A DNA stretch of 64,000 nt from NCBI RefSeq assembly GCF_017355855.1, contig NZ_JAFEWD010000002.1:248001-312000 (forward strand), written 5' to 3'. The notes beneath the pieces are model-generated. The model was not told the origin of the DNA. It worked only from the letters and a program-made list of their open reading frames with translations, and searched no databases. Of this stretch, positions 1 to 64,000 are shown in pieces. The stretch is from Pedobacter sp. SYSU D00535. Lineage in GTDB: Bacteria > Bacteroidota > Bacteroidia > Sphingobacteriales > Sphingobacteriaceae. The position numbers and the translations under genes are program-made. How positions within the stretch are numbered: position 1 is the stretch's first letter; every line of letters begins with the position of its first letter.

Positions 1-2
1 TG

Positions 3-653
3 AATGGAAATGTAATGTTTACAGAGTATTTTAATGAAACAATGCGTTCCGGCCAGGCTACGATCTTAAGAAATCAACCTCTTCTTAATGCAAGTGGGAA
101 TCCCCAATACAGTAATGGCAAGCTCGTGACTTATTTTGATATCGACTATTCGGTAGCTGAGAATACGTACCGGTTTCAGAAAAAGGGGAACCTTAATGGC
201 ATAAACAACGTTGTTTTCATTATAACCGGGAATACCGCCTCTGCTAGTGAGTTAGTCATCAACGTCTTGAAGCCTTATATGAACGTGAAGCTTGTAGGTT
301 CAACCAGTTACGGCAAGCCAGTAGGCTTTTTTCCGATCACCATCGACCGGTACGACGTGTATTACTCCATGTTTGAAAGTAGGAATTCAAGAGGTGAGGG
401 AGGATATTATGAGGGCTTTGCGCCCGATAGCCAGGCTGCTGATGATGTCACCCGGGATTTTGGAGATCCGCAGGAAGCGTCATTTGCTACCGCGCTTAAT
501 TACATCTTAACTGGTAGCCTGGTAGCGTCCGCTCCACCTGTAAAACTTTTGGGTAAGTCCGTCAGCGTTGCTTCAGTTCCCATCAAGCCACTTGGAACCG
601 ACAATTCCTTTAAGGGGATGATTGAGCTGCCACGGAGACTGAAATTAAAGTAA
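3..653 (+). CDS. S41 family peptidase, C-terminal part (5' end outside window)
   Basis: This is the end of a C-terminal-processing-type (S41/tail-specific) serine protease. The frame is open to the left edge of the window, so the gene begins upstream and the first in-window Met (position 15) need not be the start. The catalytic core is visible: TASASELV carries the serine nucleophile, and YGKPVG about 25 residues later carries the lysine base, the Ser/Lys dyad of the family. The protein ends in a linker rich in Val, Ser and Pro. Its substrate cannot be read from the sequence; Bacteroidota relatives are usually exported lipoproteins, but the N-terminus is not visible. It converges on the M28 peptidase gene, with a strong bidirectional terminator between them. 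Confidence 0.85.
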   Translation, partial: NGNVMFTEYFNETMRSGQATILRNQPLLNASGNPQYSNGKLVTYFDIDYSVAENTYRFQKKGNLNGINNVVFIITGNTASASELVINVLKPYMNVKLVGSTSYGKPVGFFPITIDRYDVYYSMFESRNSRGEGGYYEGFAPDSQAADDVTRDFGDPQEASFATALNYILTGSLVASAPPVKLLGKSVSVASVPIKPLGTDNSFKGMIELPRRLKLK

Positions 654-662
654 TAAAGCACG

Positions 663-709
663 AGCAAAATAAAAAGCCGGAAGATTTACTTCCGGCTTTT
701 TATTTTGCT
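663..709. terminator. Bidirectional intrinsic terminator between convergent peptidase genes
   Basis: A 21-bp perfect inverted repeat (663-683 with 689-709) has a 5-base loop. GC-rich arms ending in gccggaag are flanked by A-rich and T-rich arms, so both strands read as a hairpin followed by T residues. It lies between the ends of the S41 and M28 genes and can serve both. Confidence 0.9.
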
Positions 710-720
710 TGTGATCGAGG

Positions 721-1638
721 CTATTTATCCATAATCACTTTATCTCTAAAGATGCTTTTGGTGCTGATATTCTTATCGATATTTCCAACCACTTCAACTA
801 TTACATTTACACTATTGCGGAAGAACTCCTGATGGATTCGCTCGAAATCGTCAGTTGGTTGGTGATAATCCTGATGATCTTCCACACCAAAATAGATGAA
901 CGGGATCTTTTTCTGGTGAAAGGCAAAATGATCGCTCTGATTGGTCCAGTCATCTTTACCCTGATCAGGATGGTCGTGCCCCATCATCAGCTTGATTTTA
1001 GAATTCGTGGTAAATAAGTACTTTTTCAATTCCGGATAGTGGTAGGATCCTGCCGCAAAGAGCTCGCCACTTTCACTTCGGCTTATCATGTCCATGTTCA
1101 CGTTCAGCTTAATTTTTTCTATTGGCAGGGGAGGTTGCTCCACAAATGCTCTCGCGCCCAGCAATCCCATTTCTTCCGCATCCAGAGCAGCGAAAACCAA
1201 AGTATGCTGCGGGGGATGTTTGCTGAAGTAAGTTGCCAAAGCGAGCAGGCCCGCCACGCCGGAAGCATTGTCGTCGGCACCATTGTATATCTGGCCGTTT
1301 ACCTTACCTACATGATCAAAATGAGCAGTAATCACGATCGCTTCATCGGTTTTTCCGGGGAGGTAGGCTATCAGATTAGTACCTGAATTGATGCCTCCAT
1401 TTCCTTTAATGCGGAAATCATGGGCATAGCTGGTTTCGAATGATTTCAATCCCAGTTGCCGAAAGCGGGAGCTGATGTAGTCAATAGCCATTTTATTTCC
1501 GGCAGTTCCTGTCTTTCTTCCCTCGTACCTGTCGGACGAGAGCTCTTTCACGTCGTCGAAAAGCTGCTGTGGACGAATGGATTTTGAGCATCCTACAAGC
1601 ATCAGGAGCAGGAGGACGGCCTGAAATGGATATTGCAT
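721..1638 (-). CDS. M28 family metallopeptidase lipoprotein
   Basis: Secreted zinc aminopeptidase of family M28, 305 residues. The N-terminus is a lipoprotein signal (LLLMLVGC, Cys about residue 17), so the enzyme is probably anchored to a membrane outside the cytoplasm. The co-catalytic zinc ligands appear in family order: His in TAHFDHVG, Asp in GADDNASG, Glu pair in DAEEMG, Asp in NMDMIS, and a final His in the DQSDHFAFH segment. Family members remove N-terminal amino acids from peptides. The start at 1638 gives the complete signal peptide. Its promoter region is only about 50 bases and is shared with the divergent small gene at 1689. Confidence 0.9.
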   Translation of the reverse strand: MQYPFQAVLLLLMLVGCSKSIRPQQLFDDVKELSSDRYEGRKTGTAGNKMAIDYISSRFRQLGLKSFETSYAHDFRIKGNGGINSGTNLIAYLPGKTDEAIVITAHFDHVGKVNGQIYNGADDNASGVAGLLALATYFSKHPPQHTLVFAALDAEEMGLLGARAFVEQPPLPIEKIKLNVNMDMISRSESGELFAAGSYHYPELKKYLFTTNSKIKLMMGHDHPDQGKDDWTNQSDHFAFHQKKIPFIYFGVEDHQDYHQPTDDFERIHQEFFRNSVNVIVEVVGNIDKNISTKSIFRDKVIMDK

Positions 1639-1688
1639 AATACTAAATAAAGATAATAACTCGTTTTAAGTATAAATGTTGCGATATT

Positions 1689-1952
1689 ATGGAACAGTTA
1701 ATAGCGAAAGAAGAGATAGGAAATTTCCGGATAGTTCCTGCACCTGAAGATCACTCGCAGGAGCTCAGCAAGAAAATGGAAGATGCCCTACGACTGGGTA
1801 ACGGATATAAGGGAAAGGCAAACATCACCTTCCAAACGGAAGCAGGACCGAAAAAGGTAGAAACAACGGTTTGGGCTGTCGACGAACATTTTCTTCAACT
1901 CAAAAACGGAATTATTATTCCCAGCCGCAGTCTGATTGATATCGTCCTATAA
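1689..1952 (+). CDS. Hypothetical protein, 87 residues
   Basis: A small soluble protein that I do not recognise as a named family. It has no signal peptide and no membrane segment. The C-terminal half (residues about 40-87) alternates hydrophobic and polar residues, as in a small beta-rich fold, and ends IIIPSRSLIDIVL. The gene is divergent from the M28 peptidase and convergent with smc, whose stop lies only 2 bases away (1952 versus 1955). No terminator fits in that gap, so the two transcripts probably overlap at their 3' ends. The tight packing and sensible codon use support a real gene. Confidence 0.7.
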   Translation: MEQLIAKEEIGNFRIVPAPEDHSQELSKKMEDALRLGNGYKGKANITFQTEAGPKKVETTVWAVDEHFLQLKNGIIIPSRSLIDIVL

Positions 1953-1954
1953 TC

Positions 1955-4900
1955 CTAGGCCACTTCTCTTAAGTCAACAGCAACCACTCTCGAGATTCCT
2001 TGTTCAACCATAGTAACTCCATAAATAATATCGGTGCTGGCTATGGTTCGCTTGTTATGCGATACAATTATAAATTGAGATTCATCTGAAAATTTTCGGA
2101 TGATATTGTTGAATTTGTCAATATTGGTGTCGTCTAACGGAGCGTCTACCTCATCAAAAATACAGAAAGGAGCAGGCTTTAGCAGGTAGAGCGAGAATAG
2201 CAGCGCCGTTGCAGTCAGCGTTTTCTCTCCTCCCGATAATTGGTTGATAGAAAGAGGGCGCTTCCCTTTAGGGCGGGCAATGATATCAATATCTGATTCT
2301 AAGGGGTTCTCCGGCGACTCAAGAATTAGATCACAGCTGTCCTCTTCATTAAATAACGAACGGAAGACCCGGATAAAGTTTTCGCGGACCTGGGTAAACG
2401 CCTCCATGAACTTCCCTCTGGCGTTATCGTCAATTTCTTTGATCGTTTGCAGTAGCGACGCCTTTGCTTCTGTCAGGTCTTTTTTCTGATTCTGAATAAA
2501 GGTGTACCGCTCATTCATCTCGCGGTAGGCGTCCATGGCAGTAGAGTTGATAGGACCAAAGTCGTCTAATTGCCTTTTTAGCTTTTCGGTGCGATCTCGT
2601 AAATCAGATTCGTTCTCGTTCTCGGGGATCTCAGCGTCAAGCAGCTCGGCTATATCCACTGAGAATTCCACTGCCAATCGCTCCTTTAGGGCGTTGAGTT
2701 CTATTTTTAGTGAATTTTTCTTGTCTTTGATTTCGCTGGAAATAAGGTCCGCTTGCTCCTTTGTTTTCCGCAGACCCGAGATCTTGTTTTCGGTTTCGGA
2801 GATCAGCTCGCGGGACGCATAGTATTCCTGTTCTACCTCCCTTACTCCTTTCTCAAACTCTTCTTTCTGCTTGTACATGCTAATCAAATCTTCGTCAGAA
2901 TGGTCCACATGTTGAAGCGTGTCTGAAATTTCCAGTCTTGTCTTCTCAAGATCGGCGCTGTTCTGAGCAATTTTGCTTTCCAGGCTTCGCTGCTGGCTGT
3001 CACGATAGTCCAGGTCTTTATCGATTCCGGAAACTTTATTCTGCTGCTGATGGAAGCGGATGTTCTCCTGGTTGAACATGGTAGATTTCTCATTAACCAG
3101 CTCTGCCAGTTCATGATACGCTTGCTGTTTTTCGACCAGCTCGTCGCTCATATTTTGTTTTTTCGACTTCAGCTCGGCCAGCTTCGGCTCTGCATCGGCA
3201 AGATCTTTATCAATCGATGCGATTTTCGTCTCGATGTCCTGCTTCCGGTTCTGGCTATTTTTGATGAAGGCTAAATACTGCTCCTGTCGTGTCTTCAGCG
3301 AAATCAGTTCATTACTTAACTTATTCACCTCGATCTGTAGTTGCTGCATTTCATTCTTCCGGGACGAAGCTTTCAGTGTTACACCCTTGTGCCCCTCTTG
3401 TTCAACCAAGGTTTTTAATGTGTTGATGCTGCTTTCGAGCAACCGGATTTCTTTTGCCAGGTTCTCCAGGTTTTTAGCGCGTCCGATACGCTTCCCTTCA
3501 AACAGTCCGACTGAACCGCCAGCCATGCTAATACGGCTTTTTATGAACTTGCCGGTAGCACTTAATATCACGATGTTCGACTCGGGCATTGCCGCCGCTA
3601 TAGCTTCTTCATCGCCCTGAGTTAAAATATAAACGTTATGCAAGAGCTGGCGACATAAGCGACTGTACTTCGCATCCACATCAATAATGCTCAAGGCGGA
3701 TATGAGATTATCGCTTATCAATTCCATTTTCGCTGGATCCGAGTTAGTGCTCAGTGCATCCAGAATAAAGAAGTTTGCCCTGCCTTTCGATGAATCGCTC
3801 AGGAGTTTTATTGCCTGAACTGCTTCTGCCTGGCTTTCTACCACATAGTGGTTCATCACCGGCTCCAGGTAGTTTTCTATCGCAATGCGGTACTCTTCCT
3901 TGCAGAACAGGACATCTGAGAAAAGCGGAGCCTGCTTAGCCCAGCCAGCACTTTTTTTCAGAAACCGGATGGATTCAGGGAAGCCTTCCAGGTTATCCAC
4001 CATGGACTTGGTCAGGTTGTATTCGTTTTGCTTGGCGTCCAGTTTTCTGCTCTCAGTAGCCAGCTGCTCTTTGTATTTGTTAACCAGCCCCTCCGATTCC
4101 GTGATCTGCAGCGCCAGTCCTTCTTCAAATTGTTCCAGTTCTTTTACCTGCCCCTGTATTACTGCAGCTTCCGCTTCAAGCGTGGATATGGCCTTATTGA
4201 ATTCAGTTAGCTCTGTTTCTTTTGATTCAGTGTCTGCAAGGTTGCGACTGCTCTCCTGAACCAAAGCCTCCCTTTGGATATTCAGCACAGCGAGGTCCTT
4301 TTCAAACTTGTAGAGCTGATTCTGCAGTTCGTTGTTCTGTTTGGCAAAAGCGTCAAGTGCAGCTTTTGACGATTGCTGCTGAACTCGCAGTTCATCCAGT
4401 TCCTCTTTTTTGTCGGCCAGGCTATTTTTCAAAATGTCCAGTAACTGGCTTTCCTGCAGATGCTCTTCGTTTAGCCTCTTAATGTTGTACAGGACATGAT
4501 TTAGCTGGTTTTTGTCGCGATCTAGCTCTTCGCTCAGACGCTTCTCCTTGTCCTGCAGGAAACGCAGCTGTTCATTTTTGATCTTCTTTTCACTTTCGTA
4601 GGCTCTGATCTTTGAACTGAACTCGTTTGCCGCTTTCTGTTGTGCAGACAGATTTTTTTCTTTCGTAATGTTCTCGGTCTTGTGCTGTTGGATGGCCGCC
4701 TCCAGCTTGTCGATTTCTGTACTTAACTGGGTTTTCTCGAGCTCGTGGCGTTGCTCCTGATCTTCCAGCGTATCCAGGGCATCCCGAAATCTGATGATGC
4801 GGAAGGATGCAAGCATGAGACTTAAGGCCTTGTATTGATCTTTTAATTTGTAATAGCGTTCTGCTTTTTTCGCCTGATTCTCTAGTGTTTTCAGGTTTTT

Positions 4901-5497
4901 TTCTATCTCGAACAGCAGATCCTCCACGCGGCTCAGATCCGTTTCAGTATCCTTTAACTTGCTGAAGGTCTGCTTTTTCCGCAATTTATATTTCGAAATG
5001 CCCGAAGCTTCCTCAAACAAGGCCCTTCTTGAGCCCTCTTTATTTGCGATGATTTCGTCTATCATTTTTAATTCAATGATAGAGTAGGAGTCGGGCCCTA
5101 TACCCGTGTCCAGAAAGAGGTCAGTGATGTCTTTTAAGCGGCACTGAACGTCGTTTAGGCGGTACTCGCTCTCGCCGCTCCGGTATAGTTTACGAGTGAT
5201 GGTAACCTGCGAAAATTCGGTAGGGAGAATGTTGCGGGTGTTATCAAAAGTCAGTGAAACTTCAGCCAATTGTGAGGGTTTGCGGGTTTTCGTTCCGTTG
5301 AAGATGATATTCTCCATCTTTTCAGACCGAAGCATGCGGGTGCTCTGCTCCCCCAGAACCCAGCGAATTGCGTCTACTACGTTTGACTTTCCACAACCAT
5401 TAGGGCCTACAATGGCTGTAACCCCTTCATTAAAATTTATTGTGATTTTATCCCCGAAGCTTTTAAAGCCCTTAATTTCCAGCCTGTTTAGTTGCAT
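1955..5497 (-). CDS. smc: Chromosome segregation protein SMC
   Basis: Structural maintenance of chromosomes ATPase, 1180 residues, the usual length. It folds back on a long antiparallel coiled coil and acts in the cytoplasm with ScpA/ScpB to compact and segregate the chromosome. Visible parts in order: N-terminal ATPase lobe with Walker A GPNGCGKSN (about residues 32-40); coiled coil; hinge about 505-665 containing the Gly-rich GRANFF patch; second coiled coil; C-terminal lobe with signature LSGGEKT (about 1089) and Walker B FCIFDEVDAPLDD (about 1115). Nothing is missing. Many open frames on the other strand inside this gene are shadows. Confidence 0.98.
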   Translation of the reverse strand: MQLNRLEIKGFKSFGDKITINFNEGVTAIVGPNGCGKSNVVDAIRWVLGEQSTRMLRSEKMENIIFNGTKTRKPSQLAEVSLTFDNTRNILPTEFSQVTITRKLYRSGESEYRLNDVQCRLKDITDLFLDTGIGPDSYSIIELKMIDEIIANKEGSRRALFEEASGISKYKLRKKQTFSKLKDTETDLSRVEDLLFEIEKNLKTLENQAKKAERYYKLKDQYKALSLMLASFRIIRFRDALDTLEDQEQRHELEKTQLSTEIDKLEAAIQQHKTENITKEKNLSAQQKAANEFSSKIRAYESEKKIKNEQLRFLQDKEKRLSEELDRDKNQLNHVLYNIKRLNEEHLQESQLLDILKNSLADKKEELDELRVQQQSSKAALDAFAKQNNELQNQLYKFEKDLAVLNIQREALVQESSRNLADTESKETELTEFNKAISTLEAEAAVIQGQVKELEQFEEGLALQITESEGLVNKYKEQLATESRKLDAKQNEYNLTKSMVDNLEGFPESIRFLKKSAGWAKQAPLFSDVLFCKEEYRIAIENYLEPVMNHYVVESQAEAVQAIKLLSDSSKGRANFFILDALSTNSDPAKMELISDNLISALSIIDVDAKYSRLCRQLLHNVYILTQGDEEAIAAAMPESNIVILSATGKFIKSRISMAGGSVGLFEGKRIGRAKNLENLAKEIRLLESSINTLKTLVEQEGHKGVTLKASSRKNEMQQLQIEVNKLSNELISLKTRQEQYLAFIKNSQNRKQDIETKIASIDKDLADAEPKLAELKSKKQNMSDELVEKQQAYHELAELVNEKSTMFNQENIRFHQQQNKVSGIDKDLDYRDSQQRSLESKIAQNSADLEKTRLEISDTLQHVDHSDEDLISMYKQKEEFEKGVREVEQEYYASRELISETENKISGLRKTKEQADLISSEIKDKKNSLKIELNALKERLAVEFSVDIAELLDAEIPENENESDLRDRTEKLKRQLDDFGPINSTAMDAYREMNERYTFIQNQKKDLTEAKASLLQTIKEIDDNARGKFMEAFTQVRENFIRVFRSLFNEEDSCDLILESPENPLESDIDIIARPKGKRPLSINQLSGGEKTLTATALLFSLYLLKPAPFCIFDEVDAPLDDTNIDKFNNIIRKFSDESQFIIVSHNKRTIASTDIIYGVTMVEQGISRVVAVDLREVA

Positions 5498-5613
5498 CTC
5501 TTCTCAACGGAACAAGGTTCCTTACTCATCTTAAAACAAGCAGCAAGTTATAGAATTAATAGAAATTTGACTAAAAAACCTCAATTTTCTGTTTAAGTGC
5601 GTACATTGGTTCT

Positions 5614-6102
5614 ATGGAAGAGTTTTTGCCGTTTTTGATCGGTATTGGTTATTTCGTTTACAAAACGTACGAAAACTATAAGCAAGAGCAGGAGAAGGCA
5701 CGTAAGCGGAATCCTTCAAGGCCGGTGATTGATGTCGACCCCGAAGAGTTGTTTGTGCCGGAGAAACTCGAAAAGCGCCCTATTGATCTTCCTGCTAAGC
5801 AGCAGCCTGCTGATGTAAAAGGCGACTACGAACGGAAAAGAGTAGAGGAGAAATACCGGGAAGTAACCAGACCGGAAGTGGCTAAAGAGCCCGCTTATCA
5901 GACCTTTAAAGAAGTTAAATCCGATTTATATAATCCGGAGCAGGTTTCAGAAGAGACACTTCGGAGCAGGTCTATCCATAAAAAACACAATCACGGTAAG
6001 GTAGCTCTTGCTCTTCCGCCTGAAAGCCCTGCAGAAACTTTCGAATTTGACATGCAGCAGGCTATTATCTATGATGCCATTTTAAATCGTGCTGAACATT
6101 AA
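5614..6102 (+). CDS. Hypothetical membrane-anchored protein
   Basis: A 162-residue protein of unknown function. The first about 18 residues form a single hydrophobic anchor (FLPFLIGIGYFVYK). A highly charged, proline-containing tail rich in Lys and Glu follows and looks disordered. Conserved-looking short blocks near the C-terminus (FEFDMQQAIIYDAILN) may be a partner-binding segment. Its stop overlaps the start of the DUF2490 gene by one base (TAATG), so the two are translationally coupled and the anchor protein may work with that outer-membrane-type protein. A one-pass anchor protein facing the cytoplasm is my inference. Confidence 0.75.
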   Translation: MEEFLPFLIGIGYFVYKTYENYKQEQEKARKRNPSRPVIDVDPEELFVPEKLEKRPIDLPAKQQPADVKGDYERKRVEEKYREVTRPEVAKEPAYQTFKEVKSDLYNPEQVSEETLRSRSIHKKHNHGKVALALPPESPAETFEFDMQQAIIYDAILNRAEH

Positions 6103-6791
6103 TGTTGTTATTTCGCTTTATGCCCCGGATGGTACTGGCCGGGCTTGTTGTTTTTTTATGCCTGCCAGGTTCAGCACAAACTGTTCAGCGTGGAACCGAG
6201 TTCTGGCCCCAATATTATGTAAATTTTGCCCTCGACTCGAACTGGTCGGTCGCCAGTGATTATTCCCATCGCTATGCGGAGTTTAATCAGCGAAATCAAT
6301 GGATCGGCAGGGTGGGTCTCCAGTATCAGATTTCCCCGACCTTTAGTGCTTCAGTCGGCTATGCGTATTCAGAATATTTCTCGGGCAGCTCCGTTCGTAG
6401 AGAGAACCGACCCTGGCAACAACTGCAACTCGTCAACAAGTTTTCGGGCTTTCTGCTGCAGCATAGACTTCGATTGGAGGAACGTTTTAACAAGGACAAT
6501 AGGGGTGAACGCTTCAATTACCGCCTGCGGTTCCAGCTGCAGCTTCATGTTCCTGTCCTGCCTCAGCAAAAGCTGACCGCTTTTATCTCGGAGGAACCTA
6601 TGGTGAACTTTGGAAGCGAAGTGACGGGAAAGAAGTTCGATCAGAACCGGATTCAGGCTGGTTTGCAGATTAAGCTGGTAAGCAGGATTTATTTTACTCC
6701 AGCCTATCAGCATACCTTTCAACTTCAGGCAAACAAAACCGATTTCAAAAGTCTTCATATCCTGAGAACAGGATTTACCTATAAAAAATAA
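6102..6791 (+). CDS. DUF2490 domain-containing beta-barrel-like protein
   Basis: A 229-residue exported protein matching DUF2490. A signal peptide (residues 1-26, ending GSAQ) is followed by the family opening GTEFWPQYYVNFAL and then by alternating amphipathic strands with many aromatic and Arg residues (for example WIGRVGLQYQIS), as in outer-membrane beta barrels. No enzymatic role is known for the family. It begins at the stop of the preceding gene, and the aldo/keto reductase starts 1 base after its end, so the three genes 5614-7776 look like one operon. Members of this family are widespread in Bacteroidota and usually annotated only by the domain. Confidence 0.85.
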   Translation: MLLFRFMPRMVLAGLVVFLCLPGSAQTVQRGTEFWPQYYVNFALDSNWSVASDYSHRYAEFNQRNQWIGRVGLQYQISPTFSASVGYAYSEYFSGSSVRRENRPWQQLQLVNKFSGFLLQHRLRLEERFNKDNRGERFNYRLRFQLQLHVPVLPQQKLTAFISEEPMVNFGSEVTGKKFDQNRIQAGLQIKLVSRIYFTPAYQHTFQLQANKTDFKSLHILRTGFTYKK

Positions 6792-6792
6792 C

Positions 6793-7776
6793 ATGGAATA
6801 CAGAAGACTTGGAAAATCAGGATTGCAAGTAAGCGCTCTGTCATTGGGAAGCTGGCTGACTTTTGGTAAGCAAATCACAGACGACGTAGCCGATCAGCTG
6901 ATGAGTTTGGCGTATGAAAACGGGGTTAACTTTTTTGACAACGCCGAAGGATACGCTGGGGGAAAGGCGGAAGAGGTGATGGGAAAGATCTTGAAAAGCA
7001 AGAATTGGGATCGCGAGTCTTATCTCGTGTCCAGCAAGGTGTTTTTTGGAGCCGAAGTAAAAGGTCCGAACCGGGTTGGACTTTCCAGAAAGCATGTGAT
7101 TGAAGGATGCCATGGATCATTGAGACGGCTTCAGGTTGATTATCTCGACTTATATTTCTGCCACCGTCCGGATAGGAATACCCCCATCGAGGAAACCGTT
7201 TGGGCAATGAATACCTTGCTGCAGCAGGGAAAGATTTTGTACTGGGGGACTTCCGAATGGAGTGCGGCAGAAATCCTGCAGGCAATAAAAGTGGCAAAAG
7301 AGAATCATCTTATCGGTCCTACCATGGAGCAACCGCAATACAATATGTTGGTTCGGGAGAAGCTGGAAAAGGAGTATGATCTGCTGTTTCAGGACTACGG
7401 CCTGGGCACGACCATCTGGTCGCCGCTGGCCTCAGGTGTACTTTCGGGAAAGTACAATAACGCCAATCCTACAGACACACGTCTTCATTTGGAAGGCTTA
7501 GACTGGCTGAAAAATATAAGCCTTGCAGAGCAAAACCTCGCAAAGGCGAAGAAAATTCAGGAAGTAGCAAACGATCTTGGTGTGAGCATGCCCAAACTGG
7601 CAGTCGCCTGGTGTTTAAAGAACAGAAATGTTAGCACCGTGATACTTGGCGCCTCGAAAGTTGAACAACTAAGAGAAAATATTACTGCAGTAGAAGTATT
7701 GCCGCTGCTTAGCGATGAGGTTATGTCCCGACTGGAAGCGATACTGGAAAATAAGCCGGTAATTCCGTCGTATTAA
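6793..7776 (+). CDS. Aldo/keto reductase (voltage-gated K+ channel beta-subunit type)
   Basis: NADPH-dependent aldo/keto reductase, 327 residues, cytoplasmic TIM barrel. The catalytic tetrad is intact: Asp49 and Tyr54 in DNAEGY, Lys82 in SSKVF, His124 in CHRPD. The pattern YRRLGKSGLQVSALSLG at the start and the length place it in the AKR group related to K+ channel beta subunits and YghZ. The substrate is not predictable; relatives reduce aldehydes such as methylglyoxal. It follows the DUF2490 gene by one base and is the last gene of that operon, converging on phzF. Confidence 0.92.
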   Translation: MEYRRLGKSGLQVSALSLGSWLTFGKQITDDVADQLMSLAYENGVNFFDNAEGYAGGKAEEVMGKILKSKNWDRESYLVSSKVFFGAEVKGPNRVGLSRKHVIEGCHGSLRRLQVDYLDLYFCHRPDRNTPIEETVWAMNTLLQQGKILYWGTSEWSAAEILQAIKVAKENHLIGPTMEQPQYNMLVREKLEKEYDLLFQDYGLGTTIWSPLASGVLSGKYNNANPTDTRLHLEGLDWLKNISLAEQNLAKAKKIQEVANDLGVSMPKLAVAWCLKNRNVSTVILGASKVEQLRENITAVEVLPLLSDEVMSRLEAILENKPVIPSY

Positions 7777-7787
7777 CTTGCAAAATC

Positions 7788-7813
7788 AGGCGCCGGAGCT
7801 TTGTCGGGCGCCT
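7788..7813. terminator. GC-rich hairpin between convergent genes
   Basis: A 7-bp perfect stem (aggcgcc with ggcgcct, loop about 12 bases) lies between the aldo/keto reductase and phzF stops. No clear T run follows on either strand, so it is only a weak terminator candidate. Confidence 0.35.
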
Positions 7814-7823
7814 ATACTTCCCT

Positions 7824-8612
7824 TCAGATGTAGATCTGCCCCTTTAAATACGTCACTGCTTTTCCTGACATTAATACGCGTTCCCCCTGCAACTCGCACC
7901 AAAGTTCGCCCAACCGGGACGAGACCTGATAGGCGTGTAAAGCGTTTTTCTGGAGTTTTTCTGCCCAGTAGGGGATGAGGGTACAATGTGCTGAACCTGT
8001 CACCGGATCTTCTGGGATACCTGCTGCGGGAGCGAAAAAGCGTGAGACAAAATCGCTTTGCTCTCCTTTTGCCGTTACAATAATTCCCAGCGTATCTATT
8101 TGAGATAAAGCATTAAAATCGGGTTCCAATGCTCTGACAATCTCTTCGGAATCGTAAACCATCAGGTAGTCCCTGGAGCGAAGTACTTCTTTAGGTTGAA
8201 CTCCTCCCAGGGCCTCGATAAGCCCTTCTGGTATCATGCATTGTTCAGGGACTCTGGAAGGAAAATCGAGCGTGTAAAGGTCGGCTTTTCTGCTTACTGT
8301 AAGAGTGCCTGCTTTTCGGGTTACAAAATCAATTGAGGTAGCCTCATACCCTAGTTCTGTGAATAAAATATGCGCAGAAGCGAGGGTTGCATGTCCGCAT
8401 AGATCCACCTCCTTTACCGGGGTAAACCAGCGTAATTCGAATGCATCGTCCTTTTTTACAAGAAAAGCTGTTTCTGCCAGATTATTCTCAGCTGCTATTT
8501 GCTGCATGGTTTCGTCGGGAAGCCATTCCTGCAGGGGACAGATTGCGGCAGGATTGCCTCTGAAAAGTTTATTTGTGAAGGCATCTGCCTGATAAATGGG
8601 AATAGTTGTCAT
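7824..8612 (-). CDS. PhzF family isomerase-like protein
   Basis: Member of the PhzF / phenazine-biosynthesis-like family, 262 residues, a cytoplasmic two-lobed diaminopimelate-epimerase fold. The catalytic glutamate of the family is present (Glu47 in NNLAETAF), as are VDLCGHATLA and the C-terminal PEDPVTGSAHC glycine loop. In phenazine producers PhzF isomerises a dihydro-hydroxyanthranilate intermediate, but no other phz genes are present here, so the substrate is unknown. The start codon overlaps the stop of an ABC-ATPase remnant (ATGA at 8609-8612). A decayed second copy lies upstream at 8972-9350. Confidence 0.9.
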   Translation of the reverse strand: MTTIPIYQADAFTNKLFRGNPAAICPLQEWLPDETMQQIAAENNLAETAFLVKKDDAFELRWFTPVKEVDLCGHATLASAHILFTELGYEATSIDFVTRKAGTLTVSRKADLYTLDFPSRVPEQCMIPEGLIEALGGVQPKEVLRSRDYLMVYDSEEIVRALEPDFNALSQIDTLGIIVTAKGEQSDFVSRFFAPAAGIPEDPVTGSAHCTLIPYWAEKLQKNALHAYQVSSRLGELWCELQGERVLMSGKAVTYLKGQIYI

Positions 8613-8833
8613 GGGAGGTCGGGAATATAGTTGTATTGGATTAGATCAACTTCTGTTTCAATTCGGTAAATAGCCTTATTATGCAATAATACAACTCTCG
8701 AGCTAATTTGAAGCAGGGAGCTCCAGCTAGCTCCGACTACTGATCCTACTTTGCCGGAAAATCCTCCGTTAGCACCAGTTTTTAGCGTTGCGTAGTTGTG
8801 ATAAATAAGTACTCTAGATACCAGGTAATTCAC
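8609..8833 (-). pseudogene. Remnant of a second ABC ATPase (C-terminal end)
   Basis: A 74-codon open frame whose last about 34 residues match the C-terminus of the intact ABC ATPase at 9352-9990: SRVVLLHNKAIYRI and YNYIPD here against DRIVLLHNKSTYQI and YNYLPD there. The Walker B, signature and switch regions are gone. The first 40 residues show at best a faint resemblance to the start of the ATPase, consistent with a large internal deletion. Its stop overlaps the phzF start (ATGA). I read it as the leftover of a duplicated ABC gene, not a functional protein. It may still be translated ahead of phzF. Confidence 0.75.
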
Positions 8834-8924
8834 CGCTGGTTCAGCTTATATTCAAATATACTTATCCTTTAGAAAATACACTTAGTTCGCTTGGGGTTCG
8901 CGCGAAGTTAACCCCTAATCTGTC

Positions 8925-8990
8925 GCGTTAGGTACGGGTTAAGTACGCGTTATAGTCGGGTGAGAACGGCGTTAAGAGAGAGGAGAAAGA
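8925..8990. repeat. Degenerate 22-bp tandem repeat
   Basis: The hexamer gcgtta recurs at 8925, 8947 and 8969, exactly 22 bases apart. The first two units also share a GGGT-containing middle (tacgggttaag and gtcgggtgag). A small hairpin (ggggtt with aacccc, 8893-8898 and 8910-8915) lies just before it. The element sits at the scar between the two pseudogenes. Confidence 0.5.
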
Positions 8991-9350
8991 TACACTAAGA
9001 GGAGGTTAGGGCGGGGGAAAGCTTTCTTCCTTCCTGGCACTTGATCTACAGAAATGAGAGAGGTCGAGAAGGTTATGGTATCCCCGTTAAAACCTAAATC
9101 AGTAAACAGGATGTGCGCTTTAGCGAGAGCGGCATGGCCGCAAAGATCGACCTCTTTCCTGGGAGTGAACCACCTTAGCTTAAAGCCTTCTCCCTTGAGG
9201 ATAAGGAATGCAGTTTCAGCCACGTTATTTTCAGCCGCTATCCGCTGCATCGTCTCTTCCGGAAGCCAGTCCTTAAGCGGGCAGATTGCAGTAGGGTTTC
9301 CTCCAAAGGTTGATCGATAAAGGCATCCGCGTGATAAATAGGTATCGCAT
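8972..9350 (-). pseudogene. Decayed phzF copy (truncated, frameshifted)
   Basis: Residues encoded from about 9250 down to about 9060 match the intact PhzF closely: RIAAENNVAETAF and VDLCGHAALAKAHILFTDLG against QIAAENNLAETAF and VDLCGHATLASAHILFTELG. The upstream part also matches but in other frames. ATG at 9350 is followed by a frame shift before IPIYHADAF, and one base is missing again before FGGNPTAICPL. The C-terminal two thirds of the protein are absent; similarity fades near 9050 and the frame stops at 8972. The catalytic Glu is still encoded, but two frameshifts and truncation make this a pseudogene. Confidence 0.88.
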
Positions 9351-9351
9351 C

Positions 9352-9990
9352 TTAATCGGGTAAATAATTGTACAACACTAATTCGGCTTCTGATTTGATC
9401 TGGTATGTCGACTTGTTGTGCAGTAATACGATTCTGTCGCTTATTTCGAGTAGGGGTCGATAGAGATGGTCGGTGAGTACGATACCTCGTTTTTTCGATG
9501 CGATTTTAATTAGTTTTTGGATGATAGCAATGTGAAGAGGAGCGACACCCGAAAATGGCTCGTCTAGTAAAACGTAGTCAGCTGGCCGGGACAGTAACCA
9601 AATCGTCTCCATAAGTTTTAATTCTCCACCTGACAATGTCTGTAATTTTTTGCCGGAAACCTGGGGTAGAAAGGCTGTCATTTCAGGAATAAGATAGTCT
9701 GTGTTAATGTCTTTCAGGAGTTTCTCGATCGCTATAAACCCGGGGATGAACGTAGTTTGGGGAAGGTAGGCGATGCTGTTTTTAAAACCCTGCCTTACGA
9801 TCTTTCCATCCAACTTCATGTGCATAAAATCAGCTCGTTGCGTACCGAACATGATCTTCAGTAAGGTTGATTTTCCAGAGCCATTCCGCCCGAGTAGTCC
9901 TACCACTTCTCCTTTTGAGCAGCTAAGGTAACATCCGCACAACACATCCTGGTTGCCGAAGCTATGTTGGACGCTGTCAATTTCGAGCAT
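9352..9990 (-). CDS. Small ABC transporter ATP-binding protein
   Basis: ABC ATPase of 212 residues with all motifs: Walker A GRNGSGKST (34-42), Q-loop near LPQ (about 76-78), signature LSGGE (119-123), Walker B YVLLDEP (139-145) and switch His175 in LTDH. It is compact; the end (LHNKSTYQIKSEAELVLYNYLPD) is short, with no regulatory domain. Its start overlaps the end of a 98-residue membrane protein by 14 bases, the likely transmembrane partner. The TAA stop is one base from the ATG of the decayed phzF copy, showing that ABC and phzF were originally coupled. The transported substrate is unknown. Confidence 0.88.
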   Translation of the reverse strand: MLEIDSVQHSFGNQDVLCGCYLSCSKGEVVGLLGRNGSGKSTLLKIMFGTQRADFMHMKLDGKIVRQGFKNSIAYLPQTTFIPGFIAIEKLLKDINTDYLIPEMTAFLPQVSGKKLQTLSGGELKLMETIWLLSRPADYVLLDEPFSGVAPLHIAIIQKLIKIASKKRGIVLTDHLYRPLLEISDRIVLLHNKSTYQIKSEAELVLYNYLPD

Positions 9991-10273
9991 CGGTAAGAAA
10001 TTTTAACACCGCTATCGTTAATGTGGAAATGATAAAGTCCGCAAGAAAGACCTTGAAAAATAATAATAGTTCTGATTTCGCATAGTTGAGAACAAAATAC
10101 TTGTACTTGCGGATAAAGGGTCTTGAGAGGATGAAAAGGCAGAGGAAGAGTACTGTCTTCACAAATAGATAAAGAGCTATATCAGGCAGGGTCAGAAACA
10201 ACCAGAGAGTAATGAGGTTTAGCACAACTATCCCTGGAAGATAAAGTCGGAAGTAAATTATGAACAGGTTCAC
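9977..10273 (-). CDS. Small integral membrane protein, probable ABC partner
   Basis: A 98-residue, strongly hydrophobic protein with three likely membrane segments (about residues 10-30, 33-53 and 68-90) separated by a basic loop RPFIRKYKYF. I do not recognise a family. It overlaps the ABC ATPase start by 14 bases, so the two are translationally coupled, and it is probably the membrane half of a very small ABC system. It is much shorter than ordinary ABC permeases (usually five or six segments), so it would need to oligomerise or use another partner. It is the first gene of the minus-strand run ending in phzF. Confidence 0.75.
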   Translation of the reverse strand: MNLFIIYFRLYLPGIVVLNLITLWLFLTLPDIALYLFVKTVLFLCLFILSRPFIRKYKYFVLNYAKSELLLFFKVFLADFIISTLTIAVLKFLTDARN

Positions 10274-10322
10274 GTCTGAAAAATACAGCCTTTAGACCTC
10301 CGGATATAAAGTTTAACATACT

Positions 10323-10991
10323 TTAACCATTTCGTCTGGCCTCATTTACCATGAGGTGGGCCAGTCTGGTCGGTTCGGGAATTCTGTATTTGCCCGAGCA
10401 TCGTTTAATCAAATCCACACTCTGTTCATGGGTGAGCAGGTGTCCGGCAGAAATGAAGACCGGCTTGCAATTCCTTTTCGTGCGTAGAACCGTACCGATT
10501 TGTTCGCCTTTATCTGTAAGTGGACTTGCTCCGAAGACTTCATTCGGGGGTTCAGAATAGGAACCTGTAAGCAGCGTTTTAGCACAGCCAAGGGTAGGCG
10601 TATTGGTGGTGATGCCGAAGTTGGAGGCAATTCCAAGTCGCCGGGGATGCGCTACTCCGTGCCCGTCTGTTACCAGCACGTCCGGTTTCAGTTGTAGCTG
10701 GTTCCAGGCCTCCAGCAAGGCAGGCATTTCCCGGAAGGCAAGTAAGCCGGGGATATAAGGGAAGTCTACGGTAGTAGTTACGGTAGTCTGTTCAATTATT
10801 TTCAGATCCGGTAGCTGCAGCACTACTATACCTGCAAAGACAATATTGGAGTATTTATTGAACGAGATGTCAGCTCCGCCTACTGTCTTTATTTCTTTCT
10901 CCCAGAAAGTTAATCGTACTTTTTTTTGAAGTTCTTTTTGAAGGGCTACGGCTTCAGTAGGTGTAATGGTGTTATAGAATCTGGAGGACAT
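10323..10991 (-). CDS. nfi: Endonuclease V (deoxyinosine-specific)
   Basis: Endonuclease V, 222 residues. It cleaves DNA at the second phosphodiester bond 3' to deoxyinosine and starts alternative excision repair of deaminated adenine. The metal-binding residues are visible in order: Asp in GGADISF, Glu in the PYIPGLLAFRE motif, and Asp in TDGHG. The length is that of the bacterial family (about 220). It lies between the ABC module and rpoD on the same strand but is separated from rpoD by a terminator. Confidence 0.95.
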   Translation of the reverse strand: MSSRFYNTITPTEAVALQKELQKKVRLTFWEKEIKTVGGADISFNKYSNIVFAGIVVLQLPDLKIIEQTTVTTTVDFPYIPGLLAFREMPALLEAWNQLQLKPDVLVTDGHGVAHPRRLGIASNFGITTNTPTLGCAKTLLTGSYSEPPNEVFGASPLTDKGEQIGTVLRTKRNCKPVFISAGHLLTHEQSVDLIKRCSGKYRIPEPTRLAHLMVNEARRNG

Positions 10992-11040
10992 AAGCTAGCA
11001 ACAAGCGGTTTAGATAGTGGTTTTTGTTCCAGAAAAATCC

Positions 11041-11070
11041 AATAAAAAAGGCTTCCTTTTGGGGAAGCCT
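11041..11070 (-). terminator. Intrinsic terminator of rpoD
   Basis: An 8-bp stem (aggcttcc 11049-11056 with ggaagcct 11063-11070) is followed on the minus strand by a T-rich run (11041-11048). It ends rpoD transcription ahead of nfi. Confidence 0.85.
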
Positions 11071-11091
11071 CTGTCAGTTTCGATAATTTAC

Positions 11092-11952
11092 TTATCCTAA
11101 ATAAGATTTTAATATTTTGCTTCGCGATGTGTGACGAAGACGTTGCAGCGCCTTGTCTTTGATCTGACGAACGCGTTCGCGGGTAAGGTTGAACTTCTCC
11201 CCAATTTCCTCAAGTGAAAGCGGGTGATTAGTTCCGAGTCCGAAAAATAAAACGATAATTTCACGCTCACGCTCTGTTAGCGTTTGAAGCGATCGTTTAA
11301 TTTCTTCTGAAAGCGATTCGTTGATCAGATTGCTGTCGGTATTCGGATCGTCATTTTCCAATACATCCAGCAGGGTGTTTTCTTCGCCCTGCACAAATGG
11401 CGCATCCATAGAAACATGGCGGCCAGAATTGCTTAGCGTGTCAGAAATCTTGTCAACAGTTGTTTCAAGGATATCTGCCAGTTCTTCCGGAGAAGGCTCG
11501 CGTTCGTATTCTTGTTCAAGCTTTGAGAAAGCTTTACTGATTTTGCTTAAAGATCCTACCTGGTTAAGGGGTAATCTTACAATACGCGATTGCTCAGCAA
11601 TAGCTTGTAAGATCGATTGACGAATCCACCAAACGGCGTAAGAAATAAATTTAAAACCCTTCGTTTCGTCAAAGCGCTTAGCGGCTTTAATCAAGCCCAG
11701 ATTTCCTTCGTTGATCAGGTCACCTAATGTTAAACCCTGATTTTGATATTGTTTTGCTACAGATACAACGAAACGTAAGTTGGTTTTTGTGAGGCGTTCC
11801 AGGGCGGCCTGGTCTCCTTCGCGAATTTTTTGAGCAAGAATTACTTCTTCCTCAGCAGTAATTAAGTCTACCTTACCAATCTCATGAAGATACTTGTCGA
11901 GTGATTGCGACTCGCGATTGGTAATGGATTGTGTTATCTTGAGTTGTCTCAT
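11092..11952 (-). CDS. rpoD: RNA polymerase primary sigma factor, RpoD/SigA
   Basis: Housekeeping sigma factor, 286 residues, the short form typical of Bacteroidota without region 1.1. Region 1.2 ([18 protein letters not shown]), region 2 with the core-binding and -10-reading helix ([29 protein letters not shown]), region 3 ([13 protein letters not shown]) and region 4 with its helix-turn-helix ([20 protein letters not shown]) are all present. In this phylum it recognises TTTG and TAnnTTTG elements, many of which can be seen elsewhere in this window. A consensus -7 element precedes the gene. Confidence 0.97.
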
Positions 11953-11984
11953 TTAAATTATGATACCCCTTTCTTAAGCGTGTG

Positions 11985-11992
11985 CAAAGTTA
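11985..11992 (-). promoter_or_regulatory. rpoD promoter, -7 element TAACTTTG
   Basis: Exact match to the Bacteroidota TAnnTTTG element about 33 bases upstream of the rpoD start. No clear -33 TTTG is visible at the normal spacing. Confidence 0.65.
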
Positions 11993-12119
11993 GCAACTTT
12001 TGTAGCTTTAACGGTAAATAATGAAAAAAGTTGTTATTAAAAAATCTTTACAAAGTCAACCCTTAATAACAAAAATCATTCCACCATTGTTTAGAATTAG
12101 TGCTTTTCGAGAGGGCTTG

Positions 12120-12494
12120 CTAGAAATCTTCTTCTCTTTCTAACATGAGGATAGCACTCTGCGGAACGATAAAGTATTTCTCGTTCTGGTACATCACTTC
12201 AGTAGAGGCGTTTTGCAGGAAGATGGCCAGGTCTCCTTCCTTGGCCTGGAGCGGAATGTATTTTACTTTCTCTTCCCGTCCCCTCCATGCCTCATCCTCA
12301 TCAGTTGGAACGGGGATGGGATAGCCGGGGCCGGCTTTGATGATATAACCTTGTCTTACCTTTTCTTTTTCTTCGACCCCGGGTGGAAGAAAAAGGCCGC
12401 TAGCTGTTTTCTCTTCTGGTTTTAATGGTTTGATGAGCACCCGGTCTCCAACTACAATCAGTTTTTTCAATTTATTATCTGGTGTAATTTCCAT
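12120..12494 (-). CDS. GroES-like co-chaperonin family protein
   Basis: A 124-residue protein of the GroES (cpn10) fold. The family opening VVGDRVLIKPLKPEEKTASGLFLPPG is recognisable in sequence order, with the mobile-loop region KTASGLFLP. Near the end YFIVPQSAILMLE replaces the usual GroES C-terminus. It is longer than canonical GroES (about 95 residues), with an insertion (residues about 55-80, YPIPVPTDEDEAWRGREEK). There is no groEL next to it, so it is more likely a paralogue than the main co-chaperonin. It sits alone on the minus strand upstream of rpoD. Confidence 0.8.
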   Translation of the reverse strand: MEITPDNKLKKLIVVGDRVLIKPLKPEEKTASGLFLPPGVEEKEKVRQGYIIKAGPGYPIPVPTDEDEAWRGREEKVKYIPLQAKEGDLAIFLQNASTEVMYQNEKYFIVPQSAILMLEREEDF

Positions 12495-12607
12495 GATGCA
12501 AAAATATCAAAGCAGGGACTTTTAGAAAAGGGCGAGACATATAATTTACCCTTTGATGAATTTTTTAACGAGCGGCTACAGTGATTGAAATGACTGCTGA
12601 CTTTTTT

Positions 12608-12690
12608 AGCCCGGATTGCAGCGAAAAGCCCGCAACGAAGGCAGGGTTCCGGGCAGGGTGAGGACTTGTAGCGTAAAGCCGGACTGCAGG
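12608..12690. repeat. Intergenic element with imperfect direct repeats
   Basis: Two imperfect copies, GATTGCAGCGAAAAGCCCG (from about 12614) and GACTTGTAGCGTAAAGCCGG (from about 12663), flank a stretch with gcaggg repeated twice. The 240-base gap between the GroES-like gene and the hydrolase is unusually GC-rich here. It looks like a dispersed intergenic element of the host genome, but only one copy is in the window. The open frame across it has no protein-like features. Confidence 0.45.
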
Positions 12691-12734
12691 TGACTGGAAA
12701 GCGGAAGCTGTTGCTCCTGATCAATTCAAATCAG

Positions 12735-13571
12735 TTATAGTTCTTCCAGCTTGAACGTTTCTGCTATGCGAATTCCTTTTTCTGTTTCTGTTACTGTGCA
12801 GCACTCCGTAAGAGCGTCATGCTGGAAAATCAGTACATAGTCATTGGAAAAACCTTCCTGCAAAAAGTCTTTCTTCTCTGCCATTGATTGTAATGGGAAT
12901 ACATCGTAACCAGCGACATAAGGCACGGGCATATGACCGGCAGTCGGAATGAGATCGGTTGTAAATACGATGGTTCGGTTTTTCCAGCGCACTTGTGGGA
13001 GCATCATAGAGTCAGTATGGCCGCTTACCATTTTGATCTGTATATCAGGGGGAAAGCCGGCCTCGGTTTGATCAATGTACTGCAACTGACCTGATTCCTG
13101 CAGGGGAAGGATGTTCTCTTTTAAAAAAGAAGCCTTCTCGCGATCGTTTGGGTTGATTGCCCAGTTCCAATGTTTGCTATTGGTCCAATAGATTGCGTTT
13201 TTGAAAGCTGGGCTCAATTTTCGGTCAGAGAGGGCAACAGCGCCGCCGACGTGGTCGAGGTGCAGGTGTGTGAGGAGAACATCAGTGATATCATCGGGAT
13301 GGAAGCCATTTTTCGCCAGGGATTTTTGCAATGTATCCTCTCCGTCGAGGTGATAATAACTGAAGAACTTCTCACTCTGCTTGTTTCCTATGCCCGTATC
13401 TACAAGGATCAGCCGGTCGCCATCCTCAATAAGAAGGCTTCGCATAGCCAGCGAACAAAGGTTGTTGCTATCGGCGGGATTTGTTTTCTGCCAGATGGAT
13501 TTAGGGACAACGCCAAACATAGCGCCGCCATCAAGCTTAAAAAGACCAGTTTCTATAGTGTAAAGATTCAT
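12735..13571 (-). CDS. Metallo-beta-lactamase fold hydrolase
   Basis: MBL-fold hydrolase, 278 residues, cytoplasmic (no signal peptide). The metal-binding signature is complete: HLHLDH (His102, His104, Asp106, His107), a later His in VSGHTDS, and Asp in FTTDLIP. The domain order and length resemble quorum-lactonase and PhnP-like members that cleave lactones or phosphodiesters, but the sequence does not fix the substrate. It is on the same strand as the SMR transporter 75 bases upstream and may be co-transcribed with it. Confidence 0.88.
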   Translation of the reverse strand: MNLYTIETGLFKLDGGAMFGVVPKSIWQKTNPADSNNLCSLAMRSLLIEDGDRLILVDTGIGNKQSEKFFSYYHLDGEDTLQKSLAKNGFHPDDITDVLLTHLHLDHVGGAVALSDRKLSPAFKNAIYWTNSKHWNWAINPNDREKASFLKENILPLQESGQLQYIDQTEAGFPPDIQIKMVSGHTDSMMLPQVRWKNRTIVFTTDLIPTAGHMPVPYVAGYDVFPLQSMAEKKDFLQEGFSNDYVLIFQHDALTECCTVTETEKGIRIAETFKLEEL

Positions 13572-13646
13572 TGAGATTTTTCAATTAGCCAAATGTAATG
13601 GTCGGGGCACTAAAATAAAAAAGCGCTAGGTCACATTTGGAGCTGA

Positions 13647-13964
13647 TTATTTAGAGACCATTTTCAAGCCAAGTATGGAAGCAATCAGCATAAACAGAAA
13701 AAAGATACGCCAGAAGTCGGAAGGTTCTTTAAATAAAAATATACCGACCAGGACTGATCCTGCCGCTCCTATACCGGTCCATACCGCATAGGCTGTGCCT
13801 ATGGGCAGCGTTTGAACTGCTTTGTTAAGCAGTATGAAGCTTAAAGTGATGCAAATAAAAAAGCCAATACTCCATTTGGTGTTGCTGAAGTTGTTGGAAT
13901 ATTTAAGACAAGTAGTGAAACCAACTTCAAATAAACCACCGAGAATTAGAAATAACCAGGCCAT
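13647..13964 (-). CDS. Small multidrug resistance (SMR) family transporter
   Basis: A 105-residue protein with four membrane helices, the standard SMR length. The essential Glu13 in the first helix is present (GGLFEVGF), as is the signature GTAYAVWTGIGAAGSVLVG. The LKYSN segment and WTGIGA motif are closer to SugE/Gdx (guanidinium exporters) than to EmrE (inference). SMR proteins act as dimers and exchange protons for small cations. No guanidine riboswitch is possible in the short gap to the lpdA terminator. I do not assign a symbol because Gdx and Qac subtypes cannot be separated with certainty. Confidence 0.88.
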   Translation of the reverse strand: MAWLFLILGGLFEVGFTTCLKYSNNFSNTKWSIGFFICITLSFILLNKAVQTLPIGTAYAVWTGIGAAGSVLVGIFLFKEPSDFWRIFFLFMLIASILGLKMVSK

Positions 13965-14013
13965 TACGTTTACGGTTTGATGATCTTAGATGTACGATTT
14001 TAGTCGCTGATTG

Positions 14014-14049
14014 TTTAAAAAAGAAAGACCTGCGAAAATCGCAGGTCTT
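14014..14049 (-). terminator. Intrinsic terminator of lpdA
   Basis: An 11-bp perfect stem (aagacctgcga 14025-14035 with 14039-14049), 3-base loop, followed on the minus strand by a T run (complement of 14014-14022). Confidence 0.92.
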
Positions 14050-14089
14050 GTTAACTATCTATACGTTGAGAATTAACTCAACGAGATTC

Positions 14090-15478
14090 TTACAGGTGAA
14101 TTACCTCTCCGTAAGCATCAGCAGCAGCCTCCATAATGGCCTCGCTCATAGTTGGGTGAGGGTGTACTGATTTGACGATCTCCATACCAGTTGTTTCCAG
14201 TTTGCGGGCAACTACTACTTCTGCAATCATTTCAGTTACGTTGGCACCAATCATATGGCAGCCTAGGAACTCGCCGTATTTAGCATCGAAGATCACTTTA
14301 ACAAAACCATCTTTATTGCCGCCAGCACTGGCTTTGCCGGATGCTGAGAATGGGAATTTACCTACTTTGATCTCATAGCCCGCTTCTTTGGCAGCTTTTT
14401 CAGTGTAACCAACGGAAGCAATTTCAGGAGAGCAGTACGTACATCCAGGGATGTTGTTGTAATTCAAAGGTTCCGGATGGTGTCCGGCGATTTTCTCCAC
14501 GCAGATGATTCCTTCAGCAGACGCTACGTGAGCAAGCGCTTGTCCTGCTACAATATCTCCGATAGCATATACACCAGCAATATTGGTGCGATAAAATTCA
14601 TCCGTAACAACTCGTCCGCGATCTACTTTTACGCCAACCTCTTCCAGTCCGATGTTCTCGATGTTCGGAGCGATACCCACAGCAGAAAGTACGATGTCTG
14701 CTTCAAGCGTTTCTACTCCTTTCGCTGTTTTTACAGATGCTTTACAGCCTTTTCCGGAAGTGTCAACCGACTCTACGCTGGAGTTAGTCATGATATCAAT
14801 TCCGGCTTTCTTTAGGCTGCGCTCCAGTTGTTTTGAGATTTCCTCGTCCTCAACAGGAACAATTCTATCCATGAATTCAACCACAGTCACTTTAGTACCC
14901 AGTGCGTTGTAGAAATAAGCGAACTCGATACCGATAGCACCAGAACCCACTACGATCATGCTTTTTGGCTGCTCGGGTAGATTCATCGCCTGGCGGTAGC
15001 CGATGATTTTTTTGCCATCCTGTTTTAGGTTAGGAAGTTCTCTGGAACGAGCTCCTGTAGCCAGGATAGTGTGTTTAGCGGTGTACTCTTTGCTGGAACC
15101 ATCGGCGGCCTTTACTTCCACCTTGTTTCCTTTTTTGATTTTTGCAGTTCCCATGATCACGTCGATCTTGTTCTTTTTCATCAGGAACTGAATACCCTTG
15201 CTCATGCCGTCAGCAACGCCGCGGCTACGCTTAATAACTGCACCGAAGTCGGCTTCGCCACCTTGTACCTTGATGCCGTAATCGGCAGCGTGGTTAATGT
15301 ATTCAAACACCTGAGCACTTTTTAAAAGAGCTTTAGTTGGGATACAGCCCCAGTTCAGGCAAATGCCTCCCAGTGATTCACGTTCTACAACTGCGGTCTT
15401 TAAGCCAAGCTGTGCTCCGCGAATTGCAGCCACATAACCTCCGGGGCCACTTCCAATAACTATTAAGTCGTAATTCAT
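14090..15478 (-). CDS. lpdA: Dihydrolipoyl dehydrogenase (E3)
   Basis: Flavoprotein disulfide reductase, 462 residues, the E3 subunit of pyruvate and 2-oxoglutarate dehydrogenase complexes. It reoxidises dihydrolipoamide with NAD+. Visible parts: FAD-binding GSGPGG (9-14), redox-active pair Cys40 and Cys45 in GGICLNWGCIPTK, NAD-binding GSGAIG in the middle, the second FAD contact AIGDI, and the C-terminal catalytic His/Glu of the partner subunit in HPHPTMSEAIME. The gene is monocistronic, with its own promoter and terminator. Confidence 0.97.
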   Translation of the reverse strand: MNYDLIVIGSGPGGYVAAIRGAQLGLKTAVVERESLGGICLNWGCIPTKALLKSAQVFEYINHAADYGIKVQGGEADFGAVIKRSRGVADGMSKGIQFLMKKNKIDVIMGTAKIKKGNKVEVKAADGSSKEYTAKHTILATGARSRELPNLKQDGKKIIGYRQAMNLPEQPKSMIVVGSGAIGIEFAYFYNALGTKVTVVEFMDRIVPVEDEEISKQLERSLKKAGIDIMTNSSVESVDTSGKGCKASVKTAKGVETLEADIVLSAVGIAPNIENIGLEEVGVKVDRGRVVTDEFYRTNIAGVYAIGDIVAGQALAHVASAEGIICVEKIAGHHPEPLNYNNIPGCTYCSPEIASVGYTEKAAKEAGYEIKVGKFPFSASGKASAGGNKDGFVKVIFDAKYGEFLGCHMIGANVTEMIAEVVVARKLETTGMEIVKSVHPHPTMSEAIMEAAADAYGEVIHL

Positions 15479-15511
15479 GAGAATTTTTATTGTTTAAATT
15501 TTTGAACCGGG

Positions 15512-15519
15512 CAAATCTA
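15512..15519 (-). promoter_or_regulatory. lpdA promoter, -7 element TAGATTTG
   Basis: Exact TAnnTTTG match on the minus strand, 34 bases upstream of lpdA. The 307-base gap 15479-15785 holds this promoter, an AT-rich stretch and the divergent receptor promoter at 15728. I see no small gene or structured RNA in it. Confidence 0.65.
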
Positions 15520-15727
15520 CAAATTGTGAAGCTTTTGAAGAAAATAAATACGGGCTTACAATTCAAATAGGAAAAAGTTTTCGACGGGTTTTTGCTTTTT
15601 CTCGTTTCTTGGAATGATTTTCAATAAATAGACATTTTTTTTGCTAAAAGTTAAAGATTGTATGGGATCACTTTTCTTCTTAACATTATTTTAATATAAC
15701 TTTTTAGAAAATTTAAATCCATGTAAG

Positions 15728-15735
15728 TATCTTTG
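15728..15735 (+). promoter_or_regulatory. Receptor promoter, -7 element TATCTTTG
   Basis: Exact TAnnTTTG match about 50 bases upstream of the TonB receptor start at 15786. No good -33 TTTG is present at the usual spacing. Confidence 0.6.
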
Positions 15736-15785
15736 CGCCATTAATTTCAAAATATTTTCACATTATTCAAATCACCAAAATTTTT

Positions 15786-18389
15786 ATGAGGAAACTATAC
15801 GTTTCGTTTATCACGGCAGCAATTCTATTGCTTACGGCGGTGACAGGATTTGCTCAGGGATTGGTAAAGGGTAGGGTAATTGATGCCGTAACCAAAGAAC
15901 CTCTTCCAGGGGCCTCAGTTTTAGTTAAAGGTACTGCCAAGGGTGGCTCAACTAAGCTTGACGGTACTTTTTCTATTAATGTTACCGAAACTAATTCTGC
16001 AACATTAACATTCAGCTTTATTGGTTATGTAACTAAAGAATTGGACGTTACAGGTATTTCTGGTACTAAAGATGTGGGTAGTATATCTCTGGAGTCAAGT
16101 GCGAATCTTTCTGAAGTAGTAGTAACTGCTAATAACGTGGCAATCGACAGGAGAACGCCGGTAGCTGTGTCTAGTGTTGGATCCGTTCAAATTGAAGAAA
16201 AGGCAGCGCAGCAGGAGTTTCCCGAGTTGCTGAAATCGACACCGGGTGTTTATGCATCAAAAGGAGCTGGAGGTGGATACGGAGACTCAAGGATCAATAT
16301 GCGAGGTTTTCAAAGCGCGAATATCGCTGTGATGATAAACGGTATTCCTGTTAACGATCCCGAAAGCGGCCGGGTTTTCTGGTCAAATTGGGCAGGATTA
16401 ACGGATGTTACCCGGTCAATGCAGGTCCAAAGAGGTCTGGGAGCTTCTAAAGTAGCAGTGCCTTCTTTGGGTGGAACTATCAATATTCTTACTCGCGGCA
16501 CCGAAGCAAATGGAGGCGGTTTTATTCAGCAAGGCTTGGGGAATAATAACTATAGCAAAACGTCATTTCTATTCTCCACAGGTCTAAATGAAAAAGGCTG
16601 GGCTTTTTCAGCGATGGGATCGAGAACGAGCGGAGACGGTTGGTTTGAAGGGTTGGCCTTTGAAGCTTATAGCTATTTTTTCAATGTGTCAAAATTAATC
16701 AATAAAAGCCATACGCTTTCCCTTACAGGCTTTGGTGCTCCGCAGTATCACGGGTCTAGATTCGAGCGTTATACTATTGATTACTACCGCAACGCACCTC
16801 AGGGGATAAGAGTTAATCCAAATTGGGGTGTATTGAACGGGAAGGATAGAACAATTAGTGGAAACTTCTATCACAAACCTCAGGCGTCTTTGAATCACTA
16901 TTGGACAATTAACGAAACATCATCGCTTTCAACTGCCGTTTATGGATCCATTGGTCGGGGAGGTAATGAATTTCCAAACAATGCGAATCTGTTTTTGGAT
17001 ACCAGGGTTAACGGCGACAAGTACTCACCTGTTGACCTGAATGCACTGGTGGCGCAAAACGTTGCCTCAACTGACGGACGAGCTGTTGCTTATTTGCAGT
17101 CGAACAGAAATGACCATGAGTGGTACGGACTATTAAGTACCTATACCAGAAAACTTAACGACAAGATTGACTTGTTGGCGGGCTTGGATTTCAGAAACTA
17201 TAAAGGGATAAAATACAACTCGGTAAGGAATCTACTCGGAGCTGAGTACGTAATGGAACAATACAACCTTTCGTCCTCTGGAACAAATGCTGGAAATATA
17301 AATAATCCTTTGAACAGGGCCAAAACAGGGGATAAAATCCAATTTCATAATGACGTAATCGTGTTGTGGCAAGGTGGATTTTTGCAAGGTGAGTACACGG
17401 ACGGGCCTCTTTCGACCTTTGTGTCCCTCGCCGCTTCAAATACATCCTATAAGAGGAAAGATTATTTCCGGTATTTAAACACGGATCCTTTAAGGGAGAG
17501 TGATTATGTGAATTTCTTTGGTTATCAGGCAAAAGGAGGAGCAAACTATAACCTGACGAGGAATCATAACGTTTTTGCAAATCTTGGATATTTCGAAAAG
17601 GCACCGTTCTTCAGCGCTGTATTTGTGAGCAATCAGAATGTTCCTAATAAAGACGCCGAAAAGGAGAAAATTTTGAGCTACGAATTAGGATATGGCTACA
17701 GAAGCCGTTCACTTTCAGCAAACCTTAATTTATACCGTACAAATTGGAAAGACAGATCCAGTACAAGAAGCCTTTTAGGGAATGACGGTAACTTTTATAC
17801 TGCCAATCTCCTGGGAGTAGATGCTCTTCATCAGGGGGTGGAGTTGGATTTTAAATACAATCCATTTAAAAACCTGACGTTAACGGGAATGATCTCTGTA
17901 GGAGACTGGACCTGGTCTAGTAATCTGAATCGTGTTGAGGTTTTTGATGCAGCAAGTAACTTAGTTGTTTCAGAGGGGCCAATTTACACAAAAGGGATAA
18001 AAGTTGGCGACGCTCCGCAGACAACGGGAGCACTTGGTCTTGACTTTACTGTTACACAGGGAATCAAAATTGGCGCTGATTATAACTATTATGGCAGCTA
18101 CTATGCTTCATTTCTTCCTACCGACATAAGAGAGGAGAACTTGCAGCCATGGCAGGTTCCAAATTACTCTCTGCTCGATTTGAATGCGGTATTTAAATTT
18201 AAGCTGGCAAATCTGAATACTTCATTATTCTTCAACGTGAACAACGTTTTAAATACTGAATACATATCTGACGCGAATGCTCAGTTCAGACAGGTAACAA
18301 ACGGTCCTGATATTAGCGATGCTGCAAATTCGCAAGTATATTTCGGCGCGGGTAGGACGTGGACAACTGGTTTAAAGGTCAATTTCTAA
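15786..18389 (+). CDS. TonB-dependent outer-membrane receptor
   Basis: Outer-membrane active transporter, 867 residues. A signal peptide (to about residue 23, GFAQ) is followed by a carboxypeptidase-regulatory-like domain (about 27-110, GRVIDAVTKEPLPGASV), then the plug (about 115-235, with NMRGFQSANIAVMINGIPVND and GGTINILTRG), then a beta barrel ending in aromatic-rich strands (TWTTGLKVNF). It is of ordinary TonB-receptor type, not SusC, and no SusD gene follows. The next genes encode a lipoprotein (11 bases downstream) and a secreted nuclease, suggesting that this receptor takes up products such as nucleotides or phosphate released from nucleic acids (inference). Confidence 0.9.
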   Translation: MRKLYVSFITAAILLLTAVTGFAQGLVKGRVIDAVTKEPLPGASVLVKGTAKGGSTKLDGTFSINVTETNSATLTFSFIGYVTKELDVTGISGTKDVGSISLESSANLSEVVVTANNVAIDRRTPVAVSSVGSVQIEEKAAQQEFPELLKSTPGVYASKGAGGGYGDSRINMRGFQSANIAVMINGIPVNDPESGRVFWSNWAGLTDVTRSMQVQRGLGASKVAVPSLGGTINILTRGTEANGGGFIQQGLGNNNYSKTSFLFSTGLNEKGWAFSAMGSRTSGDGWFEGLAFEAYSYFFNVSKLINKSHTLSLTGFGAPQYHGSRFERYTIDYYRNAPQGIRVNPNWGVLNGKDRTISGNFYHKPQASLNHYWTINETSSLSTAVYGSIGRGGNEFPNNANLFLDTRVNGDKYSPVDLNALVAQNVASTDGRAVAYLQSNRNDHEWYGLLSTYTRKLNDKIDLLAGLDFRNYKGIKYNSVRNLLGAEYVMEQYNLSSSGTNAGNINNPLNRAKTGDKIQFHNDVIVLWQGGFLQGEYTDGPLSTFVSLAASNTSYKRKDYFRYLNTDPLRESDYVNFFGYQAKGGANYNLTRNHNVFANLGYFEKAPFFSAVFVSNQNVPNKDAEKEKILSYELGYGYRSRSLSANLNLYRTNWKDRSSTRSLLGNDGNFYTANLLGVDALHQGVELDFKYNPFKNLTLTGMISVGDWTWSSNLNRVEVFDAASNLVVSEGPIYTKGIKVGDAPQTTGALGLDFTVTQGIKIGADYNYYGSYYASFLPTDIREENLQPWQVPNYSLLDLNAVFKFKLANLNTSLFFNVNNVLNTEYISDANAQFRQVTNGPDISDAANSQVYFGAGRTWTTGLKVNF

Positions 18390-18399
18390 AGAAGTTTAT

Positions 18400-19566
18400 A
18401 TGAAAAATATTATTTATTCACTTACAGGATTAATACTAGCTCTATCTTCATGCGATCCGATGGATGATGTTTATGCTGAGCTGGATAACCTAGCAACAAC
18501 GCAAGTTGTTCACACGTTGTCGGACGCCGACTATAGGTTCTTCAAAGATAAACAGGGCGTTCCTGCTTATGTTAATACCGGTCTATATTTTAAATCGGAG
18601 GATGAAGCTGCGACAGCAATTCCTTTGTTTTTGAATGCATATTATGGAGATTTAAAAGACGGATCTTCTGTCTCAGTAAATTACAACCGCTATAGATATG
18701 CTTTCACTAATAATAGTATTTCTGACAGGTTTCCTGCTTATACTTTAGCAACGACGGACTATGCTTTAGGAGGGACGAATTTTACAAATTTTGACAGATG
18801 GTCCCAAATTGAGACTTTTCTTAAAGCGAAGTATACTAGGAGTGTTGATGATAAGACCGCTCTGAAAGACGGTAGCTTGACAACATTAACGTTCACCGCT
18901 TTCAACACCAATACAAATCCCACAAGCAAGCAGGTAACTGATGTGTATTTTTATAAAAATGGACAATGGTACGACACCTACCTCGTATCTCCAGAGGAAT
19001 ACACTTCTGTTGACAGGGGACGTTTTAATAATTTCATTGCAGCAGATCAGGCAATACTTCCTGACTACTTCAACAAATTCCTCAAAGCAAAGATCGTAGG
19101 AGCTAAAATAAACGATCTTATTTATGTTAGCTTTTCCAATAGGCCTCAAAGTACAACCACTCAAGATGTGATGGGAATGGTTTATGATGGTGCTAATTGG
19201 GTGAAGGCAGTAGACAATGCCACAGGAAGAGAGACTTCTACATTGAAGTTTGCGAAAGATGATGGGAAATGGATTGCTGATCGTACGATAGAATACACGC
19301 TAACAACTACTGACTATACAGAAATTGGCAAGATAGTAACTGATGCAGGAGCTAAAGCAAGTATTGAAAGGTACGGTAATTTCGATTTGAGGCTATTTAC
19401 AGAAGATGACGTGATTAAGTATCTCGCAGCCAGATTAAAAACGTTGTTTGGCAATGCTTCCGTTGGCATGAAGTATAAGGTGTTTTATAAGACTTTTAAT
19501 CCTTCAGGAACTGACGATTTGACGTTTATAGTAAATGCAGCCGGTAACTTCGAGGTTGTAAAATAA
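18400..19566 (+). CDS. Hypothetical exported lipoprotein
   Basis: A 388-residue lipoprotein of no recognised family. The signal ends in lipobox LSSC (Cys about residue 18). The mature part is soluble and rich in Thr, Tyr and Asp, with sections such as TDVYFYKNGQWYDTY and VMGMVYDGANWVKA that look like two related beta-rich repeats. It begins 11 bases after the TonB receptor, so they form an operon, and it is probably the receptor's surface partner, playing the capture role that SusD plays for SusC. A hairpin terminator follows its stop. Confidence 0.75.
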   Translation: MKNIIYSLTGLILALSSCDPMDDVYAELDNLATTQVVHTLSDADYRFFKDKQGVPAYVNTGLYFKSEDEAATAIPLFLNAYYGDLKDGSSVSVNYNRYRYAFTNNSISDRFPAYTLATTDYALGGTNFTNFDRWSQIETFLKAKYTRSVDDKTALKDGSLTTLTFTAFNTNTNPTSKQVTDVYFYKNGQWYDTYLVSPEEYTSVDRGRFNNFIAADQAILPDYFNKFLKAKIVGAKINDLIYVSFSNRPQSTTTQDVMGMVYDGANWVKAVDNATGRETSTLKFAKDDGKWIADRTIEYTLTTTDYTEIGKIVTDAGAKASIERYGNFDLRLFTEDDVIKYLAARLKTLFGNASVGMKYKVFYKTFNPSGTDDLTFIVNAAGNFEVVK

Positions 19567-19572
19567 CAAATT

Positions 19573-19608
19573 CACCCTTCCTATCTCAAATAGGGAGGGT
19601 GCTTTTAT
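19573..19608 (+). terminator. Intrinsic terminator after the lipoprotein gene
   Basis: A 12-bp stem (19573-19584 with 19590-19601, one G-U pair), loop ctcaa, then cttttatat. It sits between the lipoprotein and nuclease genes, so it may end transcription or act as an attenuator that lowers nuclease expression. Confidence 0.8.
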
Positions 19609-19642
19609 ATCTACCTACTCTTATTTTATACATTATCTTTTT

Positions 19643-21082
19643 ATGAAGTCAAAATTCATGCTTTTTACTTGTAGCATGGTTATTGTCATGTCTGCTTGTT
19701 CTAAAAAAAGTAATTCTGCTTTAGCTGGTCCCGAGGAGCCGGGAACTGAAATACCTTCTACGCCAACACCGACATCCTATCTAATAACTGAAACATTTGA
19801 TTTAGGGGTGAAAGGTTCTTACGCCGCTGGCGATGTAAATTTGATTACCGGATCCTGGAACTTTACTGACGCCCTGATCGGCGATCTTCCTGCTGACAGA
19901 AAAGAAGGAACCAAATCCGTAAGGATTAGACAGGGAAGTATCAGCATGAACTTCGATATATCTGGCCTGAAGATGTTGTACATCAAGCATGCTAAGTATG
20001 GTAACGATGCTGCCTCTACCTGGCAATTATTGATGTCAGTGGACGGCGGTGAATTTACTAAAGTAGGTAACGACATCGTTGAAAATAACACCAGCCTGGT
20101 TACCGATTCTTTTGCTGTTAATGCATCGGGGAAAGTTCGCTTCAAGATACAGAAGACGGGGACAGCTCGTATTAACATTGACAATATTGCCTTTCGGGGA
20201 GCTGGTGATCCCGGTATTGTGATAGGCCAGCCCGACACGCCCGACGAGGAGACTCCCGGTGCCGGGGAATCTGAGACGGCACGTGATGTAACGGCAGGCC
20301 CGGATGCGCAGCCCGCGAGTGGCGACAATAGCAATTTGCTTTTCGGAAACCCTTCCGGTGCGCAAACCAATGTCTTGTTTGCCGATAATTATTTGATCGA
20401 TCAGAAGTACTACGTACAAAGTTATAGTAGTACCAGGGCCACCCCGAACTGGGTAAGCTGGCACCTGGGAGCGGAAGATATCGTGCCAGTTTCAGGTCGT
20501 CAGGATAACTTCGCAGCCTGGTCGGGCTTGCCAGCTTCCTGGTATCGTGCAGAAAGTACCAGCTATCAATACAGCAAGTACGGCTTCCAGCGGGGGCACA
20601 ATGTTCCTTCCGCCGACAGGACTTCATCTGTCAATGCAAACCTTTCTACCTTCCTGATGACAAATATTATTCCCCAGGCTCCTAATAACAATGAGAAGGT
20701 ATGGGCAGATTTTGAAAATTATTTGAGAGGACAGGTAGCAGCGGGAAATGAGGCCTATATTATCATGGGTAGTTACGGAACCGGAGGAACAAGTGCGCTT
20801 GGTACCTTTGATAAGATTGCCGATGGAAAAATTACTGTTCCCTCTAACATTTGGAAAGTTGCTGTTATTATTCCGTCAGGTAATAATGATTTAAGCCGCG
20901 TTTCTCCAACCACTCGGGTTATTGCTATTAATACTCCCAATAGTAACAGCTTAGATCTCGATTGGAGAAAGTATATTGTAACTATAAAGAGTATAGAAAC
21001 CGCGGCACATTTGAACCTCCTTTCGAACTTACCCCAAAACCTTCAGGATGTTTTGGAGGTTAAGAGGGATTCGGGGTATTAA
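19643..21082 (+). CDS. Secreted DNA/RNA non-specific endonuclease (lipoprotein)
   Basis: Exported nuclease of the DNA/RNA non-specific (beta-beta-alpha metal, NucA/Serratia-type) family, 479 residues. The lipoprotein signal ends in MSAC (Cys about residue 19). A Pro/Thr linker and a beta-sandwich region (about 45-185, similar in style to galactose-binding domains) come first, then a Pro/Glu linker and the nuclease domain (about 240-470). The active site is visible: His in QRGHNVPSADR (about 315-325) and the metal-binding Asn in MTNIIPQAPNNN. Standard family members have DRGH; here it is QRGH. With the upstream receptor and lipoprotein it suggests scavenging of extracellular nucleic acids. Confidence 0.88.
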   Translation: MKSKFMLFTCSMVIVMSACSKKSNSALAGPEEPGTEIPSTPTPTSYLITETFDLGVKGSYAAGDVNLITGSWNFTDALIGDLPADRKEGTKSVRIRQGSISMNFDISGLKMLYIKHAKYGNDAASTWQLLMSVDGGEFTKVGNDIVENNTSLVTDSFAVNASGKVRFKIQKTGTARINIDNIAFRGAGDPGIVIGQPDTPDEETPGAGESETARDVTAGPDAQPASGDNSNLLFGNPSGAQTNVLFADNYLIDQKYYVQSYSSTRATPNWVSWHLGAEDIVPVSGRQDNFAAWSGLPASWYRAESTSYQYSKYGFQRGHNVPSADRTSSVNANLSTFLMTNIIPQAPNNNEKVWADFENYLRGQVAAGNEAYIIMGSYGTGGTSALGTFDKIADGKITVPSNIWKVAVIIPSGNNDLSRVSPTTRVIAINTPNSNSLDLDWRKYIVTIKSIETAAHLNLLSNLPQNLQDVLEVKRDSGY

Positions 21083-21103
21083 TTATAGTACTCTTTGCGA
21101 GAG

Positions 21104-21139
21104 AACTATCAAAGGAGAAAATGTTCTCCTTTGATAGTT
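21104..21139. terminator. Long hairpin after the nuclease gene
   Basis: A perfect 16-bp stem (21104-21119 with 21124-21139) and 4-base loop, 21 bases after the nuclease stop. No T run follows on the plus strand, so it may be a 3'-end stabiliser as much as a terminator. Nothing else is apparent between 21140 and the promoter at 21269. Confidence 0.7.
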
Positions 21140-21243
21140 GAGATCAAAAAGCGATTTCAGAAAGTCTGATTATATGTTCTATTGAAACAAGCGTAAAGCT
21201 TTTCGCTTTTAGTTTCATATTTAACAGTAATTTAATCCGACTA

Positions 21244-21276
21244 TTGTTAAAGTCTAAAGATTGCTCGCTACTTTTG
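21244..21276 (+). promoter_or_regulatory. Promoter of the Oar-like receptor (TTG ... TACTTTTG)
   Basis: Exact -7 element TACTTTTG at 21269-21276, with a TTG at 21244-21246 near the -33 position (22-base spacing). It lies 20 bases upstream of the receptor start. Confidence 0.7.
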
Positions 21277-21296
21277 CGCTCGAGATATAAAACTCT

Positions 21297-24200
21297 ATGA
21301 TGAAAAAAACCGCTATGAAAAAATCCTTACTTTTTTTTCTGTTTTTTGTATTCTCTGTCTCGTCTTTGTTAGCTCAGGTGACTACCAGTAGTATCACCGG
21401 TTCGGTAAAAGATGCGCAGGGGGAGGCATTGATTGGGGCGACGGTAAAGGCGACCCATGTTCCTACCGGAACGAACTATGGAGTGTCCACGAACGTGCAA
21501 GGTCAGTTTACTATTGCAAACGTGAGGGCGGGCGGACCGTATCGTATCGATGTTTCGTATGTTGGCTTTCAGCCTCGTACGTTCACTAATATCACTCTCC
21601 GTTTGGGCGAACCTTATGTGTTGGAGGTTCAGCTTAGCCAGTCAGGACAACTGGAAGAAGTGGTGGTTTCAGCTGAAGCATCGCGTTTAAACACAAATAG
21701 AACGGGTGCGAGCACTAACGTTAATACTGCTCAACTAAATAATCTTCCAACAATAACCCGGAGTTTAGAGGATTTTACGCGACTTACTCCACAGGCGAAC
21801 GGAGTGGGTTTCGCTGGTAGGGATAACCGGTTTAACAACTTGCAGGTAGACGGTGCGAATTTCAATAATGCGTTTGGAACGAGTTCTTCTGATCTTTTGC
21901 CCGGAGGGGCTACGCGTCCCATTTCTTTAGATGCAATTGAGGAGCTACAAATCAATATCGCACCTTACGATGTTCGTCAGTCAGGCTTTACGGGTGCAGG
22001 TATCAATGCGGTAACCAGGAGCGGCTCCAACCAATTTTCAGGATCAGCGTATATCTTCTATCGTAATCAGGATTTAAGAGGGACAAGAATTAGCGGTGAG
22101 CGAGTACCGAACCCTGATAACAGTACCAGAAGTTACGGTTTCCGTTTGGGTGGCCCGGTCATTAAAAACAAATTGTTCTTTTTCGCCAACTACGAAAATG
22201 AAAATGAAATATTTCCTGGTATCAACTGGATTGCCAGTCGTCCGGGTTTAACAGGCAACAACGTAGCCAGAACAACAGCAGCGGACCTTGAGCGCGTAAG
22301 AACCCATTTAATCAATACCTATAACTATGATCCCGGAGCATACGAGAACTATGCGAACGAGTTTAACAATAAGAGCGACCGGTTTTTAGCTCGCCTTGAT
22401 TGGAATATCAACAACAATCACAAATTCACTACGCGCTTCAACTATGCGGAAGGAACCAGCGATGACGTGGTGAACGGAAATTCGGGACCTAATCCAAGAT
22501 CGTCATCCAACCGGGTTAGCTCTAATTCATTGGCTTTTTCCAATTCGAATTTCAGCTACTTAAATAAGATTGCTTCTGTAACGGCCGAGCTGAACAGTAC
22601 TTTATCTTCGAGGTTGTCAAATCAATTACTTGCTACGTATAGCCATAGTCAGGCAACCCGTAGTACTCCTGGTAGTCCGTTTCCATTTGTGGATATCTGG
22701 AATGGAAACAGTAACTATATGAGTTTTGGTACTGAGCTTTTCTCTGGAGCCAATGATCTGATCAATGATAACTATACTTTTATCGACAACCTTACTTATA
22801 CGGCAGGAAGGCACACCTTCACAGGGGGATTAAGTTACGAGCAGATCCGTTATAAAAATCTTTATCAGCGTATGGCGACTTCTTACTACAGATACGCTTC
22901 TGTAGATGATTTCATCAACAATGCTCAACCAACCTCCTACGGTATTACTTATGCTTATCAGGGACAGGATCCGTATGTTCAAATTAACTTTGGTATTGCG
23001 GGAGCTTATTTTCAGGATAGGTTAGCAGTAACTGATAATTTTGATTTGACAGTGGGATTAAGAGCAGAGCTTCCTCTTTATCTTAATGACCTGGACGCCA
23101 ACCCTGCAATTGACAACCTGGAGTTGCTTGATGTGAACGGCATTCAGACCAAGTATTATCCAAGCGGACAATGGCCTAAGTCGAAAGTAATTCTATCTCC
23201 ACGCGTAGGTTTCAATTATAACGTCTTTGGCGATGGTTCACTTAAACTTCGCGGAGGAACCGGAATTTTTGCAGGACGAGTGCCTTTTGTATGGTTAACG
23301 AATATGCCGGGCGGTACGGGCCTAATCCAAAACCAGTTAGAGCCTGTAGGCTCAGATGTTCTCCCCGGAATCCGATTTAATCCGGATCCGATGTACTGGG
23401 TAAATAACGGTCCGTCCAACGTGTTCCTAAAAACCCCAAGTTCCGGAACACCAAGTAGCATTTCATTAGTTCATCCTGATTTCAAGATGCCTAAGATCTG
23501 GCGTAGCAGCTTTGGTGCTGATTACCTAATTCCGGGTACACCACTGGTTGCCACAACAGACTTATTATATTCTAAAGATATCAACGCCATCTACCAGTTC
23601 AACGCCAACAGGAGACCAGCTCCTATGCAGATGAACTATTCAGGCGACAGACGCGATTTCTGGAATGGAAGTGCAAATTCCAGATATAACGCGGGAACCG
23701 GAAATACCACTGCTGTTCTTGCAAATACCAATAAAGGATATTCCTTCTCTGGAACAATCGGTCTTTCTATCCCTCAACGGAAAGGGCTTTCAGGAGGAAT
23801 TTACTACACCTACACGGATGCAAGGGACGTTTCTGGAAACCCAGGATCATCGGCTTCTTCTGCTTGGGCCAACAACTACTCCATAAATGATCCAAACGAA
23901 CAGCTGTTGGGAATTTCGCAATACTCTATCCCTCACCGAATCGTAGGAAATATTTCCTACAGGAGAGAATATGTGAAGCACCTGGCTACCACGGTATCTT
24001 TGTTCTATGATGGTGCTAATCAGGGCAGGTTTGCTTATACAACGGGCGGTGATCTCAACAGAGACGGTGTTTCTTTAGATCTCCTTTATATTCCGCGAAG
24101 TGCCAACGAGCTTACCTTTGCACCAATTCTGGGTAGCAATAACGCTGTTTTGTTTACAGAAGCTCAACAGCGCGAGGCTTTTGAAAGGTTTGTGAATAAC

Positions 24201-24599
24201 AGTAAGGCTCTTTCAGACAGCAGGGGAGACTATGTATTAAGAAACAGTGGATTGATGCCTTGGTTGAACCGTTTTGATTTCAGACTACTTCAGGATGTTT
24301 TCACAAACGTTGCAGGTCGTCGGAATACCTTACAGCTGAGTTTTGATATCCAGAACGTAGGTAATTTAATCAACTCGAACTGGGCGGTGCCAGATCTGCT
24401 AACAACCGGAGCTCCAAATCAGAACTATAACTATCCATTGTTGAACGTGACTAACGTGAGCGCGACGGGCGTTCCTACGTTCCAGATGGTGACAACTACC
24501 ATTAATGGTCAGACCGTTTTACCAGAGCGGCCGTTCCGCGACTACTCTAGTGTAACATCAGCCTGGAGAATGCAATTAGGATTACGGTATACCTTTTAA
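21297..24599 (+). CDS. Oar-like TonB-dependent receptor
   Basis: Large outer-membrane TonB-dependent receptor, 1100 residues, of the Oar-like type. After a signal peptide (ending SLLAQ, about residue 26) comes a carboxypeptidase-regulatory-like domain (about 30-115), then the plug with NRTGASTNVNTAQLNNLPT, the family block GRDNRFNNLQVDGANFNN and APYDVRQSGFTGAGINAVTRSG, then a long barrel ending WRMQLGLRYTF. Oar-type proteins are linked in other bacteria to uptake or export of large molecules, including secreted proteases. Here the next gene is a secreted S46 dipeptidyl peptidase, but a terminator and separate promoter lie between them. Met at 21300 or 21312 could also be the start. Confidence 0.9.
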   Translation: MMKKTAMKKSLLFFLFFVFSVSSLLAQVTTSSITGSVKDAQGEALIGATVKATHVPTGTNYGVSTNVQGQFTIANVRAGGPYRIDVSYVGFQPRTFTNITLRLGEPYVLEVQLSQSGQLEEVVVSAEASRLNTNRTGASTNVNTAQLNNLPTITRSLEDFTRLTPQANGVGFAGRDNRFNNLQVDGANFNNAFGTSSSDLLPGGATRPISLDAIEELQINIAPYDVRQSGFTGAGINAVTRSGSNQFSGSAYIFYRNQDLRGTRISGERVPNPDNSTRSYGFRLGGPVIKNKLFFFANYENENEIFPGINWIASRPGLTGNNVARTTAADLERVRTHLINTYNYDPGAYENYANEFNNKSDRFLARLDWNINNNHKFTTRFNYAEGTSDDVVNGNSGPNPRSSSNRVSSNSLAFSNSNFSYLNKIASVTAELNSTLSSRLSNQLLATYSHSQATRSTPGSPFPFVDIWNGNSNYMSFGTELFSGANDLINDNYTFIDNLTYTAGRHTFTGGLSYEQIRYKNLYQRMATSYYRYASVDDFINNAQPTSYGITYAYQGQDPYVQINFGIAGAYFQDRLAVTDNFDLTVGLRAELPLYLNDLDANPAIDNLELLDVNGIQTKYYPSGQWPKSKVILSPRVGFNYNVFGDGSLKLRGGTGIFAGRVPFVWLTNMPGGTGLIQNQLEPVGSDVLPGIRFNPDPMYWVNNGPSNVFLKTPSSGTPSSISLVHPDFKMPKIWRSSFGADYLIPGTPLVATTDLLYSKDINAIYQFNANRRPAPMQMNYSGDRRDFWNGSANSRYNAGTGNTTAVLANTNKGYSFSGTIGLSIPQRKGLSGGIYYTYTDARDVSGNPGSSASSAWANNYSINDPNEQLLGISQYSIPHRIVGNISYRREYVKHLATTVSLFYDGANQGRFAYTTGGDLNRDGVSLDLLYIPRSANELTFAPILGSNNAVLFTEAQQREAFERFVNNSKALSDSRGDYVLRNSGLMPWLNRFDFRLLQDVFTNVAGRRNTLQLSFDIQNVGNLINSNWAVPDLLTTGAPNQNYNYPLLNVTNVSATGVPTFQMVTTTINGQTVLPERPFRDYSSVTSAWRMQLGLRYTF

Positions 24600-24623
24600 T
24601 TATCTGAGATAAAACCTTTTTCG

Positions 24624-24660
24624 ATGGCTGGGCGATAATAAAACGTCCAGCCATTTTTTA
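24624..24660 (+). terminator. Intrinsic terminator of the Oar-like receptor gene
   Basis: An 11-bp stem (24624-24634 with 24644-24654, one G-U pair) followed by a T6 run. A second smaller hairpin (cccaat/attggg at 24690-24708) lies downstream. Confidence 0.85.
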
Positions 24661-24730
24661 TTTAAAGCAAGGGCTCATCAAGAAAAACGCCCAATAACTT
24701 TAATTGGGTTTTACATTGTCACTTAACTCT

Positions 24731-24738
24731 TATTTTTG
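24731..24738 (+). promoter_or_regulatory. Promoter -7 element TATTTTTG of the S46 peptidase gene
   Basis: Exact TAnnTTTG match 22 bases upstream of the start at 24760. A TTG at 24704-24706 is the best -33 candidate (24-base spacing). Confidence 0.6.
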
Positions 24739-24759
24739 CTGTAAATAATTTAACACATT

Positions 24760-26952
24760 ATGAGATTTAAGAAACTACTTTTCTCCCTATTCCTCGCCTC
24801 AGCGGTACTGCTATCCAGCATTGTAAAGGCTGATGAGGGCATGTGGATCCCGATGCTCATTGGCAAGAATTATGAGCAAATGAAAAAGCAGGGGTTTAAG
24901 CTGACTCCTGAAGATCTTTACAACATCAACAAGGCAAGTTTAAAAGATGCCATCGTTTCTTTCGGTGGTTTTTGTACCGGTGAGATCGTATCCAAAAACG
25001 GATTGATCTTCACTAACCACCACTGTGGCTATGATGCTATCGCGGACAAATCCACTCCTCAGGATAATATTCTGGATAATGGATTCTGGGCGAAATCTTA
25101 CGGCGAGGAAAAGCCGGTGGAGGGTTTGTTCGTGAATTTTCTGGTAAGGATGGAGGACGTAACTGCTAAAATTAATGCAGCTACTCAAGGTCTTGCTGAG
25201 GCTCAAAAAGCGGCGGCCATTATCGAAGCGGGAAATAAGATCGCCGCGGAGGCAACAAAAGGCACACATTACGAAGGTTTTGTGAGAGACTTTTACAAAG
25301 GAAACCAGTACTTCCTCTATGTCTTCGAGAAGTTTAACGATGTGCGATTAGTGGGCACACCTCCTCAATCAATCGGAAAGTACGGTGGCGACACAGACAA
25401 CTGGGTATGGCCGCGTCACACGGGTGATTTTTCCGTATTTCGTGTTTATGCGGGTGCTGACAATAAACCAGCTGCTTATGCTGCCTCTAATAAGCCTTAC
25501 ACCCCGAAAAAATTCTTGCCTATATCTATTAAAGGTGTGGAGAACGGCGATTTTGCGATGGTTTACGGCTTCCCCGGGCGTACTGATAGGTTTCTGACTT
25601 CCTACGGTGTAAAACTAGCTACCGAACAGGTTTCTCCAACGATCGTGAAGCTTCGTGACATCCGACTGAAGGCATGGAAGGAAGAAATGGATAAAGACGT
25701 TGCTACGCGCTTGAGACTTTCTTCACTATATGCAAATATTGCTAATTACTGGAAGTATTATATCGGGCAAACCGAACAGTTAAAACGCTTAAAGATCTAC
25801 GAAAAGAAGCAGAAAGAGGAATCGGAGTTTAATACCTGGGCGGCGAATAATCCAGAATATGCTAACATTATCGACCGTTTCAATACAGTTTATGCTACCT
25901 ACGCACCTTATGCAATACAGCGAACCTACGTAAACGAAGGTTTTCTTGCTTCGGCATGGGTTCGTCAGGCAATTCAGGCAAAGGGGATTGTAACTAATAT
26001 TTTGGAAAATAAGCAGCCCGAGCAGACAAAAGAAAGAATTGAGACGGCGTTAAAAGCTTACGAGGAGACGTATATAGCCTCTGCAGATAAAAAGATTTTT
26101 GCTCAGATCTTGTCTTCTTTCTACAACGATGTCCCCCGGACTCAGCATCCAAAATTCTATACGGCTATTGCACAGAATTATTGGACCGGTGCCCCTGAAG
26201 GAACTTTCCAAAAGTTTGCTGATTTCCTTTGGGAGAAATCAATTTTCACTGATCCACAGCGACTGCGTGAATTTTATGCAAAGCCTTCTCTGAAAGTTCT
26301 GGAGAGCGATCCCGGATATCAGTACGCAATTAACCTGGTTCCGACGGAATACGTGAAAAACAATCTCACGCCTGTCCTGCCTGACTTCGAGGCGGCGAAG
26401 GCTGATTTGGATAAGGTATATCTAAAAGCTTTGCTTGAAAAGAATAAGGGCAAGCTGATGTATCCTGATGCCAATTCTACCATGAGGATTAGTTATGGTA
26501 ACGTTCAAAATTATTCTCCTCAGGATGGAGTTACCTACAACATTCTTACTACTATTGACGGTGTAATGGCGAAATACCAACCCGGCGATGATGAGTTTGA
26601 TTTGCCCCAGAACTTTATTGAGGCGTACAATGCCAAAAACTTCGGTCAGTACGCTGAAAATGGAACACTTGTAGTGAACTTTATCACTAACAATGATATC
26701 ACCGGAGGAAACTCGGGCTCACCGGTAATCAACGGTAATGGTGAACTGATTGGATTGGCCTTTGATGGAAACTGGGAAGCGATGTCGGGTGATATTGCTT
26801 TTGACAAGCAGTACAAAAGAACTATTGCAGTGGATGCCCGGTATGTGCTGTGGTGTATCGACGTATTGGGTGGAGCCAAGAATATTATCAATGAGTTGGA
26901 TATTCGTAAGGCTTCTACAAGTTCAAAAACAAAGAAGACCGCTACCAGATAG
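24760..26952 (+). CDS. S46 family dipeptidyl peptidase, DPP7-like
   Basis: Periplasmic serine exopeptidase of family S46, 730 residues. It removes dipeptides from the N-termini of oligopeptides for amino-acid nutrition. A signal peptide ends at KADEG (the mature N-terminus in the family starts DEGMW). The triad is visible: His in FTNHHCGYDAI, Asp in DTDNWVWPRHTGDFS, and Ser in TGGNSGSPV. Eighteen residues after the nucleophile is Gly (FDGNWEAM), the residue linked to DPP7-type preference for hydrophobic P1 residues; DPP11 (Asp/Glu specific) has Arg there. The gene is monocistronic behind its own promoter. Confidence 0.93.
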   Translation: MRFKKLLFSLFLASAVLLSSIVKADEGMWIPMLIGKNYEQMKKQGFKLTPEDLYNINKASLKDAIVSFGGFCTGEIVSKNGLIFTNHHCGYDAIADKSTPQDNILDNGFWAKSYGEEKPVEGLFVNFLVRMEDVTAKINAATQGLAEAQKAAAIIEAGNKIAAEATKGTHYEGFVRDFYKGNQYFLYVFEKFNDVRLVGTPPQSIGKYGGDTDNWVWPRHTGDFSVFRVYAGADNKPAAYAASNKPYTPKKFLPISIKGVENGDFAMVYGFPGRTDRFLTSYGVKLATEQVSPTIVKLRDIRLKAWKEEMDKDVATRLRLSSLYANIANYWKYYIGQTEQLKRLKIYEKKQKEESEFNTWAANNPEYANIIDRFNTVYATYAPYAIQRTYVNEGFLASAWVRQAIQAKGIVTNILENKQPEQTKERIETALKAYEETYIASADKKIFAQILSSFYNDVPRTQHPKFYTAIAQNYWTGAPEGTFQKFADFLWEKSIFTDPQRLREFYAKPSLKVLESDPGYQYAINLVPTEYVKNNLTPVLPDFEAAKADLDKVYLKALLEKNKGKLMYPDANSTMRISYGNVQNYSPQDGVTYNILTTIDGVMAKYQPGDDEFDLPQNFIEAYNAKNFGQYAENGTLVVNFITNNDITGGNSGSPVINGNGELIGLAFDGNWEAMSGDIAFDKQYKRTIAVDARYVLWCIDVLGGAKNIINELDIRKASTSSKTKKTATR

Positions 26953-27028
26953 TTAGTCCTAAAACAAGGAAAAAGCGGCAGCGCTGATCTAGTGTATAGC
27001 AAAGCTCTTGTACCCGTTTGATTGCTAT

Positions 27029-27072
27029 CGAGTGCACGGTGAGTGCACCTTGGGTACACCTTGAGTGCAGGT
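27029..27072. repeat. Four tandem 11-bp repeats
   Basis: Units cgagtgcacgg, tgagtgcacct, tgggtacacct and tgagtgcaggt run head to tail at 27029, 27040, 27051 and 27062. They lie in the 442-base gap between the S46 peptidase and purM. Apart from these repeats, the adjoining hairpin and the purM terminator, I see nothing in that gap. Confidence 0.8.
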
Positions 27073-27093
27073 TTTGTAAGGAAAACCTGCACT
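27064..27093. terminator. Hairpin overlapping the 11-bp repeats
   Basis: A perfect 12-bp stem (27064-27075 with 27082-27093), loop gtaagg. The left arm is the last repeat unit. It may terminate the S46 peptidase transcript about 110 bases after its stop, but only a short T-rich stretch follows. Confidence 0.6.
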
Positions 27094-27335
27094 TATTATT
27101 TACTCGCTACCTTATAGCTATTCCTGCACCCAGGATCAATACAAATGACGGGGGCTTCCTTTCTATTGTCTGCTCTCAATAATGACCTTCCGCAGTCCGT
27201 CCCGAATAGTTCTCAGCAATCAATTCGCCAAGACTCGGAGGAAGAAGGGACATCAGAGCTGGATCTTAAGATTTAGAAACTACCACCTTTGAGCGCTTTG
27301 TTCCCATGCCTCAATTAACCAAAATCTACTCCCTT

Positions 27336-27380
27336 ATTAAAAAAAGAAGAGGCTGTCCTTCTGAGACAGCCTCTTCTTTT
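27336..27380 (-). terminator. Intrinsic terminator of purM
   Basis: A 16-bp perfect stem (27342-27357 with 27365-27380), 7-base loop, with an A/T-rich tail on both sides. It is 15 bases past the purM stop on the minus strand. Confidence 0.92.
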
Positions 27381-27394
27381 ATTTCTAGTGGTTC

Positions 27395-28573
27395 CTAAAA
27401 ATATCGGAACATTCCAAATTCTGAGGTGACAGTCACTTGCTTCTTTTCTGCGGCCTCAACTCTACCGATTACTTTTGCTTCTATATTAAACTCTTCTGCA
27501 ATCCTAATCAAATCTGAAGCGACTTCCTCAGGGACATATAGTTCCATTCGGTGTCCCATGTTAAATACCTTATACATTTCCTCCCAACTGGTGCCAGATT
27601 GCTCCTGAATCAACTTGAATAGGGGAGGAATGGGAAAAAGATTGTCCTTGATGATATGAAGGTTATCGATGAAGTGGAGCACCTTTGTTTGTGCGCCTCC
27701 GCTGCAGTGAACCATCCCGTGGATCTGGCTTCTGAATCTTTCCAGAATGCGTTTTATAACAGGAGCGTAAGTTCGTGTAGGAGAGAGGACAAGCTTACCA
27801 GCACTAACTCGTTGTCCGTTTTCAACTTCTATATCGTCAGTAAGCTTTTTGCTCCCTGCAAATACCAATTCATAAGGAACGGCTGGGTCATAGCTTTCCG
27901 GATATTTTTCTGCTACATATTTATGAAATACGTCGTGTCGCGCAGAAGTAAGGCCGTTTGAGCCCATGCCGCCGTTATATTCTTTCTCGTAGGATGTTTG
28001 TCCGTAAGAACTCAGACCAACAATAACATCACCGGCTTGAATTCTATCGTTCGAAATAACTTCTGCCCTTGGCATGCGGCAGGTTACGGTAGAATCGACA
28101 ATAATTGTCCGCACCAGGTCCCCTACATCCGCAGTTTCTCCTCCTGTCGAGTAAATGCCAATTCCCAGTTCTCTCAGTTCAGCTAAGATTTCTTCCGTTC
28201 CATTGATAATTTCGGCAATTACCTCACCCGGGATCAGATTTTTATTTCTTCCGATGGTAGAGGATAAAAGGATATTGTTTGTGGCTCCTACGCAAAGAAG
28301 ATCGTCGAGGTTCATGATGATAGCATCCTGGGCTATTCCCTTCCAGACGGAGATATCGCCTGTCTCTTTCCAATACACGTAGGCAAGGGAGGATTTGGTT
28401 CCTGCACCATCAGCATGCATGATGTTGCACCACGCTTCGTCGCCCCCGAGAATGTCGGGAATTATCTTACAAAAAGCTTTAGGAAATATACCTTTATCGA
28501 TGTTTTTAATCGCGTTGTGAACGTCTTCTTTTCCGGCAGATACGCCGCGCTGGTTATATTTTAAGTCTGACAT
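27395..28573 (-). CDS. purM: Phosphoribosylformylglycinamidine cyclo-ligase (AIR synthase)
   Basis: AIR synthase, 392 residues. It closes the imidazole ring in purine synthesis, using ATP to turn FGAM into AIR. The family start YNQRGVSAGKEDVHNAIKN, the loop YSTGGETADVGD, and the AIR-synthase halves with VGLSSYGQTSYEKEYNGGMGSNG are all clear. The protein is the long Bacteroidota type (about 390 residues). I place the start at 28573 (MSDLKYNQRG), because GGAGG lies 6 bases upstream at 28579-28583. An earlier ATG at 28603 has no such site and would add 10 residues. A 6-bp hairpin (28585-28601) sits beside the Shine-Dalgarno site and could affect initiation. Confidence 0.94.
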   Translation of the reverse strand: MSDLKYNQRGVSAGKEDVHNAIKNIDKGIFPKAFCKIIPDILGGDEAWCNIMHADGAGTKSSLAYVYWKETGDISVWKGIAQDAIIMNLDDLLCVGATNNILLSSTIGRNKNLIPGEVIAEIINGTEEILAELRELGIGIYSTGGETADVGDLVRTIIVDSTVTCRMPRAEVISNDRIQAGDVIVGLSSYGQTSYEKEYNGGMGSNGLTSARHDVFHKYVAEKYPESYDPAVPYELVFAGSKKLTDDIEVENGQRVSAGKLVLSPTRTYAPVIKRILERFRSQIHGMVHCSGGAQTKVLHFIDNLHIIKDNLFPIPPLFKLIQEQSGTSWEEMYKVFNMGHRMELYVPEEVASDLIRIAEEFNIEAKVIGRVEAAEKKQVTVTSEFGMFRYF

Positions 28574-28628
28574 TAGCGCCTCCGGCTCCCAAAAAGGGAG
28601 CATAAGTTTTATAAGTTGCCCAAAAATA

Positions 28629-28658
28629 AAAAAATGCCGACAGCTGCCGGCATTTTTT
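28629..28658 (-). terminator. Intrinsic terminator of glnN
   Basis: An 11-bp stem (aaaaaatgccg with cggcatttttt), 8-base loop, A and T arms on the two sides. It is placed 36 bases past the glutamine synthetase stop. Confidence 0.9.
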
Positions 28659-28693
28659 ATGTATTCCCCTCTTGCGAAGGTATAGAGAAACGA

Positions 28694-30868
28694 TTATTTC
28701 AAGAATAACAACTCTCTGAACTTAGGCAATGGCCACTTGTCGTCGGCAACCAGTTGCTCTAATTTGTCCACGTGGTAGCGAATTGGATCGAAGTAAGACT
28801 TTACTTTCTCATCATATGCAATTGCTTTTTCGCGGGCATCTTCAATCTTGTTTGCATCCTTACGCGCATTAATCATCGCAGTAACGTTTGTTCTGATGAA
28901 GTTGATGTGGTTAGAAAGCTTTTGGATGATCTCTAACTGAGCAGCATATGATTCTTCACCCAAGCCAAGATCTTTAAGACCTTTTACGTTAGTGATCAAT
29001 TCAGTTTGGTAAGCAACAGAAGCAGGGATGATTACGTTGTTCACGATTTCGCCCATTACACGCGCTTCGATTTGAAGTTTTTTGAAGTAGTTCTCTAAAA
29101 GAATCTCGTGACGTGCATGCGCTTCACGTTTTGTATATACTCCGGTTTCTTCAAATAATTTCTCAGTTTTTTCAGAAATTAATACGTCTAGCGCTTTAGG
29201 AGTAGTTTTGATGTTTGATAAACCTCTTCTTTCTGCTTCCTCTGCCCACTCGTCGCTGTAGCCATTACCTTCGAAACGGATACTCTTAGATTCCTTGATG
29301 TAGCGTTTGATCACGGTCATAATCGCCACGTCTTTCTTCTCACCTTTCTTCAGTAATTTATCAACTTCCAATTTGAACTTGTTCAGCTGATCTGCAACAA
29401 TCAGGTTAAGAACAGTCATTGGGTTAGCCGAATTAGCTGAAGATCCTACTGCACGTAACTCAAATTTGTTACCAGTGAAGGCAAATGGAGACGTACGGTT
29501 ACGATCGGTGTTATCTAATAGAATCTGAGGCACTTTAGGGATGTTAGTCCACAAAGCAGCTTCGTTTTTCATTTTGCTGGTTACACGTGAAGTTTCGATC
29601 TCATCCAACACATCATTCAACTGACTTCCAAGGAAGATAGAAATGATAGCCGGAGGAGCTTCGTTAGCACCTAGACGGTGGTCGTTACTTACAGATGCGA
29701 TAGAAGCACGTAGCAAGTCGGCATACTCATGAACAGCTTTGATGGTGTTTACAAAGAATGTAAGGAACATCAGGTTGTTCTTAGGAGTTTTGCCTGGAGC
29801 TAGCAGGTTTTTGCCAGTGTTGGTGATAAGCGACCAGTTATTGTGTTTACCGGATCCGTTGATACCAGCAAATGGTTTTTCGTGTAATAATACTTTGAAG
29901 TTATGACGACGGGCAACTTTGTCCATCAGGTCCATCAACAACTGGTTGTGGTCAATGGCTAAGTTGATCTCTTCGTAAATAGGAGCACATTCAAACTGAG
30001 CAGGTGCGACTTCGTTGTGACGAGTTTTCAAAGGAATACCCAATTTGATAGACTCGCACTCTAAGTCCTGCATGAAAGCTTGTACTCTTTCAGGAATAGA
30101 ACCAAAGTAGTGGTCTTCTAACTGCTGGTTTTTAGCAGACATATGACCGAATAATGCTCTTCCAGTCAGGTATAAGTCAGGACGAGCATTGAATAACGCT
30201 GAGTCTACAAGGAAATACTCTTGCTCGATACCCAAAGAGGCGTTTACTTTCTCAATGCTTTTATCGAAGTACTGAGCTACTGCTGTAGCAGCTTTGTCCA
30301 TTACGCTAAGAGCTTTTAATAACGGAGCTTTGTAGTCTAGAGCTTCACCAGTGTAAGAAACGAATACAGTTGGGATACAAAGTGTACCGCCCATGATGAA
30401 CGCAGGAGAAGAAGGATCCCATGCAGTGTAACCACGAGCTTCGAAAGTACTGCGGATTCCTCCGTTAGGGAATGAAGAAGCATCTGGCTCTTGCTGAGAC
30501 AGCGCATCGCCGGAGAATTTCTCCATAGCGGTGCCGTCGCCCGCAGGTTCAAAAAATGAATCATGTTTTTCAGCAGTAGATCCTGTTAAAGGCTGGAACC
30601 AGTGAGTGTAGTGTGTAGCACCTTTGCTCATTGCCCAGGCTTTCATTGCTGACGCAACTTGCTCGGCAATTTCGCGGTCGATTCTTACGCCATGAACAAT
30701 TGAATTATTAATGCTCTCAAAAGCTTCTTTTGAAAGGTACTCTTTCATTTTCTTTTTGTCGAAAACGTTAGTAGCGTAAAATTCAGAAACTTTTGTTGAT
30801 GGTAAATTTACCTCTGGAACAGTCCTGGTAAGTACCGCATTTAATGCTTGAAAACGGAGGCTTGACAT
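28694..30868 (-). CDS. glnN: Glutamine synthetase type III
   Basis: Type III glutamine synthetase, 724 residues, much longer than GSI (about 470), as usual in Bacteroidota. It makes glutamine from glutamate, ammonia and ATP, and is the main entry of ammonium into metabolism. Recognisable blocks are ATHYTHWFQPLTG, SLGIEQEYFLVD, RHNEVAPAQFE, the nucleotide/metal block NGSGKHNNWSL, and DRNRTSPFAFTGNKFE. The C-terminal third (about 540-700) is helical and specific to GSIII. A strong Bacteroidota promoter precedes it. No glnB or amtB gene is in the window. Confidence 0.96.
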   Translation of the reverse strand: MSSLRFQALNAVLTRTVPEVNLPSTKVSEFYATNVFDKKKMKEYLSKEAFESINNSIVHGVRIDREIAEQVASAMKAWAMSKGATHYTHWFQPLTGSTAEKHDSFFEPAGDGTAMEKFSGDALSQQEPDASSFPNGGIRSTFEARGYTAWDPSSPAFIMGGTLCIPTVFVSYTGEALDYKAPLLKALSVMDKAATAVAQYFDKSIEKVNASLGIEQEYFLVDSALFNARPDLYLTGRALFGHMSAKNQQLEDHYFGSIPERVQAFMQDLECESIKLGIPLKTRHNEVAPAQFECAPIYEEINLAIDHNQLLMDLMDKVARRHNFKVLLHEKPFAGINGSGKHNNWSLITNTGKNLLAPGKTPKNNLMFLTFFVNTIKAVHEYADLLRASIASVSNDHRLGANEAPPAIISIFLGSQLNDVLDEIETSRVTSKMKNEAALWTNIPKVPQILLDNTDRNRTSPFAFTGNKFELRAVGSSANSANPMTVLNLIVADQLNKFKLEVDKLLKKGEKKDVAIMTVIKRYIKESKSIRFEGNGYSDEWAEEAERRGLSNIKTTPKALDVLISEKTEKLFEETGVYTKREAHARHEILLENYFKKLQIEARVMGEIVNNVIIPASVAYQTELITNVKGLKDLGLGEESYAAQLEIIQKLSNHINFIRTNVTAMINARKDANKIEDAREKAIAYDEKVKSYFDPIRYHVDKLEQLVADDKWPLPKFRELLFLK

Positions 30869-30900
30869 GATTTTTGCGTTGTTTTTGTATTTTTTTTGAA

Positions 30901-30934
30901 CAAAAATAGATTTTAAAGCTCAAATATTTACAAA
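30901..30934 (-). promoter_or_regulatory. glnN promoter (TTTG-N22-TATTTTTG)
   Basis: On the minus strand TTTG (complement of 30931-30934) is followed after 22 bases by TATTTTTG (complement of 30901-30908). Both elements match the Bacteroidota consensus, with a leader of about 25 bases. Confidence 0.75.
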
Positions 30935-30968
30935 AAGTCTTAAAAAATCTAATAAATGTTGAAAAATA

Positions 30969-31250
30969 TTGCGTTTTCCCTCAAAAAATGACATAGTTTA
31001 CATTTTAGCCAAAAGTGCATCTTTTTATGGAATTGCCCCCGAGGATAGCATCGGTAGGGTAACTCTCAGCTTTATTGTGGAAAAAGATGGACGTTTAACG
31101 GATATAAAGGTTTTAAAAGGAGTAGGTTTTGGATGTGATGAGGAGGCAGTCAGAGTTTTGCGTAGGTCTCCGGCATGGGCGCCTGGTATACAAAACGATC
31201 GGAAAGTGCGGGTGCAGTATATAATGCCTGTAGTATTCAGGATGGACTAA
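30969..31250 (+). pseudogene. Orphan TonB C-terminal domain fragment
   Basis: Residues about 3-93 match a TonB/energy-transducer C-terminal domain: GRVTLSFIVEKDGRLTDI, VLKGVGFGCDEEAVRVLR, SPAWAPG and VQYIMPVVF. The usual signal anchor and proline-rich arm are missing. The frame has no ATG; the only start available is TTG at 30969. An ATG at 30956 opens a different frame that stops after 11 codons, suggesting a frameshift near the start. The usual proline of the YP motif is replaced (SFYGIA). I call it a gene remnant or a stand-alone domain with a non-ATG start. A good terminator follows, so it may still be transcribed. Confidence 0.6.
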
Positions 31251-31269
31251 CAGCCCTGATTTTTGTGTC

Positions 31270-31300
31270 GCCCTGATGGAATTTTCATCGGGGCTTTTTA
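31270..31300 (+). terminator. Intrinsic terminator after the TonB-domain fragment
   Basis: A 9-bp stem (31270-31278 with 31286-31294, one G-U pair) followed by ttttta. Between here and 31464 I see no further feature. Confidence 0.8.
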
Positions 31301-31464
31301 TTTTGCGGCTGCAGGATTATGATTATAAAGAGGAGAAAGTGTTCGAGCGACTTAATGATGGATAAGTGGCTAATTATTGAAACCTTTAGGGATCGAAGAA
31401 GTATAAGAACAGCAATTGTCGGGAGGGTGAGTGTTTTTTCTGCCTTAATTTTTATTTACCTATA

Positions 31465-32544
31465 ATGTCTGTACAAAAGAGAATTACACAGTTAGATGCC
31501 ATCAGGGCGGTAGCAATTCTGCTTGTATTATTAAACCATCTGAATCTTGAGGGACTGGAAAATCGAGTGTTACTGACATTTTTTAATCGTTTTCGTATTG
31601 CCGGTTGGATTGGTGTTGATCTGTTTTTTGTGTTGAGCGGTTTTTTAATCGGCGGACTCCTGTTTGACGAGTATAAGCGAACCAATAACATTGATGTCAA
31701 AAGGTTTCTCATCAGGCGCGGATTCAAGATTTACCCTTCCTATTTCGTTTTCCTGATTATTGGAACCCTGATAAACTTCCTTTTAGGAGTGCAAAATGAC
31801 TATATCGGCTTGTTCTACAATGCCATCTTCATACAGAACTACTTTCCGAGAATATATGATCATACATGGTCACTGGCTATTGAGGAGCACTTTTATATTC
31901 TTCTGCCATTCTTACTCTTGTTCCTATTAAAACGACCGCAGTTTGGCAAGAACCTCTTCTGGACATTTTTGATAATCGGTGTAGTTTGCCTCGGGTTGCG
32001 GTTTATTAATGTGATATCTCCTCCCGAAGCTTATAACTTCCACGCACTTTTTGGTCGAACTCATCTACGGTTTGATTCCCTTTTCTTCGGCGTTTTTCTC
32101 TGCTATATTTATAAATATTACAAAGAGCAGATGTTGCAGTTTCTAAAACAGTACCAGTATACCCTGGCTATCCTTAGTTCTATCGTCATTACCACGCCAT
32201 TTATCTTTGCCCGGGAAAATAACTTTTGGCTGTCCTCATTGCCACTAACCCTGCTTTATCTGGCTTTTGGTTTTGTGTTGATTTGGTTTCTGCAAACAAA
32301 AGAAAACGTCTTTACTTCTGCTTTAGGAGTTATTGGTACCTATTCGTACTCTATTTACCTTTTTCATCCTTTGGTAAATGAACTTTGGAAGGACTTCTTT
32401 TTTAAGACGCTCGCGGGTACTAACTGGTATCTGTACTTCAGCGGTTATGTCTTTCTTTCTATTGGGATAGGGATTTTGATTTTCAAAATGATCGAAAATC
32501 CTTCTTTAAGGTTACGAAACAAGTTGTTCCCAGCCAAGACCTAG
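31465..32544 (+). CDS. Acyltransferase 3 family membrane protein (OafA-type)
   Basis: Integral membrane acyltransferase, 359 residues, about ten membrane segments. The family pattern is clear: LDAIRAVAILLVLLNH with the likely active-site His, WIGVDLFFVLSGFLIGG, the basic FLIRRGFKIYPSYF loop, and SLAIEEHFYILLP. Such proteins move acetyl or other acyl groups onto sugars of O-antigens, peptidoglycan or antibiotics at the cytoplasmic membrane. There is no SGNH domain and no sugar cluster around it, so the acceptor is unknown. It seems to be transcribed alone. Confidence 0.9.
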   Translation: MSVQKRITQLDAIRAVAILLVLLNHLNLEGLENRVLLTFFNRFRIAGWIGVDLFFVLSGFLIGGLLFDEYKRTNNIDVKRFLIRRGFKIYPSYFVFLIIGTLINFLLGVQNDYIGLFYNAIFIQNYFPRIYDHTWSLAIEEHFYILLPFLLLFLLKRPQFGKNLFWTFLIIGVVCLGLRFINVISPPEAYNFHALFGRTHLRFDSLFFGVFLCYIYKYYKEQMLQFLKQYQYTLAILSSIVITTPFIFARENNFWLSSLPLTLLYLAFGFVLIWFLQTKENVFTSALGVIGTYSYSIYLFHPLVNELWKDFFFKTLAGTNWYLYFSGYVFLSIGIGILIFKMIENPSLRLRNKLFPAKT

Positions 32545-32699
32545 CTTCTAGTTTCTTCACTTTTTCTTACCTTCGGTCCTTTAATCTAACAATTACTACT
32601 GCAGTATTTTGGATAGGTTGCGCTATAAAATTAGTTCTAAGCAGTGCGGCTATTCAATCACCGTCGTTCTTATGGTTTGTTCGGAAAGTAAAAAGCACT

Positions 32700-33419
32700 A
32701 TGTCGTCTCCATTCTTTCAATTTAAACAGTTCTCCGTATCGCAGGATGGCTGTGCAATGAGAATAAACACGGACGGCGTTATTCTAGGGGCTTTAGCGGG
32801 AGAGGGTTTGCAGCCAGAAACTGTGCTCGATATTGGTACAGGTACCGGGGTAATTGCTCTAATGCTAGCTCAGCGTTTCCCACTTGCGATTGTAGATGCG
32901 TTGGAGATTGATAGAATCGCTGCGCAAACAGCGGAGTTCAACTTCTCTGAGTCTGTTTTCTCGAAGCGGTTAAGGGTATATCCGGAGTCCTTTCAGGACT
33001 TTGCTATTCATCATCCCGACAAGCAGTATGATCTTATCGTAACGAACCCTCCATTCTTTGTCAATTCGCTAAAGAATCCGAATAAACAAAAGGAAACAGC
33101 ACGCCACGCTGATCATTCTTTTTTTGAGGAATTAGCTTCTTTTGTACGTCAGAAACTTACTCAAGACGGGGTTCTGGCGGTAGTTCTTCCTCTTGAAACA
33201 GCTTCTTTATTTGCCCGGTACGCATCATTGAGCTATTTGCATTTAATTGGAGAGACCTATATTCATTCCTACAGCGAATCCGAACCCCACCGGATTATTC
33301 AGTTATTTAGTTTGAAAAAAGTGAAACAAAAAACTTCTTCTTTTGTCATTTATTCATCTATTAAGCAGTATTCCGAAGACTTTGTTAATTCTCTAAAAGA
33401 TTTTTTTATCATTTTTTAA
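32700..33419 (+). CDS. tRNA1(Val) (adenine(37)-N6)-methyltransferase family protein
   Basis: SAM-dependent methyltransferase, 239 residues, of the TrmN6/YfiC group that methylates adenine N6 next to the anticodon of a valine tRNA. The start FQFKQFSVSQDGCAMRINTDGVILGA is the family N-terminus. SAM-binding LDIGTGTGVIALMLAQR and catalytic NPPF (in LIVTNPPFFVN) are visible. The ARHADHSFFEELA block after NPPF is also typical. It is the first gene of a tight run (gaps 15 and 22 bases) with a phosphoesterase and fbp. Confidence 0.88.
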   Translation: MSSPFFQFKQFSVSQDGCAMRINTDGVILGALAGEGLQPETVLDIGTGTGVIALMLAQRFPLAIVDALEIDRIAAQTAEFNFSESVFSKRLRVYPESFQDFAIHHPDKQYDLIVTNPPFFVNSLKNPNKQKETARHADHSFFEELASFVRQKLTQDGVLAVVLPLETASLFARYASLSYLHLIGETYIHSYSESEPHRIIQLFSLKKVKQKTSSFVIYSSIKQYSEDFVNSLKDFFIIF

Positions 33420-33434
33420 CCGCTGCTACTTTTA

Positions 33435-33929
33435 ATGACACGAATTGGGTTGATATCTGATACGCACGGATATCTGGATGAAAAGGTGTTTAAGTATTTT
33501 GAAGACTGTGATGAGATATGGCACGCAGGTGATTTTGGTGGAATTGAGTTAGCAAACAAGTTAGCGGCTTTTAAACCGCTTAGAGGAGTCTATGGAAATA
33601 TTGATGGCAAAGATGTACGCCAGGTCTACCCGGAGCACCTCCGTTTCAATTGTGAGGAAGTTGATGTCTGGATAACTCATATTGGTGGTTATCCCGATCG
33701 GTACGCTCCTCAAGTAAAGCGTCAAATATACACTAAGCCTCCGAAAATTTTCATTTCAGGGCACTCGCATATATTAAAAGTAATGTATGATAAGAAAATC
33801 GGTACTTTACACTTAAATCCTGGCGCTGCAGGCAAACAAGGTTGGCACAAAATGCGTTCTATGTTAAGATTCTGCATTTCCGAGGAAAAAATCCATACCT
33901 TAGAGGTTGTGGAACTGGGGAATAGATAA
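33435..33929 (+). CDS. YfcE/MJ0936-type metallophosphoesterase
   Basis: Small calcineurin-like phosphoesterase, 164 residues, cytoplasmic. All metal ligands are seen: ISDTHG, HAGDFGG, GNID (the GN(D/H) motif), a THIGG histidine, and SGHSHI. Members hydrolyse phosphodiesters in vitro, and the physiological substrate is mostly unknown. It lies between the tRNA methyltransferase and fbp, with 15 and 22 base gaps, so the three are probably co-transcribed. Confidence 0.9.
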
Positions 33930-33951
33930 TGTAAAAAATACACTAAGTACT

Positions 33952-35106
33952 ATGTCAGCTGTAAAAACTTTAGGTCAGTTTATCATTGAAAAACAAAAAG
34001 ACTTCCCATACGCTAAGGGGGAGCTGTCGCGTCTGCTGCGTGACATCGGTATTGCCGCTAAAATTGTACACCGCGAGGTGAATAAAGCAGGTTTGGTGAA
34101 CATTCTTGGGGAGGTCGGGACAAAGAATTCCCACGGCGAATCTCAGAAGAAACTGGATGTTTATGCAAACGAACAATTTATTTCCGCACTTTCATGCGGT
34201 GGGGAATGTTGCATTATCGTTTCCGAGGAAAACGATGACCCGGTTTATATTGAATCTGAAGTTTCAAAAAACGCAAAGTACATAGTAGCTATTGATCCAC
34301 TTGACGGATCTTCTAACATTGATGTAAATGTATCTGTAGGTACCATTTTCTCGATCTACCGGCGAAAATCGACTGAAGGAAAGCCAACAATTGAGGATGC
34401 GCTGCAGAACGGAACAGAACAGGTAGCGGCAGGATACGTAGTTTACGGTTCTTCTACCATGTTGGTGTATACCACAGGAAAAGGAGTGAACGGCTTTACA
34501 CTCGACCCTTCTATTGGTGAGTTTTGTTTGTCGCATCCTGATATGACAATACCTAAAGACGGAGTTGTTTACTCGATTAATGAAGGTAATTACGGCAACT
34601 TCCCGGAAGGTGTGAAGAAATATATCAAGTATTGCCAGGTAGAGGACAAAGCAACTAACCGGCCCTATGTTTCCAGATATATAGGATCTATGGTTGCAGA
34701 CTTGCACCGGAATTTATTAAAAGGCGGCATTTTTATTTATCCTACTACATCCAGTGCTCCCAACGGTAAACTTCGTTTAGTGTACGAATGTAATCCTATG
34801 GCCTTCATCATTGAACAAGCTGGAGGAAGGGCAACAAATGGATTTGAGCGGATTTTGGAATTGGAAGTAGAGTCTTTACACCAGCGCTCAGCAATTTTCG
34901 TGGGATCTGAAAATATGGTACTGAAGGCGGAAGAAATGATGCTGGATTTTTCTCCCCAACTAGCTCCTAAAAAGGTAATCGATATTAATGTAAGAGTGCC
35001 GATCGAAGAGGCTATTGGAACCAATCCGATCCTGACCGATAAAATTGTAAATGATTCTGCCGAGCAGGAACTTAATAAATTAGGGGTAATAGGAGGGATC
35101 GATTAA
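33952..35106 (+). CDS. fbp: Fructose-1,6-bisphosphatase class I
   Basis: Class I fructose-1,6-bisphosphatase, 384 residues. It makes fructose 6-phosphate in gluconeogenesis, with Mg2+. The catalytic motif [12 protein letters not shown] is exact, and EENDD upstream and the AGGRATNG block near the C-terminus are present. I choose ATG at 33952 ([11 protein letters not shown]); an in-frame ATG at 33907 lies inside the previous gene and would add 15 residues without similarity. Its stop shares the palindrome TTAA with the stop of the convergent rnhA gene, a 4-base overlap. Confidence 0.95.
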
Positions 35107-35579
35107 ATCAAACCCTCGGCTTTATTGCATTCAGCCTCAAAAACTGAATCAATCAATAATTTATCCTTTTGTTGATACGCTGCGACCGCCAACCGGTCGC
35201 AGCGTTCATTTTCAGGGTGTCCGGCATGTCCTTTAATCCACTGGAATCGGACATTGTGTAGTTTATATACCTGAAGAAATCTTATCCATAAGTCCTTGTT
35301 TTTCTTTCCTGCAAAGCCTTTGCTTACCCAGCCAAATACCCACTTTTTCTCTACTGCGTCTACTACATATTTCGAATCTGAATAAACCAGCACATCTTGT
35401 CCCGGCTTTTTTAATGCCTCCAGTCCTACAATTACTGCTAAAAGCTCCATTCGATTATTCGTGGTTTTTCGATATCCGGCAGAGATTTCTTTGTAGTGCT
35501 GCCCAGCTCTCAAAATTGTTCCGAAGCCACCGGGACCCGGGTTACCGCTTGATGCTCCGTCTGTAAAAAGTTCTATCAT
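35103..35579 (-). CDS. rnhA: Ribonuclease HI
   Basis: RNase HI, 158 residues. It cuts the RNA strand of RNA-DNA hybrids. The four catalytic carboxylates are intact: Asp7 ([11 protein letters not shown]), Glu45 (NRMELLA), Asp68 (YSDSKYV) and Asp128 (ERCDRLA), with His118 in IKGHAGH. The basic handle ([19 protein letters not shown]) is present as in the E. coli-type enzyme. It converges on fbp with stops overlapping in TTAA. The 255 bases upstream to tRNA-His show only the tRNA promoter. Confidence 0.95.
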
Positions 35580-35790
35580 GAATCTTCTGAAGGACTAAAG
35601 CTGCAAATATGCGAATTAGATAGTTGGAGAACGAGTTTATCTCGAAAAGAGTGATTAGCAGGAAATGGGAAAAGGAAAGGTGACGCTCAAGAAGGCCGCT
35701 ATTTTGAGGTAATTGAGCATTTATCCTTTGGTAAAAAAATGCACTATTTTTTAAGTTGCTGATCCTCATAGGTATAAAATTCGAGTAAAA

Positions 35791-35821
35791 TTTGCAGAAT
35801 GTAAGAAATGCTTTATTTTTG
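35791..35821 (+). promoter_or_regulatory. tRNA-His promoter (TTTG-N19-TATTTTTG)
   Basis: TTTG at 35791-35794 and TATTTTTG at 35814-35821 with 19-base spacing are a full consensus Bacteroidota promoter, 14 bases before the tRNA. Confidence 0.85.
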
Positions 35822-35834
35822 CATCACTAAACAC

Positions 35835-35909
35835 GGTGGTTTTAGCTCAGTTGGTTAGAGCGCCTGATTGTGGTTCAGGAGGTCGTGGGTTCGAGCCCCA
35901 TATTCCACC
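35835..35909 (+). tRNA. tRNA-His (GTG)
   Basis: Complete cloverleaf: acceptor, D arm (AGCTCAGTTGGTTAGAGC), anticodon arm with stem CCTGA/TCAGG and loop TTGTGGT (anticodon GTG), and T arm with TTCGAGC. The extra G-1 needed for histidine charging is encoded at 35835 opposite C73. The CCA end is not encoded. Acceptor positions 5-68 and 6-67 are U-U mismatches, possibly normal for the lineage. The open frames that start inside this gene are artefacts. Confidence 0.95.
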
Positions 35910-35910
35910 C

Positions 35911-35946
35911 AAAAAGCCCTTTACGAAAAGTATAGGGCTTTTTATT
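35911..35946 (+). terminator. Intrinsic terminator of tRNA-His
   Basis: A perfect 10-bp stem (aaaaagccct 35911-35920 with agggcttttt 35934-35943), starting one base after C75 of the tRNA region. Confidence 0.92.
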
Positions 35947-36038
35947 TTTCACACCGCAGATCTGGGTGCCAAGACGCGTTTCCACGCTCCCAGATGGTTC
36001 TTTACATCCACTTTACCTTTAGAATTGTATCTTTGGGG

Positions 36039-36392
36039 ATGCAGAAAGAGCGATTGAAGTGGTTCAAGCTTTTTATTCCGGTTATTCTAATTGCCGCTGC
36101 TGCCTCCAATTTTAAAACTCCTGCTCTATTCCGGGCAAACCATTGTGAGACACAAGTTGACAAAGTAGCTTCGGAAGAGCCTAAACAAGCGGAATGCGTT
36201 CAAATAAATATTAAGAAATGTGTCGTCCGCCTTCGCGAAATAAAGTCGAAACCTTTTCAGGGAGTATTCCACGAGCTCGGCGAACGAGCTTCAGCTGCCA
36301 TCAAGTACTTGAGGCATAGTTTCAGAGCCCTATTTATCGCTCCAAATACAAGGCTTCAGCTTCTGCTATATCCATTCCATTCCCACTGGTAA
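36039..36392 (+). CDS. Possible small exported protein, 117 residues
   Basis: Unrecognised. From ATG at 36039 the product has a basic start (MQKERLKWFK), a hydrophobic stretch (LFIPVILIAAAA, residues about 11-22) like an uncleaved or cleaved signal, and then a basic region with two Cys pairs (NHCETQ; AECVQINIKKCVV). The frame continues upstream into the tRNA, but that part is an artefact. A TATCTTTG element ends 3 bases before this ATG, which would give almost no leader, so either the element is chance or the start is wrong. No neighbour informs its role. Coding status is uncertain. Confidence 0.4.
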   Translation: MQKERLKWFKLFIPVILIAAAASNFKTPALFRANHCETQVDKVASEEPKQAECVQINIKKCVVRLREIKSKPFQGVFHELGERASAAIKYLRHSFRALFIAPNTRLQLLLYPFHSHW

Positions 36393-36539
36393 TTGCGTAT
36401 CATTATTACCTCGTCGTGCAGCTAAAAATTAAGATTGTAAAAATCGCCTGCCGTACGAGATTCTTTTCGCATAGATATATTTCATCTTAAACACTAGTGC
36501 TAATAAGGCGCTCTTATTTTATAGTTACTGAAAAAATAA

Positions 36540-38816
36540 ATGGACCATTTACCAAAGTTAATTGAAGATTTAGCCTTAATTCTGATTACAGGAGCTGTTA
36601 CTACCTTACTATTCCGGAAAATAAAACAACCGTTAGTTCTAGGTTATATTATAGCTGGGTTTCTTGTAGGACCATATATGTCATTAACTCCTACAGTTGC
36701 CGATACGGAAAACGTGGAGACCCTGGCAGAAATTGGTGTAATCTTCCTATTATTTAGTCTAGGCCTTGAGTTTAGTTTTAAGAAGTTGATGCGCGTGGGA
36801 GGCGCCGCTTCTATTACCGCATTCGTCGAGATTATCTTCATAACCCTGTGCGGCTACGGAGTTGGCCGATGGATGGGCTGGTCAACTATGGATAGCTTGT
36901 TTTTAGGGGGGATGCTGGCCAGTTCGTCTACCACAATCATCATTAAAGCCTTTGATGAACTAGGTGTAAAAACGAGACAGTTTGCCCGGATCGTTTTTGG
37001 AGTACTGGTAGTGGAAGATATAGTGGTTATATTGCTGATGGTATTATTGTCTACCGTGGCAGTTACCCAACGGTTTGAAGGTGCCGAGATGCTTTTTACA
37101 GTAGCAAAACTATCGTTCTTCCTTCTATTGTGGTTTATTGCCGGCATATTTCTTCTTCCCACGCTCCTTAGAAAGGCTAAAAATTTGCTTGATGATGAAA
37201 CCCTGCTTGTTCTATCGATTGCGCTATGTTTGGGAATGGTTGTAGTAGCAACGCATGCAGGATTTTCAGCAGAACTTGGCGCGTTTATCATGGGATCCAT
37301 TCTTGCAGAAACGACAAAAGCAGAAAAAGTGGAACACGTGATTAAGCCTGTGAAAGATCTCTTCGGGGCTGTATTCTTTATTTCTGTAGGGATGCTGATA
37401 GACCCCGTTACTATTTTTGAGTATCGCTGGCCTGTTCTCTGGGTAACGCTGCTGACCTTATTTGGGAAGCTTATCAGTACTACTTTCGGCGCTTTATTAT
37501 CGGGGCAACCTTTGAAGCAAGCCGTACAAGTGGGGATGAGTATGGCTCAAATAGGAGAGTTCGCATTCATTGTGGCCGCCTTGGGTCTTTCATTAGGAGT
37601 TACCAGCGAGTTTCTTTTCCCTGTTGCGGTGGGTGCTTCCGCTATTACCACCTTTACTACTCCCTATCTAATTAAATTTTCGCCGGCAGTTTATGAGCAG
37701 TTGGTGAAGGTTTTGCCCGCCAGGTGGGTAGTCTCTCTTGATAACTATTCAAGTAGTACTGAAAACTTGCAGGCCGAAAGCAATTGGAAAAAGGCAATCA
37801 CAGCCTATGCAAAAATTGTGGCTACAAACGGAATAGTGCTGCTTGCATTAATACTACTTACAACCAATTTCATCATCCCGCTACTGCAGGAAAACATTAC
37901 GAATCCCCTGCTCCTGGATATCGCTGCCTTGGTGGTTTCGCTCGCATTATCCGCACCATTCTTGTGGGCACTAATGGCTAAACATCCTAATAATATGAGT
38001 TATAAGGAGCTGTGGCTCGACAAAACTTACAGTCACGGTCCTCTTCTGGTACTAGAGATAACCCGAAATCTAATAGGGTTATTGATCATCACCTTCTGGG
38101 TTCGCTATCTTTTCTCGGGAACGGTAGCCATCCTGGTCACTGTACCGGTCATAATCCTCGTACTGGTGCTGTTTTCTAAAAGACTTCAAAAGTTTTATCA
38201 TCGGTTGGAGCGCCGGTTTCTCATAAATCTTAATTCACGTGAATTGGCTGCGGAAGAAGAAAAGAGGCTCAACGAAAATATCCTTACAAAACACTTTCAT
38301 GCTATTGCAGATCCTTCCTCCTGGAATAGCCACCTTGTCGACCTCGTAGTTAACCAACATGCGGAGTACGTTGGATTGAACCTGCAGGAGCTTGCCTGGC
38401 GGGAACGGTACGGTATTAATATAGCTTATATTAAGCGTGGTGATAAAATGATCTATGCTCCGGGAAGAGATAACAAGCTGCTTCCTTTTGATCATGTAGG
38501 CATTATAGCAACGGATGAACAGATGCAAGTCTTCAAACCCGTTTTTGACGCCGTAGAAAAAACGAACGGTCAGGAGCCGGATGTGGAGGATATTATTGTC
38601 CAGAAGCTGGTTGTTGATGAGTATAACAAGTTGAAAGGCAAAACGATAAGGAATTCCGGTATCCGGGAACAAGCCAACGGACTGGTGATCGGTATCGAGC
38701 GGAACAAGGAGAAGATTCTGAACCCCAATCCAGAAATGGTATTTGAATGGAATGATATCGTGTGGATAGTAGGAGAGCGGAAAAAGATTCAGAAGCTGAA
38801 TGAAAGAAAGAGTTGA
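36540..38816 (+). CDS. CPA2 monovalent cation:proton antiporter with two TrkA-C domains
   Basis: Inner-membrane cation/proton antiporter of the CPA2 (Kef-like) family, 758 residues. About twelve to thirteen membrane helices lie in residues 5-390, with typical PLVLGYIIAGFLVGP and FSAELGAFIMGSILAET. Additional helices occur at about 415-560. The cytoplasmic tail holds two TrkA-C-like domains (about 590-670 and 685-755), with no NAD-binding RCK-N between them. This suggests ligand control through TrkA-C, not KefC-type NAD/glutathione gating. It probably exchanges K+ or Na+ for H+. It is monocistronic; a bidirectional hairpin follows. Confidence 0.9.
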   Translation: MDHLPKLIEDLALILITGAVTTLLFRKIKQPLVLGYIIAGFLVGPYMSLTPTVADTENVETLAEIGVIFLLFSLGLEFSFKKLMRVGGAASITAFVEIIFITLCGYGVGRWMGWSTMDSLFLGGMLASSSTTIIIKAFDELGVKTRQFARIVFGVLVVEDIVVILLMVLLSTVAVTQRFEGAEMLFTVAKLSFFLLLWFIAGIFLLPTLLRKAKNLLDDETLLVLSIALCLGMVVVATHAGFSAELGAFIMGSILAETTKAEKVEHVIKPVKDLFGAVFFISVGMLIDPVTIFEYRWPVLWVTLLTLFGKLISTTFGALLSGQPLKQAVQVGMSMAQIGEFAFIVAALGLSLGVTSEFLFPVAVGASAITTFTTPYLIKFSPAVYEQLVKVLPARWVVSLDNYSSSTENLQAESNWKKAITAYAKIVATNGIVLLALILLTTNFIIPLLQENITNPLLLDIAALVVSLALSAPFLWALMAKHPNNMSYKELWLDKTYSHGPLLVLEITRNLIGLLIITFWVRYLFSGTVAILVTVPVIILVLVLFSKRLQKFYHRLERRFLINLNSRELAAEEEKRLNENILTKHFHAIADPSSWNSHLVDLVVNQHAEYVGLNLQELAWRERYGINIAYIKRGDKMIYAPGRDNKLLPFDHVGIIATDEQMQVFKPVFDAVEKTNGQEPDVEDIIVQKLVVDEYNKLKGKTIRNSGIREQANGLVIGIERNKEKILNPNPEMVFEWNDIVWIVGERKKIQKLNERKS

Positions 38817-38838
38817 TGTTGTAACATGCCTTTAGCTG

Positions 38839-38860
38839 AGCGGCCCTTTTTACGGCCGCT
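38839..38860. terminator. Bidirectional hairpin between convergent genes
   Basis: A 7-bp GC-rich stem (agcggcc 38839-38845 with ggccgct 38854-38860), loop ctttttac, lies between the antiporter and the 61-residue gene. Confidence 0.7.
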
Positions 38861-38867
38861 CTTGTTA

Positions 38868-39053
38868 TTATTTCTCGCCTACCTTGTATGGGTTTCCTTC
38901 CTTGTCAAAGTTAAATACGCCACTTACAAGAACCTCGTCCTCACAAACGGGGCATTCTACTACGAGATTAATTATAGATACGTTAGGTCGGTTGGTTAAG
39001 GCTTTACCGGATATATGTATAACACCTCCGTGTTCAGGGCAAATTACATTCAT
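38868..39053 (-). CDS. Small putative metal-binding protein, 61 residues
   Basis: Unnamed small cytoplasmic protein. It has two Cys-containing knuckles: CPEHGG at residues 5-10 and CPVCEDE at about 34-40. Together with His8 these could bind one zinc ion (inference). The rest is compact with beta-type patterning (SIINLVVECPV, VLVSGVFNFD). It has a plausible upstream region, converges on the antiporter, and lies downstream of the degenerate tRNA. The Cys pattern and length support a real gene. Confidence 0.65.
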   Translation of the reverse strand: MNVICPEHGGVIHISGKALTNRPNVSIINLVVECPVCEDEVLVSGVFNFDKEGNPYKVGEK

Positions 39054-39172
39054 GATTTTAAATATTGAGTGTTAATAATTTAGTTCGATCATTACTTGAG
39101 GGAACTGCAACATCGGGCTCGGGAGTTTGGGATCCTTAATTTGCTTTTTGTTTTCATATGTAGAACTTTAGG

Positions 39173-39243
39173 ACTCCGGAAACGGATTCGAACCGTTGTA
39201 AAAGGTTTTGCGGACCTCCGCCTAGCCACTCAGCCATCCGGGC
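39173..39243 (-). tRNA. tRNA-Cys-like gene (GCA), degenerate
   Basis: On the minus strand the sequence folds as a tRNA: D arm GGCTGAGTGGCTAGGC, anticodon stem GAGGT/ACCTT with loop CCGCAAA (anticodon GCA), and T arm AACGG-TTCGAAT-CCGTT. Discriminator U73, a tRNA-Cys identity base, is followed by CC. Two defects stand out: position 33 is C where U is nearly universal, and acceptor pairs 1-72 (G-G) and 2-71 (C-A) are mismatched. I see no promoter of its own, and it starts 50 bases past the YeiH stop. It may be a decaying copy or a divergent functional tRNA. Confidence 0.7.
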
Positions 39244-39293
39244 TTATTTTAATTATCAGTTATCCTTTATCTTTCATTTTTTCAGCTGGTCGA

Positions 39294-40553
39294 TCACCCA
39301 AATAGTACAAATGCGATGACAAGCGTAACTACTATGTTGAAAGCCTGGGCGATGACAAATGCTAAAAAGGGCTTTTTGCTGTTCTTGTTAAATAAGTCTG
39401 CAAAGCGGGTTTCCAGACCGATGCTTGTGAAGGCCAATGCAAACCATAAACCCTGTAAGCTTTTCAAACTGTCTTTCACTTGAGAAGTAGTTTCGGTGGA
39501 GAGCACAAAAGAGAACAGTAGAGAAGCCCCAATGAAGCCCAGCACAAATTTCGGGAAGCGCTCCCATATTACTGCCAGCGTTGGTTTCGTCTCTTTATCT
39601 TTTACTAGCGGATTTTGCGTATATGTCCAGTAAATGGAAATAGCGAAAGCGGCGATCCCCAAGAGCACATTCTGAGAGAACTTGACGATCGTACTGATCT
39701 TCAGCGCTGTTTCTCCAACCAGCGTACCCGATGCAACTACAGCTCCCGTTGTGTCGATGCTGCCTCCCAGCCAGGCACCTGTTACTTCCTGGGGGAAATT
39801 GAAATAATGGGCAAGGTAAGGCATAAAGATCATCATCGGGATGGCGGTGATTAATACCATCGAGATGACATATGATAATTTTTTTGAATCGCCTTTTATG
39901 GCTCCTGAAGTAGCAATGGCAGCAGAAACGCCGCAGATGGATACGGCACTGGAGATCATCATCGTTAGATCATCGTCTACTTTCAATTTCCGACACAGCC
40001 AGAATGCGAAGTACCAGACGGAGAGGACCACCACCAGGGCTTGAATGAGACCTAGCGAGCCAGCCTTGAGAATATCAGAAAAGATAACGCTAGTGCCCAG
40101 TAGCACTAAGCCAGTCTTTACATAGAGCTCGGTGGAAAGCGCAGATCGGAACCAATCCGGAAGCTTAAAAAGGTTGCTGACGATGAGTCCGAGCGAAAGA
40201 CTAAAAATGACCGCTTCGAGGTTCAGGTTTTTTACTTGTTTATTTCCTGCTATTATTAGCGCGAGCAATGTGATGAAAAATACGGTTGGAAATACTACCA
40301 ACAGATGTTTAAGTGGCTTCCCGGCAAGTAAGGCTCCAAGGAGTGCGATGCCGAGTACCAGTATAAACTGAGCGCCAACGGCCAACAGGTTTTCGACGTG
40401 AAAAACTTTGTCCGATAGGTCGGTTACAGAACTCCAACCAAAAGAAGGGACTGGAATAATTATTCCAAATATAGCAAGCAGGATGATCAGGCCGCTTAGA
40501 ATTACAACAATCCAGTCCTCATGTAGGGTAAATGGGGTATTATTTGTTGACAT
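39294..40553 (-). CDS. YeiH family putative sulfate exporter
   Basis: Integral membrane protein, 419 residues, about ten to eleven helices, of the YeiH/UPF0324 family annotated as putative sulfate exporter. Matching blocks include LLVGTSVIFS-type ...VLLGTSVIFSDILKAG, SAVSICGVSAAIATSGAIKGD, and AWLGGSIDTTGAVVASG. The substrate has little direct proof in the family; some members have been tied to sulfite or sulfate release during taurine or cysteate breakdown. It is the last gene of the run from susC, 33 bases after the FAD oxidoreductase, and the context with a sulfite dehydrogenase strengthens the sulfur-anion assignment. The degenerate tRNA follows. Confidence 0.88.
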   Translation of the reverse strand: MSTNNTPFTLHEDWIVVILSGLIILLAIFGIIIPVPSFGWSSVTDLSDKVFHVENLLAVGAQFILVLGIALLGALLAGKPLKHLLVVFPTVFFITLLALIIAGNKQVKNLNLEAVIFSLSLGLIVSNLFKLPDWFRSALSTELYVKTGLVLLGTSVIFSDILKAGSLGLIQALVVVLSVWYFAFWLCRKLKVDDDLTMMISSAVSICGVSAAIATSGAIKGDSKKLSYVISMVLITAIPMMIFMPYLAHYFNFPQEVTGAWLGGSIDTTGAVVASGTLVGETALKISTIVKFSQNVLLGIAAFAISIYWTYTQNPLVKDKETKPTLAVIWERFPKFVLGFIGASLLFSFVLSTETTSQVKDSLKSLQGLWFALAFTSIGLETRFADLFNKNSKKPFLAFVIAQAFNIVVTLVIAFVLFG

Positions 40554-40586
40554 ATGTGTTGCGTGTGATTTAATTGGTCTTTTTAA

Positions 40587-42035
40587 TTAAATAAGTGGCT
40601 TGGCTTTCAGATTAAATACGTCTTTTAGTGCCCGTTTTGCAGCGAAGTAGCCACACATGCCGTGCACCCCTCCTCCTGGGGGGGTAGAGGAAGAACAGAT
40701 ATACAAGCCTTTGGCAGAAGTTCGATAGGGAGAAAGGCTAATGACAGGCCGGGTGAAAAGTTGGCCGATGTCAATAATACCTCCGTTGATATCACCGCCG
40801 ATATAATTCGGATTATAGTCTTCCATCTTAGCCGGGCTAAAGCTGTGTTTGGCCAGAATCCGATCCTTGAATCCCGGCGCAAAGCGTTCTATCTGGTTTT
40901 CGATGATCGAAGTCATATCTACCTTCGATCCATTCGGCACGTGACAATAGGCCCAGGCGGTATGCTTGCCTTCCGGCGCGCGACTGGGATCAAAAATGCT
41001 TTGCTGAGCAAGCAACACGAAAGGTTTTTGCGGTGTTGCTCCGATTGATGCAGTATGCTCTCCGGCGGCGATTTCTTCAAGCGTGTTTCCGATATGGACG
41101 GTACCCGCTTTTCGGGCAGCTTCTGCTGTAAAGGGAATAGCATCATCCAAGGCCCAGTCTACTTTGAACACGCCCATTCCATAGCGATACTTCTTAAGCT
41201 GCCATTTGTACAAACTCGAAAACTTGTGGCCAGCGATCTGTAGTAATTGTTTCGGCGTAACATCGAATAACACAGCATGGGCAGACGGAAGCTGCTGCAA
41301 CGATTTTACATAATAGTTCGTTTCGATCTTCCCGCCAAGGGACAAGAAGTAGGAGGCAAGCGCGTTGGCAATGGACTGTGAACCTCCTTTGGGAATTGGC
41401 CAGCCCCCCAAATGCCCAGCGGCCATCAACACCACACCTATCGCCGAGGTTGCTAAATTTGACAAAGGTTGGATAGAGTGAGCCGCCATGCCGGCCCATA
41501 ATCCTTTGGCTTCTTTTGTACTGAAACGTTTTGCCACCATCAATGCAGAAGGCATTGCTTTCAGTCCGAATAAAGCCATGTCGATCGGGTGAGAAGGAAT
41601 GCTCAGAGGTGGGCCTAGTACTGATTTATCGATGCATGGCCACGACTTAACCACCGGCTCCATCAGCCTCAGATACGCTTGTTTATCTGTTCCTAACAGA
41701 GAAGCTGTTTCTTCAAGGGATTTCGTCAGTATAGCCGCGGTGCCATCGTCAAAAGGATGAGCTGCGGCAACTTCGGGGTAAATGAACTCCAACCCATGTT
41801 GTTGCAGGGGTAAAGTTTTAAAAAATGGCGACGCAGCTGCCATTGGATGAATAGCGGAGCACACATCGTGGACAAAGCCCGGCAGCGTAAGTTCCTTCGA
41901 TCGTAGTCCACCGCCAATAACGTCTTTTGCTTCTACCAAAAGAACTGAAAGTCCTGCCTGCTGCATGGTAATGGCAGCCGCCAAACCATTTGGTCCTGAA
42001 CCAACTACTATAGCGTCAAAATCTCTTTTTTCCAA
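40587..42035 (-). CDS. FAD-dependent oxidoreductase, phytoene-desaturase-like
   Basis: Flavoprotein of the phytoene desaturase/PYROXD2-like group (COG1233 type), 482 residues. The dinucleotide fold is at the N-terminus (VVGSGPNGLAAA, glycines 12, 14 and 17), followed by the GGGLRS loop, and the C-terminal FAD contact is GLYICSSSTPPGGGVHGMCG. There is no signal peptide, so it is cytoplasmic. Carotenoid genes are absent, so a desaturase role in pigment synthesis is unlikely; it could oxidise or reduce the compound imported by the SusCD pair. It is 8 bases from soxC and 33 from yeiH, clearly inside the operon. Confidence 0.88.
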   Translation of the reverse strand: MEKRDFDAIVVGSGPNGLAAAITMQQAGLSVLLVEAKDVIGGGLRSKELTLPGFVHDVCSAIHPMAAASPFFKTLPLQQHGLEFIYPEVAAAHPFDDGTAAILTKSLEETASLLGTDKQAYLRLMEPVVKSWPCIDKSVLGPPLSIPSHPIDMALFGLKAMPSALMVAKRFSTKEAKGLWAGMAAHSIQPLSNLATSAIGVVLMAAGHLGGWPIPKGGSQSIANALASYFLSLGGKIETNYYVKSLQQLPSAHAVLFDVTPKQLLQIAGHKFSSLYKWQLKKYRYGMGVFKVDWALDDAIPFTAEAARKAGTVHIGNTLEEIAAGEHTASIGATPQKPFVLLAQQSIFDPSRAPEGKHTAWAYCHVPNGSKVDMTSIIENQIERFAPGFKDRILAKHSFSPAKMEDYNPNYIGGDINGGIIDIGQLFTRPVISLSPYRTSAKGLYICSSSTPPGGGVHGMCGYFAAKRALKDVFNLKAKPLI

Positions 42036-42043
42036 TGCTGTTT

Positions 42044-43309
42044 TTATGCTTTGCCCTCGGGCCTAAATAATACTGTTCCATCTCGTTTAATCCGCCAGGC
42101 GGTAATGGGATTGAGGTGATAGCCGCCCATATCCCGACCCCGGGCCTCCATTAATTGCTTCATGGTAGGTTGGATATATCCAGTTTCGTCAATTGCCCGA
42201 CTTAGTATTTCTGTCTCATCACCTCTCCAATTCCAGAGGTATCTGAAGTAGGTATGTGCTTTGTCCATCACCGGTCCCTGCAATTTAGCCGAATTCCATG
42301 TTTTTCCGGCATCGGTGCTTACTTCCACTTTAACTATTTTTCCTCGTCCGGTCCATGCGATCCCCCTGATCTCCACCCAGCCCTGTTGCAGAATAACAGG
42401 ATATGCAGGATAGGTGATAATCGAACGTGCGTCCATATCGAAACTGAATTGTCTGATCTTTCCTCCCTTTATTCCCTCCGTATACTTTGAAGTTTCTTCC
42501 CGCGTCATGTAGGGTTGATCAGATACCTCTATCCTGCGGATCCATTTAACGGAAGTATTACCTTCCCAGCCGGGAAGAAAGAGGCGGGCCGGGTATCCCT
42601 GCTGCGGCCTGATCGCCTCTCCGTTTTGTGCGTATACGATCATACCGTCTTGCAGGCCTTTCTGCAGAGGAATACTTCTTGTCATTACCGCTGCATCTGA
42701 TCCTTCGGCTAAAAACCAGCTTGCTTTTGATTTTATACCCACTTCGCGAAACAGGGTAGAAAGCATGACGCCCGTCCATTCACTCTGACTAGTCAAACCG
42801 GCAATCTCCTGCGGCATCATTTCTTCTTTTCCTGTCCGGAAGTTTCCTGAGCATTCCAAAAAACAGATACGGGAAAAAGCCGGGAAGCGCTTAAGGTCGG
42901 CAAGGGTGAATATCATAGGTTTTTCTACCATTCCATGAATCAGCAGTTCGTACTTCTCAGGATCAATAGTGGGAACACCGCCATGGTGACGTTCATAGTG
43001 GAGGTCAGCTGGAGTGATAGTACCATAGAGGTCCTGCAGCGGTGTACGGGAAGAGGTGTCGGATGTTTTTTTCAAAGGACGTTCAAAGGGAGAGCGCGTG
43101 CCAAGGTCGAATGGTGGCGGTCCCTGAACTTTAGTAGGGTCGGCTGGGATATAAAGAGATTCAGGGATAGCCGTTTGAATCTCACCAAAGGAAGACTTCA
43201 CCAGCGCAACTGCTGCTGTAGCCGCTCCTCCCAATAATAATTTCCGACGGCTTATTTTCGCCAATGCGTGATTGGTTTCGTTTTTTGTTTCTTCTGACTT
43301 GATACCCAT
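42044..43309 (-). CDS. SoxC-like sulfite dehydrogenase (molybdopterin)
   Basis: Molybdopterin oxidoreductase of the sulfite oxidase/SoxC class, 421 residues. It oxidises sulfite, or sulfane sulfur in the Sox system, and passes electrons to a cytochrome c. Residues 20-40 carry a Tat signal (SRRKLLLGGAA), so it folds with cofactor and is exported to the periplasm. The molybdenum-binding domain contains the ligand Cys153 in FLECSGNFR; the C-terminal part (about 270-415) is the dimerisation domain, with EVSTDAGKTW. It directly follows the cytochrome gene (8 bases), reproducing a SoxC-SoxD-type pair. There are no soxXYZAB genes here, so it is not a classical Sox cluster. Confidence 0.92.
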   Translation of the reverse strand: MGIKSEETKNETNHALAKISRRKLLLGGAATAAVALVKSSFGEIQTAIPESLYIPADPTKVQGPPPFDLGTRSPFERPLKKTSDTSSRTPLQDLYGTITPADLHYERHHGGVPTIDPEKYELLIHGMVEKPMIFTLADLKRFPAFSRICFLECSGNFRTGKEEMMPQEIAGLTSQSEWTGVMLSTLFREVGIKSKASWFLAEGSDAAVMTRSIPLQKGLQDGMIVYAQNGEAIRPQQGYPARLFLPGWEGNTSVKWIRRIEVSDQPYMTREETSKYTEGIKGGKIRQFSFDMDARSIITYPAYPVILQQGWVEIRGIAWTGRGKIVKVEVSTDAGKTWNSAKLQGPVMDKAHTYFRYLWNWRGDETEILSRAIDETGYIQPTMKQLMEARGRDMGGYHLNPITAWRIKRDGTVLFRPEGKA

Positions 43310-43317
43310 GGTGATTT

Positions 43318-43935
43318 TTACTTTACTTCCCTTCCGCCACGACGGTCGTCATTTACAAATAATCCCTTCGCTGGCATTTTAATTTTAGCAAGGTTCCTGT
43401 TCGTTACTATCTCATCTCGTTCAACGATGCGGTTCTCGTACAGTAGGTAAGCTGTCAGACTGTACACTTCATCCGGGCGAAGAGAACCTGGTGCATTGAA
43501 CGGCATCGCACGATTGATGTAGTCAAATAGCGTCGTAGCGTAAGGCCAGTAATTGCCGATTGCTTTCGGTTTTTTTCTACCCTCATAATCCGGTCTGGAC
43601 AGTCTTGCTACCAGTTTAGCCTCAGGTCCTTCTACGCCAGTCCTTCCATGGCAAGTGGCACATTTAGCCAGATAGATCTGCTTACCCAGAGCTACCGTTC
43701 CTGATCCTTCGGGAAGCCCTTCACCATCTGGTCTAACGTCTATATCCTGACGTGCTATTTCATCTTCCTGAGCTTCCCTGCCGATTTGAAAGCTCTCCGG
43801 CCAATCCCTGGTGTCGAGGGTATTGACCGGATTACTTTCGCTTTCTATAGGAGTAGGCCCTTGTAAGTTCTCGCTGCGATTGCATCCTGCAAGGGCTAAA
43901 AACAAGCAGAGAGTTAGATATCTTTTAAGTTTCAA
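43318..43935 (-). CDS. Cytochrome c lipoprotein (SoxD-like partner)
   Basis: Mono-heme cytochrome c, about 205 residues. One heme site, CATCH, lies in the middle, and an axial Met occurs in INRAMPFNAPGSL. The block IGNYWPYATTLFDY matches cytochromes paired with SoxC. From the TTG at 43935, four bases after the previous stop, the product begins with a perfect lipoprotein signal ending LALAGC. The only ATG options, 43980 and 44001, lie inside the upstream gene and would add 15-22 residues ahead of the signal. I choose TTG, with some doubt. It likely takes electrons from the sulfite dehydrogenase and is anchored in a membrane facing the periplasm. Confidence 0.88.
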   Translation of the reverse strand: MKLKRYLTLCLFLALAGCNRSENLQGPTPIESESNPVNTLDTRDWPESFQIGREAQEDEIARQDIDVRPDGEGLPEGSGTVALGKQIYLAKCATCHGRTGVEGPEAKLVARLSRPDYEGRKKPKAIGNYWPYATTLFDYINRAMPFNAPGSLRPDEVYSLTAYLLYENRIVERDEIVTNRNLAKIKMPAKGLFVNDDRRGGREVK

Positions 43936-43939
43936 TTTC

Positions 43940-45583
43940 TTAGTATTTACCTGCCACCAGCGTACTTTGAGACAAAGCATACTTCCGCTCAACCTTATCA
44001 AGCACTACATAGATGGAGTCGTTGTTTTCGTTGGTGCCTGTTAAAATAATCCGATTTCCATCGTCCGTTTGGTATTTCAATACCATGCGTTTACGCTTCT
44101 CATTTTTAGGTGCTTTAGCAAATTCGCGGTTGCGACGGGTAGAAGCAGCTCTTTCATCTATAAAGTTTACCTCATTGCCGATATGCTCCCAGGCCTCTTT
44201 GCTGATCCATTCTTTCTGTTCATTCCCCTGTTTGACCTCTTTATTCAGGCCCTCGATGAATCCGGAAGCAGCTCCATTGTCGGTACTGCCAGCCACCCGG
44301 TTACGACGATCCGGGACCTTCTTGTACTTATCCTGCAGGTAAAGCACCTTGTCTACCGTATCCGCGTAGTAATGGAAAGTTCTTCTTCCGCCGGCCGTCC
44401 CGGTAATTTCAAAGTTTCTGTTGATATCCCGTTGAGGGTCGCCACCTCCGTTTGAGAGATCGATAGGAACGGCCTTGTTTACTTTAAAAGTTAGGGTTGT
44501 CCAATTTTCAAACGTAGCTTCCTGCCATCTTACCGAGTCGAGGGGATTGTAAGGGATTACCTGATCGTTGAGACGGAACTCTGTTACCGTGTAATTCCCC
44601 CTTAAGCTTTTCACCCCTGCAGTTGAGGGCTGTTTGTACGGATCGTATTTGAAGTTGACGTATTGCAGATAGAAGAGAAGTACAAGAAATACATACAAGA
44701 CTGCGGTTTTAAGGCCGGCCCTGGTCCATTTTATCCACGATGCCGAAAGGTCCGGATAGTAGAAGTTGAAGCGGGCCGGCTTCTGTTGCACGAGTAGTTG
44801 ATATAGAGGCTTCAGGTAAGGAACAAGCAGGAAGCCTGATAAAACTACGAAGTAAGAGCTGTAACCATGCACTCCGCCATCGTAGGCAAAGTTTACGTAA
44901 ACGATGTCGCCTAAAGCAGCAAACAACAGGGCGGCTCCCCATAAGGTGGTCTTGCGGAAAAATAGCAGTGCGCCCGCAAGGACTTCCACCACCCCAGCAA
45001 ATACCTGATACCAAGGCACAATCCCAATTGATAGCCAATAAATCTTTTGAGCGGTGAAATCGCCGAAATCCGTGTTAAGTAAGGCATAAGAAGGATAAGG
45101 CATTTGTACTGGGAGGAGCTTGGTAAATCCAAACCCGATAATTCCAATACCTGCCCGGTAGCGTACAATCACTCGCAGCCAATAGTACAGGGTATTGTAT
45201 TCCTTCGGTTCGGGCTTTCTCCTTGAATCGACGAGGGTCCAGATTAATCCCGCGACGACGGAAATGAGCAGGGTAATGATCCAATTTGCGTAACCCAATA
45301 AAGTGCTGCCGAAAACGGAATTTCCTAACAAGTTGATTCCGGAACCGAAACGAGCGATATCATAGAGATCCCGATAATGCAAATTTGTCCAATCAATGTT
45401 GGCTACGTGCTTGTACCATTCAACGCTATTCGGAAATGAAAGCGCGATAAAGAATATGAAGGCTATGCGAAAGGCAACGCGATGCCAGGGTTTCCAGTAG
45501 GTTAAGGTCTGTTTTTCCTCCTGGTGTGCAATATAGGGAGCTTCGCTGAGCTCAAGATTGTCGTTAGAAGTTTCTTTTGCCAT
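43940..45583 (-). CDS. DoxX-like membrane protein with C-terminal domain (copy 2)
   Basis: A 547-residue membrane protein: about seven helices in residues 35-310, then a soluble domain. The helical part contains a DoxX-like core (GIVPWYQVFAGVVEVLAGALL, VNFAYDGG). The tail (GNYTVTEFRLND, DSVRWQEATFENWTTL, RIILTGTNENNDSIYVVLDK) looks like a small beta barrel. It is a paralogue of the next upstream gene, which shares every segment. This copy alone has an extra charged insert of about 75 residues (about 410-490). DoxD/DoxA of Acidianus is a thiosulfate:quinone oxidoreductase, so an electron-transfer role with sulfite oxidation is possible, but that is a hypothesis. It ends 4 bases before the cytochrome start. 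Confidence 0.75.
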   Translation of the reverse strand: MAKETSNDNLELSEAPYIAHQEEKQTLTYWKPWHRVAFRIAFIFFIALSFPNSVEWYKHVANIDWTNLHYRDLYDIARFGSGINLLGNSVFGSTLLGYANWIITLLISVVAGLIWTLVDSRRKPEPKEYNTLYYWLRVIVRYRAGIGIIGFGFTKLLPVQMPYPSYALLNTDFGDFTAQKIYWLSIGIVPWYQVFAGVVEVLAGALLFFRKTTLWGAALLFAALGDIVYVNFAYDGGVHGYSSYFVVLSGFLLVPYLKPLYQLLVQQKPARFNFYYPDLSASWIKWTRAGLKTAVLYVFLVLLFYLQYVNFKYDPYKQPSTAGVKSLRGNYTVTEFRLNDQVIPYNPLDSVRWQEATFENWTTLTFKVNKAVPIDLSNGGGDPQRDINRNFEITGTAGGRRTFHYYADTVDKVLYLQDKYKKVPDRRNRVAGSTDNGAASGFIEGLNKEVKQGNEQKEWISKEAWEHIGNEVNFIDERAASTRRNREFAKAPKNEKRKRMVLKYQTDDGNRIILTGTNENNDSIYVVLDKVERKYALSQSTLVAGKY

Positions 45584-45601
45584 CGTTCAACGTATTGATG
45601 A

Positions 45602-47014
45602 TTATAACTTGATGCCTTTCCTGCGTCCCGATTTAGCAGCTTCTTCGAGCAGGTATTTCTTGTTGATCTTATCCAGAATTACATGGATTGAATTATTCTG
45701 CTGATCCGTACCAGTCAAAATGATCCGCGAATTATTTGGCCTGCTGAAATTTAAAGTGAGTGTCTCGGTGGCGTAATTTTTATTTCGGTTGTGCAGTACC
45801 AATTGCTGCTTCGCTTCATCAATTTGATAGCCGTAATAGTGGCGGCCGGCAGCGCCCGCCAACTCGTAATTTCTTAACTTTTCATCCTTGTGAATCTCTT
45901 CTGTGAGGCTGTGTTCCAATTGGACAGGACGGTTAGAGCGGATGCTCAGGGTGGCCCATTTCTCGAATACCACATCTTTCCAGCGAATTGTGTCGGTAGC
46001 CGAGTAGGGTAGTACCTTATTGTTGATCCGGAACTCAGTTACATTATAGATGCCCGCTGCATCTGCTAAGCCCGCTGTTTTAGGATACTGGTAAGGGTCG
46101 GTATGATAACCTGCGTACGATTTGTATCCGTAAAGGAAGACAAAGAAAAAAATGAAGGCTGATTTTAGCAGTAACCTCCCTTGCTTCAGATTTCCCTTAA
46201 ATACCGGTTTGAATTTGTCGGGCAGTACGGTCTGTTCCACGCTAAGGAAGTAAAGTCGTTTCAGGTCGTAAAAGCCTAATAACAGTGCAAAGCTTATTAG
46301 ATAAAGACTGTAAACGTGTTCTCCTCCTTCGTAAGCAAGATTAGACATAAACACGTTTCCGTGAAAAAGCAGTACAATGAAAGCTCCGAAGGTGGCAGTA
46401 CCTCTGTAAAGCAGTAGTAAACCTGCAAAAATCTCGATCAGGCCCAGGAAAGACTCATAGTTCGGAACGATTCCTAAACTCATCGAGAAGACTTTCCAGT
46501 GAGTCAGGTCACCATAATTGGTGTTCAGATTACTGATAGAAGGTAGCGGCGACTGCAATGGATAGAACTTCAGGAAGCCATAACCGATTACGCCGAGAGC
46601 CAGTCGGTAACGCGCTATCACTCTTAAATAGTAGTAAAGGGTATTGTAGTCGCGACTTTTTTTATCCAAAAAGCTCCAGATTCCGGCTCCGATTGCTGCA
46701 ATTGCAGCTACAATAAGCCAGTTCAGGTATGATTGCCCCTCGATGAATTGCGGGTAGTAACGGGTGAGATTGAAAATGTCGCCGTAATGGAGCTCGAGCC
46801 AATTGATGGAAAATAGAGTCTTGTAGAATTTCCAGTCGAGCGGCACTGCCTGAATGAAAAAATAGAGAAAAGCAAACTTGAAGACCAGCTTCTCTACTGC
46901 GTTCCCGTCGGGCATAATTGGGCGGTAAGGCCGCGATGCTTCAGTTGTTTCGTTTACTTCAGCCGACTTTGTTTCTTCAAAAACTTCAGTAGTAAATGAT
47001 GTTAACTTACTCAT
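45602..47014 (-). CDS. DoxX-like membrane protein with C-terminal domain (copy 1)
   Basis: A 470-residue paralogue of the downstream gene. Shared blocks include LHYGDIFNLTRY, YNTLYYYLRVIARYRLALGVIGYGF, SMSLGIVPNYESFLGLIEIFAGLLLLYRG, and the tail YNVTEFRINNKVLPYS and SRIILTGTDQQNNSIHVILDK. Helices fill about residues 45-300; the last about 165 residues are outside the membrane core. The charged insert of the other copy is lacking. The pair probably forms a heterodimer in the cytoplasmic membrane (inference). The start lies 30 bases after susD and the gap to the next gene is 18 bases, so it is in the operon. Confidence 0.75.
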   Translation of the reverse strand: MSKLTSFTTEVFEETKSAEVNETTEASRPYRPIMPDGNAVEKLVFKFAFLYFFIQAVPLDWKFYKTLFSINWLELHYGDIFNLTRYYPQFIEGQSYLNWLIVAAIAAIGAGIWSFLDKKSRDYNTLYYYLRVIARYRLALGVIGYGFLKFYPLQSPLPSISNLNTNYGDLTHWKVFSMSLGIVPNYESFLGLIEIFAGLLLLYRGTATFGAFIVLLFHGNVFMSNLAYEGGEHVYSLYLISFALLLGFYDLKRLYFLSVEQTVLPDKFKPVFKGNLKQGRLLLKSAFIFFFVFLYGYKSYAGYHTDPYQYPKTAGLADAAGIYNVTEFRINNKVLPYSATDTIRWKDVVFEKWATLSIRSNRPVQLEHSLTEEIHKDEKLRNYELAGAAGRHYYGYQIDEAKQQLVLHNRNKNYATETLTLNFSRPNNSRIILTGTDQQNNSIHVILDKINKKYLLEEAAKSGRRKGIKL

Positions 47015-47044
47015 GATTGTTTTATTAGGTTAAAAATGATTGAT

Positions 47045-48430
47045 TTACTTATATCCCAGTGTCTGCTCCAGTGCTCTGTCTGCCAGCAGTTGCTCCGCTG
47101 GGATAGGCATCACAAGTCTGAAATCTTCTGTGATGTTCAGCACCTGTTTTGCTCTTCCGGTCCTTACCAGATCAAACCACCGGTGTGGCTCGTAGGCAAA
47201 TTCCAGTCTTCTTTCATTTTCGATTGCCGATAACACCTGCTCTTTTGTTACTGCGCTGGTAGGGGCTAAACCGGCTCTGTCGCGAACAGCATTCAGATCT
47301 GCAATGGCTTCAGCTAGCTTGGCTGGATTTGCATCAAACTGCTGCGCTTTTGCTTCGGCGCGGATCAGGTAAAGCTCGGCGGTACGTATGATGTAAGACG
47401 GATCAGACGGAGTGGGGCGGTAGTAAAGCGTACCATACCAGCGGTTCTGGTTGTCCTTTGCTACCAGCGTGCTTCTGCCGCCGCTAGTAACGGGATCAGT
47501 TACCAGGGCTACAAAAGCGTTGTTTGGTGCCCATTGCCTGGTGCCGCCCAGATTCTGCGGAAGCCATTGGTTTTTGTGAGTGTTTTGTTCGGTTGTGCCA
47601 TTGTAGAATAGTTCAAAAACTGATTCCTGAGTACCTCTTGCGTCGTTCGCAAAGAACGAATTGAAGGGTTTTAATAAGCGATAGTTCCCGTTATCTGCCA
47701 CAATCTTGTCGGCGTATTCTTCTGCTTTTGTCCAGTCATTCCGGTACAGATAGTAGCGGGCTTTCAATGCAAAGGCCGTTTTTCTGTTTGCTCTATACCT
47801 GTCGGATCCACCAACTGCAATATTGCCTGGAAGAGGAAGGAGTGTCTCTGCCTGATCCAAATCGGCCAGTACCTGATTATAAACCTGTTCTATCGTACTG
47901 CGGGTAATTCCGATATTATCAGCAGGGGTTTTAGTCGGTTTGGTGACGATGGGAACGCCTCCCCAGGTGCGAGCCAGATCAAAATAAGCCAGTGCACGTA
48001 CGAAGTAGGCTTCTCCCAAGATCTGCTTTTTTGCAGTTTCAGTTAGCAGAGGGTCGACCACCTCAGGTACCTTTGCTATCACATTGTTAGCCCTGTTGAT
48101 GGTGCGGTAGATCGCCACCCAAGCCGTGCTTATAGTGGCATTTTCTGGGTTTACTTTATGATTGATAAACTCCTGGATTTGGGATTGAGAACCCGTCCAC
48201 TGGATATTGTCGCCATTTAGATATCCTATCGACTGGAAGCTCATTCCGTAATAGCCGGCATCGGCCAGCCCGTTGTACACACCATGCAAGGCCGACTCAG
48301 CCGAACCTTTGTCGTAAATAGTTACTTCATCAGATACGGAGGCACGAGGTTCTACTTCCAGAAACTTTTCGCAGGAGCTGAAAGAAATAACAAAAGCTAT
48401 AGCAAGAATATATTTTATCGGATTTGTCAT
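47045..48430 (-). CDS. SusD/RagB family nutrient-binding lipoprotein
   Basis: Surface lipoprotein of the SusD/RagB family, 461 residues, the lid of a SusC transporter. The signal MTNPIKYILAIAFVISFSSC ends in lipobox FSSC. SusD features include FLEVEPRAS after the Cys, helical TPR-like segments (GEAYFVRALAYFDLARTWG), and the C-terminal block ENERRLEFAYEPHRWFDLVRTGR. I prefer the start at 48430, which gives the complete signal; ATG at 48454 would add 8 residues. It follows susC (29 bases). The captured nutrient is unknown; the genes downstream point to a sulfur-containing molecule rather than a glycan, since no glycosidase or sulfatase is nearby. Confidence 0.92.
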   Translation of the reverse strand: MTNPIKYILAIAFVISFSSCEKFLEVEPRASVSDEVTIYDKGSAESALHGVYNGLADAGYYGMSFQSIGYLNGDNIQWTGSQSQIQEFINHKVNPENATISTAWVAIYRTINRANNVIAKVPEVVDPLLTETAKKQILGEAYFVRALAYFDLARTWGGVPIVTKPTKTPADNIGITRSTIEQVYNQVLADLDQAETLLPLPGNIAVGGSDRYRANRKTAFALKARYYLYRNDWTKAEEYADKIVADNGNYRLLKPFNSFFANDARGTQESVFELFYNGTTEQNTHKNQWLPQNLGGTRQWAPNNAFVALVTDPVTSGGRSTLVAKDNQNRWYGTLYYRPTPSDPSYIIRTAELYLIRAEAKAQQFDANPAKLAEAIADLNAVRDRAGLAPTSAVTKEQVLSAIENERRLEFAYEPHRWFDLVRTGRAKQVLNITEDFRLVMPIPAEQLLADRALEQTLGYK

Positions 48431-48459
48431 TGTAGTTCTGTTTAAAAGCATCATAAAAC

Positions 48460-51400
48460 TTATAAGGTTAAATCCACTCCAAATTGAATGGTGCGAGGCT
48501 GAGGCGGAGTACCTAAGTCGATACCTTGCTCGTTTTGGGCGCTACTGGACGCCGACTCAGGATCTAAGCCGGAATACCTGGTGAAGGTGAGGAGGTTGCT
48601 GCCCGTTACAAATAGCCTTAATCCTTCCACCCGGGCTTTTTGAGTTAGATTTTTAGGAAGCGTGTAGCCAATCGAGGCAGAGCGGATCCGGAGAAAGGAG
48701 CCATCTTCCAACCAGCGACTTCCGCCGTCCCGGTAGTTATTTACGTTCACGCCGTCTGATTTTGGTACGTCTGTAACATCTCCGGGTTTTTGCCATCTGT
48801 CGAGATTACTTGCAAAGATTACCCGTGCTGCATCTCTCGCTCCGCCGCCTTCGCCAAAGAATTTATTATGATTGTAAATCTTGTTTCCGTACTGGAACGC
48901 CGCGAACACATTTAAATCAAATTCTTTAAAGGTGAAGTTGTTGGTCAGGCCGCCGAAAAACTTAGGCCAAATGCTTCCATGCAACTGCCGGTCGTCCACA
49001 GTAATTTTTCCGTCCTTGTTCACATCCTCGTAAACCGCGTTCCCAGTTTGAGGATCAATGTAAAGTTGCTTGTACACCCAGAAGGAATAAAGCGGGTAGC
49101 CTTCTTTGTGCATAATCAGATCGCGACTTCCATACCGAAGCGGATTCTGCAGTTTTTCAACTTTGTTAATATTACGGGAGACATTAAAACTGGTGCTCCA
49201 TGTGAAATTTTTCTTGCTGATGTTTCTGCTATTCAAGCTGAATTCGAAACCTCTATTACTAATCTCAGCCACATTGCTCCAGTAATTGCTGAATCCGGTG
49301 GTTCCGGGAAGCGTCAGCTGCAGCAAACCGTCGGTAGTGTACTTTCGATAGAGGTTAAATTCGAAGTTGAGGCGGTCGTTAAGTATTCCAAGGTCGAGAC
49401 CAAGGTTAAGCTGCGTAGTTTTTTCCCATTTCAAGTCAGGGTTTGACAGCTGTTGGGGAGAAATACCAGCGCTTCCCTGATAAGGAGAACTTCCACTCCA
49501 CAGTCCCAGGGCAGCGAAATACCCGATGCCGTTCTGGTTACCTACAGTTCCGTAACTCGTTCTTAATTTTAGTTCGCTGATAAAGTCGACGTCTTGCAGG
49601 AAGTTTTCCTGTTTAATACGCCAGGCAGCACCTACAGAAGGAAAATATCCCCAGCGATTACTTGCACCAAAGCGGCTCGAGCCATCAGCTCTCAGGCTCG
49701 CATCGATCAGGTATTTACCGTCGAAATTATAATCAACTTTTCCAAAAAATGAAGCCAGTGTACTCTTATTCCAGGTTTCTGAACTGGTGCTGCTGGAGGC
49801 GGATGAAATGACTTTAAAGGAGTTATTCGCAAATCCTCGCCCTTCGGCTGATGTTCTGGTCAGCTGATCAAGCTGAAGCGTGTTACCCAGCAGGAAATTG
49901 AGGGTATGCTTGTCGTTGAAGCTTTTGCGATAGGAGAGCGTCTGCTCATTAAGAAGTGTAGTAAACTGTCCGATGGCCGAAGTTGCCAATCCTCCCTGGG
50001 CTCCTAAAAGGAGAAAGGTGTTCCAGTATTCTGACTCATCGTAATTGTTGTAGTCGACACCAACGCTTGAGCGCAGTTTCAGGCCGGGAAGAAGTACGAA
50101 ATCGGCATTCAGATTGCCGATGTAGCGTAAGCTAACGGAGTTTACGTCGTAGTTTTCCAGCAAGAGCGTTACGTTGTCAAATCCAGCCCGGCCAACGAGT
50201 ACTCCTTGCTCGTTATAGGGCGAAAGGTAAGTAGGCGTGTGGAGCGCCGCTTGTAATAATCCCCCTTGCGGACCATCACCTGCGCGGGCCTGATTTCTGA
50301 GGGTTCTGCTGAAGGTGTTGCTTATGCTAAGTTGAACGTTGTTGTTTATTCTTTGATCAAGGTTCACCTTAAAGCTCGCTCTTGAAAAATCGATCGGACT
50401 TAAGATGGATTCCTGATTGGTGTAGCCGCCACCGATATAATAGCGGGTGTTCGCCGATCCGCCAGTAAGGGCGAGATCGTAATTCTGTAATTGTGCTGTG
50501 CGGAAGACCTCACCCAGCCGGTCGTAGGTTTGCTGTTCCTCTGGCAAACCCCGGCCTCCTTCAGAAACAGGACGGAAAGGGCGGGTCGCAAAAGATCCTC
50601 CTGTATTGACATGCCACTCATTTACCAACTGCGCGTGCTCGGGCCCAGAAGCCAGGTCCCAAAGTTTCTCCGCCCGGGCAAATCCCTGAGTGGTATTGAA
50701 GGAGATCTTTGGCTTTTGGTTAAAATTACCTCGCTTTGTGGTGATGAGAATGACACCGTTAGCACCACGCGAACCGTACAGCGCAGTTGCTGAGGCATCT
50801 TTTAATACCTCGATACTTGCAATATCTGCCGGGTTAATATCGGCTATCGGTGATGAAGCTTTACCGCCGGTGCTAATCGTTTGAAGGCTGTTGTTGTTGA
50901 TGAAGACACCATCAATAACATAAAGCGGATCGGTGTCAGCATTGATAGAAGTGGCCCCGCGTACACGGATATTTGCAGTTTCTCCCGGTACTCCGGTGTT
51001 GCTTGAGATCTGGACGCCGGTTATTTTTCCTTGCAATTGCGCGTCGAAACCTCCTGTCGGTATGTTTTTAGTTTCTGCAGGATTGACTTTCGCGATGGAG
51101 CCAATAAGATCTCGACGGGTTTGGATTCCATATCCTACAACCACTATTTCTTTCAGCTCGTTGGAGGCTTCTTTTAAAAATATCTCAATGGGACTACCTT
51201 CAGCAACCACTTCCTTTTTTTCATAGCCGATATAACTCAAGACTAATGTGTAAGGAAATTTCTGACCAGTGATAAAATTGAATTCACCATTGTTGTTGGT
51301 AGATGAAGCATGGGTAGTTCCTTTTATCTGAACTGTAACTCCGATAAGAGGTTCCTGAGTTTTGGCGTCGAGAACGCGCCCACGCAGGGTTGAATTGATA

Positions 51401-51516
51401 ATAGGGCGATTTTCTTGAGAAAACGCGCAGGAAGAACCGATTGTTAAATGGGCTAAAATGACGAGAGCATAAGAAAACACAATAACCGAAAAGCCGTGAT
51501 GGCGGTTATTTTTCAT
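48460..51516 (-). CDS. SusC/RagA family TonB-linked outer-membrane transporter
   Basis: SusC-type TonB-dependent transporter, 1018 residues. Order: signal peptide (residues 1-33, ending AFSQ), carboxypeptidase-regulatory-like domain (about 40-120, LRGRVLDAKTQEPLIGV), the SusC signature KEIVVVGYGIQTRRDLIGS, plug (about 130-260, with NIRVRGATSINADTDPLYVIDG and ATALYGSRGANGVILITTKRG), and barrel ending TIQFGVDLTL. There is no STN domain, so it is not FecIR-controlled, in contrast to the SusC at 55010. It heads the eight-gene sulfur-related run. Its leader of about 200 bases contains an antisense RNA candidate and a palindrome near the start of transcription. Confidence 0.95.
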   Translation of the reverse strand: MKNNRHHGFSVIVFSYALVILAHLTIGSSCAFSQENRPIINSTLRGRVLDAKTQEPLIGVTVQIKGTTHASSTNNNGEFNFITGQKFPYTLVLSYIGYEKKEVVAEGSPIEIFLKEASNELKEIVVVGYGIQTRRDLIGSIAKVNPAETKNIPTGGFDAQLQGKITGVQISSNTGVPGETANIRVRGATSINADTDPLYVIDGVFINNNSLQTISTGGKASSPIADINPADIASIEVLKDASATALYGSRGANGVILITTKRGNFNQKPKISFNTTQGFARAEKLWDLASGPEHAQLVNEWHVNTGGSFATRPFRPVSEGGRGLPEEQQTYDRLGEVFRTAQLQNYDLALTGGSANTRYYIGGGYTNQESILSPIDFSRASFKVNLDQRINNNVQLSISNTFSRTLRNQARAGDGPQGGLLQAALHTPTYLSPYNEQGVLVGRAGFDNVTLLLENYDVNSVSLRYIGNLNADFVLLPGLKLRSSVGVDYNNYDESEYWNTFLLLGAQGGLATSAIGQFTTLLNEQTLSYRKSFNDKHTLNFLLGNTLQLDQLTRTSAEGRGFANNSFKVISSASSSTSSETWNKSTLASFFGKVDYNFDGKYLIDASLRADGSSRFGASNRWGYFPSVGAAWRIKQENFLQDVDFISELKLRTSYGTVGNQNGIGYFAALGLWSGSSPYQGSAGISPQQLSNPDLKWEKTTQLNLGLDLGILNDRLNFEFNLYRKYTTDGLLQLTLPGTTGFSNYWSNVAEISNRGFEFSLNSRNISKKNFTWSTSFNVSRNINKVEKLQNPLRYGSRDLIMHKEGYPLYSFWVYKQLYIDPQTGNAVYEDVNKDGKITVDDRQLHGSIWPKFFGGLTNNFTFKEFDLNVFAAFQYGNKIYNHNKFFGEGGGARDAARVIFASNLDRWQKPGDVTDVPKSDGVNVNNYRDGGSRWLEDGSFLRIRSASIGYTLPKNLTQKARVEGLRLFVTGSNLLTFTRYSGLDPESASSSAQNEQGIDLGTPPQPRTIQFGVDLTL

Positions 51517-51644
51517 AACTTTGGACTGTTTTTGTTAATGATTCAATTCATTGATGAAAGCGGGATGAAAATCAGTGGTGATTGGCGTTACTGGCTGATT
51601 TCATCAACACAAGCCGGCGGGACTATCCTGTCGGCCTTTTTTTT
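51516..51644 (+). ncRNA. Candidate antisense RNA over the susC leader (with promoter and terminator)
   Basis: On the plus strand, opposite to susC, a perfect -7 element TAACTTTG (51516-51523) overlaps the susC start codon by one base. Transcription would begin near 51530. A 9-bp stem (ttgatgaaa 51551-51559 with tttcatcaa 51599-51607) encloses a smaller hairpin region. A terminator follows: 10-bp stem 51613-51622 with 51626-51635 (two G-U pairs), then T8 at 51637-51644. The RNA of about 115 bases would be fully complementary to the susC leader next to the ribosome entry site. Size, position and orientation resemble DonS-type RNAs of Bacteroides. No -33 element is evident. The small open frames here are not convincing. 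Confidence 0.65.
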
Positions 51645-51703
51645 AATTGCAGCAGCACATGTTCGTATCGGTTTTATTCACAAAAATATGTTAAGATGAT
51701 AAC

Positions 51704-51731
51704 GGACCTGCAGGTCCATGCTGCAAATATA
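51704..51731 (-). promoter_or_regulatory. susC operon promoter with palindrome at the start site
   Basis: On the minus strand TATATTTG (complement of 51724-51731) is an exact -7 element. Seven bases downstream begins the perfect 14-bp palindrome GGACCTGCAGGTCC (51704-51717), which would cover the +1 site and could be an operator. This gives susC a leader of about 200 bases. No -33 element is clear. The rest of the 307-base gap to the deacetylase (51732-51823) is AT-rich with no other feature seen. Confidence 0.6.
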
Positions 51732-51823
51732 AAAGTAAAATATAATTATCCTATAGAGTTAGTAGATTAATTGGAAATTTTTGCCCTTTTTCTGGCGTAT
51801 GATCATAAAGGCTTCAAATCGCA

Positions 51824-52636
51824 CTAGCGCACTACAATTTCCTTCTGAATTTTGTTGATGTATTCTGCCACATCCACCATAGTTGCTATCCATAGGTCTG
51901 CCTCCCGTTGCTTCAGGTAGTTCAACAACTTGTTGTGTTCCGCTTCACTGATATTCAAACTATGTTCGCCTCCAACGCCGTGAAAGAGTAATACCAGCAG
52001 TGAACCTGATTGCTCAGCTTGCTTTACAGCCTCAATCAATTGCTCCCCCGTATGATTATTTACAAAAAAGGCATTGATGTTCTCAAGGTTGACTTGTCGG
52101 GGTGATTGAAGTCCTGACGCTACGCCGCGAGCACCAGCAAATTCAGATTTTAATAAATTATAGTAGAGCGAACCGCCTATTTTTAAATCGCCACAAGGGT
52201 AAGCAAAAGTTCGTTTTGTTTTTCCATCGATGGCCTTCAAAAGCGTATTTGCGATCCGTATTTCATTAACGGCTCTGCTAAGTGTAAACTTGCTTAGATC
52301 TGTTTCTGCAGTCACGAAGCTCCTTCCGCTCAGATTTCCGTCGCAAGGGTGAGTTAGGGTATGATTACCTAATTCATGTCCTTTTTTAGCAGCTTTTCGC
52401 CAATCCTCTAGCCGATTCGAAACTACAGGAGAGACGCCAATCAGATAAAAGGTTCCTTTGAGCTTCCGGGAGTCAAGAGCTGGAATTACTTTGTCAAGGT
52501 GAACATTTAACGCATCGTCATAGGTAAGGACTACAGCACTCCGTTTTTTATTCCAACTTCTTTCCTGGATTTGAGCAGTCGCTGATTGGAAAGTAAAGGT
52601 AGCGATAACGCTAAAAAATAATAGTTCGTACTTCAT
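51824..52636 (-). CDS. Polysaccharide deacetylase family protein (NodB homology)
   Basis: Exported carbohydrate esterase 4-type deacetylase, 270 residues. The signal peptide ends near SATAQ (about residue 21). The NodB motifs are visible: TYDDALN (the catalytic base and metal Asp), the metal-binding pair in HELGNHTLTHP, and FAYPCGD; a late LFHGVG gives the final His. Such enzymes remove N-acetyl groups from chitin-like or peptidoglycan sugars, or act on other amides. The first in-frame ATG (52651) would put five residues before the hydrophobic core; ATG at 52636 (MKYELLFF) fits better. It follows the ECF sigma gene on the same strand but is 200 bases away. Confidence 0.88.
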   Translation of the reverse strand: MKYELLFFSVIATFTFQSATAQIQERSWNKKRSAVVLTYDDALNVHLDKVIPALDSRKLKGTFYLIGVSPVVSNRLEDWRKAAKKGHELGNHTLTHPCDGNLSGRSFVTAETDLSKFTLSRAVNEIRIANTLLKAIDGKTKRTFAYPCGDLKIGGSLYYNLLKSEFAGARGVASGLQSPRQVNLENINAFFVNNHTGEQLIEAVKQAEQSGSLLVLLFHGVGGEHSLNISEAEHNKLLNYLKQREADLWIATMVDVAEYINKIQKEIVVR

Positions 52637-52835
52637 CTTACAATGGTGCATCTCGGAGTGAAGAACTTGAGTCCGGAGAATCAGACTCGCAGTTCTTAAT
52701 CCAAAATACGGTTTTTTCAGGAAGTGCCGATTCTTGCGGTTGAATTTCGGCGCCTTTAAAAAGGGAAGTTGGTAGATGCAGAGTCGAGAAAGGAGAGAAT
52801 TATTATTACCAAAATAAACGATGAGCGCACTTCCC

Positions 52836-53378
52836 TTATAAGCTTTTGCTGTGATTATGAATAAATTCTTTGATATATAACATCGAACAGCTAAGATATT
52901 CCTTCACTGTATGTTTCGATATGTTAAGTACTTGAGCGGTCTCCTCATAGGTTTTGCCCTCCATTTTGCAGAGGTTAAACACCTTCTGTTTCTGAGGGGA
53001 TAATTGATGGATTGCTCTCTGTAGTAGCCCTAATTGCGATTGGTAGAGCTCAGAGCTTTCAGACTCCGCTGTTTGTTCATCATTATAAAGGGTGTCGAAT
53101 GCCAGGCATTCTTTCAATCTTTCCCGCTTAAAGCTGACTGATTTGTTAAAGCTGGTGACGAACAGCCAGCCGCTAACAGATTGTTGAGGGTCCAATGAAC
53201 CGCGTTTTTCCCAGAGACAGTAGAAAACGTCTTGTAAGATGTCGTCTGCTGCTTCCTCGTCCTTTAAAATTTTCAAAATATTGCGGTGGACGGCAATATG
53301 ATATTTCCAGTACAGAAGATCAAAAGCTTCAGCGTCATCTCTTTTTAGTTTTAATACTAATTCTTTGTCCGTGCTCAT
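52836..53378 (-). CDS. ECF RNA polymerase sigma factor (FecI-like)
   Basis: Extracytoplasmic-function sigma factor, 180 residues. Region 2 (DLLYWKYHIAVHRNIL, EEAADDILQDVFYCLWEKR) and region 4 (QLSPQKQKVFNLCKMEGKTYEETAQVLNISKHTVKEYL would be the helix-turn-helix; Leu-Asn-Ile-Ser turn) are complete. Regions 1 and 3 are absent, as expected. It is divergent from the FecR-type anti-sigma gene at 53654 instead of in the usual same-strand pair. It probably drives the STN-bearing susC operon downstream of fecR when that transporter is loaded. Confidence 0.93.
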   Translation of the reverse strand: MSTDKELVLKLKRDDAEAFDLLYWKYHIAVHRNILKILKDEEAADDILQDVFYCLWEKRGSLDPQQSVSGWLFVTSFNKSVSFKRERLKECLAFDTLYNDEQTAESESSELYQSQLGLLQRAIHQLSPQKQKVFNLCKMEGKTYEETAQVLNISKHTVKEYLSCSMLYIKEFIHNHSKSL

Positions 53379-53653
53379 AGTTCAAATTTTGGAAGGATGA
53401 TTTGTAGACAGGTGCTTTTAATCCTGTTTTCTTTCTAAACTTCATAGAATCGACAGGATTTCTATTGAGTTTTTGAAAATACTGTTTTGGAAGGGTGTTG
53501 TTAGGTGTAAATTTTTATATTTTTTCTGATTTTTGCAAGAAAAACTTAAAAAAAATGTTAAAAGTTATTTTCATATAATATTTTATTAAAAAAAATCTAG
53601 CGTATCCCCCCGTTTTGTTGATCTTTTCGTATTTACAGTAAAATATCTCTTCG

Positions 53654-54829
53654 ATGGCGAGTGAAAAAGACATACTTTCTAGGATCATACAAGCTGAGTC
53701 TTTGGCCAAGGAAGAAGAGTTATGGCTATTGGAATATTTGGAAAGGGGGGAGGTCTCCGAATTGAAGTGCCTGCTAAAGGATGAATTTGATGGGTCTCTT
53801 TCAAACGCCAACACCTTTGCCAAGCCAAGTTCAGCAACTATACTTGGTAATATTCACAAACAGATCAACAGCCGCCAACACAGCCGGAACCTATGGAAGA
53901 GGATGGGGCGGCTTGCTGTTGCAGCAAGTCTGTTACTGGGCGTATCGATTGCAGTTTATCTTACGAGAAGGGGAAGTGAGTCAGGGCTTAAGCATTTGAA
54001 TACAACGAAGGTGCTGTCCCGAGACATTGCCCCCGGAGGCAGGAAAGCTACATTAACATTGGCCGATGGCCGTGTCATTGTTTTGACAGACGCTTCAGAA
54101 GGTGCACTGCTAAGTAAGGGCGGAGTAGAAATTAAGAAAAAAGAAAATGGACTAATAGAATATTGTGTGAAGGAGAGTAGTTGTAGAAGCGCTTCTTTGA
54201 ATCTGCAGTTCAATACCATCGCTACTCCCGTTGGAGGGCAGTATAAAGTTATTCTATCAGATGGCACACTCGTTTGGCTAAATGCTCTTTCTTCCATTCG
54301 CTTTCCGGCAACTTTTTCTCCTAGCGAGCGGAGGGTTGAAATCACCGGAGAAGTTTATTTTGAGGTGGCAAAAGACCGTAAGCGCCCCTTCAAGGTGTTT
54401 ACTGGGACTCAAACGGTTGAAGTTCTTGGGACTCATTTTAATATCAATGCTTACCCCGAGGTGGAGGGCATACAGACAACGCTCTTTGAAGGGAGCGTTC
54501 GTGTGAGTAAAGGGGCAAAAAGCGTGAAGCTAAAGCCGGGAGAACAAGCCAGGGTGGCTCGAGTGTTAACCGTCCGCAAGCTTGAAGATGCCGCCTCTAC
54601 AGTTTCCTGGCTTTCCGGCACATTTTACTTCAAAGATGCCGGAATCAAAAATGTAATGAGGGAAGCAGCACGGTGGTATGACCTGGAAGTTGAGTATCAG
54701 GGCGAGCCATCACAAAAGCAACTGAACGGAAAAATATCCAAAAATGTTCCGCTCTCCCAATTCCTGTCGATGTTGGAGTTTTCAGGAATCAAGTACCGAC
54801 AGGAGGGGAGGAAACTAGTCATTCAATAG
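53654..54829 (+). CDS. FecR family anti-sigma factor
   Basis: Membrane anti-sigma regulator, 391 residues. A cytoplasmic N-terminal part (about 1-75) binds the sigma factor, one membrane helix follows (RLAVAASLLLGVSIAVYL, about 80-97), then a periplasmic FecR domain (about 115-215, RKATLTLADGRVIVL, GGQYKVILSDGTLVWLN) and a DUF4974-like C-terminal domain (about 320-391, LSGTFYFKDAGIKNVM). The signal passes from the STN domain of the SusC at 55010 through this protein to the sigma factor. The 275 bases before it are very AT-rich and carry the divergent control region. It is 180 bases upstream of susC. Confidence 0.93.
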   Translation: MASEKDILSRIIQAESLAKEEELWLLEYLERGEVSELKCLLKDEFDGSLSNANTFAKPSSATILGNIHKQINSRQHSRNLWKRMGRLAVAASLLLGVSIAVYLTRRGSESGLKHLNTTKVLSRDIAPGGRKATLTLADGRVIVLTDASEGALLSKGGVEIKKKENGLIEYCVKESSCRSASLNLQFNTIATPVGGQYKVILSDGTLVWLNALSSIRFPATFSPSERRVEITGEVYFEVAKDRKRPFKVFTGTQTVEVLGTHFNINAYPEVEGIQTTLFEGSVRVSKGAKSVKLKPGEQARVARVLTVRKLEDAASTVSWLSGTFYFKDAGIKNVMREAARWYDLEVEYQGEPSQKQLNGKISKNVPLSQFLSMLEFSGIKYRQEGRKLVIQ

Positions 54830-54910
54830 AACAACAAACCCACTAATCATTAATTTAATAAGAACTTATGAAACAGCAACAGGAAGTTTAACACACCAGT
54901 AGGGATAAGC

Positions 54911-55010
54911 AAAAAAAAACCGCAAAAGCGTTGACAGCACTTCTGCGGGTAAAGGGCTAATCCATCAGCAAACCACGCAATCAGGTATTAACCAAAACAT
55001 TACAAAGGTA
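54911..55010 (-). ncRNA. Candidate antisense RNA over the second susC leader (with promoter and terminator)
   Basis: On the minus strand, opposite to the SusC at 55010, TACCTTTG (complement of 55003-55010) is a perfect -7 element overlapping the first base of the susC start codon. Transcription would start near 54997. It would run about 87 bases to a hairpin (stem 54920-54930 with 54938-54948, two mismatches, loop of 7) followed by T9 (complement of 54911-54919). The geometry repeats that at the first susC on an unrelated sequence. The RNA would be complementary to the susC leader. No -33 element is visible. Confidence 0.65.
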
Positions 55011-58000
55011 TGTATTTTATTACTTCTTTTAAAGGCATGGGAAAGCTATGCCTGTCCAATCCCAAAATCTTCTTGGTCATGCAACTCACTGCCGTTTTCC
55101 TGATGGCTGCAATTATGCAAGTGAATGCAGCAGCTATCTATGCACAGAAAATTAATTTGAACGAAAAGGATGCCTCCATCGAGCGAGTTTTCACATCCAT
55201 CGAACAGCAAACGAATTTCAGCTTTTTGTATGACAAGCTGGAGCTGAAAAAGGCCAGCCGGGTAACTGTTCAGCTAAAGGACGCTACACTTATGCAAGCC
55301 CTGGAAGTTTGCTTTAAGAACCAACCTTTAGCCTATAAGATTTTTGAAAATACCATCGTCGTAAAAGAAAAGATTTTGCAGAAGGCAGAGGTAATTCAAG
55401 ATGCTTTGCCACCTGTCACTGTTACAGGAACAGTGGTGGATGACAAGGGTGAAACATTGCCAGGCGTTTCTGTGATGATCAAAGGAACAACCCGGGCAAC
55501 ATCTACTGGTCTGGACGGAAAGTTTAAGATCACAGTTGATGATGACAAGGCGGTGTTGGTATTCTCTTATATAGGTTTTAAAGCAAAAGAGCTGGCCGTT
55601 GGCAAAAATACTAATCTGAAGGTGGAGCTCTTACCTGACACCAAACAGCTGAATGAGGTAGTGGTAGTAGGTTACGGTACGCAAACTAAGGAGGAGTTTA
55701 CCGGTTCTGCCGCACGCGTTTCCGGAGAAGCCTTGAAGGACGTTCCCGTACAAAGCTTTGACCAGGGCCTGGCGGGAAGAGCAGCAGGCGTTAGTATTGG
55801 CCAGCCGAATGGTGTGCTTAATAATGCACCTGTTATCAGAATCCGTGGTGTAAACTCTATTTCCTTGAGTTCTTATCCTTTAGTGGTAGTAGACGGTATT
55901 CCAATTACTACGGGAAATGCGTCTGATAATACTACGGTTGCAAATAACCCGCTTGGGGATATTAACCCTGCGGATATAGAATCGATCGACGTGTTAAAGG
56001 ATGCTGCTTCTACATCAATTTATGGATCGAGGGCAGCAGGAGGAGTGCTTTTGATCACCACCAAAAAGGGGAAACAAGGCAAGGCAAAGGTGACTTATGA
56101 AGGCTGGTCAGGGGTAACCCGGGCCGTACGTTTGCCGGAGATGCTTAATGCGGAGCAGTATATGATGATCAAGAACGAGGCCGTGATGAACGCAAAGGTG
56201 CTTGGTGGAAATGCTAACAACCCTAACGTTGCTTCAGCACTGTTCTTTCCAACCTACCGGGAAGATGGATCACTGGTTAGTACCAACTGGTACGATCATG
56301 TATATCAAAACGGGGTATCGCAAAACCACAGTTTAAGTGTTGCAGGGGGCTCAGACGCTACACGTTACTATTTCTCCGCCAACTACAGCAATCAAAACGG
56401 TATTCTAAAAACCAACGAGTTCACCAGGAAGGCGGCCAGGTTTAATATAGATCACAAGCTGGCAAGTTGGATAAACCTATCGGGAAATGTGAACTATAAT
56501 AATACCCTGAATGCTTCTCCATCCACAGGGTCACTTTCCGGAAATGCCTTTGGCCTGGTTGGATCGGCGCGACTGGCTTGGCTGACAGCCCCCAATGTAT
56601 ATGCAGTGAACCCCGATGGATCCTACAATATTAATATTGCTACTAACTCCATGGGCATGGGGAACAATCAGGTTCAAAGCAACTTTTACAACCCGGTTCC
56701 ATTGCTTGATCTGAACAAGTTTACGTCGGAGAACGACCACATCATTGCAAATTTTACTGCTAGTGCAACGCTGCTAAAGGGATTGAATTTGAAAACCTAT
56801 TATGCGATGGATAATACCAGTATCGAAAATATCAGTTTTCAGAATGCTCTGCATGGTGCTGGTGCAACCAGTCAGGGTAGTGCTGCCAACGTGATCCGTC
56901 GAATCAATAGCTGGAACTGGACGAATACGTTGAACTACAGTCGGGTTTTGGGAGCGAAGCACAGTGTTTCCGGCTTGCTTGGGTATGATATCCAGAAAAG
57001 TAACACCAATGGCTGGGGGGCGACCAGGACTCAGTCGGCCGATGCATTCTTTACCGACTACCAGGGCAACTTTGGAGCGGTGACTGTGCCAGCCGGTTCG
57101 ATTGCAATGAATGAGTGGGCGTTAGTGTCCTATTTCTCTCGTCTGACCTACGACTTCGACAAGAAATATTTTCTGACGCTGAACTACAGGAAAGATGGTA
57201 ACTCCCGCTTGGGCGCGGAGCGGAAATGGGGCGATTTTGGCGGTGTTTCTGGGGGGTGGACTTTATCTGAAGAGGAGTTTTATAAGAAGTCGAAGCTTTT
57301 TGACATTGCCAACAGTGTAAAGTTGAGAGCTAGCTGGGGCCGGGTAGGGAACGCTTCTTTGTCAAACTCTTACGGTTCTTTGAACTTGTTTGAGTCAAGC
57401 CTCTACGGCTCTAACACTACCTGGGCCTATAGCCAGGCGGGTAACCCGGATCTGGGTTGGGAAACCAGCAAGCAGACCAATATCGGCGCGGACGTAGGTT
57501 TCCTGAACAACCGCTTCCAATTAGAAGCTACCTACTTTAATAACAATGTGGACGGTCTAATCCTGAGCGTTCCTCAGTCACCATCGAAAGGTATCCCCGG
57601 GAACGCAATTCTGATGAACGTAGGGGCGATGTACAACAGAGGTTTGGAGCTCGGTCTGAATGCCTTTTTGATCAGCAAGAAGAAGTTCAGCTGGAATAGC
57701 AACATCAACTTCACCAGCATTACCAATAAGGTGACCGACCTGTACGGTGAAGGGTCTGAAATTGTTGGAACAACCAGTACTGCCGCCGAAGCTACCAATA
57801 TAACCCGGGTAGGTTATTCGGTGGGAAGCTTGTACGGTGCTAAAACAGATGGTGTCAATCCAGCAAACGGACAACGGATTTTTATCAATGGAAAAGGAGA
57901 GCGGGTACAATACAGCCACGTCGTTCCATCAGGCGGAAGCCGCTGGACTTACCTTGACGGGACTCCTGCTCCGGCAATTGGAGTAAATGATTACTATCTG

Positions 58001-58519
58001 ATCGGCAACGCGCTGCCAAAATGGTACGGAGGTATCAACAACTCCTTCAAGTACGGGAACTTCGACATGGGTATCAACTTCACTTTCTCGGGTGGCAACT
58101 ACGTGATGAACGGCAGTAAGGCTACCTGGAGAGACCAACGTTTCTGGAATAACTCTACTGAAGTTTTGGAGAGATGGACGACGCCAGGTCAGGTGACAGA
58201 CGTGCCAAGGGTAGTTTACGGCGACCTTCTTTCCAACGGATCTTCCTGGCCGATCTCTGAAAATGCCGAGAAGGCCGACTTTTTACGCCTGCAAACTGCC
58301 TCTATCGGCTACCGCTTTCCGGCAAAGGTTTTGGGTAAGGCCGGTATTTCCTCTGTCCGGATCTACGGTCAGGTATACAACGCCTTCATCCTGACGAAAT
58401 ATTCAGGCACCGACCCGGAAATATCGGTAAACGGAAATAGTAACACTACGCCGGGCGTTGAGAAGAACTCGGTACCTCAGGGAAGAACATTCACAGTTGG
58501 TTTAAATGTAGGATTCTAA
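55010..58519 (+). CDS. SusC/RagA transporter with STN signalling domain
   Basis: SusC-type TonB-dependent transporter, 1169 residues. A long signal region (about 1-46, ending AIYAQ) is followed by the STN/secretin domain (about 47-120, INLNEKDASIERVFTSIEQQTNF), which signals to FecR, then a carboxypeptidase-regulatory-like domain (about 137-210), the signature NEVVVVGYGTQTKEEFTGS, plug (about 225-360), and barrel ending GRTFTVGLNVGF. Many internal Tyr/Asn-rich strands are typical. A Met at residue 10 is an alternative start. It is 18 bases ahead of susD, and a secreted amidohydrolase follows, so the nutrient may be an amide-linked amino-acid compound (inference). Confidence 0.95.
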   Translation: MYFITSFKGMGKLCLSNPKIFLVMQLTAVFLMAAIMQVNAAAIYAQKINLNEKDASIERVFTSIEQQTNFSFLYDKLELKKASRVTVQLKDATLMQALEVCFKNQPLAYKIFENTIVVKEKILQKAEVIQDALPPVTVTGTVVDDKGETLPGVSVMIKGTTRATSTGLDGKFKITVDDDKAVLVFSYIGFKAKELAVGKNTNLKVELLPDTKQLNEVVVVGYGTQTKEEFTGSAARVSGEALKDVPVQSFDQGLAGRAAGVSIGQPNGVLNNAPVIRIRGVNSISLSSYPLVVVDGIPITTGNASDNTTVANNPLGDINPADIESIDVLKDAASTSIYGSRAAGGVLLITTKKGKQGKAKVTYEGWSGVTRAVRLPEMLNAEQYMMIKNEAVMNAKVLGGNANNPNVASALFFPTYREDGSLVSTNWYDHVYQNGVSQNHSLSVAGGSDATRYYFSANYSNQNGILKTNEFTRKAARFNIDHKLASWINLSGNVNYNNTLNASPSTGSLSGNAFGLVGSARLAWLTAPNVYAVNPDGSYNINIATNSMGMGNNQVQSNFYNPVPLLDLNKFTSENDHIIANFTASATLLKGLNLKTYYAMDNTSIENISFQNALHGAGATSQGSAANVIRRINSWNWTNTLNYSRVLGAKHSVSGLLGYDIQKSNTNGWGATRTQSADAFFTDYQGNFGAVTVPAGSIAMNEWALVSYFSRLTYDFDKKYFLTLNYRKDGNSRLGAERKWGDFGGVSGGWTLSEEEFYKKSKLFDIANSVKLRASWGRVGNASLSNSYGSLNLFESSLYGSNTTWAYSQAGNPDLGWETSKQTNIGADVGFLNNRFQLEATYFNNNVDGLILSVPQSPSKGIPGNAILMNVGAMYNRGLELGLNAFLISKKKFSWNSNINFTSITNKVTDLYGEGSEIVGTTSTAAEATNITRVGYSVGSLYGAKTDGVNPANGQRIFINGKGERVQYSHVVPSGGSRWTYLDGTPAPAIGVNDYYLIGNALPKWYGGINNSFKYGNFDMGINFTFSGGNYVMNGSKATWRDQRFWNNSTEVLERWTTPGQVTDVPRVVYGDLLSNGSSWPISENAEKADFLRLQTASIGYRFPAKVLGKAGISSVRIYGQVYNAFILTKYSGTDPEISVNGNSNTTPGVEKNSVPQGRTFTVGLNVGF

Positions 58520-58537
58520 TACTTAAAACTGAGAAAC

Positions 58538-59998
58538 ATGAATTTAAAAGAAACTATAAAAATATCCTGCACTCTTATCGGATTGAGTTTGACTGCCTTT
58601 TCTTGCAACGAGAAGGAGTTGTTAAATCCCGAACCACCTACTCAAATACAGGAAGCGAACGTCTTTACTAGCCCGGAAAGGATTCAGGGTGTTGTAAATG
58701 GAATGTATGCCAAGGTAAAAGCAGCTAACTTTTACGGTGGCCGGTACCTGATGGTCTGCGATATCCGTGGCGAAGAGTTTATTAACCGTACGCAAAACGT
58801 GTTCACGGGTTATGATGCCTGGAGTCATACGGTAATTTCAGGTTCGAATGATGCTTCTAACTCCTGGATTGCTATTTATGCGGCTATCAACTCTGCGAAT
58901 ATCCTCATTAAAGGGCTTGAAGATAATGCTGGCAAGGTAGAGGCTACTCTTGCTGCACAATATACCGGTGAGGCAAAGTTTGTGAGGGCATTAAGCTATT
59001 ACAGTCTTATAACTCTTTACGCTCAACCTTATGTTAAGGATGCAGGAGCATCGCCAGGAGTACCGCTCCGGTTATCAGCAGAGGTTTCTCCCGAAAATAA
59101 TAACATGCCTTTAAGTACTGTGGCTGCGGTGTACACGCAGATTCTTAAAGATCTGGATGAGGCTGAAGCAAGCCTGCCGGCTGCCTACACCGGAAGTTCT
59201 GCCGCCTTGCTCAACACTACTCGTGCGCACAAAAGCACCGCCATCGCTTTGAAAACGAGGGTGTATTTAACGATGGGCAACTATCCGAAGGTGATTGAAG
59301 AAGCGACTAAGATCGTAAGTGCCAGTGCTCCTTTCAAAACTACTTTTGGGGTTCAGCACCAGTTGCAAGCCGATGTGAAAGCTGTTTTTGCACCCGCGGC
59401 AACAACGGTAGAATCCATTTTATCCATGCCGATGACGGACCTGGATTTTGTGAGCGGCCAGTCGGCTCTAGCCTACGAATATTGGGTAAACAAGGAATAC
59501 AATCTTAATCCTTCGGGGATAGTGGGAGATACTGAGTGGAGGACGGCGGATGCCAGGAGAGGCATGATAGCGACTGCTTCCAACTTGCCTTATCTGTTGA
59601 AATACAGTGATATTGTTACTCCTTATACAGATTTTATTCCCGTTATCAGGTACGCCGAAGTGCTGTTGAACTACGCTGAAGCATTGGCAAGAATAAGCTC
59701 TCCCGACCTGGCAAAAGCAACCGATCTTCTGTATGCTGTTCGTCGCCGTTCTGATCCAACTTACACATATCCAGCAACTGCTCTTGCCAGTCCCGCTGCT
59801 TTCGTAAGTACTGTTTTGAAGGAACGACGAATTGAACTGCTTGGTGAGGGGTTCAGATCGAACGATCTGCTAAGGAATCTGATGACTATTCCTGCTAAGG
59901 GAAGTGGAGGCCTTTCCTCGCCATCGGTTGGTCCAAACGAAAGCAGCTACGTTTTCCCGATTCCAAATGCTGAAATATCCACCAATAAAGCACTGTAA
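58538..59998 (+). CDS. SusD/RagB family nutrient-binding lipoprotein (second locus)
   Basis: SusD-type surface lipoprotein, 486 residues. The signal ends at lipobox FSC (Cys about residue 24). Features are LLNPEPPTQIQEANVFTSPE near the start, helical repeats (GEAKFVRALSYYSLITLYAQPY), and the C-terminal signature KERRIELLGEGFRSNDLLR. It forms the lid of the SusC encoded 18 bases upstream. A short hairpin (gagtag with ctactc) follows its stop, but the M20 amidohydrolase gene begins 65 bases downstream without a clear terminator, so the operon probably continues. Confidence 0.93.
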   Translation: MNLKETIKISCTLIGLSLTAFSCNEKELLNPEPPTQIQEANVFTSPERIQGVVNGMYAKVKAANFYGGRYLMVCDIRGEEFINRTQNVFTGYDAWSHTVISGSNDASNSWIAIYAAINSANILIKGLEDNAGKVEATLAAQYTGEAKFVRALSYYSLITLYAQPYVKDAGASPGVPLRLSAEVSPENNNMPLSTVAAVYTQILKDLDEAEASLPAAYTGSSAALLNTTRAHKSTAIALKTRVYLTMGNYPKVIEEATKIVSASAPFKTTFGVQHQLQADVKAVFAPAATTVESILSMPMTDLDFVSGQSALAYEYWVNKEYNLNPSGIVGDTEWRTADARRGMIATASNLPYLLKYSDIVTPYTDFIPVIRYAEVLLNYAEALARISSPDLAKATDLLYAVRRRSDPTYTYPATALASPAAFVSTVLKERRIELLGEGFRSNDLLRNLMTIPAKGSGGLSSPSVGPNESSYVFPIPNAEISTNKAL

Positions 59999-60063
59999 CT
60001 AAACGAGTAGTGAGGCCTGCCCTTGCTACTCTCATCCCTGATGTATCTATAAATTAATATAAC

Positions 60064-61755
60064 ATGAGAATGAGATTGAATCAACTGCGAAGAAAAATCG
60101 CTGTACTGGGAGCAGTATGTATGGCTGCCAATGCCTTAATACTCCCACAAACCGCAGTCGCCCAGGCTCCGGCTATCAGTCCTGCTAAGCTAGACGCCCT
60201 GAAAACGGAGCTGATGGCAGAAATTGATAAACAACAGAAGTTTACCCAGGAGATGGTGGATATGGTGTTCAGCTTCGGGGAGTTGGGTTTTCAGGAGAGC
60301 GAGACTTCCAAATATCTTACTGACATCCTCAAAAAAAACGGATTCACTATCGAGAATGGAATTGCTAATATTCCAACGGCATGGACAGCGAAGTGGGGAT
60401 CAGGAAAGCCGGTGATAGCTGTAGGCAGCGACATCGATTGTATCCCAAAAGCTTCACAGAAGCCCGGCGTAGCTTATCATAATCCAATCATTGAGGGCGC
60501 TCCCGGACACGGGGAAGGACATAACGGGGGCGTTCCTCTTAATATTACGGCGATCCTGGCGCTTAAGAAAATCATGGAAAGGGAGAAGATTCCGGGGACG
60601 CTGGTGCTGTGGCCCGGAGTGGCTGAAGAGCAGCTGGGAACCAAAGCCTACTACGTAAGGGATGGCTACTTTAAAAATGTTGACGCCTGCATTTTTACTC
60701 ATGTCGGCAATAACATGGGCGTATCTTATGGCGATGGAGGTGGCAACGGGATGATATCGGTTCGTTTTGATTTCGACGGACAATCTGCTCACGCTGCCGG
60801 TGCCCCCTGGAGAGGCAGAAGTGCGCTGGACGCCGTGGAGTTGATGAACATCGCCTGGAACTTCCATCGCGAGCATATGGAACCCACGCAGCGCTCCCAC
60901 TATGTGGTAGTAGATGGGGGCGACCAGCCTAACGTCGTTCCGTCTAAGGCTTCGGTGTGGTATTACTTCCGCGAACGCAGTTATCCTAAGATTATGGAGA
61001 TGTATAAGGATGCGATTAAGATGGCGGAGGCAGCGAGTACCATGACTAACACCACCATGAAGTACGAAGTACTGGGTAGTGCCTGGCCGGGTCACTTCAA
61101 CCAACCGATAGCCGAGGCAATGTACGAGAATATCAAGATGGTTGGTTTGCCGACCTGGTCGGAAGATGATCAGACACTTGCCCGGGCTCTTCAAAAGGAA
61201 ATGCAGGCGCCGGCTACCGAGGGTAGGGACAATACGAAGATTGATGGTCTGAGTACAACCATATCGCCCATCGGGAAACCGGCTGTAAGTACCTCTGCAG
61301 GGGGTGGCGGCTCTGATGACATCGCTGATATATCCTGGAATGTGCCTACAGTAGTACTCCGTTTTCCTTCCAATATTCCCGGCCTTCCGGGGCACCACTG
61401 GTCAAACGCCGTAGCAATGGCAACGCCCATCGCCCATAAGGGCGCAACAGCCGGCGCAAAGGCCGAAGCCCTTACGCTCCTCGACATGCTGGTAAAACCC
61501 GAAGTGATCCAGGATGCCTGGAAGTATTTTAACGAGGTGCAGACTAAAGAAATTAAATATACTCCGCTTGTTTCTGCAACTGATAAGCCCGCTGTACACC
61601 TGAATAAGGATATCATGGCCAGGTTCCGGCCGGAGATGAAAAAGTACTACTACAATCCTGCAAAGTATAAAACCTATCTCGATCAGCTGGGAGTTAAGTA
61701 TCCTACGGTCCGCACTACTACCACCGCTGCCAAGCCAGAAAGTGGGGGTAAATAA
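60064..61755 (+). CDS. M20 family amidohydrolase (AbgB-like), exported
   Basis: Zinc amidohydrolase of peptidase family M20D, 563 residues, related to AbgB (p-aminobenzoyl-glutamate hydrolase) and similar enzymes. A signal peptide ends around TAVAQAP (about residue 36), so it acts outside the cytoplasm. Zinc site elements are visible: VGSDIDCIP (Asp), the HGEGHNGG histidines, the AEEQLG glutamates, and a late PGLPGHHW histidine. The dimerisation domain begins FDFDGQSAHAAGAPW. A Gly-rich stretch (TSAGGGGSDDIAD) precedes the last metal site. Its place after SusCD points to cleavage of an amide such as an acyl-amino acid before import of the parts. Confidence 0.9.
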   Translation: MRMRLNQLRRKIAVLGAVCMAANALILPQTAVAQAPAISPAKLDALKTELMAEIDKQQKFTQEMVDMVFSFGELGFQESETSKYLTDILKKNGFTIENGIANIPTAWTAKWGSGKPVIAVGSDIDCIPKASQKPGVAYHNPIIEGAPGHGEGHNGGVPLNITAILALKKIMEREKIPGTLVLWPGVAEEQLGTKAYYVRDGYFKNVDACIFTHVGNNMGVSYGDGGGNGMISVRFDFDGQSAHAAGAPWRGRSALDAVELMNIAWNFHREHMEPTQRSHYVVVDGGDQPNVVPSKASVWYYFRERSYPKIMEMYKDAIKMAEAASTMTNTTMKYEVLGSAWPGHFNQPIAEAMYENIKMVGLPTWSEDDQTLARALQKEMQAPATEGRDNTKIDGLSTTISPIGKPAVSTSAGGGGSDDIADISWNVPTVVLRFPSNIPGLPGHHWSNAVAMATPIAHKGATAGAKAEALTLLDMLVKPEVIQDAWKYFNEVQTKEIKYTPLVSATDKPAVHLNKDIMARFRPEMKKYYYNPAKYKTYLDQLGVKYPTVRTTTTAAKPESGGK

Positions 61756-61790
61756 CTGGTATCAGCAGGTTTAAAAGATTTTGATTTAGT

Positions 61791-62417
61791 ATGATTAGGA
61801 TTAGCTCTGTGTCGCATCACTACAACAATTCCGTCTCTTTCAATTTTCCCGATTGGAATATTGGCAGGGGGGAGCAATGGGTACTGCTTGGAGAATCCGG
61901 AAAAGGAAAAACAACACTTCTTCATATCCTTATTGGCATCTTACAGCCTAAGGAAGGAGAAGTGCTCATCCTCGACCAAAGTTTGTACAAGCTGAAAAAG
62001 CGGAATCTCGACAAATTCAGGGGAGAACATGTGGGCGTCGTTTTACAACAACCCCATCTCCTGAAGAGCCTTACAGTTTGGGAGAATCTGCAGCTGGCAC
62101 AGAGCTTTTCCAACATCATCGACAAAAGAAGGATCGAGGATGTACTCGAATCAGTAGGTCTATCGGAGAAACGGAGGAGCTATCCTCAGGAGCTCAGTCA
62201 GGGACAGTTGCAACGCGTTTCTATAGCCAGGGCTGTGATAAACAAGCCGGTACTAGTGGTTGCAGATGAGCCCACCTCAAGTCTGGATGATCGAAACACG
62301 GAGAAGGTCTTAACGCTGCTGAAACGTCAGACTGAGCTGCATCAAGCCGCACTGGTAGTTGCAACGCACGACAGGCGGGTAAAGGAAGCTTTTATAAACC
62401 AATACAGGATAGCATGA
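61791..62417 (+). CDS. ABC transporter ATP-binding protein (MacB/LolD type)
   Basis: ABC ATPase of 208 residues. Walker A GESGKGKTT (about 34-42), a Q-loop in VLQQPH, signature LSQGQLQR, Walker B VLVVADEP, and a switch His in ATHDRR are all present. The LSQGQ signature and length fit the MacB/LolD subclass. It overlaps the permease gene by 4 bases (ATGA), so the two are coupled. With a permease and the downstream CxxC protein it matches the three-gene order of ABC/FtsX/DUF3299 operons, which in Pseudomonas belong to the zinc-starvation regulon. Confidence 0.92.
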   Translation: MIRISSVSHHYNNSVSFNFPDWNIGRGEQWVLLGESGKGKTTLLHILIGILQPKEGEVLILDQSLYKLKKRNLDKFRGEHVGVVLQQPHLLKSLTVWENLQLAQSFSNIIDKRRIEDVLESVGLSEKRRSYPQELSQGQLQRVSIARAVINKPVLVVADEPTSSLDDRNTEKVLTLLKRQTELHQAALVVATHDRRVKEAFINQYRIA

Positions 62418-63586
62418 GTTGGATTCGGATCAGTTGGAAAAATTTACTGTCGAAGAAAATGAATTTTTCGATGAACGTGCTCCTTGTTGCGTTTGGTACC
62501 AGCATTCTTACGCTACTGTTGCTGAGCAGCGAACAGTTTAAAAGCAAGCTGAGCAATAACTCGAGAAATATTGACCTGGTGGTAGGGGCAAAGGGTAGCC
62601 CCATGCAGTTGATCCTTAGCAGTGTCTATTATGTCGATTTTCCTACCGGAAATATTCCCTTGAAGGAGGCCAACAAGCTGGCAGCACATCCGATGGTAGA
62701 GCGCGCAGTTCCGCTGGCGTTGGGAGACAATTACGAGGGATTTCGGATGGCTGGAACGGACTCCAATTTTGTGATCCTCTACGGCCTGGAACTGAAAGAA
62801 GGGAAATTTTGGAAAGCGCCTTTTGAAGTGACAGTGGGATCAGAAGTGGCCAGGAATCAAGGGCTTCAGGTGGGAGATGTGATACATGGCGCTCACGGAC
62901 TCAGTTCTAGTCAGGATCTGCACGCCGAGCGGGGGTACACGGTGACGGGAATCCTGAAACGGAAAGGGAATGTGACCGATAACCTCGTTTTAACCAGCGT
63001 CGAGAGTATCTGGAACATGCACGGTGGCCATGACGAAGAGCAGGACAAGGAGCTGACAGCCTTGTTGATAAAATACAGTTCACCAATGGCAGTAGTGATG
63101 TTTCCGAGGATGGTAAATCAAACTACGGCAATGCAGGCGGCTTCTCCAGCTTTCGAAAGTGCCCGCCTATTTACTCTAACGGGGATAGGGATGGAGGTCC
63201 TTCGTTGGTTTGCAATTCTTATTATGCTGATTGCAGGCGCCAGCATCTTTATCAGTCTCTATAGCTCGCTTCAAGAGCGCAAGTATGATCTGGCAGTGAT
63301 GCGGGTAATGGGGAGCTCACAAGAAAAGATCTTCCTGATTGTAATGATGGAAGGGGTGCTCCTGACGCTAATTGGCTCCCTTGTTGGAGTGTTTCTAGGG
63401 CATCTGTCTCTTCAGGTTGTCAGTCACTATCAGGAAATGGGGCAAACGCGGTTCGAACCCTGGATTTTTATGAAGGAAGAGTTTCTGGTGCTAGGTGGTG
63501 GGCTTTGCCTCGGCTTACTTGCCTCCGCGATCCCCGCTGTTCAGGCTTATCGATCTGATATTTCTTTAATTCTTGCTACACATTAA
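62414..63586 (+). CDS. FtsX-family ABC transporter permease
   Basis: MacB/FtsX-type permease, 390 residues, with four membrane helices in the usual pattern: one at the N-terminus (about 15-38), a large periplasmic domain (about 45-255) starting SKLSNNSRNIDLVVGAKG, and three at the C-terminal end (about 260-285, 310-335 and 355-378). Members of this class do not form a channel; they transmit ATPase motion to periplasmic partners, for example in lipoprotein or metal-related trafficking. The gene overlaps the ATPase gene at its start and is followed one base after its stop by the next gene. Confidence 0.92.
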   Translation: MSWIRISWKNLLSKKMNFSMNVLLVAFGTSILTLLLLSSEQFKSKLSNNSRNIDLVVGAKGSPMQLILSSVYYVDFPTGNIPLKEANKLAAHPMVERAVPLALGDNYEGFRMAGTDSNFVILYGLELKEGKFWKAPFEVTVGSEVARNQGLQVGDVIHGAHGLSSSQDLHAERGYTVTGILKRKGNVTDNLVLTSVESIWNMHGGHDEEQDKELTALLIKYSSPMAVVMFPRMVNQTTAMQAASPAFESARLFTLTGIGMEVLRWFAILIMLIAGASIFISLYSSLQERKYDLAVMRVMGSSQEKIFLIVMMEGVLLTLIGSLVGVFLGHLSLQVVSHYQEMGQTRFEPWIFMKEEFLVLGGGLCLGLLASAIPAVQAYRSDISLILATH

Positions 63587-63587
63587 T

Positions 63588-64000
63588 ATGCGAAAAATAT
63601 TGCTGTCACTTGTTTTAGTACTATTCTCCTTCTTTGTCAAGGCACAGGCACCGACACATGTGCCGCTCATGACTCCGGTCTGGGAGTTAATTGCGAAAAG
63701 GACTTTTAAGAAGAACGCCAACTTCAAAATGGTTCCAGCTTTCCCTGCCCAGCTGCAGATGCTTCAAAATAAGGTGGTAGAGCTGCCGGGGTATATTATT
63801 CCTCTCAACACCGACTATGAATCTTCTCACTTCATGCTGGCGGTTGTTCCCTACGACCAGTGTGCATACTGCGGTCAGGGAGATATACCACAAATGGTGG
63901 AGGTGAATATGGCAAAGCCTCTTCGCTATACAGACAAGCCTATAAAAATAAGGGGCAAGCTTTTATTGAACGAATCCGGCGACAAACGTTCGGAAGTGTT
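63588..64000 (+). CDS. Exported DUF3299-like protein (3' end outside window)
   Basis: Start of an exported protein; 137 codons are visible and the frame runs off the window. A signal peptide (LLSLVLVLFSFFVKAQ, about residues 4-20) is followed by TPVWELIAKRTFKKNANF, LPGYIIPL, and VVPYDQCAYCGQGDIPQMVEV, the layout of DUF3299 proteins. The CAYCG motif could bind a metal or form a disulfide. ATG at 63588 lies one base after the permease stop. Its position after an ABC ATPase and FtsX permease matches zinc-regulated operons of Proteobacteria (inference from remembered gene order). Confidence 0.8.
   Translation, partial: MRKILLSLVLVLFSFFVKAQAPTHVPLMTPVWELIAKRTFKKNANFKMVPAFPAQLQMLQNKVVELPGYIIPLNTDYESSHFMLAVVPYDQCAYCGQGDIPQMVEVNMAKPLRYTDKPIKIRGKLLLNESGDKRSEV

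Follow-up and report, generated by a model that had tools for sequence, protein, structure and literature searches.

An eight-gene operon headed by a SusC/SusD pair

The window, as we call the whole 64,000-nucleotide stretch of Pedobacter sp. SYSU D00535 DNA that was analyzed, contains eight consecutive genes headed by a SusC/SusD pair and preceded by a leader region. From the upstream end, its features are:

51724..51731, minus strand: TATATTTG, a fit to TAnnTTTG, the Bacteroidota -7 promoter consensus (sequence match)
51613..51636, minus strand: GC-rich hairpin immediately upstream of the type A hairpin (fold)
51564..51605, minus strand: leader hairpin with a conserved loop around GTAACGCCAATCAC (the "type A element"), about 70 nt ahead of the SusC start (pattern match, relatives, fold)
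48460..51516, minus strand: SusC/RagA TonB-dependent outer-membrane transporter, 1018 aa (TIGR04056, 836 bits, cut-off 368)
47045..48454, minus strand: SusD-like surface lipoprotein, 469 aa (PF14322, score 101, cut-off 27; PF07980, above cut-off)
45602..47014, minus strand: X1, membrane helical bundle with a C-terminal lipocalin-like barrel, 470 aa (no Pfam match; AF2 model)
43940..45583, minus strand: X2, an X1 paralogue whose C-terminal domain is longer, 547 aa (sub-threshold MauE match; AF2 model)
43318..44001, minus strand: SoxD-like cytochrome c lipoprotein, one haem motif (2xts_B, PF13442)
42044..43309, minus strand: putative SoxC-like molybdenum sulfite dehydrogenase with a Tat leader, 421 aa (TIGR04555, 2xts_A, pocket residues)
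40587..42035, minus strand: FAD-dependent oxidoreductase, distantly CrtO-like, 482 aa (PF01593, above cut-off)
39294..40553, minus strand: YeiH-like transporter of 419 aa that probably exports sulfite (PF03601, 174.5, cut-off 24.5)

A check of the open reading frames (ORFs) in the window recovered all eight genes where the preliminary description had placed them, on a single strand. Its spacing of 4-33 bases was nearly right: the gaps measure 5, 30, 18, 8, 8 and 33 bases, but the ORFs of X2 and the cytochrome overlap, the start codon of the latter being unsure. SusC and SusD are adjacent, and each exceeds its family cut-offs. Such a pair also heads polysaccharide utilization and other SusCD nutrient-uptake loci; this operon differs from them in carrying redox and sulfur genes, and family profile searches found no glycan-degrading enzymes among its eight genes, as had been described. 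A polysaccharide deacetylase (51824-52651) adjoins SusC in the window. It was ruled out as an operon member, being found in 0/80 relative loci (the best 80 of 132, defined below).

The operon of eight genes is genuine, and relatives conserve it. The co-occurrence of the eight families that the preliminary description had put forward for checking was looked for in Bacteroidota by counting neighborhoods and genomes. Picking by X2 gave 132 confirmed loci; in the best 80 of these, X1 is nearby in all 80, SusD in 76 and SusC in 75; SoxC and its cytochrome are found in 63, the FAD enzyme in 52 and YeiH in 41. Loci picked instead by SoxC (n=58) have X2 nearby in 52 cases and the full eight genes in 30, and the two sets are partly dependent, the SoxC DNA of 17 of the 58 being identical to that of X2-set loci. 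Six of the 58 have no X2 in the fetched stretch; in one (L187), it lies just outside. Of 400 sampled genomes of the order, counted without correction for relatedness, 55 have both SoxC and X2, 12 have only X2, four have only SoxC and 329 have neither. Two other sampled Pedobacter members have neither at E 1e-80. By both kinds of count, the arrangement is far beyond chance. SoxC is an add-on and not the core of the operon: it is missing from the fetched stretch in 17 of the best 80 loci, four of which hold SusC, SusD, X1 and X2 alone.

Redox enzymes, transporter and membrane proteins

The SoxC-like protein scores 472.7 bits against TIGR04555, above the soxC cut-off of 420, and a twin-arginine leader can be read from its sequence. 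Its closest solved relative is SoxCD (2xts_A, E 4.1e-89), the entry 2xts being the SoxCD of Paracoccus pantotrophus. The neighboring cytochrome matches 2xts_B (E 1.7e-32) and PF13442 (38.3, cut-off 27), and its sequence shows a single CxxCH and a lipobox; it is a SoxD homologue, and the pair is therefore SoxCD-like. As in that sulfane dehydrogenase, a homologous molybdenum subunit and a SoxD-like cytochrome stand side by side. In contrast to SoxCD of the Sox pathway, the pair has no SoxZ match in its own genome (99.89% complete), a search in which 14 controls also gave no match; across the phylum, the same model gives a match in 34 of 296 genomes. The earlier statement that classical sox genes are lacking thus holds for SoxZ but not for the cytochrome. 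SorAB and SorT share the sulfite-oxidase fold family and the Mo-ligand Cys with the window SoxC, which nevertheless scores only 124.9 and 121.2 against their cut-offs of 600 and 570.

The evidence from the active-site pocket is mixed. Arg158 is present in 45/45 operon SoxC and 0/5 Sox-cluster SoxC, all five of which have Gly; Trp178 (45/45) is replaced by Tyr and Tyr226 (43/45) by Phe in all five Sox-cluster proteins. Arg and Trp also occur in 23/23 readable sulfite-oxidase-type rows, a group made up of 22 genome matches without annotation and two annotated proteins from plasmids, but Tyr at the third position in only 10 of those 23. The Tyr397-His398 pair is kept in 45/45 operon and 5/5 Sox-cluster SoxC, whereas the sulfite-oxidase-type rows lack the His. 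Row SO_L101, from a failed ORF, is a gap in this comparison and does not enter the tree, and the SoxC row set (A3) holds 44 of the 60 listed SoxC rows. In a midpoint-rooted tree of the window SoxC and 22 of 44 relative rows, which carries a long-branch warning, the operon SoxC and a copy from a Spirosoma plasmid group in a single clade (100/100), separate from Sox-cluster SoxC (100/100). Our reading of these sequences is that SoxC and the cytochrome form a predicted periplasmic sulfite dehydrogenase.

That Spirosoma copy belongs to an operon on a Spirosoma oryzicola plasmid (NZ_CP089541.1), which likewise has SusCD at its head and SoxC (71% identical) with a cytochrome at its end, but in which an amidohydrolase, an LLM monooxygenase and an amino acid permease replace X1, X2, the FAD enzyme and YeiH. 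The best match of this LLM protein is to alkanesulfonate monooxygenase, at 246.6 bits against a cut-off of 518.2. Orphan pairs of SoxC and cytochrome c, with soxXYZAB not annotated in the fetched stretch, also occur on plasmids of Paracoccus, Methylobacterium, Methylosinus and Paraburkholderia; in Methylobacterium, two LLM monooxygenases and an alkanesulfonate-binding protein, on the opposite strand, are encoded within 6 kb of the pair. Orphan SoxC are 46-55% identical to the window SoxC, compared with about 44% for Sox-cluster SoxC. Unlike the operon, they have no SusCD, X1 or X2 annotated alongside, and Arg is kept at the Arg158 position in only 2/10 (one being Spirosoma), though the orphans lie near sulfonate genes.

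The YeiH-like protein is the sole PF03601 match in its genome and scores 94.2 against TIGR00698, whose curated cut-off is 232.6. It had been described as a sulfate exporter; sulfite is the more likely cargo. YeiH is proposed as a sulfite exporter (PMC11582611) and, as a putative exporter, drives sulfite resistance in Salmonella (PMC12880088). Like the putative sulfate/sulfite exporters YeiH and SuyZ, the operon protein is a PF03601 transporter beside a predicted sulfite-oxidizing enzyme; it differs from them in falling under the TIGR00698 cut-off. The FAD enzyme exceeds the PF01593 cut-off (44.6 against 19.8) but scores far under that of the CrtO model (139.8 against 1000), and no export signal was seen in it.

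Neither X1 nor X2 matches a curated Pfam or NCBIfam family above cut-off, the MauE score of X2 being 17.0 against 27; the X1 row set (A2) comprises 74 of 77 X1 rows. Their AF2 models have mean pLDDT values of 89.3 and 82.9, respectively. The X1 barrel (residues 316-452) has structural matches with Z up to 10.0, while matches to the membrane part of both proteins are weak. X2 matches the DoxX-like NACHO/TMEM35A at Z 5.7 (112 residues, 3.0 A), a value that might reflect no more than a widespread arrangement. Foldseek returned no match at E 0.001 or better for either; many of its top X2 matches are vitamin K carboxylase chains, all weak (E 0.055 or worse). The DoxX-like label is thus a weak one by sequence, and what support the models may lend it is weak too.

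Leader elements and possible sulfur-starvation control

The type A element has an exact pattern match at 51573-51589, compared with none in 100 window shuffles, and one exact copy was found in the genome. Among 300 genomes, 28 carry 33 sites: 23 ahead of SusC in SusCD-X operons (the window and 22/22 checked), six at SusCD-sulfatase operons, one at a SusCD-rhamnosidase operon, two at Rrf2 genes, one of which is accompanied by a cysE-like gene, and one unrelated. The hairpin has no Rfam match at E up to 1 (window 51400-52700). Alone, the window leader folds barely better than shuffles (z -1.73; 11/200 fold equally well), and a consensus RNA structure for 11 leaders was rejected, as RNAalifold predicted no base pairs from their MAFFT alignment. 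Duplex energies of the hairpin arms average -9.4 natively against -6.0 when permuted (sd 0.38); once the common CAG/CTG is taken out, the respective means are -5.2 and -3.0 (sd 0.31). These contrasts are inflated by close relatives. In Sphingobacterium leaders the element's 9-base core runs the other way round ("type B"), because of which the type A element may act either as RNA or as a DNA operator. Several relatives have a CCGGC..GCCGG hairpin similar to the GC-rich one.

SAM riboswitches precede the operon in six of 24 relatives hand-chosen from the X2 set (best 80 of 132) and scanned with Rfam; none (RF00162) was found in window positions 36000-56000. Together, the riboswitches in relatives and the shared leader element point to sulfur-starvation control.

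Proposed function and its alternatives

On balance, we lean toward an organosulfur-scavenging operon turned on when sulfur (SAM/cysteine) is short. SusCD would import a sulfur nutrient across the outer membrane, probably an organosulfonate or another sulfur-bearing conjugate. X1 and X2 in the inner membrane, with the FAD enzyme, may pass on or break down the compound, and its breakdown would release sulfite. The YeiH-like carrier would expel surplus cytoplasmic sulfite, and the Tat-exported SoxC-like enzyme would oxidize periplasmic sulfite to sulfate, handing electrons to the cytochrome c lipoprotein. In favor of this reading are the conserved linkage, the pocket residues and tree, the SoxC loci with LLM monooxygenases in Spirosoma and Methylobacterium, and the leader elements and riboswitches. 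The operon contains no sulfonate monooxygenase, nor was a substrate-breaking enzyme identified; the genome encodes three LLM proteins, all outside the window. Cysteine dioxygenase was rejected as a sulfite source, PF05995 not being found in the genome (the control matched in 1/14). Oxidizing sulfite during sulfur starvation looks wasteful, which counts against scavenging, as do the missing breakdown enzyme, the add-on status of SoxC, the mixed pocket evidence, the lack of a SAM riboswitch in the scanned window positions and the two Pedobacter members with neither SoxC nor X2.

The preliminary description had joined organosulfur uptake to sulfite detoxification or an energy system; uptake and detoxification stand as the best reading, and energy is disfavored. 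An energy system, with sulfite or thiosulfate imported or encountered in the periplasm and oxidized through SoxCD to the respiratory chain as a supplementary electron donor, would suit the dedicated SoxD-like cytochrome and the possible weak resemblance of X1 and X2 to the DoxX family, to which DoxD of thiosulfate:quinone oxidoreductase is related. We consider it improbable, because SAM riboswitches in relatives and an element common to sulfatase and Rrf2 loci argue for scavenging under starvation control; SoxZ was also not found in the genome, and small inorganic ions pass porins and require no SusCD pair. An ordinary polysaccharide utilization locus for a sulfated glycan, its glycan enzymes lost or remote, seems very improbable. 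The adjoining deacetylase suggests it but was found in none of the 80 relative loci, and, leaving aside ORFs antisense to SusC, each additional gene cluster is limited to 11 or fewer of these loci (best 80 of 132), annotation covering part of the clusters. Glycoside hydrolases upstream of two SoxC loci without SusCD, the element site at the rhamnosidase operon, and sulfatase genes in 5/80 relative loci (best 80 of 132; inside the operon in one, L080) speak for a glycan.

The other two alternatives concern the chemistry. That the SoxCD pair is a sulfane dehydrogenase, using a carrier different from SoxYZ or a persulfidated substrate that X1/X2 bind, accords with the TIGR04555 score, the best solved relative and the retained Tyr397-His398; it is nonetheless unlikely, since Arg158 and Trp178 agree with the sulfite-oxidase-type rows and not with the five Sox-cluster SoxC, and related SoxC lie near LLM monooxygenases. 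Less doubtful, though still not probable, is that X1/X2 form a quinone-linked membrane oxidoreductase acting on a thiol or sulfane intermediate, with SusCD-X1-X2 as the core and SoxCD-YeiH only cleaning up. In the X2-picked set (best 80 of 132), X1 and X2 occur at every locus and SoxC at 63; X-pairs without SoxC exist, one near an MBL-rhodanese gene; and vitamin K carboxylase, weakly matched by X2, binds quinone. The weak structural matches of the membrane part tell against it. This alternative overlaps the scavenging reading.

It is conceivable, if short of probable, that scavenging extends to a Sphingobacteriales sulfur-starvation regulon, in which a conserved non-Rfam hairpin controls several SusCD operons, some with sulfatases and others with a new X1/X2 system handling organosulfur and passing sulfite to a SoxYZ-independent SoxCD and a YeiH-type exporter. 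Soil sulfur is mostly organic. Among the matches listed in our literature searches, which most subscription papers lie outside, there was no published account of the operon or the element, nor, among those listed, of a SusCD system for organic soil sulfur. If true, SusCD would be a sulfur-acquisition device besides a glycan importer, and its use for sulfur, not carbon, would widen the presumed role of such pairs. The proposal would also assign a function to orphan SoxCD pairs annotated "sulfite dehydrogenase", place a YeiH-type sulfite exporter within a pathway, and give names to two families of membrane proteins lacking a curated Pfam or NCBIfam match. The shared leader element would make the regulon accessible to transcriptomics on sulfate-limited cultures.

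Individual relatives have other neighbors, of which the sulfur-related ones speak for scavenging. L080 carries its sulfatase with an FGE within the operon; no Pfam family was found for a 259-aa protein there or for a 255-aa protein of L276, the locus with the MBL-rhodanese neighbor. The clustered S51 genes number 11, of which six were tested by Pfam and all six matched. Upstream of SusC in L003/L004 is a 312-aa protein with sub-threshold PBP matches only. Moco genes neighbor L018. Further sulfur-related neighbors are a methionine aminotransferase at L076 and a type 2A encapsulin with an aminotransferase-V protein at both L017 and L040.

Layout and conservation of the operon

As the preliminary description proposed, all eight genes are present on one strand of the window, in the order SusC, SusD, X1, X2, SoxD-like cytochrome c, SoxC, FAD enzyme and YeiH-like transporter, where X1 and X2 are weakly DoxX-like membrane proteins. 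The tight spacing that it reported, 4-33 bases, is close to what was found: the measured gaps are 5, 30, 18, 8, 8 and 33 bases, and the cytochrome reading frame overlaps X2. The features are:

39294-51516, minus strand: the eight-gene operon
39173-39243, minus strand: tRNA gene just past the YeiH stop codon (Rfam)
53654-61755, plus strand: second SusCD pair, preceded by a FecR-like gene and followed by an M20-like amidohydrolase (named from sequence)

The genome of the organism (4.89 Mb, 20 contigs, 99.89% complete) holds one match each to PF00174 and PF03601, namely the operon's SoxC and YeiH-like protein, and a MoaA-type gene lies away from the operon. Among the papers listed in our literature searches, none describes this operon.

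Co-occurrence of the eight families in relatives, the check that it suggested, was confirmed from two directions. Searching genome contigs with X2 gave 132 confirmed loci, of which the best 80 were kept; among these, X1 was found in 80, SusD in 76, SusC in 75, SoxC and the cytochrome in 63 each, the FAD gene in 52 and YeiH in 41, with the complete set in 23. To counter the bias of selecting by X2, SoxC was also sought by alignment in 400 sampled genomes of the order and was found at E 1e-80 in 59. The 58 SoxC neighborhoods besides the window contained the cytochrome (57), X2 (52), X1 (51), SusD (50), SusC (49), YeiH (46) and the FAD gene (41), and 30 of them had all eight genes.

SoxCD is nevertheless an optional part of the system. 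Nine of the best 80 X2 loci have SusC-SusD-X1-X2-FAD-YeiH without SoxC, and four have SusC-SusD-X1-X2 alone. X2 reached at least 700 bits in 67 of the 400 genomes, 55 with SoxC and 12 without, and four had SoxC alone (raw counts, uncorrected for kinship). Loci bearing SoxC are rare across the class, in which one of 295 sampled genomes, that of the organism itself, passed the cut-off; at the thresholds used for the order, neither SoxC nor X2 was found in two other sampled genomes of its genus.

The SoxC-cytochrome pair

The pair has its match in the SoxCD structure, SoxC in 2xts_A (E 4.1e-89) and the operon cytochrome in 2xts_B (E 1.7e-32), so the earlier statement that classical sox genes are absent requires qualification. 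It stands for SoxZ, which was not found in the genome with a model that detects it in 34 of 296 genomes across the phylum. A twin-arginine leader on SoxC and a lipobox on the cytochrome, both read from sequence, imply that the two proteins should act outside the cytoplasm.

We compared 45 operon SoxC proteins with 10 plasmid orphan SoxC (paired with a cytochrome but without annotated soxXYZAB alongside), five SoxC from Sox clusters (four by annotation, one by tblastn) and 24 sulfite-oxidase-type relatives, 23 of them readable. The molybdenum-ligand cysteine is kept in every readable row. At three positions that we take to line the pocket, from residue roles in sulfite oxidase, the operon proteins have Arg158 (45), Trp178 (45) and Tyr226 (43); in all five Sox-cluster proteins these are Gly, Tyr and Phe. 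The sulfite-oxidase-type rows have Arg and Trp throughout (23/23) with Tyr (10), Trp (8) or Phe (5) at the third position, and the orphans have Arg in two, Trp in 10 and Tyr in eight. The distribution of Arg and Trp therefore favors a sulfite-type pocket in operon SoxC, for which Tyr226 is not diagnostic. The C-terminal Tyr397-His398 pair, common to operon and Sox-cluster rows, is SoxC-like. In a tree, operon SoxC and a Spirosoma plasmid copy form one clade (100/100), separate from Sox-cluster SoxC (100/100). Judged by sequence, the pair falls outside the Sox pathway, and we take it to be a putative sulfite dehydrogenase that either derives from SoxCD or is its sister.

Sister operons place such pairs in other company. 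On the Spirosoma oryzicola plasmid, SusC and SusD are followed by an amidohydrolase, an LLM flavin monooxygenase, an amino acid permease, cytochrome c and SoxC; the closest model for this flavin enzyme is that of alkanesulfonate monooxygenase, whose cut-off it does not reach. The Methylobacterium orphan pair has two LLM monooxygenases and an aliphatic-sulfonate binding protein less than 6 kb away on the opposite strand. Thus, this type of SoxCD sometimes accompanies organosulfur genes. No LLM or sulfonate neighbors are annotated at the Paracoccus, Paraburkholderia and Methylosinus orphan pairs, save a PhnD/SsuA-type binding protein in Methylosinus.

Leader elements

Rfam scans of 24 relatives' loci revealed 10 SAM riboswitches, six of which lie 266-1,286 nt ahead of the first ATG of SusC on the same strand (L003, L004, L005, L057, L059, L063); one gene of 311-312 residues (L003, L004) or an 83-residue reading frame (L059) can intervene. 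The scan of window positions 36000-56000 found no SAM riboswitch. In one relative, the FAD-YeiH gap holds a Flavo-1 sRNA match on the minus strand (L002:15334-15408).

The window's leader has two hairpins instead: one is GC-rich, and the other, about 70 nt ahead of SusC, has loop GTAACGCCAATCAC. This exact pattern, termed type A, occurs once in the window and in none of 100 shuffles; 28 of 300 genomes carry it, at 33 sites in all, and the reversed pattern has one site. Twenty-three sites precede SusC of SusCD-X operons, i.e., those with SusC, SusD and the X-pair (the window and 22/22 further sites checked, where SusC homology begins 76-187 nt downstream). Six precede SusCD-sulfatase operons (PF00884; L265, L266, L267, L268, L270, L273) and one a SusCD-rhamnosidase operon; two are at an Rrf2 gene (best equivalog model CymR, below cut-off), one of them with a cysE-like gene (below cut-off), and one is unrelated (L274). 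Of 34 distinct contexts, 33 have the CAG stem in their arms, and pairing is better between native arms than after permutation. In Sphingobacterium leaders, the nine-base core is reversed (L046:4188, L053:4179, L066:4182, others), in some with a second copy just past a promoter-like box. Possibly, the hairpin common to the window's operon and the SusCD-sulfatase operons is an element of an unnamed sulfur regulon. The operon is thus linked to sulfur supply by two unrelated kinds of leader, riboswitch and hairpin.

Partner genes and proposed role

We favor a role for the operon in sulfur scavenging, in which sulfite would be cleaned up in the periplasm. YeiH had been cast as a sulfate exporter; two papers favor sulfite export or resistance over that role (PMC11582611, PMC12880088).

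X1 and X2 are paralogs (about 37% identical), each modeled as a membrane bundle with a C-terminal lipocalin-like barrel (pLDDT 89.3 and 82.9; barrel matches up to Z 10.0 and 5.8, respectively). The X2 core weakly matches NACHO/TMEM35A (Z 5.7 over 112 residues), and vitamin K carboxylase chains rank high in its Foldseek list, weakly (every E 0.055 or worse). The wider X-pair family is found also in genomes without SoxC; one pair is followed, two genes later, by a metallo-beta-lactamase/rhodanese gene. Of the 17 SoxC-less loci among the best 80 of 132 X2 loci, 12 have the FAD gene, as do four of the six SoxC loci whose fetched stretch lacks X2; therefore, the FAD enzyme may link the X-pair and SoxC halves.

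Other genes occur in relatives' loci. In some (L067:7845-8771, L041:7610-8497, L056, L060, L072, L074), SusD and X1 are separated by a gene for an S51 peptidase (cyanophycinase-like); 11 of the 80 loci hold members of its cluster, with a Pfam match in all six examined. A peptide-like substrate is possible from this gene. In Olivibacter sitiensis (L018:11587-21203), Moco genes, molybdate-type ABC transport genes and a redoxin separate X2 from SoxC. One sulfatase cluster (all PF00884) is near the operon in five of 80 loci (L016, L025, L028, L030, L080), and within it in L080 only. Finally, in L017:17044-20176 and L040:6410-9063, the genes after YeiH are those for a type 2A encapsulin shell (a call with a Pfam basis for L017 only) and for an aminotransferase-V (cysteine-desulfurase-like) protein.
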